Under the pieces are notes generated by a model, which made no database searches, was not told the DNA's origin, and was given only the letters and a program-made list of their open reading frames with translations. The translations under genes and the position numbers were made by a program. A stretch of 64,000 bases of DNA. Source: Parapristionchus giblindavisi (Eukaryota > Nematoda > Chromadorea > Rhabditida > Diplogasteridae). This document shows positions 1 through 64,000 of the stretch, in pieces. The stretch covers positions 1,715,501 through 1,779,500 of the forward strand of contig CALSFV010000204.1 of the NCBI GenBank assembly GCA_943737045.1, given 5' to 3'. Position 1 is the first letter of the stretch. Each line of letters begins with the position of its first letter.

Positions 1-146
1 CACCATGGTGTGGGACTAGGGAGAAACCCAAGAGATTTGGGGGCGGACTTCAAATTCCGTGGGGTAGGCCGTTCATTCCAGAACATGGAATACGCCGTCC
101 TGAAGCCAAATCCCGTGGGGTGCCCTAGTTCCGCACCATTGTGCTG
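1..146. repeat. palindromic MITE-like element, left end cut by the window
   Basis: The first about 40 bases (ATGGTGTGGGACTAGGG and onward) return as an inverted copy at about 105-146, where the arm ends CCCTAGTTCCGCACCATTG. The arms are imperfect, and about 60 bases lie between them. No ORF of note is present. The left terminus may lie outside the window, so no target duplication can be scored. Confidence 0.5.
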
Positions 147-180
147 CCCACGGACAAAAAAATACCGGAGTACTCATAAA

Positions 181-405
181 GTCATGGGACGCTTTAAAAA
201 ATTTTTTTTGTAACATTTGCTCGAGGAAAGTAATCAAGCTGATCTTTTGAGTCAAAGCGTGCAACTCATCAAGGAATACAACCATGATGGGTTGGTGTAA
301 TTAAATTAGTTTACTGTTGCATAGCAGTGACGCAAACGAAGTACACTTTTCGAATGCGTATAGTTCTTTAGTAAAAAAGTCCTGTTCTTCTGAAACATCA
401 TGATA
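181..405 (+). repeat. left arm of a diverged 2.2-kb inverted repeat
   Basis: This stretch, including GGAATACAACCATGATG and GTCCTGTTCTTCTGAA, matches the reverse complement of about 2153-2395 with many mismatches. The two arms bracket other inverted-repeat elements, so this may be an old foldback element later filled by insertions. I see no coding capacity. The interval 406-1085 holds no supportable gene or repeat. Confidence 0.5.
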
Positions 406-1085
406 ACGGAGACCTCATCAAGGGCTGCCCATGAAAAAATCGAAGATCGGACTCCGATTTCAAGCTGCAGCGGGCTGCAAATTTGAGCCCGAAAATTTTT
501 TAAAGACTTGAGGCCCAATCGTTTAGGTCTTCGAAAACTATGCTTCCAACGCAGGGAGCTTCACAATATATCAAATAATGATTTCGCTTGAATTGGTTTA
601 GTTCTGATTCCATTCAGAGCCGCATCAAACGTTCTGCTGAGGTGTGCTCGTTTTCAGCGCGCCCTGAGTGGGCACACGTGGGCGAAACCGTCGGCTTTGG
701 CCCCGGACCTACCCGATTTAGCCAAAACAATTTAACCAAGAACCCCTCTAAAATATATCGGAGCTTTAAAAATAAGATTTCATCACAAGGGCGCAGGGGC
801 GCGAGAGCTGCGTGAGAGAAAGCATACGTCTAACAATAAGGTTATTTGCTGAAATTGAGTAGGCAGAATGTTTGACCTAAGTCTGTCTGATATGATAAAT
901 GAATTTGAATGCTTGATGCGGGTCTGAAAAGAATCAGAACTAAAACAAAATCAGGAAAGCATTTTATAAATTGTGAAGCTGCCTGCGTATGAACCATTAT
1001 TTTAGAATGCATTCTGAACGGTAGGGTCCCAGTCTTTTCACAAAAAAATTATTTCATGCGCTGATGGTAAATGAAGAGCTATATC

Positions 1086-1221
1086 CTGTGGCCGTATGCA
1101 AGAACCATTTTCCAGGAAAATGTGGCGTCATTAGCGTAGGCGAAGGCGTTTTCCAAAAATCCTCCGCTTACGCTAACGACGTCACATCTTCCTGGAAAAC
1201 GGTTCATGCATACGGCCACTG
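1086..1221. repeat. palindromic MITE, family 'GGCCGTATGCA'
   Basis: The two halves are inverted copies: GGCCGTATGCAAGAACC at the left, and the complementary GGTTCATGCATACGGCC at the right, around a short centre. The same family occurs at about 41100-41254. Termini read CTGTGGCCG and CGGCCACTG. I could not fix a target duplication. Confidence 0.65.
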
Positions 1222-1370
1222 GCGATAAATATCACTCTCATTTTGACCCTTACAATATAGTGGTCTCACAAGGGAACCTTGTGGACTTTACCTGGCCATT
1301 TGACAAGGCAATATCATAACTACAATATTTTTTCGATGGTGATTACGAATCTCTTTTTAGGAGTGCCTAG

Positions 1371-1966
1371 ACGAGCTGAGTTTCGAAAAAATCGATATGA
1401 AATTCGGCTAGTGATTTTGAAAATTCGCGAGGGGTAGTGTGAGCTCATCTATCAACCTTCGAAGCAACGACCTGTGAGGTGTAGTGAATAAGGTGTCCGC
1501 GTTAACTTTTGATTGTCACAGGTTCGATCCCTCTAGCAGCACTTTTCTTTTATTATTTTTTTTAAAACGTGTTGCTGTGATTATGAAAGCCAGAAAAGAG
1601 AACACACATCTTATTGAAAGAGTGATGGTCATGCGACATGTTGAATAAGATGCATAAATGCTTTTTAACGACATACAAAGCGCTCGAGAAAGGATCAACG
1701 AGCGAACAAAGTCGATCGATGGCGATCTACCCAGACAAAGAAGCATGAACGTTTGATATTGACTTCAACAATAACCGCAAAAGAAAAGTCCTGCAAGAGG
1801 GATCGAACCAGTGACAGTCAAAAGCTAACGCGGACGCCTTATCCACTACACTACACAGGTCTTTGTATCGAAGGTTGATAGATTAGTTCACCAATGTTTA
1901 TGCACTACCCCTCGCGAATTTACAAATTGACTAGCCGCATTTCGATTTTCTCGAAACTCAGCTCGT
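1371..1966. repeat. foldback repeat whose arms carry tRNA-like pol III boxes
   Basis: Bases 1371-1553 return inverted at about 1790-1966. Each arm contains an A-box-like stretch (TAGTGGATAAGGCG in the right arm, read on minus) and a B-box-like GGTTCGATCCC. In the right arm the ends GACCTGT and GCAGGTC can pair like an acceptor stem, but I could not draw a convincing anticodon stem. It is most likely a tRNA-derived SINE or tRNA pseudogene duplicated head to head, not a working tRNA. The roughly 240-bp centre holds only a short unconvincing ORF. Confidence 0.5.
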
Positions 1967-2152
1967 CTTCTCGTATGGCGAAGTTCTATTATCAGCTCAC
2001 ATATCCCGCCTGGGCAGTCCTGACGTCATAGGTCGAATAGCTAGGTTATCGGTTATCGGTTATCAAAATGTGGTCAGGATTTTCGATTTTTGGGAAATTT
2101 TGGCGCAAAATGCGGTCAGGCTTGGTACTTTATTACATACTTTTCGACCAAT

Positions 2153-2395
2153 GCCTGACGTCGCTTCAGAAGAACAGGGCTTTTCACTAAAGAATATACA
2201 TGTTCGAAAACTGCAAGCGTCATCATTATGCAGCAGTGAACTGATCTAACAAACTGATCTAATTGTAATAATACCAATACATCATGGTTGTATTTCTTGA
2301 TGAGGTGCACACATTGACTCAAATATCAACTTGATATCTTTCCTAAATCAAGTTTCAAAAAAATGAAATAAAGCGTCCTACGACTTTATGGCTAT
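2153..2395 (-). repeat. right arm of the diverged 2.2-kb inverted repeat
   Basis: Reverse complement of about 181-405, with shared blocks such as AATACAACCATGATG and CCTGTTCTTCTGAAG. Many substitutions and small gaps suggest considerable age relative to the other repeats here. Confidence 0.5.
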
Positions 2396-2529
2396 AGCCT
2401 GTACAGCTACACGGGGAGGGGCACTTATGTTGACTGCTAGTGTGATGGACGGCGAACTGGTAGTAGAAGACGTACACCTGAACAAAGGACAATGAACAAA
2501 GTTAATCGATAAACAACGATAGTTAACGA

Positions 2530-2612
2530 ATCGTTACATTTGCCTTACGCCGTAACGACGGAGACGCGGCAGAGGAGGTTACGGTGTAGTCACTTAAGGC
2601 AAATGTAACGAT
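2530..2612. repeat. short palindromic element with 18-bp arms
   Basis: ATCGTTACATTTGCCTTA at the left is mirrored exactly by TAAGGCAAATGTAACGAT at the right, about 45 bases apart; further inner pairing includes CCGTAACG against CGGTGTAG-like sequence. It is probably a tiny MITE. Confidence 0.55.
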
Positions 2613-4780
2613 ACAGAAATCAATAACATGTCAGATCTTTCAAAATCAATCAAAAATCAACTAACCCAACCACTTTGCGCCGGTGACGGCTTGAGGACGA
2701 AGCGACAAGACGCTGAAACATGAAAAAAATTAACGGTCTCAAACGCTTTCGACTAAATTGGCATGAATACTAACTTCTTACAATTAAATACCCTTAACAT
2801 TTCATAAGTAGTAAGATGCTTACTGTTCCAGCAGAGTCGAATTGAACGGGTCCATCTTGAGAGAGCAGAGATTCCCTTGTTGTTCCCTGTAACAAACTAA
2901 ATTAGTGAAAAACAACAATTAATGAGCACAGTTAATGAAAGAGCGAAAACAACTATAGCCTACTCAACTAGCAAAATACTTTGAAAAGTAGAATACAAAC
3001 TAGTATGCAACGAGAACAACATTATTTAGTTGAAAAACTTCCATGGCGGGCATGCCGACGTGAACAAACAAGAAAGGTATTAGCAAACATCGCCGACCTA
3101 TTTTACGGCTCTCGATGAAACGGCTCGACTTACCGTAGTTGGGCCATTATTTAAGCCAAAAGTTTAGCTCAACTTTGTGACTTAAATAACAGCCCCACTT
3201 CGAACCAAATTATTGGCTCAACCACCAAAATAATGGCTCAACTTTTCACACTCGACCAAATTATTGGCCCCCCTAAAAATGCGGAGTTCCTATAGCGAAT
3301 TTGCACTGTTTGGATCTTGGCAAAGATCAGGCTGCAAAAGTGGTATACTGTAGAAAATCCTACCGTATACCAGTCTCACAAAACATCGTTCACAGTGATT
3401 TATTTCAAAATTATTCTTCGCAGGTAAATTAGGCAAGCTCAGAGATGCTCAAATATCCTATTATCTAATAAAAAACAAGCAACCCCATTTAGATACCATG
3501 ATTCAAAAATTTCAAAATCTTGTGAACTTTTGTCAAAAATTTTCAAAATTTTTGACAAATGTTTCACTTTTTTTCGTTTTGACGGTCTTCGACAACCTGA
3601 TCAACCTCATTCCTTGATACTTTCCAGAAGTCATTGCCGCACACAGATTCCACACGTAGAACTGAATCCAAGCTGCCCCTATGGCCGATATGACATGGTG
3701 CTGAATTCGCTGAAAATTGTGATTTTTCGTAAATTGACCATTATCCCATTGTTTGTGATCCAATATCGATAAAAATAGGATTACTATATCACAATAACAT
3801 ATATACAAACCTACTAAAAATGAACAGAAACGGTTGAAGAAAGTTATGGCTGAAAACCCAAAATATGTTAGAATATTGGCCAGCACTGTATTATATCGAT
3901 TTGTAGATCGAGGAATGCGCAACTTTTGAAGTTTTTAGTTGTTCTTTCTAGAGTCAAAGAATTATGATGTAGTTTTTTAGTCAGAATTATGAAGTGCATT
4001 TACGTGAGACATGGAAAAGGCCATCCATATACATATCTATATGTTCTATTCAACGTGAATGCTAATCTATGGTCTATAGCACTGTTTTTAGAGATACATT
4101 GATATTCCATGGCGGTAAGGGCAAGATCTGAACTCTGTGGTGATACGTGATTACCTACTGGTATTACTCGTAGTTGTTTTTAGTATTTCCTGAGATAATA
4201 CGCATAGATGTTACTTAAAATATTGTCAAGCGTAAGGTTGATATCATTTTTATGAAGTGAAACTATTATTTAAATTATTAGTTTTATCATAACGGACGTA
4301 TTTACATTGTACATTGATGTATGCATTCTGATTTCGCATTTGTGCATAATAAATCTATTAGGTAGTAAATTTTATCCCTAAGTATGTCATGCGGTAAGTT
4401 TGAAAATAGTGATGCAAATTCAGCACAAAATATTTTTCTATTCTCGCAAGTACTTGTTTTCAGATCATTTAACATTTTGAAAGTGTTTTGTACAGAAAGT
4501 ATGCATTGATTCCTTTTTGTCTACTAGTGAAGCCAGTGTATGATCTGAAGTGATTTTGTAAGAACTTGAGGACGTTTTGTAATTGCACAGAGATAGGTTT
4601 GAGACTACTGTTGTGTGCTCCTGTTATAAATCTGAACTTGATGGGGCTTTTGTGCATTTTTGGTATACATATATACGATGTAATGTAGTTTCCAAATCTC
4701 TTGGAAGCGACATACTCAAAGTGAACTTAAAATGATCTCAACAATTTTTACTGTACTACTGTACAAATTTATGTATGGTT
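2613..4780. other. no supportable gene; minor repeats
   Basis: A small inverted repeat lies at about 3140-3275 (GGGCCATTATTT against AAATTATTGGCCC). A repeat at about 3300-3385, ending in a GGTATACTG...CGTATACC hairpin, recurs inverted at about 62350-62440. One minus-strand ORF of 129 codons at 3533-3922 is long for such AT-rich DNA, but has no recognisable motif and no splice context. Confidence 0.4.
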
Positions 4781-5437
4781 TACACCTATCTAAATTGACA
4801 TTTTGTTTGTATTTATTGCCGCAGATCTCCGACCACTCCCCTTCCGCACTACATTTTCGATATGTCTGATCTTTGTTGATATACTAGCATAGTGTTTTTC
4901 CAATAACCGGAGTGCGCTCATTGAAAACTTGAATAAATGCCAAAACCTTGTACTGCGCTTCTCACTGATGCGCAATCTCACTGTAATTTTCTCGAATATG
5001 AGACAGTTCGCATTCGGGAAACATGATGTTGCTCACCGTTACTTCAAAGCAATTTCGCCTCAGTGAGAGAGAAATTCTCTGATTTTTGATGTGAGCGTTG
5101 CTAAACGTACATACTTTAATATTATTTTGCCTTGAACACTGGATGTCCAATAAGTCGAATACACAGGCAATGTGTGATTCTATTTTTTTTAAATGTCACT
5201 CAGCTAATTTGAAACTCTCCGCCCCAGCAGTGTTCTCTCGTTTTCTTTATCAACGAGAGCTCATTGCCAGAGCAGAGAGTAAAATTAGCCCGGATGTGCC
5301 TTTGATAACATTTCTTTCAACTACTGCTAAGCTTCGTGTTGCCTAACTTCCTTCTTGGCCTGTCTGCTATTCTTCATTTTTTTCTTCTAAAGATCTCCTG
5401 GAAAGTACTATCAGTGAAGTTTCAGATTTTCATAGTG

Positions 5438-8400
5438 ATGTCTATTTCCGAATTTTACACCCAGACGATCGCTATCTATATATTATTCTTTATCCTCGGT
5501 GCTACGAACAACTTTTTAATCGTTTTGTCGATTTATAGAAACAAGTAGGTGTCATTTCATACTAGGGATATAGTACAGCCCGGTCGAGTTTTGAAATAGG
5601 ACATTTCCTTTGCTTATGCATATTTCTTCGATTCTCAAAATCTTAATCGAAAGTTTCGGCGATTTCAAGTTCTTTTTTATGACCACGTCATGTATCAAAC
5701 AAAATTTCTGCTAAAAAGTTATTAGAAGTTGGTCCGAAAATTTAAAAAAAAAACAACCATTTTCGAACACACGTGAGTAGCTTTTTAAACATGTTGGCAG
5801 CAACGGGAATTTTGTTGCATTAGGAAGTACTTGATAAAAGTGAAATTAACGATTCGGATTTTGTGAACCTTTAGATATTCCAAAAAAAATAACACGCCAA
5901 TGCGTACAACTTTCGACCGTGGTGTATTTCCTTATGTTAAAATGGAAATGTCTCTGTTTTTCAACCCCCCCCCCCTATTTTGAAATTCAAATACACACCC
6001 ATTTTGCACGTGATTGACCCCGTTGAAGAACATAATGAAGAATGGGAGGGGGATTGAGAGGACAGCTCAAAATAGCAAAACTAATTTGTTGGGTTTAAAA
6101 AAACAGAGGTGTCGAAAAATCGCATGGGCAATACGAAACTATAACTGTTAAGATCATTACATTCATTTTGCTACAAACTAATAGCATTGTGTGCTATGGG
6201 CGATTGCGTACAAGTTCTTGCATATCTTCCGCAGATCTCTGCATATTTCACCGGACACGTGATCATACCGTCTCGCCTCTGCATTGCTTATCAGGTGAAC
6301 ATCATTTTTAAAATGGACAGTAAATATTTGGGCCCAAAGTCGGATGTGAATTCTGGAATGAGTACCGACTGGATGCGAACAATTTTCATTATTTGCCTAT
6401 TCATTAAAGTTTGTCACTCATATGAAAACAGTTCAAAATCATGAAATAAAAAAAAAGTTAGGGACTTCTGAGACAGTCTAAAGGTCGCAGCCAACTTTTA
6501 ACACGGATATTCAAAATAACTATAATTCATCATTGCAGATTGTGCCTGTTACTGCGAATGCAATAGCTGCCGTATCAATCCTTGCTCTCGGTATCGATCG
6601 ATTCTGGGGATGCTATTTTCCTACGCAGTAAGTTTAAGCATACTGTCAGTGCACACAAGACCTGTGATATGTTATATTTAGCACTTTATTTGTTATTTCT
6701 AACACAAAAAGTGTTAAAGAGAGAGTAACGGGTTGAATAATCTAACTCCCGCACGGATGAGTTTTTTTCTTACAAAAGTATTTTACCCACGTAAATTTTT
6801 TAATTCTTTTTTTTTCTCAAAAAGAACCCCTTTGTAAACAAACATTTGGAAAGGGATGAAATGTAGTAAAAGTTTTGACAATTTTATAATTCGCCGCACG
6901 AAATTTCGAAAATATGACTGACTATTGATTAGGTTACGGTATTTGACAAGTTTTCTCTCCCGTTAATTATAACACATCACTATGTTTGTATTAGAAATAT
7001 CATGAAAATAATGATTTTGTATTTGTCCGAAGTGGACTGTGATCGCTAGAATAAAGAGGAAATCGTATTGTCCGTATAAAATGTACTTGCATAAGTAAAC
7101 GGAATATAGATATATGGTAAATACCAAGCGAAAAGGAGCAAAAACGTAATACTCGGAACTAAATAATTTGTCTGCTCTTATGCGATGTCACGGCGGTGCA
7201 ATACAGTAACGAACAATAAGAAGGTAATCCAGGGGCACATGTTTATTTCAAAATTAAAAATATTGTTTTTTTAAAGATTTTACTACCACGAAAATTCTAA
7301 ATTATATACGGTAGGTTTGGAACCGCAACGCGAAGAAACGACCAGTTGCACGCAATACGAGAGCGTCTGACCAGAGCGATGATCAAGTTACACGTGATCA
7401 ATAACACGATAGCATGGCTTAGTGGCTAGTACTTTTGTGTAGCAATCCGAACCTCGTAGGTTCGATTCTCGCCCGGTGCAGGTCAACGTAGCCGCGTAAA
7501 GCATATGAAACGGCGCTCTACCACTCTTTTTTCACACCTAAATAGTCTAACCTTCGCCACACTGATTTGATATAAATATAATACCGTTCTCGTTTCAGCA
7601 AAAAAAAGAAATAGGTAAATTTCGTACAAATAATTCAATTGATTTTTATGAGGTCAATAATACTTTTCACAGATATCGAACATTGTCTGGGTCGACCCAC
7701 TTCTTCTGTCATTTCATAATCATTTCCACCTATGTAATAATAGATGTCGGGCAGATGATCTATCACTTAGAGGATGAGTACGTTTTTCAGATTTACAATA
7801 ATATTGTATATTATTCTAATTTCTTTCTAAAGGTGGACTCCTACGAACACCTATTTTCGCGAACAAACTATGAAGACAGAAAGATAGCCAAAGTTATTCT
7901 GCATACCGTACATAAAATATTTTATGCTAATACAGTTTATTGATCGCTCATGAATGCATCATGCTTGATTGTGCAGGCAAAGGTGCGGAATTTTGAAAAT
8001 AGGAAAGTTCGGCAATAGCTTACGAATCGTTACGCTAATTAGACAGCGCTTTTACCACTACACCAAGGGATAGATGAATGGCCAAGCTAATTTCTTGCGT
8101 ATCACTTATCCTTCATCATAGCCGATATGTTTTGCATAGACATTCGAGGTCCTCCATCTTTAAAGTCAGTGATTTAAAGGGAGCGTAACCTCTCTCAATG
8201 TCCTCTTCATTGCACACACTATTTCTTTGTACTCTAACAACGAGAGAACATAGACCGTTGGAGAGACCGTTGACAAAGGTGTCAGTCCCTTTAACAAATA
8301 CTGAAAAGTTCCCTTTTTGCGAGTGTATGCGGTCTTGCGGATTTGCAGACCGGACCACACCCATTTTGCACTTTTAGAATTCAGAATGGAATTTTGACAT

Positions 8401-10894
8401 ATGGAATATACATATTCTAATTTATATAATTTTTCATATAATTTTCTCAATTTATATAATTTTATGAGGACGATTGGGGAACTATTAATGATGGACTTAT
8501 TACAGAGATATATTGTGCTTGATAAACACGATTTTTATGGGCAACGGTCGCATTTGGTTTTTTATTCAAGGTGTTCTTGTCATTTCTGCCTCGATTATCA
8601 TCTACGTGGCAATCGGACTGAAGCTGTGGCTCATGAAGAGTTTGCTAATGCATTAAGTTAAGGCAATTAAAACATTTTTTTCAGGTTCCAATACCATAGA
8701 CGTTCAAATATTCAGAACGTTATCAATAGAGTTGGTTTCGCTTACATGCGGATATGGTGCAACAATTGTACTCGGTATGGTCCTCTCCGGCACCGAAACT
8801 ACGGTAAAATTACCAATTTTGCTCTTAGTTGATCTTTGATATCTAGAACTATTTTTTGTGTAATGTTGATGAAGCGTTTTTTTAAACTAATTTTATTATT
8901 ATATAGTGCTGTATGTTTCAATTTTTGTAATTTCCACCGCAAAGTATTTCCTAAATATGTTGACGAGCTTCAAATCCATGTCACTGAGTAATTTCATTGT
9001 TTGACAAAAAATTACTGCATCATATATTTCCGCTCAACACGAATAATTTTGAATTTTCAAATTTTAGATCCATAGTTTCAGTGATATTGCGTACTTTTCA
9101 TAAATGCCCATAATAGAAAACAATACTATTCATGCCCTCACTTTTTTTTATTTTCTTGTCGACCCTTTGCCTTCAGGATGTCCAATCATACGCATCAATT
9201 GAACTTCTAATTGGTGTTCCAATTAACATTTCATTCGTATCTAATTACTATATTTATTTTGCTTCCAAGTGAGTCTATCATAATCTTTATCTAACAGCAT
9301 TCATGGTAAAATGTCTTATTGTTAGAGTTAGGACAAGCATAGAGTTAGCGTACTCCAAAGTCTCTCAAAAAGACACGTTGCCTAGTATTCTCTAGCTCGA
9401 AATAGTAACGGGGACTGGAGTAAGCTAACTAACAAGGGAAGTTTAAGAAATATCTTTTAGACCTATAGGCGAGAGTATTTTTTCCTCGATAGCTATACGC
9501 AATCTAAGGTCGGAACCAAAAAATCAGCGGCTGGCATGCACTTTCCGATTTTATATAATTAATCAAATTTTGCACATTCGAACGCGCTGTTTTCAGGCTG
9601 CGTGTGCTATAAAATAAGACACCCATGATAGAGCCCTTGACAGAGCGTCGGGAACATGGCTTCGTGGTGTAGTGGTAGCGTGTTCCAGGGATGGGCGAAA
9701 AAGTTTTTTTCGTGTTCGTTTTTTTCGTTTTTTTCGACCCCCAGACGAAAAATTGTTCTGTCGAAAAATTTTTCGTCTTTCTCGGAAATTTTTCGAGTTT
9801 TACACTAGATATTATGGGAGTTCAAAACCAACGAAATATAGGGAAAACGGGATGTTCAACTACAAAAAAGGTATTTTCGAAAAAAATTCAATACTTTTTT
9901 TCATAGTGTATGTTTTCCACTCGAGAAATGATCGAGTTCTTACTGTATTTTCACTTTTTCTGAGTCGCTGACGACTTTTTTTTCCATATAATGACGACTT
10001 TTTTTATATAATGACGACATTCGCGAACATCTAGCAGGGAAAATTCATGAGAAATAAATTCCCTCCCTGGTATGGAAGTGGAGGAGATTTTTCTCTACTG
10101 CGGAAACCATCCTGTCCGACAATCATAGTCGCCTATCTCATTCCTCTTTCGAATCTCTGATTTTTCTCAATGTCAATATTCCTCTCATGAGTTTCGTATG
10201 AGGTGAAGTTTTATTTACGTTTCTTATTGTTTCTTCCTCTTCCATATTTTGCCTAAATAAGTTTACTGGAAGCATCCAATAAAGATTGACTTTCGAGCTC
10301 AACGATATCAACATTATAAACTACTTTAACAGTAAAATTGGATTTTTTTCGTTTTTTTTCGAATTTTTCGAATTTTTTTCGAGGTTTTGAAACGAAAATT
10401 TTTCGTTTTCGAATTTTTTTCGTCCGATCATGTTCACCCATCCCTGGCGTGTTCTCTTCTTGATCACTTTGTGGGTGGTTCGAATACGCCTATGGACTTT
10501 CTTCTTTTGCTAATTTTTAAACGTTCCCGACTTGTAATTTTGGTCAGAAAAAATTTAAAATCATTTTCACAATTTTTATGTAGCTGTTGAACTTGAATTT
10601 CAACATTTAGGAAAACAAAAAGTAAATCTTGTAGCTTGGCAGCCGCTGATTTTTTGGTTCCGACCTCGTATTGCCTGTAGCTAAGTTATATCACATGTGA
10701 TGAAATGTTTCTCTAAATTATCGCATCTTCGATAACCTACGGCTCAAATATGAGAGAGTTTACCTTAAGTGAAGCAATCGCTCGCTCTTTTCAGTGAAAA
10801 ATTGCGAACGGCTTTCAAGCGTCAACTTCCAATAATCTCCAGAAAAAACGAAGTTTCACAAATTTCACAAGGATTTGTTTCGTCGCGTATATAA
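5438..10894 (+). CDS. serpentine (Srsx-like) chemoreceptor GPCR, gene A
   Basis: Predicted seven-pass receptor, probably an odorant or pheromone sensor coupling to G proteins in neuronal cilia (family inference). Exons: 5438-5544, 6153-6294, 6539-6627, 7673-7777, 8506-8639, 8685-8803, 9177-9268 and 10795-10894. They join in frame to 295 residues. Exon 1 holds TM1, exon 2 TM2 with NKSLHSFCY just before it, exon 3 TM3 with a GIDRF motif in the DRY position, exons 4-7 TM4-TM7, and exon 8 a basic tail. TTTCAG lies shortly before the ATG, a possible trans-splice or splice site. Exon 2 uses a TTAAG acceptor; reading further upstream meets stops. The exon 3/4 junction gives Gln where the other copies have Arg (PTQYR). 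Intron 7 is swollen to 1.5 kb by nested mobile elements. An AATAAA follows the stop. Family placement rests on resemblance only. Confidence 0.7.
7405..7482 (+). repeat. tRNA-derived SINE-like fragment in intron 3 of gene A
   Basis: GGCTTAGTGGCTAGTAC resembles a pol III A box, and GGTTCGATTCTCGCCC a B box, with tRNA-like spacing. The ends pair poorly and no clean anticodon stem is visible, so I call a SINE head or tRNA pseudogene. A similar A-box-like stretch lies on minus at about 8040-8070. Confidence 0.4.
8178..8290. mobile_element. TTAA-flanked MITE in intron 4 of gene A
   Basis: Flanked on both sides by TTAA (8174-8177 and 8291-8294). The left end AGGGAGCGTAACCTCTCTCA is nearly the same as the left end of the element at 47755 in gene D; the right end is TCAGTCCCT. 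TTAA duplications are characteristic of the piggyBac superfamily, so a piggyBac-type nonautonomous element is plausible. Confidence 0.55.
9507..10666. mobile_element. TIR element in intron 7 of gene A, itself invaded
   Basis: The terminal inverted repeat AGGTCGGAACCAAAAAATCA at the left is matched exactly by its complement ending at 10666, with about seven more matching bases inside and weaker similarity outside. It has no transposase ORF, so it is nonautonomous. It contains a tRNA-like block (TGGTGTAGTGGTAGCGTGTTC, then GGTGGTTCGAATACGCC) split by the hAT MITE at 9686-10446. The target duplication is unclear, so I leave the superfamily open. Confidence 0.6.
9686..10446. mobile_element. hAT-like MITE 1 (761 bp)
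   Basis: The ends are CAGGGATGGG and CCCATCCCTG. An 8-bp target duplication GCGTGTTC stands at 9678-9685 and 10447-10454. Short CAGGG-type ends plus 8-bp duplications are diagnostic of hAT elements. The inside is dominated by runs of TTTTTCG and CGAAAAA facing each other, and has no transposase. It interrupts the tRNA-like block of the surrounding TIR element. Confidence 0.8.
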
Positions 10895-13739
10895 ATTATC
10901 TTAAGTGCGGAAATAAACATATTACTTCTTTTAAATTTGTGAAAGTCTTTGTTTATATATAACTTTATATCTTAGAGCAATAGTGCTCATAATAATATAA
11001 GCATTGTCGACGAGACCAATCGAGATCTCATAGTAGAGAATAATAAGACTGTTCGGATCAGGGATGTGCGAAAAAAGAATTTCGAAAAAAATTCGAAAAA
11101 CGAAAAATTTTCGAATCTTTATTTCGAAAAAATCGAAAAAAATGTTTTCTGTTTCAAAAACATCAAATCGCTAAGTTTTACTATTGATATAATGGAAGCG
11201 CAAGAATTGTAAGTGTGTGATTCTTTATTGAAGATGGTTACATGATAAAATATATTTATTGGTCGGTTGAAGTTGTCATTTTTGTTTCCAAATTAAAAAT
11301 TTTTCAAAAAATGTGATTATTTTTTGAAAACTTGTTTTTTTTTAACGTAAAATTATTTTTCGTTTTTTTCGAATTGTTTTCGAAAAATTTTCCGTCGAAA
11401 AACTTTTTCGAGAAAGTATCGAAAATTCGAAATAATCGAAAAATCGAAAAACGAAAAATGCACATGCCTGGTTCGGATAGATTCATCGTGCAAATCGAAA
11501 GACATATTTGATATTGACTCACTATGCGCATTGAAAGTACAACTAAGGCATGTAATGAGTGCTCATCCGATTTGCATACTTGGCCCTCTCATTTTCTCAT
11601 TCTCAATTACGCCAATTACCATATATGTAATGTAAACAATATTCGACATGCTTATCGTGACGGGAGTCAGTCATAACAACTTAAGGATCTCCTTTAAAAC
11701 CAAATTCTCTTGTATGTCAGAACTGAAAGTTCACTTGTCATTTTCACTTGAAGTAGACTTGAAAGTCTTGCAAGTCTCATTCAAGTGGTGTAAATACTGT
11801 AATGCATTTCGTCAAATGTTCTCCCACATGAAATAGATATAAAGTAAAATTCGAGCCAATGACGTGTTTTAAACTGATCTGAGTGTAACTTCCTCATCCC
11901 TCCCCCATCCACCTTACAAGGCTGTGATGCAGAAAAAGCAGCCATAATCATTCCCTTATTAGTTCATTTATTTACCCGATATCCAATTTTCTTTATTTTC
12001 TGTTTGATATATCGCATAAAGAAATATATATTTATTATTTGTTATGATTATTATTATCAAGTGTAAAAGTTAAATCTATTACGAAATTTGGCATCAAAAT
12101 GATATATTTGAAAAGATTCCACTTTCCAACTGAAATCGTGAAAGCGACTGCACGCAACCTCCTGATCTAAATGAGCTACCTTGAAAAAAAGGCACTAGCA
12201 ATTCTCTCTTGTTTTCTTCCGATTGCTTCACTGATGAATAAACACAGAAATATAATGCATTGCATAATACAAAAATAGCCGGAACAGATATTCACCTTTT
12301 AGAATCTTATAGTTAGAGCATGGAACTTCCCGACCGATTCCCGTCCGTCAGGAGTATTTTATTCACAAATATTGTATTAATGAACTTACTCACGAATATT
12401 TTTATCAATGAACTGCTTAGACCGAAAGATAGCAAAAGTTATATAATTGCTTTTCGTTGAGTGTGTATTGATCGCTAGAAATGCGAATGAATCGGCTGGC
12501 AAAGTTCGGGCATTGGATGAAACATCTTGAAAATTGATCTATTAGCCGTCGTTAAAATGCTTTTGTTCTCCACATCCCCAAGTCCAATAGAGAAAACCTA
12601 AAAGCATCATTCTCCCATAGAACATCCCGATTTTTGAATAAACTGCACACAATTTGTGACCCTAAATTGTCGATCCCTTGTATTAAACGTCATCTAATTA
12701 TTTTCCCTGATCTTCCGAATAAACTAGGTGTTGCTGTCCCAAATTTGTAATCCCCGTCCCATCTTCCCGGTCGACTTGATCTTTGATCTCTCCCTCCCTG
12801 CTCACTCAGAGATCCAATACGATATACATTGGATTTGCGGCTGCTCCACCGCACAAGAGGCTCCTCCCCTCTTCACTCTTCCTGACTGTAGCAGAAGGCG
12901 TGATCAATTGATCTCTCACCTTCCCCCCCATCCCCATCCACCTCTCTTTTAATAATTTTTATTCTCTCACATATTTTTTTTCTTGCACTCGAACATTCTG
13001 TACTTGTTGAAACACCTTTGCGGTGTACGATAAATAAATAAAATAAATAAAATGAAAATTGGAACATTTGGCAATTTTGAGCGTATAAAAATCTCTTGTT
13101 TTCTTCTATGAGAGTGTCCATATTTTTCAAGTTTTAAATTTTTCAGAAATTTGAACTTTCTCTCATAAAAATCAAATAAGTGCGGCGAAGGCCAGACGTG
13201 AGTAAGTGCAGTGATAATCGAGATGAAGGCGAGAAAGTGCAGGCGAAATATTTGTGATACTACTCCACATGATACTTTTTTTACAAACGTTCCCTAGGTT
13301 TTGGTGAAAGGAGGTAGATAATTGTTTTAGCGCGATTTTTTGTTCAGTATTATTGTAACAATTGTACATTAATTATTTTGCTCTATAAAACGATAAAACA
13401 CCTGTCTGTATGTCCGTCATACTTTTCGTCTTTTTTACCTATAAAAGCTGCCAATTTTTTAATATTTTTCTATATATTTATGCTTGCCTCTTTCCTTGAA
13501 GCTGAAGCGTCGTATTTACCCATTGAAATCAAATTCTGAAATTCTATTGACAGTAATAAGACATAAACGAAAAAAATACAATAAAAACAATACAAATAAT
13601 GAAAAACAATGACTTGACAGCATTAACGAAACTGATGAAATATGATAAATCGATCGTAATTTAGCGCGTTACTCGAATAACTCTTCTCATTTATGATCGA
13701 TTCATTCAGGTTTTGCATCGCTTTGTATCCTAATATATT
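10895..13739. other. intergenic, gene A to gene B flank; no gene seen
   Basis: Apart from the hAT MITE at 11059-11470, this is AT-rich sequence with short random ORFs. The stretch near 12190-12250 (CTAGCAATTCTCTCTTG... then a CACTGATGAATAAACA-like run) is a degenerate copy of a repeat that recurs in the flanks of other receptor genes (about 30550, 39270, 49190, 52910). Confidence 0.5.
11059..11470. mobile_element. hAT-like MITE 2 (412 bp)
   Basis: The left end is CAGGGATGTGCG and the right end is GCACATGCCTG. The exact 8-bp duplication GTTCGGAT is at 11051-11058 and 11471-11478. The interior is TTTCGAAAAA-rich like MITE 1, with no ORF of note. Confidence 0.85.
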
Positions 13740-15194
13740 ATTTTATACTCTCATGTCGAAGTAGCGAACGGTCTTGTCTGGCGAACGTGACCACCAGGGT
13801 TCGAATCCCATGTCATGTGAACTGTTTTGTAACGTTTTTTCTGAGCACTTATAACGCTTTTCGAATAAATTTACCTGTGATTCAAGAAAAAAAGCTACGT
13901 CGCCTACTCCCCTCTTCGCACTCTGCGTACAGTACAATTGTATACAATACAATGTATACAATACACCTCATCTCATTCGCACATTGGTTCGGTGCGTCAA
14001 CTGTTTGACGTTTGCTTATAGTTTATTGTTTTTGTCTGAATATTTTTAATGCGCTAATGAACTAATGTATGTATACCTAAATTGACATACTTTTTGTATT
14101 TTCTGCCCAGAACTCTGACCACTCCCCCTCTCCACTACATTTTCATATGTGTGATCATCGTTCATCGCGACTTTGATATATTGAAAGCATACATCGTATA
14201 GCCAAAACTGGGAGAGCACTCATTGAAAACTTTACGAAATGCCAACACGATTACGGTATGGCGCACTTTCACCATCTGTGCTCTCTCACTTATGCACAAT
14301 CTCTCTCTTTTCGATCTCACAATTTTTTCTCTGTCTCACCATGGCCGCTCCCCAAACGCTGTAAAGCATGCGAGGCCCATCTTGGCTTCCCTCATATACA
14401 TAATTATCACTGGCCAAGCAGTGATCACTTCATCATTAGTCAGATCGGCGCACCTCAGACAGGTTTAGTCGCGCTTTAATCAGCCTCGAGAAAGCCTTGA
14501 GCCCATGTACATAGATACCACTTCGAAGTAACGAAAATATGGCGTAACTCTAAAAGATTTTTTTTGAATTTTTCTTTATTTGAAAAATCCAGCCCTACCC
14601 AAGGTCAAGTGGTAAGAATATTGGTCAGAAGAACAAGGCTAAAAATATCTGTTTTGCAAGGAATCAGAGATGGAACTTATTGAAGCTTATATTCAGTTGA
14701 TCTTTTTCCATCGCTGTTCATGCAGAAATTTATTATTTCCCCCTCCAAACACTGTCTACGTTCGTCTATTTACCTAATCTAGCTATTATCATACCTACCT
14801 ACATATCTTTAACCATGCGTTCGAATGGCACACACTATCGCGAGTCACAGACCCAAAGTGTTTTGGATTAGCTAAATGTACCCACATTACTATTATTATG
14901 CCTTGAACAAAGTCAGTTCAATAATCTACATGCAATGAGTGCTGTTTTTTTTTAAATCACACCTCAAGCTACTTTGAAACTCTGGTTCCGCTGTGGCAAT
15001 GCGCTCTCGCTTTCTTTGTCTACGAGAGAGAGAGCGCGTTTCCAGATCGGAGAGATAAATTAGCTCAGAGTGTGCATTTAATAACATTTCCTCCGAGTAC
15101 CGCATATCATGTTGTCTTACCTTGGCCTGCCTACTAATCTTCGTTTTTTTCTAAAGATCGGAAAGTTTCAGTGAAGGTTCAGATTTTACAAGTG
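13740..15194 (+). promoter_or_regulatory. duplicated 5' flank of receptor gene B
   Basis: Blocks of this flank recur upstream of gene A (about 4780-5437), gene C (30838-35214, split by insertions) and gene D (43681-44984), so it was copied with the genes. It starts with a tRNA-like block (13745-13815; B-box-like GGGTTCGAATCCC) also present at 30843-30898. About 180 bases before the ATG is a conserved small inverted repeat (CTCTCGCTTTC...CGAGAG). Which part is promoter is unknown. Confidence 0.45.
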
Positions 15195-18100
15195 ATGGCT
15201 ATTTCCGAATTTTACACACAGACTATCGTTATTTATGTATTATTCGTTATCGTCGGAGCTGCAAACAATTTATTAATCGTTTTGTCGATTTATAAAAACA
15301 AGTAGGTTGAATTCACTCATCTGATTTAGTCGAGTTTTGTACACTCACTTTATGCGTATGAATATTTTTTGATTCTCAAAAAAAAACTTTAAATATTGCA
15401 AAATAAAAATGCTTCAAAATCAGAGAAGCGATGGAAAATAAACTGAAACATGGCCAATACGAATCTTTAAAATTAAGATCCTTGCACTCATTTTGCTACA
15501 TACTCATAGCATTGTCTGCTATGGGCGATGCTGTACAAGTTCTTGCATATCTTCCACAAATCACGGCGTACTTCACCGGTTACGTGCTCATACCATCCCG
15601 TCTCTGTATTGTCTTTCAGGTAATAATCATTTTTAAAAGGGAAAATATATGGTGTAGAAAGTGAGTACTGTATTATCTTCATTTGGTATAGATGCTTTTT
15701 TATATTTCTAAAACTATGTGAGATTTCATGAAGAGCGTTGCATTATGATTAAGACATCAGCGAGATTCTGGTAATTAAAATGAAATGCAATGATTGATGT
15801 GATCGAGCTTACGCAATTCAAAAGATGAAAAGCGCGAGAGAAACTAAGGGAAAAGGATGCAACAAAATAATAATAATATAGACCCATAACAACCAAATAC
15901 AAGAGACTTACAAATATCCTTTCCCAAAGCTCGATCCTGTCCAGCGCCGGGAATTCACCCAGTGCTACTTGTCGGTTGGCTCTACTAGTGGCCAGATACC
16001 TTCCCCTCAGAATGTTCTAACAAGGATAGAGTACATCACATTCTTTATTCATAGGATCAGGAACTGGGCCAGAGGCGTCGCCTCGTGGCCCTTATATCCT
16101 ACAGGGATGACTCCGCCCACAATAACAATGAGAGTGAAAGGGGCATGATAGAATAACCCTCAACATCCCCCGCCTCTGGGTGATCTGGCGCCCTCGACAG
16201 ATTCTAACACATTCAAAAGATATATGATGGGGATTCATAGAGACTTGATATATCAAACAAACGATAAGGAAATTGAAGTAGTGAATAAATGATAATATGA
16301 AGAGGTATGGTGGAATTATATAACTATATGATGGTTGATAAGAGTATGATACGACATAAATAATTTGATACATAATAGTAATAGTATTACATGGAAGTGA
16401 ATGACGTATGGAATATGAATATGAAATAGTTCGAGTTATGCAAAATATTCGAACAAAATATGAAGATGAATATATTGAACATGGACGTGATGAGTTGAAG
16501 ATATATATGAAGAATATCGTGATGATGATGAATATGGTGCGTAAGATGACGATGTGAGTAAGATGTGAAGATGGTGGGAATGTTGAAGAAGATGAGAATG
16601 TGGAGATGAAGAAATTATGAAGCTGTCTGCTTCCGAATATCTTGTGACTCGATATTCGAGTAGTATTTCTTTAACCTATCAAGGTGGACCTTGTCAGTTT
16701 TCGAACCACCTTGATTGATCAAGGCGTTGGGGTATGCTATATCAATAATTTGATACGGACCCTCGTATTGGGCCTTCAACTTATGCGATACTCCTTTACG
16801 AAGGAGCACCATATCACCCTTTACTAATTTCGATGGACGAAGTTTTACATAATTTTCGTGCCATTGTTTATTTTTCTGGCTCGCTTTATCTATCTTATTA
16901 CCAATGTGTTGGTGAATAAGTTTCATATCCTTAATGAGGACGTCGGTATACTCAGGGACATCGGCATAAAGCCGTTTGATTTGTTTTCCCGCAATGTGAT
17001 CAATCGGGAATTTAGGCTCTCTACCAAATAAAGCAAAGAATGGGCTGCACTTAAGCACAGCATGAGGGCTAGCATTATACGCCATCACTACGTAATCGCA
17101 GTGACGATCCCAGTCATTTCCTTTCTCATTAGTGTAAGCACTAAGCATTGTTTCGATAGTGTGATTCATCTTTTCCACTTGACCATTTGCAGAATGGCGA
17201 TATGGTGTTGAGCTTGAGAGCTTTATATTGAGTTCTTTACAGGTGTTTTGAAAGACATCTGATGTGAATTGAGATCCACGATCAGTGTATAATTCACGTG
17301 GAAAACCATGTTTCGAAAAGAGGTCTCTTTGAAGAGATGCGATTATTGTTTCAGTTTTCTGATCAACTAGTGAACTAGCGATTACATATTTTGTGAAAGA
17401 ATCTTGTAGGACAAGAATATATCTGTTTCCATTTTGAGTTTGTGGTAAAGGACCTAATAAGTCAGCATGCACTCTTTCAAAAGGTGCCGAGGGAGTAGGA
17501 AAAATACCTAACCCTTCTTTGGTAACATCTGTGGGAGATGTTTTCCGTTTTTGACATTGATCACAAGTTTTGATGTATCTTTTAAGATCATCTTCTAAAT
17601 CCTTCCAGGTGAAACGTTGTTTTATTTTTTCCAACGTTTTCTTTTTCCCTAGATGTGCTCCAAGGATTTTATTTCCATGAAAGAATTCCATAACGGTATC
17701 CTTTAGTTTACCTGATTCAGAGAGAACGAATTGATCGTCCTCGAATAATCTTTTGAAGAGGAGAATATTATCAATTACAATGTATTTTCTACTCAGTCTT
17801 GGAGTCTGAGGAAGTTTTGAATATTGATTTGTAAGATAAGATTTCATATCAGAAATCCATTCATTGTTATTCTGATCTTCTATAATAGAGTCAGCAGAAA
17901 TAATTGATTCATCACAAATCGCATTAATGCAATTCGCTTTTGGTGGATATCTCGAAAGAGAATCAGCTAGAGCATTTTTCTTTCCTGATCGATAAACGAT
18001 AACAATATCTGCTTCGAGAATTGATGCTTGAAAGCGTTCTAGTCTACCTGATAGATCCTTCTTCTTAAAGATAGAAGTCAGTGGAGCATGATCAGTAACA

Positions 18101-21100
18101 ACAGTAGTAGTTGTACCACAGATATATGGTTTAAATTTCTTAACCGCATAAACAATTGCTAAGGCTTCTAATTCAAGAGCGACATAGTTCTTTTCATGCT
18201 TATTCAAAACGCGACTTTCATATGAAATAGGATGTAATTCTTGGTCTTCACCTATTTGTAGTAGAACAGCGGCAATCGCTTTTCCACTGGCATCAGTCTC
18301 AATTTGGAAGGGTGAACCCAATCGAGGAGGGGCAAGTACAGGAGCTGTGATCAGCTTCTGTTTCAAAATTTCAAAAGCAACTTGACCTTCTTTCATCCAA
18401 CGAAAGTTTCTTGAATTGTTCGCAATTTCGTGCAATGGATCAGCAATTTCTGCGAAACATGGAATGAATCTCCTGAAATAAGAAACCATTCCAAGAAAAG
18501 ATTTCACTGCTGTTGCATTTTCCGGTATAGGATATTGCTCGATTACTCGAACCTTTTCCGGATTTACACTCAAACCTTCTTTCGATATAACAAATCCTAA
18601 GAATTTAACAGATGATTGAGCCCATTGACACTTATCAGCTCTGATCTTAAGACCAAAGTCACTTATTTTTGTAAGTACTTCGTCTATATCACGAAGATGA
18701 GTCTCCGCTGAATGAGAAGCAATGATTACATCATCAATATAGATTAAAATAGCAGCTTGAAGCTGTCTTTTCATTTCTTCCATAACACGTTGAAACGTGC
18801 CAGGGGCTCCACACAAACCTTGTGGCATTCTCAGGTACTCAAATGTGCCGAGGAAACAAGCAAAAGCAGTTTTCTCGATGTGAGTGGGCTCCATCGGGAT
18901 TTGGAAAAATCCTGATTGAAAGTCAAAAGTAGTATAGAACGATTTTCCAGCTGTAATATCTACTATATCTGCTATTGCCGGAAGAGTATAAAATTGTTTC
19001 TTTGTTATGTCGTTGAGACGACGATAATCTTGAACAATTCTCCATGATCTCTTATCATTACCTTTAGGAACAAGGATTATTGGAGAAGCAAAAGGAGAAT
19101 TACTCGGTTGGATAATTCTTTGATCAAGCATATATGAAATTTGCTTTTCTATTTCACTTCTAAGTTCTAAAGGAACACGATACACCTTTTGGGTTGGAAT
19201 TTCTGCATTGTCCTTGAGGTCGATACGATGTTTTATTGTACCTCTATAACATCCTATGTTTCCATCTTTTAAGATGAAAGCTTCTTTGTTTTTCTCGATA
19301 ATGGCTAATAGTCTTCTTTTCTGTTCTAAACTCAGTAGAGAATTATCTAGATTGATGTGACCATCAATTAATTTTTGGCTATTCTTATCAGATGTTGGTA
19401 GACGTGGAACCTGTTTTTCCCACTGTAATTCAGGAGGAACATGGAGTTGAGGTTTAGTCAATGAATTGACTCTTCTTGTATTATTCGATTCAGGAATATC
19501 TTTTTCCATTATTGGTTCAGCCATTGCAATGGTTGAATTCTTGAATAGTCTAACTGAAGAGGCCGTTGGATTCATAATACGAAGAGGAAATAGCTTTCCT
19601 TTCGGCGAATTGATCAAACTTCTACCTACTAGGACTGAACCTAACGTTTCTTTACTATTATGTGGTAAAATAACAAAGAATTCATGAGAAATTGTAGATT
19701 GATTGATACTAGCTAGAATGATATTATCTGATCTAGGATTAAGAGTTTGATCTTCAGTAATAATCACATCAAAAGTTGGTTTATGCCTAACATGATAAAT
19801 CGTGTTGACGGGAAGAGTTGATTTACCTATTTGCATACCACCTTTAGTGAATGTAATAGGTACATTCTTATTAATGAGATGATTGATCAAATTCATTCCT
19901 AATAATACAGGAGTTGGACAATCTTTGTCTCTTGAAACAAAGAATACATGTTCAGTTTTCACCTCACCAATTGTAATTGGTACTGTGCATTTACCTATAA
20001 AATCAATTGAACCTCCATCAGCAGTACGAGCTGACTCGGTTAATGCTAAATTTAGTTTCAGGGGTGATATAGATTTATAAACCGATAATCTCATATACGA
20101 TATTGTTGCACCCGAATCAATCAGTGCTTTTGTTTCATAATCATTCAAAGTAATATTAATCACTGGAAGTCTACCATCTTGAACTACATTTACATATTCT
20201 TTTCTCCTATAAGCAATTCTAATCCAGAAACTGAAGAAGAGTACAATAATAAATTCAAGAAAAAATGAATTATATAATGGGTTCTTTGTACTGTCAAGTG
20301 AACCAGCAGACGTAACTGGTAAAATCAATATTGCTATCATCATTGTAGTCAATGTGATAAGATGAGTTCTAGGTAGTGTTCTCACTTTAGTCATATTATA
20401 AAGCATGAGCTCTCTCTCATTATCTAATAATTGTTGTTCAACTAATTCACGAGCTCTTTGTTCTCTAGATACATGTCTAATATGATTGACTTTAGGACTA
20501 ATCGGAATAAGAGAAGTAGCAATTTTGCCTGGGAAACAGCAAAGACCACGAAATAGAGCATACTTAATCAATCCATAGACAATCAGAAAAATAGCAAAAA
20601 TACCTACTAATGACAGTAGTATATTCCTTAAGACTGATTGCCACCATGAAATGAATGAGAATGCCTTGTCCTTTGCTTCGACCATCAAGTTGACTGCTCT
20701 TGTCGATCCTTCTTTAGCAAGAGAGATTCCTTTGTTTTTCAGATCTTCTACCTTGTGCTTGAACTGATCCCAAACTGTAATGGATGATTTATAATCCTCA
20801 ATTGCTTTCATTCCAGATTCTAATAGTGAAAACAAAGGCAAACTTCCATTATGGGAATGTTCTAATCTAACTAATTTAGGTTTTTCTAATAGTTTACCAT
20901 TATGAGAAACACCTTCGATTTCTCGATTATGTAATCGTTCTCTGAGCTGTGAACAGCTAATCGTTCGTGATTCTTTTTGAAGAATCAAAGTGGTTTCATC
21001 AACATACCAGATACTATCGTTGTATTTGATGGGCAGCTGTTCATAACATGTATTGTTATACTTATGATTATGAAAGATTTCATCAGCATGAATAGCTTCA

Positions 21101-24100
21101 CAGCCATATATACTGAATATATTTCTATCTATTTCAGAAACAGTAATGTCTCTTCTTCCTAACAGCTTTTGAAAGCCTTGTGTAGGATTAATCCTCACAT
21201 TCATTCGTAGAATAGTATGTTTTCTTCTTTGCAGTTCGCAAATATTTAAATATTTTGCAGCGAAATCAATGCTTGGTCTACTTGTAGTAGACAAAGTTGT
21301 AGGAATTGAAATTGTAGTGAGTTTGGGAGGTATAATTATGGTACTTAAAGATATTGGGGTAACAGTAGAAGTTATCAATGGTGATGATGGAGGAGGCTTA
21401 CCATACCTTACCTTTGGTCTCTGCTCGCGAAAGATGAAATGAGTGGGCAGTTGCAGAGGAATTTTGATTGAAATATTATACCTTGACATATCTGATATAG
21501 CTAATTGTGTCATGAATCTATTGTTCATGAATTCAGCTATATTATGATCTCTCACTGTTTTTGGTAGAGTTCTGGCTGGACCAAACTCTTTTTCCAATTC
21601 TTTGTCTAAATAATTATGATTCATTGTAATCAAGTCGTCTGCTAGTAATGTAGCACCGATTTCTTCTAATAGTTTTGGTGGTTCATAATAAAAACCGTCA
21701 GATTGTGCCCGTTGAATGAATTCATCGGAATTTGCTTTGATATCTCTTTTCAATATATCCATTAGCTTCGAAATTGGCCACGTATTAATACGGACTTTAA
21801 GTTCATTTTTATATTTTCGAGTCCTAATGGCTCGTAGAAATACCCTAGTTAGTTCCATATCACTATATGCACTTGCTTGCCATAGGATATCTTCCCATGT
21901 CACATTATTTTCTTTTACAGCTGATAAGATAATCTTATCTTCAATTGGATTAAAAGAAGTTACTGTTCGATTATTCAATAATCTTTCCTTCAAATTGTCT
22001 TGTTCATATGTGAAAAGACTATCATCTTTAGAATACCTATTCAATCTATATAAATGAGTGATCTCATTCAATGACTTAGCTTCAGAATATTCTGTGAATA
22101 TCAATGATATATCATCAGACATGATTATTGTTCTCTCCCGTAAACATTCATCTATCTCATTATAATCAGATAACTGAGTTATCGTCTTCTCAATCTCTTC
22201 AATAATCACAGTATTCTCATTAATGAGAACTTTATATAAACCTATATAATCTGGGCAAAAAGGATTGACCATTTCTCTGTCCCAACAGATGGTTCTATTG
22301 AGATTCATACATTGACCAAATTGGATATTACAATCGTTCAAATTTCCTAATGTTGAACCAATAGTGTTAACACCAAGGTCAAAGATCTTACCATATTCAA
22401 GTACATGATATACATATTCGGTACATAGGGTTCCAAAGAATGGTATTTCCACTTTCTTTTCATCAAAAGTTCTCCAAATATGTGCATCATGTTCTCTCAG
22501 TTCACCAAGAGTAGATATTTTCTTTCTCTCAATCTCTCTACAAGAAGAATATGATATCGGTGATTCGATACTGGTTACAGTTGTATCTATTTTAAAAAAT
22601 AGGGCAAATGTAGTTATACAAGAAAGTGTTTTCACCTCTGAACATGCGAATGCTTCCATTTGTGTTGGAAGTATATTATTCTTGTATACTTTAGCTATTG
22701 TCTCTACCGTATCCGGTGAGATATCTGGGAGATTACAAGATAACTGATTAGGATCATTCAATAGGAATAGCGCTGTGGGTGTGGTTCTATTGTCGCATTT
22801 ATAATATGTTTGAGCGCTAGCCATAGGGAAAGAAAACACAAACGACATAAGTGCAATACAAAGGAACATATTATATCCCATGCCAGGATGAGGTGAACCT
22901 CTCTTTCTTTGAGTTCTTCTAAAGCTATTATTATTTTGCTGTATAGCAGGGTTGGATACATAAGATGGAAAACAATTGGCCTCTCCGTTTTGAACAGGAG
23001 GGTATTGATTATTAAACATAGGACGAGTGTTTCTATTACGGTTAAAATTTCCATTAGAATGGGGATTTCTTTGAGTATTATTATATTCATTACCATGAAA
23101 ATGTCTATTCTGATTTGAATATTGATTGAATCTATTGTCTAAATTATGATAATTGCCTCTATGGTTACCTCTAGAGAAATGACCGTAGTTATGATTGAAA
23201 TTATTATTATTATGATAATTCTGACCTCTGATTGATGTTTGGGACAGCTGATTGCGTATGAAGTTCACCTCGTTGCCAAGTCGATCGATCTTATCATTTA
23301 CTAACGACTCGTCCAACTTCATGAATGTAAGTTGCTGGTCAGCCTTTTCAAAAGCTTCATTCAACGTCTTGAAGGATCTGTCCCTCAATTTTTGTTTGAG
23401 TTTAATGGGGACACCTCTACAAAAGTGGCTGATCATTAGTTTTTCCCTGTTTTCAGGGGAGAAGTCTGGGTAGGCTTCGTCAACCGTATGCCTTACTCTT
23501 TTTAAGAATCTTTCAAGATCTTCCTCATCAGTCATAGCTAAAGCCAGTTTAGATTGTGCCACGGCTGTAGAAGCTGTGGTAATTAATTTCGAACTGAGTG
23601 CATCTAATAGTTCTTGGAGATTATACACTTCACCAATAGATTCATATACCCTTCTAGCTTTACCTTCAAGCTTAGCAGGCAAAATTTTAAAAGCTTTAGC
23701 TTCGTTCAATCCTAATGCATTAATGAGAGTATTGAATCTGAGCATATATGCACCTAGTGTTTCGTTCTCTCCATTAAATGGAGGAAAGACTTGTAATGTT
23801 TGAGGATCAAGATGGTCTCCCATCCTAGTGGAAGGCTTAATAGCCTCTTCTAATTTCTCCTTGGCAATCGGCTTGTCTTCCTTAAAAGGAATAATATTTT
23901 GACTGTTCAGAGTTGGTTTCTTATTTACCAAATTAGCGACCTTATCTGTTAGACGAGCAAAAGTGGACTTCCGCTCCTTGTTATTCTCATTCACTAAGTG
24001 TGAGAATTGGGATACTGTAGATGATTCACTTCTCTCTCTATTCTCTCTTTCTTTTGGGTTTCGTTCATTTTGTTGACGAAACTTTGAAGGGACAGAAAAA

Positions 24101-27100
24101 CTGTGTCTACGAGTAATGGATGGCTTAAGTGATGAATGTGGATGGGCAGTAGCAATAGGCTGAGGAACACAATCAGATATAGGAGTTGAATGCGCGATAG
24201 GGATAGGGGTAGACATTAAAGGGGAAGAATTAGAATGGTGAGTAAGAATAGCATTTGGAGTATGAAATTGTGAAGAAGATAATTGAGAATTTGATTGACC
24301 AATTGTTGAATTATTTAATGATGTATTGGAAGGAATAGAAGAGTTAGAGTGAGAGGCTATATTGGCAGTTTGAGATGGAATAGGAGTATTACCTACATCA
24401 TTATAGATAGACGATCTAGGAGTATCAAATGCGGTACGCTTTCGCGCAGGTTTATTAAAGGAGAATCCACCATTAAAGAGATCTACATAGGATTTATGAG
24501 GGGAAAAGACATTGGCAACAACAGATTTATCTGATTGTTTATTGTCAATAACTGAAGTGAAACTTTTTTTATGATGAGTATTGGGAACAATAGTATCCAT
24601 AGATGAGTTACTACTTTGTGATTGTGAACGAGATGGACTCTCACTATTAGATATGGGTGGCGTAGTTACTCGACAAACATTCTTACCTTTGTCTTCTTCT
24701 GAATATCCGTATCTATTAGGTGGTCGCAGCGACTTTCTATCACGGAGAGTCGGAATGGTGACTAGTATTAATGAATGCCAGTGGGTGTGTTCGACCCTTC
24801 GCCTACAATCTCTATCTAACCGTTTACTGTATCTTTCTCTTCAATACTCTCTCCATTACAGCTGGCATCGCACTCATCCTTTGTCCTCTTATAATCTTTT
24901 ACAACGTATCATCTGGCCATTCTATCCATAATCCAATGCCACATGCTACACCATATGGCTATCATATCTATCCTTTATGCATCCTTTGATATCTCCCGAC
25001 TATGAGTGTACTGTAAAGATCAAAGATCAAACTGAATATTTTCTGATTTCACGGGGAAATCGCTCTCAATGAATGAGAGTTACACCGAAGTAATTGAATA
25101 CTAAATAAATAATACTTGAGAGCAATGAGTTGCACATTTATATTTATATATATTTTAAACTTTATATTTTTATTTTATTATTATTTTTTTTTTTTTTTTG
25201 TGATGAAATTGTATTATTATTAAATAAAGCCTATATTCTATAATAATGACGACGATATGGTCCAAGTCTCGCTTATTGACAGTTATAGATCACGATCTCT
25301 AGGTACGCTTGACCCTCTCTTCTCTCTTAGACATAGTTCAAAGAAGCGCCATGATCAAAGACATCTTTTGCAGGCCATTCCTATATAAGGGCCTGAATGA
25401 GACCAAATGTCAGTCATTCTTAGTCATAATGATGGCATACGAATCAGCTATATGTTCGATGATCGCATCAACAGCGAGGAATCTTGTAGGTTTTCCCTCA
25501 AAGCGTTCAACTTTACCAAGAGCGCTTCTCATCCACGTCTTGAAGAAGTGAGTATTTGCTTATTTTACATATTGATATTACTATTATTATTATTATTTTC
25601 CTTAATTATTTTGTTTTTGAAATTAATAGTGAACTAATTTCCTAGTTCTCTTCATCATGAATTCCTTTTTTTTTTCATCTGTTCCTAAAGGGATTTTGTA
25701 TTGAAAAAATAGTTTAACCTATTTTTTTTGTCAGGTATGGAGAGGAAACCGAGGACCGTAAGGTCTTCATTCACCATTTGATATGCGGGATGAAAAGAAT
25801 GCCAGTCCCCGAATGGGCTCATCTTCACGCTCCATGCATCAGGAGATTGTCTGAAGTTCTACGAGGCAAACCTCTACTGAAGAGGGGTGGTGTGCCCGAT
25901 AAAGTTCTTCTGGATGTAAGTCGCTTAAACAACTTTAAAATATTGGAAAAAAAATGTTGCATGATTGCAGGAATTGTGCTCTTGCCAACAAGAATATCGT
26001 CTAAATGTTACTGAGCTATTAGTCCTCGCTACTAATCTGTTATCTAAGAAAGTTTTCAATGCATTTATATATGATTATTCATTCAATATATGGAACATTG
26101 AAGTGCTAATTGGTGACTTGAAGTATGCCGTTGGGAAAGTAAGTTTAAAGTAATTTATTTATTATTATTATTATTATTTTTTTTTTAATATAAATTCATA
26201 TACATAATTATATTTGTTATAGGTAGGAGCACCAGAAGATAGAAAGAGAAAGGAAGAATTTGTTGAAGGGATGAGTGAAGAAATGAAAGTAATGAAAGAG
26301 GAGAAAGAGGCAGAGGTACAACAACAAGAAGAGATAGGAGAACAAGGAACAAAGGAGGTCGAAGAAGAGATACTATTAGAAGAGGAAGGAGATATGAAAG
26401 AAGAAATAGTATCTCCAGAAGACGAAGAAGATCTATTAAAAGAGTGATGTATTATAATCGTTTAAACAATTTTAACATTTGTGATAAAATGATGCTAAGA
26501 AAAATGTTATTGTGTGATACAAATTTAAAATAATGTGCAAGAAGTAAAGAGAAAGAAAAGAGAAACAAACGAGAAGGAAAAGAGAAAGAAAAGAGGAAGA
26601 AAAAGACAAAGAAAAGAGAAAGAAAGACTAGCAAGATTATGTCTATAAACAGATATTACAGAGGTTCTCAGATTTTCCGGGTAGAAACAGTTCCGGATAC
26701 ACTTTTCTACACTTCTACATACCTACGCGCGCGCTCTTGTTTAAATAATAGGCCTAATATATTCTCACAGGTGAGCGCAGTTCATCCGAAGTGATCAACC
26801 TGGAGTGCACAAATAAATAAGGGGATGAGTAACCTGCTAATGAATGAAATGGCGGAAAACTGAGAAACATGTAATAGATGATGTCGACCCTTGTGCACTA
26901 TACTATCCTTATTTAATCTGATCATCCCATGACTCACTGGTTGCTATGGGCACCCAATGGTGTATACAACAATTACATTTGATACTCGATCTAAATGATT
27001 ATAATATACTAAGAGGTATAGTGGTCATGGTCCCTCAATAACAGAATGATGATTGATTAATAATAATGATGAATAAACTACAACACTATGTCTCTCTATG

Positions 27101-30100
27101 CAGGCACTCTCCCATACTACTAAATAGATTGGATAGATGACAGATAGAGATAAGAAGTATTCCATGCACGGGCTGGTTCTAAGACCACAGTAACCTAATG
27201 ATATGACTACATATAGGGAAGGCATATTTTGCCAAAAGGACTGCTAATAGGGAGGGTATAGATTCAAATTAAGTCTCAATATAAGTGAGGCTCCCTCTCT
27301 ATCTACGAACAAACATCCTAAACGAATAGACTGATAATAGACAATAATACAGAACAAGCTTTTTGAAAGCGATACTAAAGAATTTGGCCGAATTCTAGAG
27401 AACCAACTAACTACTGGGCTGTGTCCGAACCGGGACCTCCATGATGTGATCGAGCTTACGCAATTCAAAAGATGAAAAGCGCGAGAGAAACTAAGGGAAA
27501 AGGATGCAACAAAATAATAATAATATAGACCCATAACAACCAAATACAAGAGACTTACAAATATCCTTTCCCAAAGCTCGATCCTGTCCAGCGCCGGGAA
27601 TTCACCCAGTGCTACTTGTCGGTTGGCTCTACTAGTGGCCAGATACCTTCCCCTCAGAATGTTCTAACAAGGATAGAGTACATCACATTCTTTATTCATA
27701 GGATCAGGAACTGGGCCAGAGGCGTCGCCTCGTGGCCCTTATATCCTACAGGGATGACTCCGCCCACAATAACAATGAGAGTGAAAGGGGCATGATAGAA
27801 TAACCCTCAACATGATATATTTACGACTCTAAAGAGTAATGTGCTCATGCATAATAAAACTAATAATTTATTGTTTATTAGACAAGTGAAACAAAAAGTT
27901 TAAGAAAAATAATAAATTATTATTATGCACGAGCAGGTGATATCACGATTTTGCCATCGGTAGGATAGGTATTATTCTATATCGCATAAACCAAGTTCTA
28001 TCCTTCTCTCATTGTTTTCTATTCAAGAAACCGTTCATATATGAAACTTGATGAGGACGAAAACGCTTGAATACAGTTGATGCTGACAAAATCATGCTCA
28101 CACAGATGAGATAATTTGCTATCAGTAGCACTTGGCCAGACAGCCCTGTACTTTTATGGTTAAAAAAGAGAGCGCTTCAAAATCATCTCACAAAAAGTAA
28201 GAGACTTCTCAGACAATTGCCAGAATTGCCGGCAATTGCCGGTTGCCGAAAAAGACGTTGCCGCACACCCCTGATATGGATGGCCTACTCTGACATCCTG
28301 CATGACTATAATACATCATTGCAGATTGTACCTGTTACTGCGAATGCGATAGCTGCTGTATCAATGCTCGCGCTTGGTATCGATCGATTCTGGGGATGCT
28401 ATTTTCCTACGCGGTCAGTTTCAGTACACTACAAACAGGAAAAAAAATGTACTCCACGGTAGGGTTGCCGTTGCGTAAGCGTGATCTTTCCATCTCTTGC
28501 CCCTCTCTCGTCATTTCCCACACTAGGGAAGAGAGACTGCCAGAGAGCGTAAAAGGTGCGGGAAATACGCACCTTCTGTCAGCGATGTCTGAAATCACGA
28601 AGTTGGGAAGGGATAGAGTTCACGGGCGATTGCTAGAGAGAGGGTTAAGGATGAGAACAATAGTCTTCGCTCCCTTTCCTACAACCCTACTCCACAATAA
28701 ACGTGACCTGTGACGTGCTATATTCAACACTTTTTTTGTTGTTTTTAACACAAGCGAGTGTTAAATATAACACGGTTGAGTACATTTTTGTGTGTATTTC
28801 AAGCAATCATGAAAATAATGATTTTAAACTCTAAGATATAGCACGTTACCAGACCGCGATCGCTACAATAAAGCCGACATTTGTATTGTCAGTATAAAAT
28901 GCACTTGGATAAAATATGACAAATATTCTGTAAATACCAAGAGAAAGGTTGTCAAAACGTAACACCAAATATTTCGCCTGCACTCTATCCACTACCTCTC
29001 GATTGCCACTGAACTTCCTCGCACCTAACCCGTCTGACCTTCGCCACGCTGATTGATATAAATTAGAGATTCTTCATCAAAATGATGTAAAGAAATAGTT
29101 ATTGCGACTAATTTCGTACAAATAATTCAAGTGATTTTATATCGTCAATAATTCTGTTGAAAACAAGAAAATTCAAACCATAGATGAGAAATACTGTTCA
29201 TAGATATCGAACGTTGTCTGGGTCGACCCATTTCCTCTGTCATTTTACAATAATTTCCGCCTATGTCATAATGGAGATCGGACAGATGCTCTATCACTTC
29301 CAGGATGAGTATGTTTTTTTTCGATTTCCAATAATAATGTGAAAACGTAACACCAAATATTTCGCCTGCAATTTCTATTTAAAAAAACTTTTATTGAACA
29401 AACGTTTAAAATGTCTTATTTGTCGAGTTTATACGGAGCCCCATCAAATCGGTCTTGATAAGTTATTAGAAGATTCATTACGAGATGAAGACGATAGACA
29501 ATGAGAAACTATCAATGATCTACACATTACAGCGAAATATTGTGCATGATAAACACGATATTTATGGGCAATGGTCGTATTTGGTTCTTCATGCAAGCCG
29601 TTGCTAATTATGCTCTAGCGACCATTATCTACATCGCAATCGGACTGAAGCTGTGGCTCATGAAGAGTTTGTTGATGCATTAATTTAATTTATCTTACAT
29701 TAAATAAATGTGACAACAAGTGATAAATAAATAGCGTGAATTATAATGGGTAGGGTCGAGGGGGGCCATTAAATTAAGCCTATTATTGATGCTTTCAGAT
29801 TCGAATAAAATAGACGTTCAAATATTCAAAACATTGTCAATTGAGCTAGTTTCGATTATATGCGGATATGGCACAACATGTGTACTCGGGATTATGCTCT
29901 CCGGAGACGATACTACGGTACTATTTGAATTTAATTAAATTCAATGTAACTTTACGACATAATTTGACCCCTCAACTATTCCTGCTCTCATTATTCATTT
30001 TCTTGTCGAGCTTTACTGTCTATAATGGACGAAACTTTGAATCCGCTACTAACAACTACTTTTGAATTACTAATACTCAATAATTTGAGCACAACTGATT

Positions 30101-30394
30101 GTCTATTATGAGTAATCATATTGTTATTTTATTTTTGCCTCCAGGATCTGCTATCATACGCATCAACTGAACTTCTGATTGGAGTTCCAATTAACATTTC
30201 ATTCATATCTAATTACTATATTTATTTCGCTTCAAAGTGAGCCTATCATAATCTTTTCCAGAAAGCTAACGATTGCTCTTTACAGTGAAAAATTTCGAAC
30301 TGCTTTCAAGCGGCAATTTCCAATAATCTCCAGAAAAAACGAAGTTTCACAAGTTTCAACCGGATTTGTTTCGTCGCGTTTATCTAAAGTGTGA
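15195..30394 (+). CDS. serpentine (Srsx-like) chemoreceptor GPCR, gene B, with a 12-kb LTR element in intron 2
   Basis: Exons 15195-15301, 15478-15619, 28325-28413, 29204-29308, 29533-29666, 29799-29917, 30145-30236 and 30286-30394 join without a stop into 298 residues. TM1 is in exon 1, followed by YKNKSLHSFCY. TM2 is in exon 2, TM3 with LGIDRFWGCYFPTR is in exon 3, and TM4-TM7 follow. TM7 ends with a SNYYIYFAS sequence, and the C-terminal tail is basic. Splice phases equal those of genes A, C, D and F. The TTAAG acceptor of exon 2 is shared by all five copies; a CAG further upstream (exon from 15424) would also stay in frame here and add 18 residues, but the equivalent is closed in A and C. 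Intron 2 is 12.7 kb because of the retroelement; whether it is still spliced out cannot be judged from sequence. AATAAA follows the stop. Confidence 0.7.
15795..16165 (-). repeat. 3' LTR
   Basis: 371 bp, matching 27442-27812 base for base as far as I compared. It reads TGTTGAGGG... to ...CACATCA in element orientation. Inside, on the minus strand, are GGATATAAGG (TATA-like) and AATAAA (16044-16049), spaced as expected for a short R region. Confidence 0.95.
16166..16177 (-). other. polypurine tract of the retroelement
   Basis: On the minus strand AGAGGCGGGGGA directly abuts the 3' LTR. A purine run at this position primes plus-strand DNA synthesis in LTR elements. Confidence 0.75.
16615..24600 (-). 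CDS. Gag / Env-like / protease / RT / RNase H / integrase polyprotein (2661 aa)
   Basis: One ORF without frameshift or stop. Order by residue: Ser/Asn-rich N-terminus 1-260; Gag-like helical core 263-455; Asn/His/Arg/Gly-rich basic tract 456-570 with no CCHC knuckle; hydrophobic signal-like segment 575-597; Cys-rich glycosylatable ectodomain-like segment 598-1320; TM about 1326-1352; two more hydrophobic segments 1412-1432 and 1443-1465; aspartic protease IDSGAT (Asp1495); RT with FDFQSGF (Asp1893) and YIDD (1954-1957); RNase H with ETDASG (Asp2103) and TDHAP; integrase with H2308, H2316, C2346, C2349, then D2380, D2440, E2476 (D-D-35-E) and a GPY at 2614-2616. Every catalytic motif I looked for is present, so it could be functional. 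The first ATG after an in-frame stop is used. Env-like material between Gag and protease is unlike textbook Ty3 or retroviral order. Confidence 0.93.
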   Translation of the reverse strand: MDTIVPNTHHKKSFTSVIDNKQSDKSVVANVFSPHKSYVDLFNGGFSFNKPARKRTAFDTPRSSIYNDVGNTPIPSQTANIASHSNSSIPSNTSLNNSTIGQSNSQLSSSQFHTPNAILTHHSNSSPLMSTPIPIAHSTPISDCVPQPIATAHPHSSLKPSITRRHSFSVPSKFRQQNERNPKERENRERSESSTVSQFSHLVNENNKERKSTFARLTDKVANLVNKKPTLNSQNIIPFKEDKPIAKEKLEEAIKPSTRMGDHLDPQTLQVFPPFNGENETLGAYMLRFNTLINALGLNEAKAFKILPAKLEGKARRVYESIGEVYNLQELLDALSSKLITTASTAVAQSKLALAMTDEEDLERFLKRVRHTVDEAYPDFSPENREKLMISHFCRGVPIKLKQKLRDRSFKTLNEAFEKADQQLTFMKLDESLVNDKIDRLGNEVNFIRNQLSQTSIRGQNYHNNNNFNHNYGHFSRGNHRGNYHNLDNRFNQYSNQNRHFHGNEYNNTQRNPHSNGNFNRNRNTRPMFNNQYPPVQNGEANCFPSYVSNPAIQQNNNSFRRTQRKRGSPHPGMGYNMFLCIALMSFVFSFPMASAQTYYKCDNRTTPTALFLLNDPNQLSCNLPDISPDTVETIAKVYKNNILPTQMEAFACSEVKTLSCITTFALFFKIDTTVTSIESPISYSSCREIERKKISTLGELREHDAHIWRTFDEKKVEIPFFGTLCTEYVYHVLEYGKIFDLGVNTIGSTLGNLNDCNIQFGQCMNLNRTICWDREMVNPFCPDYIGLYKVLINENTVIIEEIEKTITQLSDYNEIDECLRERTIIMSDDISLIFTEYSEAKSLNEITHLYRLNRYSKDDSLFTYEQDNLKERLLNNRTVTSFNPIEDKIILSAVKENNVTWEDILWQASAYSDMELTRVFLRAIRTRKYKNELKVRINTWPISKLMDILKRDIKANSDEFIQRAQSDGFYYEPPKLLEEIGATLLADDLITMNHNYLDKELEKEFGPARTLPKTVRDHNIAEFMNNRFMTQLAISDMSRYNISIKIPLQLPTHFIFREQRPKVRYGKPPPSSPLITSTVTPISLSTIIIPPKLTTISIPTTLSTTSRPSIDFAAKYLNICELQRRKHTILRMNVRINPTQGFQKLLGRRDITVSEIDRNIFSIYGCEAIHADEIFHNHKYNNTCYEQLPIKYNDSIWYVDETTLILQKESRTISCSQLRERLHNREIEGVSHNGKLLEKPKLVRLEHSHNGSLPLFSLLESGMKAIEDYKSSITVWDQFKHKVEDLKNKGISLAKEGSTRAVNLMVEAKDKAFSFISWWQSVLRNILLSLVGIFAIFLIVYGLIKYALFRGLCCFPGKIATSLIPISPKVNHIRHVSREQRARELVEQQLLDNERELMLYNMTKVRTLPRTHLITLTTMMIAILILPVTSAGSLDSTKNPLYNSFFLEFIIVLFFSFWIRIAYRRKEYVNVVQDGRLPVINITLNDYETKALIDSGATISYMRLSVYKSISPLKLNLALTESARTADGGSIDFIGKCTVPITIGEVKTEHVFFVSRDKDCPTPVLLGMNLINHLINKNVPITFTKGGMQIGKSTLPVNTIYHVRHKPTFDVIITEDQTLNPRSDNIILASINQSTISHEFFVILPHNSKETLGSVLVGRSLINSPKGKLFPLRIMNPTASSVRLFKNSTIAMAEPIMEKDIPESNNTRRVNSLTKPQLHVPPELQWEKQVPRLPTSDKNSQKLIDGHINLDNSLLSLEQKRRLLAIIEKNKEAFILKDGNIGCYRGTIKHRIDLKDNAEIPTQKVYRVPLELRSEIEKQISYMLDQRIIQPSNSPFASPIILVPKGNDKRSWRIVQDYRRLNDITKKQFYTLPAIADIVDITAGKSFYTTFDFQSGFFQIPMEPTHIEKTAFACFLGTFEYLRMPQGLCGAPGTFQRVMEEMKRQLQAAILIYIDDVIIASHSAETHLRDIDEVLTKISDFGLKIRADKCQWAQSSVKFLGFVISKEGLSVNPEKVRVIEQYPIPENATAVKSFLGMVSYFRRFIPCFAEIADPLHEIANNSRNFRWMKEGQVAFEILKQKLITAPVLAPPRLGSPFQIETDASGKAIAAVLLQIGEDQELHPISYESRVLNKHEKNYVALELEALAIVYAVKKFKPYICGTTTTVVTDHAPLTSIFKKKDLSGRLERFQASILEADIVIVYRSGKKNALADSLSRYPPKANCINAICDESIISADSIIEDQNNNEWISDMKSYLTNQYSKLPQTPRLSRKYIVIDNILLFKRLFEDDQFVLSESGKLKDTVMEFFHGNKILGAHLGKKKTLEKIKQRFTWKDLEDDLKRYIKTCDQCQKRKTSPTDVTKEGLGIFPTPSAPFERVHADLLGPLPQTQNGNRYILVLQDSFTKYVIASSLVDQKTETIIASLQRDLFSKHGFPRELYTDRGSQFTSDVFQNTCKELNIKLSSSTPYRHSANGQVEKMNHTIETMLSAYTNEKGNDWDRHCDYVVMAYNASPHAVLKCSPFFALFGREPKFPIDHIAGKQIKRLYADVPEYTDVLIKDMKLIHQHIGNKIDKASQKNKQWHENYVKLRPSKLVKGDMVLLRKGVSHKLKAQYEGPYQIIDIAYPNALINQGGSKTDKVHLDRLKKYYSNIESQDIRKQTAS
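20545..22880 (-). other. Env-like membrane glycoprotein segment inside the polyprotein
   Basis: Residues about 574-1352 of the polyprotein. A signal-peptide-like start (MFLCIALMSFVFSFPMASAQ) leads into a roughly 720-residue region with 15 cysteines (eleven at 602-819, four at 1121-1216) and several N-glycosylation sequons (near 604, 768, 876, 899, 1042, 1182, 1194, 1251). A Pro/Thr/Ser-rich stalk lies at about 1068-1110, and a single membrane anchor at 1326-1352 is followed by CC. This is the architecture of a class of viral surface glycoproteins. The part around CYEQLPIKY reminds me weakly of glycoproteins of some negative-strand RNA viruses of invertebrates (chuvirus type), which have been captured by LTR elements; that assignment is a guess needing a profile search. 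Confidence 0.7.
25351..26447 (+). CDS. four-exon passenger gene antisense to the retroelement, unknown acidic-tail protein (256 aa)
   Basis: Exons 25351-25547, 25735-25915, 25971-26138 and 26223-26447 total 771 bases and join in one frame. Donors are GTGAGT, GTAAGT and GTAAGT; acceptors are TTTGTCAG, GATTGCAG and TGTTATAG. The first in-frame ATG after a stop is used. A pyrimidine-rich CTCTCTTAG 21 bases before it may be a further splice or trans-splice site. Residues 1-180 look globular and helical with scattered Cys and aromatic residues; from about residue 183 the protein is Lys/Glu-rich, turning strongly acidic, with probable coiled coil, ending EDEEDLLKE. I recognise no family. Introns on this strand would survive retrotransposition because they are not introns in the element's own RNA. 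It could be a captured host gene or an element-encoded antisense regulator; neither is shown. Confidence 0.75.
27424..27441 (-). other. candidate primer-binding site
   Basis: Immediately downstream of the 5' LTR the minus strand reads TGGAGGTCCCGGTTCGGA. It begins with the TGG expected to pair with a tRNA 3' CCA end. I could not match the remainder to a particular tRNA from memory. Confidence 0.5.
27442..27812 (-). repeat. 5' LTR
   Basis: 371 bp, the same sequence as 15795-16165. On the minus strand the TATA-like GGATATAAGG (27737-27746) and AATAAA (27691-27696) suggest that element transcription starts near 27710 and that the polyadenylation signal lies in R. Confidence 0.95.
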
Positions 30395-31253
30395 AAATAA
30401 ACATATTGTGTATTATTCAGTCGTGATTTAAAAAAAAAGAGAAATCAATCGCGATACATGCGTAGCGGTTGGTTTTTTTTTCACCAAATATAATATATAT
30501 ATATATATACATATATATTTGGTGCTTGCACATCATCACTATTTGCAACTCTCCGCTCTGGCAATTCTTTCTTGCTTTCTTCCGGATTCTTCACTGTTGG
30601 ATAAATAAATTCATTACATAATACAACTACGCCAACACCAATTCGCCATGCGACGAATATTAAAATCTTGAATCATGGGACATCCCGCCCGAATCCCGTC
30701 CGTCCAGAGTCCCGCGAATATGTTCACACTATTTTTCGAAAAAGAAATATGAAAAAATGCCGAAGTTTGAATTTCGAATTTTTTTCGCTTTGTTAAAATC
30801 ACTTTACCGACTGTATCCTAATATATTATCAAATATACTCTCATGTCGAAGTGGCGAATGGTCTTGTCTGGCGAACGTGGGTTTGAATCCCCTGCCATGT
30901 AAACTGTTTCGTGACGTTTTTTTCTGAGCACTTTTAACGTGTTTCGAATAAATTTACCTGTTATTCAAGAAAAAACAGATGTGCCCCTCCCTCCTCGCAC
31001 TCTGCGTACTGTATTATTCTTTAGAGTACAATATCATCTCGTTCGTACATTGTGCGGTGCGTCAGCTGTTTGACGTTTGCTTCTCGTTTATACTATTTGT
31101 CTGAATAATTGTTAATGTACTAATGTACTAATCAATTTATGCATACCTAGATTGGCATACTTTTTGTATTTTTTTTTACAACAGAACTCTGACCACTCAC
31201 CTTCTCGACTACATTTTCAATATATGTGATCTTAGTTGGGCTCGACTTTGATA
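30395..31253. other. intergenic, gene B to gene C
   Basis: Holds a TATATA run near 30490-30520 and the receptor-flank repeat near 30540-30660. The duplicated 5' flank of gene C begins with the tRNA-like block at 30843-30898 (B-box-like GGGTTTGAATCCC). No gene is seen. Confidence 0.5.
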
Positions 31254-32828
31254 CAGTACTGGCCAAAAAAGTGTAACATTTGGATTTTTCGCCATAACTT
31301 ATTTCAAACTCAACCGATCGAGTCCAGATTTTCAGGGATAATTTTGATAGAGTTTTGACGTGTTTTATACAACAAATTAGCCAGGGTTATTCCTTACGGT
31401 GAAATTTATTTAGAATTTATCAAAAGTCACAAAAATGAGATTTTCGGTTTCTTCGATTTCGTCTTAATTTTTTCACTAATTTTGCTAGCAATGTGTGTTG
31501 TATCGTTTTAAAAGTATGAAACTGATTCTTGTGAGCAAGAATCTACCGAGATCCGAGCGAGAATCCATTAGTCGTGGACGTCAGATGGGACTGTCACTGG
31601 CACTCTGTCACAGCAGTTCCGAGTGACTGTTTCGACTATCCTGAAGGTCATCAAAACTTCAATCCGTGCTCAAACAATGAAGAAGGTTAATGTACGACCT
31701 CGCAAGTCGACCACGACATCGGATCGTCTGATTACATGCATCTCGAAGGAGAAACTGAGGCTCACTGCAATGGACATCAAGCGAGCACTAGCGGAGATTC
31801 GCTAATTTGAGGTAGTTAAGGTTTCTAAACAGGGCTGAAAAGATGTTTGAGGTGTCCGTGAACAATGTACAGCATCGTCTTCGTGCTTCGGGTCTCTTCG
31901 AACGTCGACATATCAAGAAACCGCTGATCTCCGAAAAGAATCGCAAAGCATGGATCACATGGGCAAAAGAGCACTGATATTGGACCCCCTAACAGTAGAA
32001 TTAGGTCTTATTCTCAGACGAAAACAAGTTTCTGATGATTGGTACGGTGGAAATAAATCATGTTCGTCGTCCGGTTGGCACTAGATTGGATGTGAAGTAC
32101 CAACGGACCACCGTGAAGCATGGAGGAGGATCGTTGATGTTGTGTTGTTGTTTCTCTGAAGATGGGGTTGGACCCCTGGTTCACATGAAGAGAATTATGA
32201 AGAAGGAGATATGCTAGAGACACTTTTCATTCCTTCAAACATCTTTTCAGCCCTGCTTACAAACCTTAACTACCTCAAATTAGCGAATCTTCGCTAGTGC
32301 TCGCTTGATGTCCATTGCAGTGAGCCTCAGTTTCTCCTTCGAGATGCATGTAATCAGACGATCCGATGTCGTGGTCGACTTGCGAGGTCGTACATTAACC
32401 TTCTTCATTGTTTGAGCACGGATTGAAGTTTTGATGACCTTCAGGATAGTCGAAACAGTCACTCGGAACTGCTGTGACAGAGTGCCAGTGACAGTCCCAT
32501 CTGACGTCCACGACTAATGGATTCTCGCTCGGATCTCGGTAGATTCTTGCTCCCAAGAATCCGTCTCATACTTTTAAAACGATACAACACACATTGCTAG
32601 CAAAATTAGTGAAAAAATTAAGACGAAATCGAAGAAACCGAAAATCTCATTTTTGTGACTTTTGATAAATAAATAAATTTCACCGCAAAGGATAACCCGG
32701 GCTTATTTGTTGTATAAAACACGTCAAAACTCTATCAAAATTATCCCTGAAAATCTGGACTCGATCGGTTCAGTTTGAAAAAAGTTATGGCGAAAAATCC
32801 AAATGTTACACTTTTTTGGCCAGTACTG
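31254..32828. mobile_element. Tc1-like element rearranged into a 0.6-kb-armed inverted repeat
   Basis: The termini CAGTACTGGCCAAAAAAGTG and its complement are flanked by TA (31252-31253 and 32829-32830), the Tc1/mariner target site. The left arm, 31254 to about 31850, is repeated inverted at about 32236-32828 with few differences, so both arms carry the start of the transposase. The size of 1575 bp is close to a normal Tc1 element, but the real right end has been replaced by a copy of the left. Confidence 0.85.
31540..32222 (+). pseudogene. degraded Tc1-family transposase (N-terminal and middle parts)
   Basis: Pieces in different frames: a helix-turn-helix-like region with TVSTILKVIKTS and KEKLRLTAMDIKRAL (31623-31802), then RLRASGLFERRHIKKPL and KNRKAWITWAKEH (about 31870-31975), then VKHGGGSLMLCCCF (about 32110-32155). 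These fit the order of a Tc1-family transposase. Internal stops and frameshifts break the DDE domain. The first part recurs on minus at 32280-32462 in the opposite arm. Confidence 0.75.
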
Positions 32829-32843
32829 TATGTTGTAAGCATA

Positions 32844-34493
32844 CAGTAGCGCCGCAAAGTCTTAATACACTTTTTAGTTCTGCTACCATTTTGGCGTCAT
32901 ATGAGATATCAAGCTGAAACTTGTACATGATGTACCCACAGTATGTACGTATTCGATCCTCTTATAAGGTCTCACGGGCCTTTCTGGTTATTGTATAGTG
33001 ATGACGCTACCGAACAACACTTTTTCGAAAATTCATTATTCTTTCAGGGATTTTTTCGTACTCATCAAACTTCGTGAGCATTAAGAGAACAACAAGGCCT
33101 ATCCAGAAAAAAAGTTTCAGGTTGCTGCGAATTCGGGTATTGGCTGCAGACTTGCTGCAACTTCGCAGTCGCAAAATCATATCTCGGCTTCTAGAAGAGC
33201 TTTAAAGGAGTTCAAAGCAGCAAACTGATTCTCTCGGTGAATCCTAATGATCCTGTAAGTATGGTAGCGCTAGCCCATCATTCACCCTCATGGATCGAAA
33301 AATATCACTTTTTAAAAAGACCCAAGTTTGAAAAATCACTATTCTGGGGGCGGACTTTGTAAAATTCTGGTTTTTGGATAGGAATGTTGAAAATATATTA
33401 ATTAATCTATTCCCCGCTTTTTAGAGCGATTGCTATTATTTCTTGCCTGCGGCAGTCGATTATCTGAAGGATAGTCGTTTAGGCCGCGCTCCCTTCTCAT
33501 CACGCGACCCGCAAACATTTCTGGGTCTTCGACATTGCTCAATGACGATTTTGCCGCTTGTTCTGGTTTTGGTTAGTCAGGATAGAGAGACACTTTATGA
33601 ATCGAGTTTTTGACCTTTGTGTTTTCGATCTTTGATCTTTTATCTTTGCTCATTTTTCGTCAAATTTTGCTCAAAATGATAATGAAAAGTTGTTTCATTC
33701 GATAACAGAAGATCAAAAACGCTTTCTTTTATAGACTACGATGTTCAGGGTTAACGACATTACGTTTTAGAGTTATTTCATCTATCAAATCTCGTCGAGC
33801 AATGTCGAAGACCCAGAAATGTTTGCTGGTCGCGTGATGAGAAGGGAGCGCGGCCTAAACGACTATCCTTCAGATAATCGACTGCCGCAGGCAAGAAAGA
33901 ATAGCAATCGCTCTAAAAAGCGGGGAATAGATTAATTAATATATTTTCAACATTCCTATCCAAAAACCAGAATTTTACAAAGTCCGCCCCCAGAATTGTG
34001 ATTTTTCAATGTTGGGTCTTTTTAAAAAGTGAGTTTTTTCGATCCATGAGGGTGAATGATGGGCTAGCGCTACCATACTTACAGGATCATTAGGATTCAC
34101 CGAGAGAATCAGTTTGCTGCTTTGAACTCCTTTAAAGCTCTTCTAGAAGCCGTGATATGATTTTGCGACCACGAAGTTGCAGCAAGTCTGCAGACAATAC
34201 CCGAATTCGCAGCAACCTGAAACTTTTTTTCTGGATATTCCTTGTAGTTCCCTCAATGATCATGAAGTTTGAAGAGTACGAAAAATTCCCTGAAAGAATA
34301 ATGAATTTTCGAAAAAGTGTTGTTCGGTTGCGTCATCACTATGCAATAACCAGAGAGGCCCGTGAGACCTTATAAGAGGATCGAATACGTACATACTGTG
34401 GGTACATCATGTACAAGTTTCAGCTTGATATCTCATCTGCCGCCAAAATGGCAGCAGAACTAAAAAGTGTATTAAGACTTTGCGGCGCCACTG
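32844..34493. mobile_element. 1650-bp TA-flanked giant hairpin element
   Basis: The ends are CAGTAGCGCCGCAAAGTC and the complement of CAGTGGCGCCGCAAAGTC, flanked by TA (32842-32843 and 34494-34495). The arms of about 690-700 bp (32844 to about 33540, and about 33800-34493) are close inverted copies around a 260-bp centre. No transposase ORF spans the arms. It is a Tc1/mariner-type nonautonomous foldback sitting only 15 bases from the preceding element. Confidence 0.85.
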
Positions 34494-35040
34494 TATGTAC
34501 ATCGTTTCTCCAACACATTGAGAACGGTCACTAAAAAGTAAAAAAAAATCATGTGTTTTATTTCTATTTTTTTCCATTTATATTCAGTTGATCTTTTTTT
34601 CCATCGCTGTTCATGCAGAAATGTATTATTTTCCCTTTCCAAACATCATCTACGTTCCTCTATTTACCTATTATCATACCTATGCACCTACATATATCTA
34701 ACCATGCGTACTTACGTTCCTCACACTATCACGAGTCACACATGCCAAGAATTTAGATTGCACTCACATGGAATTGTCTCAGAAGGGTCGATACCCGACA
34801 ACAAGTTTCTCAAATACGAGACTCACATTTGAGGAACACGATGTTGCTCACAGTTAATTCAAAGCAATGTCGCCTCAACTGTGAAAGAAAAAAATCGCTC
34901 ATTGTCAGCTAATTTGAAACTAGCAATGTTCTCTCGCTTCCTTTTTTTCTACGAGAGAGCGCTGCAAGGAAAATTAAAATTAGCTTTCCGCGACTACCGC
35001 TATTCTTGATTTTGCCTCAGTTCATTCTTGGCCTGTCTAC

Positions 35041-35160
35041 CACAGTATTCTGGTCCAAGCCATTTTTCTTCCAAAGCAAGACAAAGGAGAGACCATTGTA
35101 TTCGAGAGAGTTTGTATGTTTAGCGGTCGTTCTTGCTTTGAAAGTCATGAGAACGCTGTG
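35041..35160. mobile_element. 120-bp MITE with CACAG termini, upstream of gene C
   Basis: Begins CACAGTATTCTGGTC and ends CATGAGAACGCTGTG, with imperfect inverted ends. The 4-bp duplication CTAC is at 35037-35040 and 35161-35164. A second copy of exactly 120 bp lies at 47867-47986. Confidence 0.8.
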
Positions 35161-35214
35161 CTACTATACTTCTCCTGTAAATCAATGTTAGTGAAGTTTC
35201 AGTATTTCCAACCG

Positions 35215-38200
35215 ATGGCTATTTCCGAATTTTACACCCAGACTATCGTTATCTACCTATTTTTCTTTATCTTCGGTGCTGTAAACAACTTATTAATCGT
35301 GTTGTCGATTTGTAGAAACAAGTAGGTTTCATTTCGTTCAACTGATTTGGTCGAGTTTTGTATACCCGCATAGTTCATTCGCGCTGTACAAATTTCGCTT
35401 TGATATCAAACAAAAACATTGCCGCTAAAATGTAATTAAAAGTTGGTCCGAAAATGCAAGGGTATACTGTAGCTTTCGAATTTATATTTTCCCCCTGATT
35501 TCATAATATGGTTGAAATATTGTGACTCTGAAGCTAAACTCAGTCACTTTCGGACCACAGTGATTTGTGTTTAATTACTTTTTAGCAGCAGTGGAATTTT
35601 TCTTGCACAAATATTCGTAAAAAGATATCGCTGATATTCTTGATTACGATATGGAGAATCTTGAAATATTAAAAAGCAGCGTAAATAAATACAGCGGAAG
35701 GCGTGAGCGAAATTCGATCGGGCTGTATACGCTTCTTTATGCAAAAACAAATCGGTACTTCTCTGTGTTTTTGACACGGTTTTTGCAATTCAAATACACA
35801 CTCATTTTTCCTTGATTCACAGCGCAGAAGAGCATAGTGAACGAGGAGTGGGAGGGAGGGGGATTGAAATTTCAAAATGCGATTTCCCGGATCATAGTAA
35901 ACAGGAAGGGCCGAAAATCAGCTGAAACATGAACACGGGCAATAGTAAATTATAATGTTAAGATCCTTGCACTCATTTTGTTACAAACTGATAGCACTGT
36001 CTGCTATGGGCGATGCCGTACAAGTTCTTGCATATCTTCCACAGATCTATGCATATTTCACCGGAAATGTGATCATACCGTCTCGTCTCTGCATTGTCTT
36101 TCAGGTGATCATACATTTTTAAAAGGGAAAATGAAAATTTCTGACATACCGATGGCATCGTATGCTCACGCATAATAACAATAATATTTATCATTTCTTA
36201 TTGTTAGACAAATTTTCTAGAAACATTAATAAATTATTAGTATGCTTAAGCAGGTGATTAATATATTACGATTCTGCCATCCATAGGATAGGTATCATAT
36301 ATGAACTGATATTAGGATTAGACAAATCAAGCAAATATCTCCGCTCTTTGAAGAGATAGAGACTTGAAACTTCGTTTATAAGCTTTTTTCGTGGTTTCTA
36401 ACCCAAAAACCAAGTTTCAAGTCTCTAACTAGTCAGAAAACCGAGATATTTGCTTTTACAATGCTATTTACAAGTGGACAAAATTAACACCCTTTTTACA
36501 ATTTCCAATCCCCTTTACAAGAAATTAACACCACATTAGATAATTCAGTTCCATACAAGCAAACGTCCGCATATGAAACTTGATAAGAACAGTTCATGAA
36601 AACATTACGCGAACATTTTCCACTTGAAAGCAGTTGATTACATTACATTACATTAGAACAACTTTATTCAGCCGATTAGGGACAGCGGGTTCTCCAAGGA
36701 GCGAATCGAATCTCGTGAGTTGTCCGCATCTATCCAACTTATGGACTGCCCTGTCGTCTTCGTCCTTCTCCTTCATACGAAATTCACAAAGATAAACGGC
36801 TTCTGCTCTAATCTTCATAATGATGTGATCGAATAGAACTGACCTTCCATCGGTGGCAATAGAGAGGATGTTCAACATTGTCACGAAGAAGATTTGGAGA
36901 TCCGTGGTGTGGGCCTTACTCCCACGGCTGGCCAATTCCGGGTTGGGAGGATCGAGGCAGGCTAGTAGAGGACGGACGAAAATGAGAGTCGACCGCTCTT
37001 GACTATCAAAATGACAACAATCAGCAAAGCAGTTGATGCTGACAACATTACGCTTACACAGATTGCTATCAGTAGCACTTGGTCAGACAACTCTGCACTT
37101 TCAAAGCTAAAAAAGAGAGCGCTTCGAAATCATGACACCAAAAATATGAGATAACCTAATAGAACTTGTCACACGGATATCCAACATGATTAAAATTCAT
37201 CCTTGCAGATTGTGCCCGTTACTGCGAATGCAATAGCTGCCGTATCAATCCTTGCCCTTGGTATCGATCGATTCTGGGGATGCTATTTTCCTACTCGGTT
37301 AGTTTGAGTATAATATAAAGAAAAAGTGCACACTGACAACAAAATTTCATATTTGACCCATAAGTTATCTAAGATACTAACAATAAGCTTAGTAAAACGT
37401 TCTCTCATACATATTTTAGATAACATAGTTAGCTTGCCGTTACGACTCCGAGCGAGAGAGTATTATCCAACGTGTCTTTTAGAGAGAATCTCTATCAATA
37501 AGAGAATTTTCCGCGAGTGTTCTAAATAGTACACAAGATCTGTGACGTGTTTTCTTATCTTTTTATAGCACACAAAATTATTAAATATAACACTTCGCAG
37601 GTCGTGTGCACTGCTGAGTACGCTTTTTCTATGTGTACAATCATAAAAAAAGATTTTAAGCTGCATAATATGGCACGTTCCTAGACCGTGATCGCTACAA
37701 TAAAGCGTAAAATTGTATTGTATAAAATTCACTTTCATTCGAAAATAACAAATACGTGGTAAATACCAAGAAAGAGGGTGTAAAGCATAACACTCGGACC
37801 GAAATATTTTTCAAATAATTCAAGTGATTTTTATAATACTACTGTTCATAGGTATCGTACTTTGTCTGCATCGACACATTTCTTCTGTCATTTCACAATA
37901 ATTTCCACCTATGTGATTCTGGAGATCGGACAGATGCTCTATCACTTTCAGGATGAGTACGTTTTTTCATCTATCTCCTATAATATTGTATTCTGATTTA
38001 TTCTTAAAAGCTGTGATTTAAAAAACGGTTTTGTCAAGTTCATGCGGTATTACGTTTGCGAGACGGTGCGCTCTTTCTCGCAAATCTAACACAACATTAT
38101 ATCCATAAGAGAAGGATGATGATTGGAAAACTAGCCATGATATACTCATTTCAGCGATATGTTATGCATGATAAACACGATATTTATGGGCAAGGGTCGT

Positions 38201-38866
38201 GATTGGTTCTTCATGCAGGCTGTTGTTAACTATGCTCTAGCCTCTATCATCTACCTCGCCATCGGACTGAAGCTGTGGCTCATGAAGAGTTTGCCAATGC
38301 ATTAAAACAATTATAATTCTTGGTGTTTTTTTCAGATTCGAATAAAGTAGACGTTCAAATATTCAAAACATTATCGATCCAACTAGTTTCAATCATATGC
38401 GGATACGGTACAACATGTGTACTCGGCATTACCCTCTCCGGAACCGAAACTACGGTACTATTTGAATTTAATTCAATGAAAAAATAATGTATTTGAACAT
38501 AAACTGATAACTATTCACGCTCTCATTTTTCATTTCTCTTTTTTTTTTTCATTTTCATTTTTTTTCATTTTTTTTTTTCATTTTCCATTTTTCATTTCTG
38601 CCTTCAGGATCTTCAATCATACGCATCAATTGAACTTCTAATTGGAGTTCCAATTAATATTTCATTCATATCTAATTACTATATTTATTTTGCTTCGAAG
38701 TGAGTCTATTATAATGGTTTCTATCAAGTTACTGCTTGCTCTTTATAGTAAAAAATTTCGAACGGCTTTCAAGCGACAATTTCCAATTATCTATGGAAGA
38801 CAAGAAGTTTCACAAGGATTTCAAATACAGTCCCGCAGAGTCTCCGCCTTAACAAACGATCTCTGA
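35215..38866 (+). CDS. serpentine (Srsx-like) chemoreceptor GPCR, gene C
   Basis: Exons 35215-35321, 35963-36104, 37209-37297, 37852-37956, 38155-38288, 38336-38454, 38608-38699 and 38749-38866 join to 301 residues. Exon 1 gives MAISEFYTQTIVIYLFFF (TM1), exon 3 has GIDRFWGCYFPTR, and exon 7 has ISNYYIYFAS. The exon 2 acceptor is TTAAG. Sequence just upstream carries stops in every usable frame, which supports this boundary in the whole family. The C-terminal tail differs from A and B: after the shared FKRQFPII it runs into SRRVSALTNDL. Intron 2 carries a palindromic element and a non-LTR fragment. It would act as a ligand-gated GPCR in the plasma membrane; the ligand is unknown. Confidence 0.7.
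36329..36458. repeat. palindromic MITE in intron 2 of gene C
   Basis: AGCAAATATCTC and AGAGACTTGAAACT at the left are mirrored by AGTTTCAAGTCTCT and GAGATATTTGCT at the right. It is about 130 bp with no coding content. Confidence 0.65.
36638..37025 (-). mobile_element. 5'-truncated non-LTR retrotransposon fragment in gene C intron 2
   Basis: Flanked by the 11-bp duplication AAAGCAGTTGA (36627-36637 and 37026-37036). Read on minus, it ends in short tandem units CTAATGTAATGTAATGTAA, a typical non-LTR tail. It carries a 95-codon ORF end (36935-36648) finishing PNRLNKVVLM, compatible with the C-terminus of a retrotransposon protein. The clade is not determined. Confidence 0.65.
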
Positions 38867-38920
38867 GACTCTCGAGTGTCTCGGAGATCTCCTGATGTCT
38901 CCCTTCCCTGTTAGGGTTAT

Positions 38921-39187
38921 ATAACGTGTTAAAAATACGTCTTCGGAGAGCCATTTGGTGATGTGCGATCAATGAACAAATACAAACTGTTTTAAGTTAT
39001 TCAATCATGATTATGAACCTGAAAAAAATCAACCGCGACGCATAAGCACACATGTGTCGTGGTTGAGTTTTTAAAATTCATTATTAAATATTTTAGAACA
39101 TTTTAAACATTTAATAATGTTTTTCTTGTTCTTTTGATGCACATTACTAAATGGCTCTACGAAGACGTATTTGGCACACGATATGCA
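38921..39187. repeat. inverted-repeat element after gene C (family 'GACGTATTTGGCAC')
   Basis: ATACGTCTTCGGAGAGCC at the left and GGCTCTACGAAGACGTAT at the right are inverted copies about 170 bases apart. Relatives stand just after the other receptor tails: 48492-48611, about 52599-52822 and about 56133-56356. The family travelled with the gene duplications or targets this site. Confidence 0.6.
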
Positions 39188-39709
39188 AATCGAGCAGAAC
39201 ACAGCATCGAATGAGGCATCAGGAGCTCCCGAGTGCCTCGGAGATCACCTGCTCGGCCTTGAAACTCTCCACTCTGGCAATTATCTTTTGCTTTCGTCCG
39301 ATTTCACTGATGGATAAACAAATGCATTACAAAGCACAACAACGCCAACAACCACGGATATTCAAATTTTTGAATCTTGAATCATGGAACTTCACGAGTC
39401 CCATCCAACCGGAGTTCCGCTAATATTTTCATTAATGGACTGCAAAGACCGAAAAAGTTAGTCTTGTTTCCGTACATCATTTCTTTTCGCTGACTGTGCA
39501 TTGATCGCTCATAACGTGATTGAATCGGCTGACAAAGTACAGCTCGCAAATCGTAATTTATAAAAAAAACTTCTATTTTCTTATTAACTCCAGAGATGTA
39601 TGGTTAATGATGATGATCTTTATTGAATATAGTCTGGCCGGAAATGTGGTGTTTTATAGTATAAAGATTAGCAAAAGTGTAAAATAAAATCAGATAAAAA
39701 ACGTACAAT

Positions 39710-39965
39710 TAGGTTATGTAATGCATGTTATAGTAACTCTATCAATAAAACTCAAGGTGAGGGATTAAATGCATCTACGGGGATGCGAAGGTAGCACTGC
39801 TCCTCGGAGTTATCTATGCAGCGACGTGAAAGATCCATTTGGTGAATCGTCTCGGATAAACCTAGCTTGAGCCGGACGTGTCGCTGGTGAGGATTTCTCC
39901 AGTTGATTGAATCCCCGGATGCGGTTGAGCGCTGAAAATGACTTTTGTGAAGCGATATTTAATAA
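39710..39965 (+). repeat. dispersed repeat R1, copy 1
   Basis: Shares long blocks, such as GGTGAATCGTCTCGGATAAA and GATTGAATCCCCGGA, with copies at about 49725-49950, 53165-53650 and 56700-57130. Always found in the same orientation, just beyond receptor tails. It has no ORF and its function is unknown. Confidence 0.75.
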
Positions 39966-41099
39966 AGTAATATATATGAGAGGAGTCGCGAGAAAATCGA
40001 CCGTTTCGGAGGGTCCGCGGCAGTAGAAATTTCGACCCCCTGAAACAATCAGATTAAGTACTTTGAGCGATGCTCTATCGAACTGCATTGGGCGAATTTG
40101 CATATCTGCTCTCATTTTCGAGTAGCGGTAGGTCAAAGTTGGCAGGTACGGTATTTTTTGGCTCGAGTGTGCGTCAGAAAAATGATCAGAACTCCGTTAA
40201 AAATAAAGAAAGAAATTTTTTTCAAAAAAAAGCATCGAAAGAGGAGATCTTGGGCAACATTTCCCAGTTGATGACGTCATTTGTCGACCATGCGCTGGTG
40301 CGGGGCGGTCGGTTTTATGAAAAACTGGCGTAACTTTCCTAATCGGAAAAAGTGCCCTTTTCTTGTATGCCGTTTTGTCGCACCCATATCACGCATGCCA
40401 CCTACCACGATTCCGCACCAATCGTTTGGAAAATACAGCATTTGTTCGGGAAAACCATCTATGACGGAAGTTCGAGCGAAAAATTCGCAAAAATGGTCTA
40501 ACGGGAAGAACCTAGTTTGAAGTGAAATCGATGCAGAATTGCTTAGGCTACAATACCTGGTCGGAAATGTTTGTCAGCGGCTACAACAATCGATGATTTG
40601 TCCGGAAAAAACATAATTTTGAGTCAAAAAAGTGGTTTAGGAAAAAACGCACATTCGATGCAAATAGTGTGTGTGTGCACCCTAAACGTATCACAAATGG
40701 TATTTAGACTTCATCTCAACAATTTGAGAAATTATGATTTTTAAAATTTTATTTTTGAAATTAATTTTTCTAATAGCCTGAGGGCACAAACAGGAAATTT
40801 CAGCTGTTTTGTGTAATAAGGGCCGATGACACTCCTAACACCCAAGTATGGACTCCCAGTTCTCATTGCTAGCGCACGTGTCCGGGGGTGGTTGAATATG
40901 ATCGAGTCTTAGGGAACAGGCCTTTTAAATCGGCTTCCAAGGGCTTAAATGAAAGCAATTGAAGAGCTCTATCGATTGAGCCCAAAACAAAATAGGTCCC
41001 GGAACTGTGGAACAAAATCAATTCCTTATGGAATACAAAATCGAAAAGTTGGATTTTCACATTTTTATATGAAAGTACTCGAGAAATTACACATTTCAT

Positions 41100-41254
41100 C
41101 TGTGGCCGTATGCAAGAACAACTGGAAAACCGTTTTCCGGGAAAATGTGACGTCATTAGCGTAGGCGGAGGATTTTTGGAAAACTAATGACATCCTCCGC
41201 CTACACTAATGACATCACATTTTCCCGGAAAACGGTTCTTGCATACGATCACTG
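41100..41254. repeat. palindromic MITE, family 'GGCCGTATGCA', second copy
   Basis: Same family as 1086-1221: TGGCCGTATGCAAGAAC at the left and GTTCTTGCATACG at the right, with inner GTGACGTCATTAGCGTAGGC mirrored by a complementary stretch. Confidence 0.65.
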
Positions 41255-42236
41255 TTGATCACTTTTTCCTAGCTCTCCTGTGAGCCGTGAAAATCGCATC
41301 GGAAGGGGCCTCAACGACGAACTTTGACGTGAGCTCTGGAGAGATTCTTGATCTACCCTCCTTGCTACTCTGGTTCAGGGATGCCCTACCCAAGGACCAT
41401 CGAAAACCGTGGAGAAAAGAGGGTGTCAACTCAAAAGAGTGTAGTGGAATCAGTCAATCCTTTGCTGCTATGCGTGATATATGTCTAAAAATGACCCAAG
41501 TTTCAGAGGATTTGAGAAATGCAAAAAAACGTTGATTTTAGTAACGCGACCGCGGACCTGTCAAAGAAAAGATCGGCGTATTCCTTTATCAAGAAACAGC
41601 AAAGGAGCTTAAATGACTCAAAAAACATCCGAAAAACATTACGAGCTCAAAATACCCAAATATGACAGTTATTTGAAACACAAAATCACCGAGTTCCGAA
41701 AAATTTAAAAAAAAACATATTTGCTTTTCCACGTAGAAAAAACGCTTCAGTAATGTTAATTAATCTTTATAATATTTCTTATAATGTTTTGAACATTTAT
41801 GTTTTTGGAAGTGAAGGCTTACCTGCTTTTAGAGCCGAGATTTGCGCCATCGAGATTACGCGCGCGCGCCCCAACTCCGCGCGACTGCTCATCATCCGCT
41901 CACTCACTCCCACACGCTCTTTCGTAAACAGACAGGGAGAGAAAAAAAGGACAAGGGAGACTGGAGACTGAAGGGAGATCTGGTAACCACACGAAATGGA
42001 GATGTTAGAAAACTCTGAGCGAACAGAGTTGCATTTGAACAACAAAGAACGTGTGTGAGCCCCCCCCCCCCCCCCCCTATGATACATTTATTAGAGAAAT
42101 CAGTCATAATTGAAAACAATTAACATTGAAATAACACATTACAAAGAGAAATGGATGACAAATTATGGATCCCCCCCTTTAATAGATATAAAAAGATTTT
42201 TGCTGATGACATAAAACTATACTCTACATTTAGTCC

Positions 42237-42239
<3 letters not shown>

Positions 42240-42302
<63 letters not shown>
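42240..42302. repeat. AT dinucleotide microsatellite
   Basis: About 31 uninterrupted TA units. Length is likely variable and error-prone in assemblies. Confidence 0.95.
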
Positions 42303-42306
<4 letters not shown>

Positions 42307-43680
42307 TGGTTCAGAAACTATGCCGATCTCTTTTATATATAATATAGCGCGCGGCGAAGGTCAGCCGGGTTAGAGAGAGGCAGCGGAGAGACAATCGAGA
42401 GGCGGGGCGAGATGTAGAAGGCTACATCTCGCTCGTGTCTCGATTGTGACTTCCGTTCGTTAGCACCATTTGTCATTTTCTTATGCAAGTAAATTTTATA
42501 CGCACAATAAATAAATAGTGTCCCCCTCTACATAACCCACAGTATCATAGATTGAGATGTCCATTTAATGATTAGTATGTCTCGCCTTTTTGCATAAATT
42601 GAAAATCAAGTTTTAAAGTCCAATTTGTTCCCGGCTCTCTCTCGCATGGATTTAACAAAAATCAATCACCAACTAGGTTAGGTGTACCACACATATGTAC
42701 CCTCCACCCATACGCTGACTAATTGCTTACATAAATTTAAAATCGGAAATTATATTATGAAAAAGAGGAATGGTCACGGCGGTATGGTCCTGACTTTTGA
42801 GATGCGCTTTTCGTCTTAAAGGAGAGCGATCAATATGATACCCCTCCTTGAATGTCAGCCACACTTGGATCATCCACACCCACTATTTCGCTAGAATTAA
42901 GTAAGCTTGAAAAACTCAAAAAGTTGAGAAAACGAATAGTGGTCATTTGACGTGAATTTGAATAAAATCGCGGATTGGGACCTCTAGCTCTTTTATTTTT
43001 CTTAAAAGAGCAAGCGCCTGAGTTGACAATCTTGTAGCTTGGTTGAAGAGATGGATCATTCGCAATAATAGTGTACATATTAGCCAGTGAATTTGAAAAG
43101 CAGAGAAACTAGAATCGACCACTAAGCCTGAAAAGATCAGAAAATGGAGATGCTCTATGTTCAAAGAAGTTTGAAAGGAGCCAATGAATTGCATGTGTAT
43201 AGTTGAGGTCACTGATATAATCGGGGACCTCTATTGTAGAAAACTACAAGATTTGAAGCCATAGCTCATATGGCCACGTCCACAGCGCTGTCAAATGTTT
43301 TTTTCGTCACGGCTCCGCTCGCACTGACCAACTAAAATCCGTTATATAAAGGCAGTAAAATTTTTTCTGGGATATGTCCCTCCTCACCCTCCGGGCCTTA
43401 CTCTCTCGTGTTCGCTTTTAGTTAAGACCTCCCACTTACTTTAGTAAATGAAAAGTTGAAGAACAAAGAAGATGTCGAAAGGTGATTGGCCTCACAGTTT
43501 GCACAATAACCCAAGTCTTACCAAAAGTAGTGAGTCCACGGTGTTGCTGGATTACAGCAGGGACCCATCGGCTACAACAGTAAATATCCGCAGTGTCGTC
43601 GATAAACAAAGATAATTTTATTTGAATGTTCACCTCAAATTCCAAAGGAACTTATGTTACAACCTAATATATATATATCA

Positions 43681-44984
43681 TCTGCACTTATAACGCTTTT
43701 CGAATAAATTTACCTGTGATTCAAGAAAAAAAGCTACGTCGCCTACTCCCCTCTTCGCACTCTGCGTACTGTACTATTGCATACAATACAATATCTCAAC
43801 TTATTCGTACATTGGGGCGGTGCATCAACTGTTTGACTGTGGTTTCTAGTTTATTGTATATGTCTGAATAATTTATAATGTACTAATATACTAATGTATG
43901 CATAAATACCTAAATTGACATACCTTTCTTTATTACAGAACTCTGACCACTTCTCTTCTCGACTACATTTTCAATATATGTGATCTTTGTTCGTCTCTTT
44001 GATATACTGAAAGCATATATCCAACACAGGAAGAGCACTCATTGAAAACTTTACTAAATGCCAATGCGATTACGGTATGGCGTACTTTCTCCATCTTTTC
44101 GATCTCTAAACGTCTTCTCTGTCTCACCCACCATGGTCGCTGCGAAGCACGCGAGGGCCATATTGGCTTCCCTCATTTACATAAATAGGGCCAAGCAGTG
44201 ATCTCCCGCAGGACTTCGTGTGTCTTGAATGTTCTTTTTTTTACCGTATACATACAATGAATATTGTAACTATTATCAGTATTCCTTTTTATTGTTCAGC
44301 CTCGAGAAAGCCCGTGTAGATACCACCTTTTTTTTCGAAGTAACGAAATTAGAGCGTAACTCTAAAAGATTTTTTTGAAATTTTTTGATTGGAAAAATCC
44401 CAGCACTGCCCAAGGTCCTCTGTATAAGAAGATTTGTAAGAAGACCAAGGAAAAAAATTATCTGTTTTGCAAGGAATCATAGATGGAACTTATTGAAGCT
44501 TATACTCAGTTGATCTTTTTTATTATTCCCCCCTCCAAACACTGTCTACGTTCGTCTATTTACCTAATCTAGCTATTATCATACCTACCTACATAACCAT
44601 GCGTTCGAATAGCACACACTATCACGAGTCACAGACCCAAAGTGTTTTTGATTAGCTAAATGTACCCACATTACTATTATTATGCCTTGAACAAAGGCAG
44701 TTCAATAATCTACATGCAATGAGTGCTGTTTTTTTTTAAATCACACCTCAAGCTACTTTGAAACTCTGGTTCCGCTTTGGCAATGCGCTCTCGCTTTCTT
44801 TGTCTACGAGAGAGCGTTTCCAGAGCGGAGAGTTAAATTAGCTCGGACATGTGCATTTAATAACATTTCCTCCGAGTACCGCTTATCATGTTGTCTTACT
44901 TCCCCCTTGGCCTGCCTACTAATCTTCGTTTTTTTCTGAAGATCGGGAAGTTTCAGTGAAGGTTCAGAATTTTCAAAATAAGTG
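43681..44984 (+). promoter_or_regulatory. duplicated 5' flank of receptor gene D
   Basis: Close copy of the flank of gene B (about 13840-15194), including the small CTCTCGCTTTC...CGAGAG inverted repeat. It lacks the tRNA-like head seen at 13745 and 30843. The promoter itself is not identifiable. Confidence 0.45.
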
Positions 44985-47900
44985 ATGGCAATTTCCGACT
45001 TTTACACCCAGACTATCGTTATCTATGTATTATTCACTATCCTCGGTGCTGCAAACAACTTATTAATCGTTTTGTCGATTTATAAAAACAAGTAGGTTGA
45101 ATTCACTCATCTGATTTAGTCGAGTTTTGTACACTCACATCACTTATTTCCGTATACATATTTATGATTATTTTTTGATTCTCAAAAAAACTCTACCTTA
45201 AAATATTGCAAAATAAAAATGCTTCAAAATCAGAGAAGCGATGAAAAATACACTGAAACATGGCCAATACGAAACTATAAAATTAAGATCCTTACACTCA
45301 TTTTGCTACATACTCATAGCATTGTCTGCTATGGGCGATGCTGTACAAGTTCTTGCATATCTTCCACAAATCACGGCGTACTTCACCGGTTACGTGCTCA
45401 TACCATCCCGTCTCTGCATTGTCTTTCAGGTAATAATCATTTTTAAAAGGTAAAATATATGGTGTAGAAAGTGAGTACTGTATTATCTTCATTTGGTATA
45501 GATGCTTTTTTTATATTTCTAAAACTATGTGAGATTTCATGAAGAGCGTTGCATTATGATTAAGACATCAGCGAGATTCTGGTAATTAAAATGAAATGCA
45601 ATGATATATTTACGACTCTAAAGAGTAATGTGCTCATGCATAATAAAACTAATAATTTATTGTTTATTAGACAAGTGAAAAAAAAGTGTAAGAAAAATAA
45701 TAAATTATTATTATGCACGAGCAGGTGATATCACGATTTTGCCATCGGTAGGATAGGTATTATTCTATATCGCATAAACCAAGTTCTATCCTTCAGTCTC
45801 TCAGAGAATTGTTTTCTATTCAAGAAACCGTTCATATATGAAACTTGATGAGGACGACAACGCTTGAATACAGTTGATGCTGACAAAATCATGCTCACAC
45901 AGATGAGATAATTTGCTATCAGTAGCACTTGGCCAGACAGCCCTGTACTTTTATGGTTAAAAAAGAGAGCGCTTCAAAATCATCTCACAAAAAGTAAGAG
46001 ACTTCTCAGACAATTGCCAGAATTGCCGGCAATTGCCGGTTGCCGAAAAAGACGTTGCCGCACACCCCTGATATGGATGGCCTACTCTGACATCCTGCAT
46101 GACTATAATACATCATTGCAGATTGTGCCTGTTACTGCGAATGCGATAGCTGCTGTATCAATGCTCGCGCTTGGTATCGATCGATTCTGGGGATGCTATT
46201 TTCCTACGCGGTCAGTTTCAGTACACTACAAACAGGGAAAAAAATGTACTCCACGGTAGGGTTGCCGTTGCGTAAGCGTGATCTTTCCATCTCTTGCCCC
46301 TCTCTCGTCATTTCCCGCACGAGCGAAGAGAAACTGCCAGAGAGCGTAAAAGGTGCGGGAAATACGCACCTTCTGTCAGCGATGTCTGAAATCACGAAGT
46401 TGGGAAGGGAGAGAGTTCACGGGCGATTGCTCGAGAGAGGGGAAGGTGTACTCATTGCTCCCTGCAACCCCAATCCACAATGAACAAGACCTGTGAAGTG
46501 TTATATTCAACACTTTATTTCTTGTTTTTAACACAAGCGAGTGTTAAATATAACACGGTTGAGTACATTTTTGTGTGTATTTCAAGCAATCATGAAAATA
46601 ATGATTTTAAACTCTAAGATATAGCACGTTACCAGACCGCGATCGCTACAATAAAGCCGACATTTGTATTGTCAGTATAAAATGCACTCGAAAAAAAATG
46701 ACAAATATGCTGTAAATACCAAGAGAAGGGGTGTAAAACCGTAACACCAAATATTTCGCCTGCACTCTATCCACTACCTCTCGATTGCCACTGAACTTCC
46801 TCGCACCTAACCCGTCTGACCTTCGCCTCGCTAATTGATATAAATTAGAGATTCTTCATCAAAATGATGTAAAGAAATAGTTATTGCGACTAATTTCGTA
46901 CAAATAATTCAAGTGATTCTACATGGTCAATAATTCAGTTGAAAACAAGAAAATATAAACCATAGATGAGAAATACTGTTCATAGATATCGAACGTTGTC
47001 TGGGTCGACCCATTTCCTCTGTCATTTTACAATCATTTCCGCCTATGTCTTAATGGAGATCGGACAGATGCTCTATCACTTCCAGGATGAGTATGTTTTT
47101 TTTCGATTTCCAATAATAATGTGAAAACGTAACACCAAATATTTCGCCTGCAATTTCTATTTAAAAAAAACTTTTATTGAACAAACGTTTAAAATGTCTT
47201 ATTTGTCGAGTTTATACGGAGCTCCATCAAATCGCTATTGATAAGTTATTAGAAGATTCATTAGGACATGATGACGATTGACAATGAGAAACTATCAATG
47301 ATCTACACATTACAGCGAAATATTGTGCATGATAAACACGATGTTTATGGGCAATGGTCGTATTTGGTTCTTCATGCAAGCCGTTGCTAATTATGCTCTA
47401 GCGACCATTATCTACATCGCAATCGGACTGAAGCTGTGGCTCATGAAGAGTTTGTTAATGCATTAATTTAATTTATCTTACATTAAATAAATGTGACAAT
47501 AAGCGATACATAAATAGCGTGAATTATAATGGGTAGAGTCGTGACGGCACCATTAAATTAAACCTATTATAAAAGTGATGGTGCTTTCAGATTCGAATAA
47601 AGTAGACGTTCAAATATTCAGAACATTGTCAATAGAGCTAGTTTCGATTATATGCTTATATGGTACAACATGTGTACTCGGCATTATGCTCTCCGGAGAC
47701 GATACTACGGTACTACTTGAGTTTAATTATATTCAATGTAACTTTTCGACTTAAAGGGAGCGTAACCTCTCTCAATGGTCTCTTCATTGCGCACACTATT
47801 TTTCTGTTCTCTAACAACGAGAGAGCATTGCGCGTCGAAGAGACCATTGAGTGAGGTTACCCCCTTCACAGTGTTCTGGTCCAAGCTATTTTTCTTCCAA

Positions 47901-48422
47901 AGCAAGACAAAGGAGAGACCATTGTATTCGAGAGAGTTTGTATGTTGAGCGGTCGTTCTTGCTTTGAAAGTCATGAGAACGCTGTGCCTTTAAACTGACC
48001 CCTCAACTGTTCCTGTTCTCTTTATTCATTCTCTTGTTGAGCTTCACTGTCTATAATGGATGAAACATGAATCCGCTACAAATAACTACTTTTGAATTAC
48101 TAATACTCAGTAATATGAGCACAACTGATTGTCTATTATGAGTAATCATATTTCTATTATAATTTTGCCTCCAGGATCTGCTAGCATACGCATCAACTGA
48201 ACTTCTAATTGGAGTACCAATTAACATTTCGTTCATATCTAATTACTATATTTATTTCGCTTCAAAGTGAGCCTATTATAATCTTTTCTAGCAAGCTAAC
48301 GATTGTTCTTTTTCAGTGAAAAATTTCGAACGGCTTTCAAGCGACAACTACCAATAATATATGGAAGAAAAGAAGTTTCACAAGGAGTTCAAATACCGTC
48401 CCGCAGAGTGTCCGCTTTATAA
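44985..48422 (+). CDS. serpentine (Srsx-like) chemoreceptor GPCR, gene D
   Basis: Exons 44985-45091, 45288-45429, 46122-46210, 46986-47090, 47316-47449, 47591-47709, 48175-48266 and 48317-48422 join to 297 residues. It is the closest paralogue of gene B, with nearly identical exons 2-5 and even introns 2 and 3, but a different C-terminal tail (RRVSAL instead of SSRLSKV). Intron 2 is the intact counterpart of the site invaded in gene B. Intron 6 is enlarged by two nested MITEs. The membrane topology and GIDRF motif are the same as in the other copies. Confidence 0.72.
47755..47989. mobile_element. TTAA-flanked MITE in intron 6 of gene D
   Basis: TTAA stands at 47751-47754 and 47990-47993. The left end AGGGAGCGTAACCTC is inverted at the right as GAGGTTACCCCC. 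Same family as 8178-8290. The nested 120-bp element interrupts it close to its right end. Confidence 0.65.
47867..47986. mobile_element. 120-bp CACAG MITE nested in the TTAA MITE
   Basis: Nearly identical to 35041-35160. The 4-bp duplication CCTT is at 47863-47866 and 47987-47990, and the ends are CACAGTGTTCTGGTC and CATGAGAACGCTGTG. Nesting shows that it arrived after the TTAA element. Confidence 0.8.
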
Positions 48423-49724
48423 AAAGACCAACGAGACTCCCGAGTGTCTCGCAGGTCTCAAGATGTCTCCCTTCCCTTTTAGAGTTATATAACGTGTTCC
48501 AAATATGTCTTCGAAGAGCCATTTGGTGATGTGTGACCAATGAACAAGCAAAAAAAGCTTGTGCTTTGGATGCACAACACTGAATGGCTCCGCCAAGGCG
48601 AATTTGGCAAACGTTATGGAAATCTATTGTTCGTATAAAATGTACATACTTGCATAATAGCACTGATATTATAGAATTAAAAACTGTCCGAACAATACAA
48701 ATTCCGCAATTTGCCGCGCAATATTCAGACTCCGCCCACTTCTTCGCGCGACATACCATTTTCTCTAGTTTTATCGAATTTTATGGCGTTTCCTCATCAT
48801 TTCACAGGACTTTCAATAAAAATACAATTATATGCATTGAAAAAACGTTCGAAAAAACCTTCCGAAAATTTGGAGTGCGTTTTTCTCAACGGTGGAGAAG
48901 TTTACTATATTCGGCATTTGGCGCAGTGTGTGCAAAACTTTTGTGACTCTATAATACTGCTGCTAAACAGAGGAAGAACTGTCGATTAACTCCACACTCT
49001 TTCCTCCTTTCCTTCCTCGCTCTCTCTGATCTACCTACTCTCTCACCTGTGCTCTCTCTCTAAACATAGGAATTCATTGTGGCAGTGGTTGGCTACTCTC
49101 GTACCAAATAAACAAGTGTATTTTTACGGTCAATGTACAGCATGGAAGGAGGCACCACGAGATCTCCTGGTGCTACTTTGAAACTCAGCGCTCTGAAGTT
49201 CTCTCTTGCTTTCTTCCGCTTTCTTCAAATTCAAATTCATTAACCAAATCAGACTTTGGTCAGTCTGATTTCTTCACTGATGGAAAAATAAATGCATTAC
49301 ATAACACAACAACGCCAAAACCAATTTTCCACACGACGGATATTCAAATTTTCGAATCCTAAATAATGGAACTTCCGCACCAGAATCCCGTCCATCCGGG
49401 TCCCGCGAATATTTCCATTAATGAACTGTGATGACAGAAAGGTAACAAAAGATATTCTTGTTTTTTTTTACATATCAGGGATGTGCATTTTCCGTTTTCC
49501 GATTTTCCGATAAACTATTTTTCCGTAGATTTTTTTTCCTAAATATAAAATGTTCTCCGAAAGTTTTTTCGATGATAACGATATTCAAGAGATAATTAAT
49601 CCACTAGGGATATTTAATATGTAGTACTATTTTTCTCTAATTCTTGATTTATTTTTTGTTGGGTACACCTAGTTGTTGCTGTGATTTTCTGGTGCTCGAT
49701 GAAACAATAAGTCGATAAAAACAC
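48423..49724. other. intergenic after gene D; no gene supported
   Basis: Holds the GACGTATTTGGCAC-family inverted repeat (48492-48611) and the receptor-flank repeat near 49170-49300. At about 49488 there is a lone left end of the hAT-like MITE family (CAGGGATGTGCATTTTCCG). Two overlapping ORFs at 48584-48989 have no motif I recognise. Confidence 0.45.
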
Positions 49725-49950
49725 TGTAGTATGGTAACTCTATCTATAACGCTAAATGCAGGGGATAAATGAGGGGATGGGAAGACAGCACTGATCCTCA
49801 GAAAATATTAACGCAGCGGCGTGAAGGATCCATTTGGTGAATCGTCTCGGATAAACCTAGCTAGAGCTGGACGTGACGCTGGTGAAGATTTCTCCGGTTG
49901 ATTGAATCCCCGGATGCGGTTGAGCGCTGAAAATAACGTGTGCGAAGCGA
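49725..49950 (+). repeat. dispersed repeat R1, copy 2
   Basis: Matches 39710-39965 through the TTTGGTGAATCGTCTCGG and GCGGTTGAGCGCTGAAAAT blocks. It marks the start of the first unit of the tandem array. Confidence 0.75.
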
Positions 49951-50205
49951 TATTTTAAAAATATAAAAAGAGATGATCATACTAATCTATCATGAACAAA
50001 GAATAGTCAAATCTGACTGAGTTGAAGAATTTGAAGTCTTTAACAATTATACTCTGCTCAAAATTTTTGTGAAAAAAAACATGGAAAACTCTCCTCTTTT
50101 TGCACAGTCTTTTGCCCATTTTTCTTTCGTTTCTGTTCTTTTGATGACTGTTGAACATAATTACCCCCCCCCCATCATCAAGTGTTATACTAAAGCCATT
50201 AGCAA

Positions 50206-50301
50206 ACTCTTCATGATGTGCAGTTTCAGTCCGATATTGAGGTAGATTATGGTAGCTACTGCATAGTTAACAACGGCCTGCATAAAGAACCAATCACTTC
50301 C
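50206..50301 (-). pseudogene. orphan receptor exon 5 fragment
   Basis: On minus it reads like the TM5-coding part of exon 5 (WFFMQAVVNYAV-like, then the NIGLKLHIMK-like end). It has no neighbouring exons in order. Further copies are at about 53777-53840 (partial) and 57396-57490. Confidence 0.6.
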
Positions 50302-50516
50302 CTTGTAGATTCACCATTCACACTTTACAATAATAATAAATAAAACATATTTATCTCCTTATGTGATGCATTAAACATAAATTTGATATGTGAAAATAAA
50401 TTAAGTAATACGGAAATGTTTAAGGCAGCCTCTAAATCATAAAATCATTAAAAAAACTTTCACAACTTCCATAGACGTTAAAGCATTTTTTTCACACTTC
50501 AGATAATTTAGAAACG

Positions 50517-51278
50517 TTATGTAGGAAATCCTTGTGAAACTGTTTTTTTAGAGATCATTCGAAATTGTCGCTTGAAAGCTTTTCGAAATTTTTCACTGTA
50601 AAGAGCAATCGTTTGCTTGCTGGATAAGATTGTTATAGACTCACTTGAAAATAAAATAAATATAATAATTAGAAGTTAGTGAAATGTTAATTGGAACTCC
50701 GATTAACATTTCAGTTGTTGCGTATGATTGCGGATCCTGAAGAAAAAGACTCGACCAGAAAGTGAGACACTAGGTCGTACGAGAACCGTGGAACGATAAC
50801 CAACTGGATGCGCTAATCGGCAGACAAAGTAGCATCGGTTCTCATTCCACGGTTTTTATCCGGCATAGTGTAGAAAATGAAAAAAAAGACACAGTGAATA
50901 GTTACCGTAGTTTCGGTTCCGGAGAGTGTAATGCCGAGTACACAAGTTGTACCGTATCCGCATATAATCGACAGTAACTCAATGGACAATGTTCTGAATA
51001 TTTGAACGTCTACTCTATTCGTATCTGAAAACAATCATAACGGGGGTATATTTAGTGTAATGTATTAGGCAACTCATCATGATAGACTATATGACCCAAC
51101 TATTCGTTTGCGTATGGCATAACCAAGTGTCTACACTAGCATACTCTTCATGATGTGCAGTTTCAGTCCGATATTGAGGTAGAGGATGGTTGCAACGACA
51201 TAGTTTACGCCGGCCTGCATAAAGAACCAATCACGGCCGTTGCCCATAAATATCGTGCTCGTCAAGCACAAAACATCG
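50517..51278 (-). pseudogene. 5'-truncated receptor copy (exons 5-8), array unit 1
   Basis: Exon 5 at 51145-51278, exon 6 at 50906-51024, exon 7 at 50645-50736 and exon 8 at 50517-50595 keep correct lengths, phases and splice sites. They encode TM5-TM7 and the same short tail as gene F. Exons 1-4 are missing; upstream on minus lies a hAT MITE and then a plus-strand receptor tail. It cannot make a full receptor, although its surviving part is uncorrupted. Confidence 0.75.
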
Positions 51279-51575
51279 CTGTAATGAGTACATCATTAAT
51301 AGTTTCGCTCTCATGTCCTACTGTATCAAGATATGTTCTAATAACTTATTAACGCCATAGATGTGTGAGTAATGTTCATGTTTTCTGATCATGGTCTGAC
51401 CGAAAAGTCTAATGTTGTATTCTTAGTATAAAGTATATGTTTTTTATGTAGACGCGGTGTTACATTTCAGAGACAGGAACAGTCCTCCGGTAATCGTGTG
51501 ACGGAAACATCTAAGTCCTGCACGGATTTTACGATTTCTCCAAAGAGATATATATATTGTGAACAATGTTCCTAT

Positions 51576-52059
51576 AAGGGGTGTGCGGAAAAAAAGTTTC
51601 GGAAAATTTCGGAAAACGGCAATTTTCCGAAACATTTTTCTGAAAATTCGGATAATTCGAAAAATTTCGGAAAAATCTAAATTCGCTTTAATACTCTAAT
51701 TTTCTTGTTTTTTCTCGATTTTTTTGTGTTTTATCAAGCTCCATAAAATCACAAAAGCCACAAGGAACATAAAACAGCAACACGAAACAACAAATCAAGG
51801 ACCAAAGCTCATATGGTGATAACGCAGTTGGTGATAATTAACTTTTTGATGGAAAATGTAGAATAAAACGAGCATTTCAGTATATGAGGAGGAAATTTTT
51901 TCGAGTGGATGGTTTCCCGAATACCGCAATTAAGGAAAAATATAATTTTTTCTAGACAAAAAACAGGATTCGGAAAATTTTCAGACGGAAAAAATTTTCG
52001 ATTTTTCTCGTAAAATTCGGAAAATCGGGAAATTGGAAAACAGAAAATGCACAGCCCTG
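51576..52059. mobile_element. hAT-like MITE 3 (484 bp), array unit 1
   Basis: The 8-bp duplication GTTCCTAT is at 51568-51575 and 52060-52067. The right end is GCACAGCCCTG; the left end AAGGGGTGTGCGG is a mutated CAGGG-type end. The interior is rich in CGGAAAA and TTTTCCG. A terminal mutation fixed in both array copies predates the duplication. Confidence 0.8.
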
Positions 52060-52285
52060 GTTCCTATGCAATCAAGTCACTGAATTAGAACATGCTCCGC
52101 ATGCCAAATTAAATTCAAAATTCAAACACTGCAAAATGGACGTGGGTGTGTCCATCATACGTCACGGGAAGAAGGATTGTTCCCGTCTGCAAATGTAGCA
52201 CCGCAACAAGATTTACTAATACTCAATGCTATGAGTACAATTGATTGTCTATTATGATCTATTTCTATTTTAATTTTACCTCCAG

Positions 52286-52589
52286 GATCTGCTGTCATAC
52301 GCATCAACTGAACTTCTAATTGGAGTACCAATTAACATTTCATTCATATCTAATTACTATATATATTTTGCTTCCAAGTGAGTCTGTTATAATTTCTATC
52401 AAGCTAACGATTGCTCTTTATAGTGAAAAATTTCGAACGGCGTTCAAGCGACAACTTCCAATAATCTACGGAAGAAAAGAAGTTTCACAAGGAGTTCAAA
52501 TACAGTCCCGCAGAGTCTCCGCCTTAACAAACGATCTCCAAGACTCTCGAGTGTCTCGGAGATCTCCTGATGTCTCCCTTCCCTGCTAG
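52286..52589 (+). pseudogene. isolated receptor exons 7-8, array unit 1
   Basis: Exon 7 at 52286-52377 (TM7, ISNYYIYFAS) and exon 8 from 52424 to a stop at 52587-52589 are intact, but no exons 1-6 precede them in order. The tail is longer than in the full genes, ending RRSPDVSLPC. It resembles the 3' end of gene C. Confidence 0.75.
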
Positions 52590-53164
52590 AGTTATATCAC
52601 GTGCTCCAAACACGTCTTCGGAGAGCCAATTAGTGATGTACGACCTGTGAACAAGAAAAACAAAATAAAAATATGTTTTAAATTAATCAATCCTGAAGAA
52701 ATCAACCGCGACGCATGTACACAATTCATTATTAAATAATTTAAAACATTTCAATATCTTTTCTTGTGCTTTTAATGCACGTCACTAAATGGCTCTCCGA
52801 AGACGTATTTGGCACATGTTATGTAAAGCTTCCTGGCAGAGCACAGCATGGAAGGAGGAACCAGGAGATCTGTCTCGGAGATCTCCTGGTGCCACTTTGA
52901 AACTTACCGCTCTGGCAATTCTCTCTCGCTTTCGTCCGATTTCACTGATGAATTAAACAAATAAACAATAAACAAATAAACAGATAAACAAATGAATTAC
53001 AAAACACATCAAAGTCAACAACGACGGATATTCACATTTTTTGAATTTTGAATCATGGACCACTGATGTGAAAGGATGAGCTATGTTCGAAACACGAAAT
53101 TGTTTTCTATAATTTTATTACAGTGGCAAAAGGAGATAACAATTGAACAAAGTTAAAAGTTATA

Positions 53165-53650
53165 TAATGCATGTTATGGTAACTCTATCAATCAGACATG
53201 CTCTATGGTTATCCCATGGGATAGACCCACCCGCAAAATTTTGCCTTTCATGTGTACCCACCCGCAAAATTGGAACATAAATTTCCGATTTTCTTGAAAT
53301 TTTCACGATTTTGAAGTACCCACATGCGTTTTTATCTCAAAATCAGGTTACCCACACGCGTTTTTGACCCAAATTCTTGATACCCACACGCATTTGAAGG
53401 GTCTGTGATATTGATGGACCATCACTGCTATCAATAAAGCTCAAGGTGGGGGAGGAACAAATGTATCTACGGTGATGGGAAAGTAGCACGGCTCCTCAGA
53501 AAATATTTACGCTGCGGCATTTGGTGAATCGTCTCGGATAAAGCTAGCTAGAGCCGGACGTGTCGCTGGTTAAGATTTCTCCGGTTGATTGAATCCCCGG
53601 AGGCGGTCGAGCGCTGAAAATGACTTTTGCGAAGCGATATTTTAAAAATA
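53165..53650 (+). repeat. dispersed repeat R1, copy 3, interrupted
   Basis: R1 blocks on both sides of a 235-bp insertion (53193-53427). Confidence 0.7.
53193..53427. mobile_element. hAT-like MITE 4 with internal 'CCCAC-CGC' repeats
   Basis: The ends are CAGACATGCTCTATGG and CCATCACTG. The 8-bp duplication CTATCAAT is at 53185-53192 and 53428-53435. The interior repeats a short motif like TACCCACACGCGTTTTT about five times. The uninterrupted site exists in R1 copy 1 (CTCTATCAATAAAACTC). Confidence 0.75.
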
Positions 53651-54052
53651 TATAAAGAGATGATCATACTAATCTATCATGAATAAAGAATAGTCAAATC
53701 TGACTGAGTTGAAGAATTTGAATTATACTCTGCTCAAAATTTTCGTGAAAAAAGCATGAAAAACTCTCCTCTTTTTGCAGTAGATTATGATAGCTACTGT
53801 ATAGTTAACAACGGCCTGCATAAAGAACCAATCACTTCCCTTGTAGATTCACCATTCACACTTTACAATAATAATAAATAAAACATATTTATCTCTTTAT
53901 GTGATGCATTAAACATAAATTTGATATGTGAAAATAAATTAAGTAATACGGAAATGTTTAAGGCTGCCTCTAAATCATAAAATCATAAAAAGACTTTCAC
54001 AAATTCCATAGACGTTAAAGCATTTTTTCACACTTCAGATAATTTAGAAACG

Positions 54053-54812
54053 TTATGTAGGAAATCCTTGTGAAACTGTTTTTTTAGAGATCATTCGAAA
54101 TTGTCGCTTGAAAGCCTTTCGAAATTTTTCACTGTAAAGAGCAATCGTTTGTCTGCTAAAAAATTGTTATAGACTCACTTGAAAATAAAATAAATATAAT
54201 AATTAGAAGTTAGTGAAATGTTAATTGGAACTCCGATTAACATTTCAGTTGTTGCGTATGATTGCGGATCCTGAAGAAAAAGACTCGACCAGAAAGTGAG
54301 ACACTAGGTCGTACGAGAACCGTGGAACGATAACCAACTGGATGCGCTAATCGGCAGACAAAGTAGCATCGGTTCTCATTCCACGGTTTTTATCCGGCAT
54401 AGTGTAGAAAATGAAAAAAAAGACACAGTGAATAGTTACCGTAGTTTCGGTTCCGGAGAGTGTAATGCCGAGTACACAAGTTGTACCGTATCCGCATATA
54501 ATCGACAGTAACTCAATGGACAATGTTCTGAATATTTGAACGTCTACTCTATTCGTATCTGAAAACAATCATAACGGGGGTATATTTAGTGTAATGTATT
54601 AGGCAACTCATCATGATAGACTATATGACCCAACTATTCGTTTGCGTATGGCATAACCAAGTGTCTACACTAGCATACTCTTCATGATGTGCAGTTTCAG
54701 TCCGATATTGAGGTAGAGGATGGTTGCAACGACATAGTTTACGCCGGCCTGCATAAAGAACCAATCACGGCCGTTGCCCATAAATATCGTGCTCGTCAAG
54801 CACAAAACATCG
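54053..54812 (-). pseudogene. 5'-truncated receptor copy (exons 5-8), array unit 2
   Basis: Copy of 50517-51278 one period to the right. Exons 6 and 5 are identical (54440-54558 and 54679-54812); exon 8 is at 54053-54131. It has the same loss of exons 1-4. Confidence 0.75.
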
Positions 54813-55109
54813 CTGTAATGAGTACATCATTAATAGTTTCGCTCTCATGTCCTACTGTATCAAGATATGTTCTAATAACTTATTAACGCCATAGATGTGT
54901 GAGTAATGTTCATGTTTTCTGATCATGGTCTGACCGAAAAGTCTAATGTTGTATTCTTAGTATAAAGTATATGTTTTTTATGTAGACGCGGTGTTACATT
55001 TCAGAGACAGGAACAGTCCTCCGGTAATCGTGTGACGGAAACATCTAAGTCCTGCACGGATTTTACGATTTCTCCAAAGAGATATATATATTGTGAACAA
55101 TGTTCCTAT

Positions 55110-55593
55110 AAGGGGTGTGCGGAAAAAAAGTTTCGGAAAATTTCGGAAAACGGCAATTTTCCGAAACATTTTTCTGAAAATTCGGATAATTCGAAAAATT
55201 TCGGAAAAATCTAAATTCGCTTTAATACTCTAATTTTCTTGTTTTTTCTCGATTTTTTTGTGTTTTATCAAGCTCCATAAAATCACAAAAGCCACAAGGA
55301 ACATAAAACAGCAACACGAAACAACAAATCAAGGACCAAAGCTCATATGGTGATAACGCAGTTGGTGATAATTAACTTTTTGATGGAAAATGTAGAATAA
55401 AACGAGCATTTCAGTATATGAGGAGGAAATTTTTTCGAGTGGATGGTTTCCCGAATACCGCAATTAAGGAAAAATATAATTTTTTCTAGACAAAAAACAG
55501 GATTCGGAAAATTTTCAGACGGAAAAAATTTTCGATTTTTCTCGTAAAATTCGGAAAATCGGGAAATTGGAAAACAGAAAATGCACAGCCCTG
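55110..55593. mobile_element. hAT-like MITE 3, array unit 2
   Basis: Same sequence as 51576-52059, including the GTTCCTAT flanks and the mutated left end. It was copied by the segmental duplication, not by a new transposition. Confidence 0.8.
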
Positions 55594-55819
55594 GTTCCTA
55601 TGCAATCAAGTCACTGAATTAGAACATGCTCCGCATGCCAAATTAAATTCAAAATTCAAACACTGCAAAATGGACGTGGGTGTGTCCATCATACGTCACG
55701 GGAAGAAGGATTGTTCCCGTCTGCAAATGTAGCACCGCAACAAGATTTACTAATACTCAATGCTATGAGTACAATTGATTGTCTATTATGATCTATTTCT
55801 ATTTTAATTTTACCTCCAG

Positions 55820-56123
55820 GATCTGCTGTCATACGCATCAACTGAACTTCTAATTGGAGTACCAATTAACATTTCATTCATATCTAATTACTATATATAT
55901 TTTGCTTCCAAGTGAGTCTGTTATAATTTCTATCAAGCTAACGATTGCTCTTTATAGTGAAAAATTTCGAACGGCGTTCAAGCGACAACTTCCAATAATC
56001 TACGGAAGAAAAGAAGTTTCACAAGGAGTTCAAATACAGTCCCGCAGAGTCTCCGCCTTAACAAACGATCTCCAAGACTCTCGAGTGTCTCGGAGATCTC
56101 CTGATGTCTCCCTTCCCTGCTAG
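55820..56123 (+). pseudogene. isolated receptor exons 7-8, array unit 2
   Basis: Copy of 52286-52589, with intact exon 7 (55820-55911) and exon 8 (55958-56123) and no preceding exons. Confidence 0.75.
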
Positions 56124-56699
56124 AGTTATATCACGTGCTCCAAACACGTCTTCGGAGAGCCAATTAGTGATGTACGACCTGTGAACAAGAAAAACAAAAT
56201 AAAAATATGTTTTAAATTAATCAATCCTGAAGAAATCAACCGCGACGCATGTACACAATTCATTATTAAATAATTTAAAACATTTCAATATCTTTTCTTG
56301 TGCTTTTAATGCACGTCACTAAATGGCTCTCCGAAGACGTATTTGGCACATGTTATGTAAAGCTTCCTGGCAGAGCACAGCATGGAAGGAGGAACCAGGA
56401 GATCTGTCTCGGAGATCTCCTGGTGCCACTTTGAAACTTACCGCTCTGGCAATTCTCTCTCGCTTTCGTCCGATTTCACTGATGAATTAAACAAATAAAC
56501 AATAAACAAATAAACAGATAAACAAATGAATTACAAAACACATCAAAGTCAACAACGACGGATATTCATATTTTAGAATTTTGAATCATGGACCTCTGAT
56601 GTGAAAGGATGAGCTATGTTCGAAACACGAAATTGTTTTCTATAATTTTATTACAGTGGCAAAAGGAGATAACAATTGAACAAAGTTAAAAGTTATATA

Positions 56700-57130
56700 A
56701 TGCATGTTATGGTAACTCTATCAATCAGACATGCTCTATGGTTATCCCATGGGATAGACCCACCCGCAAAATTTTGCCTTTCATGTGTACCCACCCGCAA
56801 AATTGGACCATAAATTTACGATTTTCTTGAAATTTTCACGATTTTAGAGTACCCACATGCGTTTTTATCTCAAAATCGGGTTACCCACACGCGTTTTTGA
56901 CTCAAAATCTTGGTACCCACACGCATTTGAAGGGTCTGGGATATTGATGGACCATCACTGCTATCAATAAAGCTCAAGGTGGGGGAGGAACAAGTGTATC
57001 TACGGGGATGGGAAGGTAGCACGGCTCCTCAGAAAATATTTTAGCTAGAGAAAAGCTAGCTAGAGCCGGACGTGACGCTGGTGAAGATTTCTCCGGTTGA
57101 TTGGATCCCCGGAGGCGGTCGAGCGCTGAA
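56700..57130 (+). repeat. dispersed repeat R1, copy 4, interrupted by MITE 4
   Basis: Contains the hAT-like MITE 4 copy at 56726-56960 with the CTATCAAT flank. It is followed at about 57336-57364 by cytosine runs. Confidence 0.7.
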
Positions 57131-57676
57131 AATGAAGAGATGATCATACTAATTTATCATGAATAAAGAATAGTCAAATCTGACTGAGTTGAAGAATTTG
57201 AATTATACTCTGCTCAAAATTTTCGTGAAAAAAGCATGGAAAACTCTCCTCTTTTTGCACAGTCTTTCGTCCTTTTTTCTTACGTTTCTGTTGTTTTGGT
57301 GACTGTTGAACACAACATAAGAACATAAATAATTACCCCCCCCCCCTCCACCCCCCCCCCCCCCATCATCAGGTGTTATACTAAATACATTAGCAAACTC
57401 TTCATAATGTGCAGTTTCAGTCCGATATTGAGGTAGATTACGATAGCTACTGTTTAGTTAACAACGGCCTGCATAAAGAACCAATCACTTCCCTTGTAGA
57501 TTCACCATTCACACTTTACAATAATAATAAATAAAACATATTTATCTCTTCATGTGATGCATTAAACATAAATTTGATATGTGAAAATAAATTAAGTAAT
57601 ACGGAAATGTTTAAGGCCGCCTCTAAATTCCATAGACGTTAAAGCATTTTTTCACACTTCAGATAATTTAGAAACA

Positions 57677-60600
57677 TTATGTAGGAAATCCTTGTGAAAC
57701 TGTTTTTTTAGAGATCATTCGAAATTGTCGCTTGAAAGCTTTTCGAAATTTTTCACTGTAAAAAGCAATCGTTTGCTTGCTGAAAAGATTGTTATAGACT
57801 CACTTGAAAATAAAATAAATATAGTAATTAGATGTTAATGAAATGTTAATTGGAACTCCAATTAACATTTCAGTTGTTGCGTATGATTGCGGATCCTGAA
57901 GAAAAAGACTCGACTAGAAAGTGAGACACTAGGTCGTACGAGAACCGTGGAACGATAACCAACTGGATGCGCTAATCGGCAGACAAAGTAGCATCAGTTC
58001 TCATCCTGTTCTCATCTAGTTCTCATCTAGTGTAGAAAATGAAAAAAAGACACAGTGAATAATTACCGTAGTTTCGGTTCCGGAGAGTGTAATGCCGAGT
58101 ACACAAGTTGTACCGTATCCGCATATAATCGACAGTAACTCTATTGACAATGTTTTGAATATTTGAACGTCTACTTTATTCGTATCTGAAAACGTAACGG
58201 GGGTATATTTAGTGTAATGTATTAGGCAACTCATCATGATAGACTATATGACCCAACTATTCGTTTGCGTATGGCATAACCAAGTCTCTACACTAACATA
58301 CTCTTCATGATGTGCAGTTTCAGTCCGATGTTGAGGTAGATTATGGTGGCTACTGCATAGTTTATACCGGCCTGCATAAAGAACCAATCACGGCCGTTGC
58401 CCATGAAAATCGTGCTCGTCAAGCACAAAACATCGCTGTAATGAGTACATCATTATAATGAACTAATAAATTAGTTTCGTCATCATGTCTTACTGTATCA
58501 AGATATGTTCTATATATATTTTATATTTTATCAACGTGCGTATGCACGAAACGAAACACATAAAAGTGACTAGTGAAAATTCATGAAATTTCAATGTGTT
58601 CTAATAACTTATTAACACAGTGATGTATGAGTAATCTTTAGGATTTCTGATCATGGTCTGACCGAAAAGTCTAACGTTGTATTCTTAGTATAAAATATAT
58701 GGTTTTATGTAGATGCGGCGTTACATTTCCGAGACAGGAACAGTCCTCCGGTTATCGTGTGACGGACACATCTAAGTCCTGTTCGGATTTAACAATTTCT
58801 CTAACTTCAAAGAGATATCTATATTGTGAAAGGAACATAAAACAGCAAAACGAAACAACAAATCAAGGACCAAAGCTCATATCCAAGGATCGAAATGTTA
58901 ATGCCAAGAGACGGGGGGGGGATTGGTGATAATTCACTTTTTGATGGAAAATGTAGAATAAAACGAGCATTTCAGTATATGAGGAGGAAATTTTTTCGAG
59001 TGGATGGTTTCCCGAATACCGCAATTATGGAAAAATATATTTTTTTCTAGACAAAAAAAAGGATTCGGAAAATTTTCGGACGGAAAAAATTTGCAAAAAC
59101 ACTGCAAAAAGGACGTGGATGTGTCCACCACACGTCAGACGGATTGTTCCCGTCTGCAAATGTAGCACCGCAACAAAAAATTTTTTTTTAATCGAAAAAA
59201 CGCACTCGTCCTGGAAGTGATAGAGCATCTGTCCAATCTCCAGAATCACATAGGCGGAAATGATTGTAAAATGACAATAGACATGGGTCGAAGCAGAGAA
59301 CATTCGATACCTACGAACAATATTACAATTTTCCACATTATTCTGGAGCCGAGAACATACTATAGCGCACAGTATCTCTCCAAAAGAGGGAGAAATTCAT
59401 CAAAATGCCAAATAGTACACAGTGGTTTACTCTCATCGTCTGCGCTCACGAACTTTCTTTCCTTTTCGCTCTACCAAATTCTCTGTCACATCATGACCGC
59501 TCTCGCAACACTGTGTATCGGAGAATTTCACATCAATACTTTCATGATTGTTTGACATATAGGACAGCGTATTTGAAAATTTCTGCAATTCTTGTCAAGC
59601 AAAAAATGGCAAAATCATTCTTCCCTTTCTTCTCGATTTTTTTCTGTTCCCGGTCTTTTGTGTGCGATGAACACCGCAAAAAAACCCAAAAAAGGGAAAA
59701 ATGATTCTGCCATTTTTTTGATTGACAAGAATTGCAACAAAATTCAAATACTCCGTCCTATAGTATACTGACCGCGTAGGAAAATAGCATCCACAGAGTC
59801 GATCGATACCGAGAGCATTCATTGACACAGCCGCTATCGCGTTCGCAGTAATAGGCACAATCTGGAAAATAATGAATCCATGCTTCGTTAAAAAGTTCTT
59901 CCATCGTCTATATAAAATTCCTTTGAACTATGTGTACGAGAGTGGTCAAAATGACTAATTTTTTTCATAGCTCAGAAACTATGAACGATTCCTTTTTAAT
60001 ATCAAATCAGCGCGGCGACGATTAGAAGGAGTAGCTTTGCGGAAGTGGAGAGACAATCAAGAGTTAGGCGAGTTAGTGCAGGCGAAAGATTTGGTTCCGA
60101 GTATGACGTTTTTAATATAGTTTTCTCGGAATTTGCCATAATTTTATCATTAAAGTACATTTTATACGGGCAATATAACTGTTTGCTTCTTACAATCCAA
60201 GAAAAAATATGTAGCGAAGAAGAACCGATTCGAGAACGACTCTGCTTTCGATACGATTTGTAGATATTATTCTTCGTACTCTTTCCGGTATCAGCATGTT
60301 GATAATATATTGAGTTACCCCTACTAATAATGTTCACCTGAAAAGCAATGCAGAGTCGAGAAGCTATGAGCACATGTCCGGTGAAGTACGCCGAGACCTG
60401 TGGAAGATATGCAAGAACTTGTACGGCGTTACCCATAGCAGACAATGCTATCAGTATGTAACAAGCCGAATGAAGGGATCTTAAATTTGTAGTTGCATAT
60501 TTCTCATGTTTCAGTTGATTTTTCACTTTAAAGGAGGACTCCCGCGAAGAGAGTTCCGAACCCACGGCCATGTACGAAGTTTTACCACTGATGGATTGAT

Positions 60601-61117
60601 GGGTGGTCACTTTTTCATATTTTTTATTCTACAGGCTACATACAGTCCCGCACGATCGCCCAGTCTAACAGTAAAGGCGGGCCGCCTCGACATGATTCAT
60701 GTCGCCTCATTGAATTGGATCGCCTCATTGGATCATGGCTGAAAGTGAAAGAATATCAAATTTGAAGGGATCACGGTAGCACCCCCGTCAGCAATGATCC
60801 TTCATTAACGCTGTCCAGAGTTAACCAATTTTATTCATTTCAACGGTGATCTTAATCTAATCTTATGATGCAATGCTCGCAACTAATGAAATGTTTTAGA
60901 AATATTTTAGAAAGATGCGACATGAGGCGACATGAATCATGCCGCGGAGGCCCGCCTTTAGACAAGGCGATCGTGCGGGACTGTATATCTGTTGAGTGAA
61001 TGAAACCTACTTGTTTCTATAAATCGACAAAACGATTACTAAGTTGTTTACAGCACCGAATATGATGAATAATATATAGAGAACGATGGTATGGGTGTAA
61101 AAATCGGAAATTACCAT
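57677..61117 (-). CDS. serpentine (Srsx-like) chemoreceptor GPCR, gene F
   Basis: Minus-strand exons, in order: 61011-61117, 60338-60479, 59773-59861, 59206-59310, 58302-58435, 58067-58185, 57804-57895 and 57677-57755. They join to 288 residues without a stop. Start MVISDFYTHTIVLYI (TM1); TM2 follows SLHSACYILIAL; TM3 ends in LGIDRLCGCYFPTR; TM7 is TSNYYIYFIF; a short tail ends QGFPT. Exon 2 again uses TTAAG; an alternative acceptor at 60588 would add 36 residues drawn from a tRNA-like stretch. It faces gene D tail to tail, and its 3' half was copied twice leftwards. Intron 1 carries a TA-flanked MITE. The GIDRL variant is closest to the Srsx pattern I know. Confidence 0.72.
58880..59110. repeat. 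remnant of hAT-like MITE 3 in intron 4 of gene F
   Basis: Shares GGTGATAATT and the TGAGGAGGAAATTTTTTCGA block with 51576-52059, but lacks the left end and the right terminus. It shows where the array copies derive from. Confidence 0.6.
60643..60983. mobile_element. TA-flanked MITE in intron 1 of gene F
   Basis: The ends CAGTCCCGCACGATCGCC and its exact complement are flanked by TA at 60641-60642 and 60984-60985. An inner pair around GGCGGGC and GACATGATTCATGTCGCC is also mirrored. Tc1/mariner-type nonautonomous element with no ORF. Confidence 0.8.
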
Positions 61118-63729
61118 CACTTCGAAAATCTGAAAATTCACCGTTAGCGTTCATTTCCAGGCGATCTTTTGTAAACGAAGATTTGCATCAGGGGAGTGGG
61201 AGAAAAATATTTTGAGAAAAAATCGTGAACTCAAGAAAAAGATTTTGGTTTTCGATAAATTCGATAAATTCGAGAATAAACGAGAAAAAGATATAAAATG
61301 ATAGGAACATGCATTGTCATGACTTTTCTCTCTTTTTCATCAATCTCAGGCACACAGTCGAATGCATTTTGCAGCTAACAAAAATGCATTTTGCAGCTAA
61401 CTCGAATGCATTTCAGATGTCGAAAAAAATGCCTGCGCAGGCATTTTGCATGCATTTTTCTTGGCTTTTCTTAGCTTTTTCGTGGCTTTTTACCTTTTTA
61501 GTAGCATTTCGGTAGAAATTTGAAGCAATAAAATGCATTTTTCGTCACTTTTCCTGACCATTTTTATGGCTTTTCTTAGCTATTCTATGCCTTTTCTATA
61601 GCTTTTATTGGTTACTTTTTATGAAATGCTCATTAGCTAATGCGATTTACGTACAGAATATTGATTTATCATATAATGAGTATGATTAATACGTGATAAT
61701 GGAATGAATGATTAATTCTAGCACAGAACACATATTGTACAAGAATCAATTGTAGCACACGGCACATTGTACAAGAGAAAACTTAACGAGATCAATAAAA
61801 TATTCCCTAGTAAAATATCTTAATAAATAATTCCTAGTAAAATATATTAATAAAATATCTTAATAATCCTATTGAAAGCAACTTAGACGAACGAATGCTC
61901 GCCCTTATAAGGGAGAGGTGAAAGAGAGGGAGGGAGGTCAGGGGTCAATGGAACGATAGAAATGGACGAAAGAATTGTAGGGGAAAGGAAATATACAGAT
62001 ACATTCACAGGTAAATATTTGGATGATGATGAAACATGGGGCATAGAATGATCAGAACCAAGAAAGAATGAAGACTAAAGTATAATCAATATTAAGTAAT
62101 CATAGCAGAAGGAGCAACAATCAATGATGAGCAACAATCAATCATCTTAAGAGGAAGTCGATGGTGAAGTAGAAGATGAATTAGAGGTCCGTGGAGTAGT
62201 GGTGGCATTGCTTGGAGGCGTCTTCTTCAACCGGCTTCTCTCTCTGATAAAAAAAAAATATATATATAAATATGTTATTTTTTAGATAATGGGCTATTTG
62301 TGCATCACTGGGACTACCTATTTGACCTTTGATGAAAAAAATCAAATAATTCCTAGTGGAATTGGTATACGGTAGAATTTTTTACAGTATACCAGTTTTG
62401 CAGCCTAATCTATGCCTCGATCCAAACAATGCAAATTCGCTCTGGGGAATCGTGTAATGACACATACATCCATGATTAGATGATAAAAGCACATTTTACA
62501 GTAAGATTCGACAGTATGCTTCATCATACTAATTTTCCAGATAGAAAATACATTAACAAGTACGTGAAAAACGGTAACAATCGGCATGTGCAGCTTTACG
62601 TCAATTTTCACAAATATTTCATTTTATTTTCGTTTCAAATGGTCATTGTAATTAATCGTTACTTTTTTCCGTTGTATTTAAATAAAATAAATAAAATGGA
62701 AAACCTACGTGAGACCCTGGATTTGTTTCCTTGAAGTGGACATCATTTGCCCTCGTGCTTTGACTCTTTGTTCTTCATTGACGAATAAACTGTCTAATGA
62801 GCATCCTCTCCATACCAGATCTGTAAAGAACAAGAATCAATCGATCAATCATCAATCAATACACGACTCTGCTACGTATTGCGGCGTTACATATCATAAG
62901 TTACGTTATATAGTTATGTTTGCCTAACATGTTCCTAGCGTTACATTTGTATTACATTCGTTACAGTACTACAGGTTTCTGCATACATATGCGTCGATGT
63001 AAACTTTTGACTGTGCCGTGTCTCGATTGGAAAATCTTGATGGGGGTACGGTCAGCGATCAATATCAATATTCGGCTACCGTAACCCGCCATAACTCTTA
63101 CAGTAGTTTTATATCCTATCAGGATTTCAGAGATACACTCTAAAATTTAGACAGACGCATACGCAGCTAAATGTAATACGTTAAGCCGTAAGCGCGTAAG
63201 GCATATGCTACGAAGCATCAAAAGCTATATGCTCTAGCTCTATGGGAACAGTATGTCTAGAAATAAATAAAATGATTATATCTCCATATACGAATACATA
63301 GTTCTTGTCGTTTTGAGATTTTAAGATGCAAAGCTACCAACCAACAGTTTTTTCGAAATATGAATCCGGAATGGGTCGTAACGAAGATCGTTGGCTCCTA
63401 TGGGCAGAGAACTGATCGATATCCTTACCAGTAGCCTGAATGATTAAATGATGTTTAAATAAAAAGGACAATTAATAATCATCCGTGGATTAGTAATACA
63501 TTTGAAAAGTCACAACCCAACGATAAATTCCTTAACTGTTGGTATGAAAATTGCTGAATAAATTGGACACTTACTCCAGAGAATAAAATATGATTCAACT
63601 TCGATAGAGTGTAGTCAAGGGTACCCTCGAACTCGATACCCTCGCTCGACAGTAAAATTGATATCAAATCGATCTAAAATAAAATGAATAATTAAACATG
63701 TAAAGTTCTGTAAAATGAACCTCTTTCTC
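61118..63729. other. right flank of gene F; low-complexity repeats, no firm gene
   Basis: At 61350-61620 short motifs such as AATGCATTTTGCAGCTAAC and TGGCTTTTCTTAGC repeat irregularly, like a decayed satellite. At 61800-61870 units of AAAATATCTTAATAA repeat. At about 62350-62440 lies the inverted relative of the 3300-3385 repeat. ORFs are short. Confidence 0.45.
62147..62243 (-). CDS. possible last exon of a minus-strand gene
   Basis: After a good acceptor (TTTTTTTTATCAG on minus) an open frame reads RSRLKKTPPSNATTTPRTSN and a Ser/Thr-rich end to TAA. The low-complexity tail is typical of C-terminal exons, but no upstream exon could be tied to it, so it may be chance. Confidence 0.25.
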
Positions 63730-64000
63730 CAGTGACGTATATTCAACCGAAAATGCGAGAAAATGGAAGATAAGTGACAGGTAGAGGCATAGAAGATGAC
63801 AGAGACACGTAGCATTGCTAGAGCGGACGAGCGCGAGCGAAAGAAGGAGTCACAGATGACAAAAGGTAGTAGACAGTGACGTATATTCAACCGAAAATGC
63901 GAGAAAATGGAGGATAAGTGACAGGTAGAGGCATAGAAGATGACAGAGACACGTAGCATTGCTAGAGCGGACGAGCGCGAGCGAAAGAAGGAGTCACAGA
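63730..64000. repeat. 144-bp tandem repeat, continuing past the window
   Basis: Units start at 63730 and 63874, each beginning CAGTGACGTATATTCAACCG, with one or two differences between them. The period is a multiple of three, so a minus-strand frame stays open (63615-63959) without being evidence of coding. Confidence 0.9.

What the first reader, a model, noticed from the sequence alone, without database searches (positions are those of the whole stretch)
25351..26447. Spliced gene on the opposite strand inside an LTR retroelement's leader
Four exons with good nematode-type splice sites join into a 256-codon frame, antisense to a complete, young retroelement. Frame continuity across three junctions (phases 2, 0, 0) is hard to get by chance. 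Introns in this orientation survive retrotransposition because they are not introns in the element's RNA. LTR elements with an antisense, intron-containing passenger gene are rare. It may be a captured host gene, or an antisense regulator of the element analogous in position to antisense genes of some retroviruses.
Basis: partly seen in the sequence, partly recalled or inferred. Interest (0 to 1): 0.92.

Follow-up and report, generated by a model that had tools for sequence, protein, structure and literature searches.

The report
Antisense gene inside a mobile element
A virus-like jumping element in this genome carries a small extra gene with introns, written backwards in its opening stretch, and older and distant relatives of the element carry the same kind of backward gene, so it looks like a long-kept working part rather than an accident.

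Summary
The four-exon frame is real: 25351-25547, 25735-25915, 25971-26138 and 26223-26447 join without a stop, phases 2,0,0. It lies antisense in the leader of a complete element (identical 371-bp LTRs, 4-bp TSD, one gag-glycoprotein-pol frame).

It is no recent capture. The three closest copies lack it, through one shared deletion. Older, decayed copies keep it, or parts of it, in the same place and orientation, and third codon positions change most often. A separate family (gag 46% identical; C41) has a homologous antisense gene in its leader, with exon 1 of equal length and phase; against its C202 relatives dN/dS is about 0.1. A third family (C240, C263, C299) has antisense genes or pieces in the same place; one has four exons, phases 2,0,0, but sequence homology to the window gene was not shown.

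Best reading: an antisense accessory protein gene acting in trans, probably a regulator. Function is inferred; no RNA was seen. Antisense accessory genes are known in plant and fungal LTR elements and deltaretroviruses, elsewhere in the element. New variant of a known kind.

The parts
15791..15794 (.). target site duplication TGAT, left copy
   Evidence: sequence
15795..16165 (-). 3' LTR of the element (element is on the minus strand)
   Evidence: identical to 27442-27812
16618..24840 (-). single frame gag - glycoprotein-like - protease - RT - RNase H - integrase, 2741 aa from stop to stop; first Met at residue 81
25340..26301 (.). segment missing in the three closest copies (C334, C272, C241); junction identical in C334 and C272, slightly different in C241
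25382..25389 (+). TATA box TATATAAG of the antisense gene; a similar box precedes the gene in C232 (47 bp), C41 (44 bp) and C263 (59 bp), none in C82
   Evidence: by consensus only
25548..25734 (+). intron 1, GTGAGT...TCAG
25735..25915 (+). exon 2
25916..25970 (+). intron 2, GTAAGT...GCAG
25971..26138 (+). exon 3, with LNVTELLVLATNLLSKK, found again in the relatives
26139..26222 (+). intron 3, GTAAGT...ATAG
26223..26447 (+). exon 4, acidic tail (19 acidic and 3 basic in the last 40 residues) and stop
26448..27441 (-). rest of the element's leader, shared with the gene-less copies
27425..27441 (-). primer binding site, TGGAGGTCCCGGTTCGG on the element strand
   Evidence: position next to the LTR; tRNA not identified
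27442..27812 (-). 5' LTR of the element
27813..27816 (.). target site duplication TGAT, right copy

Best explanation
It is an old accessory gene of this LTR retroelement lineage. It sits antisense between the 5' LTR and gag, has its own TATA promoter, and is read towards the 5' LTR. Its introns survive copying because they are not introns in the element's sense RNA. The spliced mRNA encodes a protein of about 230 residues with a conserved core and an acidic tail. I think it works in trans as a regulator of the element (of its transcription, RNA fate or silencing): gene-less sister copies with nearly identical LTRs have still been copied, so the gene is not needed in cis. Shown: position, exon structure, conservation in diverged copies, codon-pattern selection on the protein, deletion in sister copies. 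Inferred: promoter use, splicing in life, nuclear or regulatory role, action in trans.
For: Frame and splice sites. Complete element. Diverged copies hold the gene: C82 aligns to window 25340-27386 through gene and leader, C322 (which lacks exon 1) to 25772-27385; protein matches of 29-57% identity at C82, C232, C322, C207 and C21. Gene-less copies C334, C272 and C241 share one deletion. Purifying selection: protein-blind alignment gives mismatches in exons 1-3 by codon position of 39,19,56 (C82), 29,15,35 (C322) and 32,25,68 (C232) (chi-square p 7.5e-5, 0.015, 2.8e-6). C41 against C202a: 117 codons, dN 0.098, dS 0.95; against C202b: 116 codons, dN 0.099, dS 0.87. A second family carries it: C41 antisense gene next to a gag of 46% identity, exon 1 of 119 nt ending in phase 2 like the window's from ATG 25429, profile match E 2e-5 (probability 77) over 88 columns, score 37.4 against a best of 19.85 in 40 shuffles. 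Antisense gene hits lie upstream of gag in 5 of 18 gag-bearing places. In the C41 family C276 and C3 have lost the gene too.
Against: No transcript was seen. Only 1 of the 4 close copies with paired LTRs has the gene, and 1 of 4 C41-type gag places (C289 by probe only). 13 of 18 gag-bearing places have no upstream hit; 4 of these 13 were read. All older window-type copies found are broken. Gene-less copies are as young as the window copy (0-1 LTR substitutions). C202a against C202b shows no clear constraint (dN 0.043, dS 0.083, alignment running past the exon). Introns are less diverged than exons and about as much as second codon positions, which selection on the protein alone does not explain. 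C82 has no TATA box. No known domain reached a cut-off.
Confidence: 0.8

Rival explanations
1. A host gene captured by an ancestor of these elements and carried as a passenger, with its own host function and no role for the element.
For: Gene-like structure with introns and TATA box. Relatives not tied to an element at C21, C48, C232 and C202.
Against: Held by two element families with gags 46% alike, in the same place and orientation. No cellular homologue found in Pfam, PDB or the protein collection, though that collection is uncalibrated here (one search found nothing for the element's glycoprotein either).
Confidence: 0.12
2. The functional product is the antisense RNA, which pairs with or interferes with the sense leader; the protein is secondary.
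For: The gene runs head-on into the 5' LTR. Introns are better conserved than exons.
Against: Mismatches are most frequent in third codon positions and dN/dS is about 0.1 for C41 against C202, which an RNA-only role does not predict.
Confidence: 0.1
3. A separate small mobile element nested in the leader.
For: A sharp segment 25340-26301 is present or absent between close copies.
Against: The same leader position is occupied in C82, C322 and C41. The segment's inner end lies inside exon 4, so the tail would not belong to it. C276 and C3 keep both ends of a C41-type gene, as a deletion would leave.
Confidence: 0.03
4. A chance frame in AT-rich and purine-rich DNA.
For: The exon 4 tail lies in purine-rich sequence shared with gene-less copies.
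Against: Conserved frame, splice sites and codon-position bias in diverged copies.
Confidence: 0.02

Closest known systems
Grande gene23 and the antisense ORFs of RIRE2, Retand and PvRetro13 in plants, Boty in fungi (PMC7264820, PMC11963269)
   Same: Extra protein gene antisense to gag-pol, kept across families, unknown function; Grande's has its own promoter and a nuclear product.
   Different: Those lie between pol and the 3' LTR; this one lies between the 5' LTR and gag. The word 'intron' was not found in the main text of either paper. 97% of Retand clusters encode TRP28; no Pfam family reached its cut-off here.
HBZ and APH proteins of deltaretroviruses (PMC10186651)
   Same: Antisense, spliced, protein-coding, in an integrated retroelement.
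   Different: Transcribed from the 3' LTR; HBZ has a bZIP domain. Here the TATA box is internal, the gene is in the leader, and no domain is found.
CERV of C. elegans Cer1 (PMC10309623)
   Same: Spliced accessory protein of an animal LTR retrotransposon; CERV is nuclear and needed for export of genomic RNA.
   Different: 'Antisense' and 'opposite strand' were not found in that paper; that CERV is sense-encoded is recalled. No sequence comparison was made.
ORF3s of bdelloid rotifer LTR elements (PMC5408684) and sORF2 of insect mdg1-group elements (PMC11952523)
   Same: Extra genes of invertebrate LTR elements.
   Different: The passages seen do not describe them as antisense genes; 'intron' was not found in the main text of PMC5408684.

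Membership tests
LTR retroelement with gypsy-like gene order | identical TG...CA LTRs, TSD, PBS | tested here: met
LTR retroelement with gypsy-like gene order | order protease-RT-RNase H-integrase | tested here: met
LTR retroelement with gypsy-like gene order | position in an RT tree | not tested
   no tree was built
Grande/Retand antisense ORF class | antisense to gag-pol, protein-coding | tested here: met
Grande/Retand antisense ORF class | between pol and 3' LTR | tested here: not met
   25429-26447 lies between gag and the 5' LTR
Grande/Retand antisense ORF class | TRP28 domain (Retand) | tested here: not met
   no Pfam match to the window protein at E <= 0.1; only PF16913 at E 0.12, below its cut-off,
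Grande/Retand antisense ORF class | own promoter | tested here: inconclusive
   TATA box by sequence only
HBZ/APH | spliced antisense transcript | not testable with these tools
   splice sites only; no RNA data
HBZ/APH | promoter in the 3' LTR | tested here: inconclusive
   an internal TATA box lies just upstream of the conserved frame; start site not measured
HBZ/APH | bZIP domain (HBZ only) | tested here: not met
Recently captured host gene | close donor copy elsewhere in the genome | tested here: not met
   no DNA match to query 1-948 outside the window; protein relatives only 29-57% (matches at E below 1e-5); the tool calls its counts lower bounds
Window gene family: C240 and C263 antisense genes | sequence homology to the window gene | tested here: inconclusive
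   hhalign within shuffles; pairwise z 0.9; gapless exon-register test of C240 gene 2: 4 of 5000 and 1 of 5000 against the window, 3 of 5000 (C322), 281 of 5000 (C232)

The most novel reading that the evidence does not exclude
Gypsy-type elements of this genome carry a long-lived, multi-intron antisense gene in the 5' leader, coding for a trans-acting regulator, with gene-less copies living off gene-bearing ones; and because the exons diverge fast at silent sites while the introns stay similar, the mature mRNA may be escaping sequence-guided silencing such as small RNAs.
Probability: 0.2. Interest if true: 0.9.

Novelty: new variant of a known kind. Interest (0 to 1): 0.74.

Why it matters
In the papers seen, antisense accessory genes of LTR elements are described in plants, fungi and retroviruses, and their roles in the LTR retrotransposons are unknown. 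A spliced one at a new position, kept by selection and lost again by deletion in two families, would widen that picture. Natural pairs of copies with and without the gene make its role testable. That its introns are better conserved than silent exon sites is odd and needs an explanation.

Tried and rejected
Rejected: chance frame; recent host capture; nested mobile element; sense-strand splicing as the cause of the gene-less copies (the missing segment does not begin GT and end AG on the element strand; read by eye).

Led nowhere: protein collection searches with the window protein, a 12-row alignment and the glycoprotein piece, no hits, so these negatives are uncalibrated for this organism; PDB (none; one chance-level match, E 0.86); Pfam and NCBIfam (for the antisense proteins only weak matches below cut-off); plasmid records (none); Rfam on the window (none); SL1. 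Pairwise and profile tests of C240 genes 1 and 2 against the window family failed. Weak hits at C306, C203, C660, C267, C227 and C209, and the hits at C29, C681, C48:388164 and 403522, C348, C464, C83 and C260, were not followed.

Full report
Observation. The element around them is complete and young: LTRs of 371 bp without a difference, TG...CA ends, TGAT duplications on both sides, a PBS. Its single frame on the minus strand has gag (named from its place and its relatives; no Pfam gag match), a glycoprotein-like part (weak match to Monjiviricetes_fusion, E 1e-4, below Pfam's cut-off), protease, RT, RNase H and integrase. The gene points at the 5' LTR. A TATA box lies at 25382 and ATG 25429 follows 47 bp later; the distance is 47 bp in C232, 44 in C41 and 59 in C263, while C82 has no such box and C240 gene 1 none in the 56 bp read before its ATG. 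Upstream of ATG 25429 the window resembles C82 and C232 as DNA, but mismatches there have no coding pattern and gaps break the frame; after it they do have one. I take 230 residues as the protein.

Close copies. A DNA search found the leader in three other copies with paired LTRs, C334, C272 and C241. All three lack window 25340-26301. C334 and C272 have the same junction; C241 has it with small differences nearby. Taken alone this could be an insertion in the window copy.

Older copies. Protein searches found decayed relatives at C82, C232, C322, C207, C21 and C48. C82 aligns with window 25340-27386, through gene and leader, and C322, which lacks exon 1 and has a different stretch in place of much of exon 2, with 25772-27385; C207 has a short leader match next to its exon 3 piece. 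The gene was therefore there before, and the three close copies lost it. C232, C21 and C48 could not be tied to an element. Splice donors and acceptors recur where those parts are kept (by eye). All these copies carry stops, frameshifts or missing parts.

Selection. Codon counts on protein-matched exon pieces gave high silent and lower replacement differences in most comparisons (pieces of 8 codons are noisy, one of them with pN above pS). Since those pieces were chosen by protein match, I repeated the count on a DNA alignment blind to the frame: mismatches at codon positions 1, 2 and 3 were 39, 19, 56 for C82, 29, 15, 35 for C322 and 32, 25, 68 for C232, uneven at p 7.5e-5, 0.015 and 2.8e-6. 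These tests treat sites as independent, and the comparisons share the window sequence.

A second family. The window's gag piece found 18 places (20 matches, two places split). C41, with gag 46% identical, has an antisense gene in its leader: TATA box, exon 1 of 119 nt ending in phase 2 as in the window from ATG 25429, one exon standing for window exons 2 and 3, a last intron in phase 0, and an acidic tail. Homology to the window family: pairwise z 5.9, reached by 1 of 2000 shuffles; profile E 2e-5, probability 77, over 88 columns, score 37.4 against a best of 19.85 in 40 shuffles. Two C202 relatives differ from C41 with dN about 0.10 and dS 0.87-0.95; compared with each other they give dN 0.043 and dS 0.083 on an alignment that runs past the exon, which shows no clear constraint. 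C276 and C3, about 98% like C41 in the flanks, lack the gene but keep its upstream region and its 3' end; C289, the fourth C41-type gag, had no hit and was not read.

A third family. C263 (broken after part of exon 2), C240 and C299 (matches only, not read) also have antisense frames upstream of gag. C240 has two in tandem. The second has four exons with phases 2,0,0 and an acidic tail, but its first ATG overlaps its TATA-like box, so its start is uncertain; the end of gene 1 was not resolved. Sequence homology to the window gene was not shown: pairwise z is 0.9, hhalign scores are within shuffles, and a gapless exon-register test gave 4 of 5000 (exon 3) and 1 of 5000 (exon 2) against the window, 3 of 5000 against C322, but 281 of 5000 against C232. 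The register was chosen after looking. I count this as the same position and layout, not as proven kinship.

Distribution. Antisense gene hits lie upstream of gag, on the other strand and within 3 kb, in 5 of 18 gag-bearing places: C204 (the window), C41, C240, C263, C299. Of the other 13, C334, C276 and C3 show a deletion, C347 was read over 1.7 kb and shows none, and 9 were not read. The tool calls its counts lower bounds.

An oddity. Introns 1 and 2 differ less than exons 1-3: 17.5% against 28.9% (C82), 13.7% against 30.2% (C322), 15.9% against 31.8% (C232), and far less than third positions; second positions do not differ from introns. Gap placement in T-rich introns may inflate identity. 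If real, either the introns are constrained or the exons change faster at silent sites. I have no test that tells these apart.

Mechanism. Shown by sequence: place, orientation, exon layout, codon-pattern constraint, loss in two families. Inferred: transcription from the TATA box, splicing, and a role in trans. Since gene-less copies with 0-1 LTR substitutions were recently copied, the gene is not needed in cis. Runs of basic residues in the window and C240 tails would suit a nuclear protein, but C41 has none; this is read by eye. A regulator is my best guess (about 0.45 for that step alone).

Literature. Plant and fungal elements have antisense genes between pol and the 3' LTR, and Grande's has its own promoter (PMC7264820: sections 3 and 5 and passages; PMC11963269: passages). 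Deltaretroviruses have spliced antisense genes from the 3' LTR (PMC10186651: passages). PMC7264820 says that additional ORFs, sense or antisense, also occur upstream of gag-pol, citing Steinbauerova 2011, which I did not see. Passages only were seen of PMC5408684, PMC8220671, PMC10309623 and PMC11952523; abstract and passages of PMC12440569. Searches showed me no animal LTR element with an intron-bearing antisense gene in its leader; I judged from titles and the starts of abstracts on the rows listed, apart from the papers named here, and the library is open-licence only.

Limits. No RNA data; organism unnamed; protein collection negatives uncalibrated.

The claim that relatives match the protein only from the new start was wrong and is replaced by the test; identity ranges, the C202 pair, missing TATA boxes and unread places were added.

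Noticed in passing
window 18000-23000 (minus strand), residues about 655-1440 of the frame: A glycoprotein-like part sits between gag and protease in one frame with pol, with a weak match to Monjiviricetes_fusion. An envelope at this place in the order seems unusual (recalled).
   Followed up: partly
window 25548-25734 and 25916-25970: Introns of the antisense gene are better conserved than its exons between old copies.
   Followed up: partly
G000:C3, locus L088 about 1650-3700: Where C3 lost the antisense gene, about 2 kb of other sequence sits, with ends that look by eye like inverted repeats of each other.
   Followed up: no
G000:C202:1384012-1384362 and 1392269-1392625: Two open C41-type antisense exons in opposite orientation, 8 kb apart, with no C41-type gag match on that contig.
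   Followed up: partly
G000:C37, C655, C231, C28, C1: A stretch of about 65 bp resembling LTR positions 165-229 occurs in opposite orientation at two points 7-10 kb apart on each of these contigs, as if in terminal inverted repeats of another element.
   Followed up: no
window 31251-34497: Three pairs of long inverted repeats, 162-706 nt and 96-99% complementary.
   Followed up: no
window 28116-30353 and 37063-38816: Pieces of two stretches 84-89% alike, 8.5-8.9 kb apart, beside the element.
   Followed up: no
G000:C263, locus L086 about 2430-4400 on the reverse strand: Repeated blocks in the leader after the broken antisense gene.
   Followed up: no
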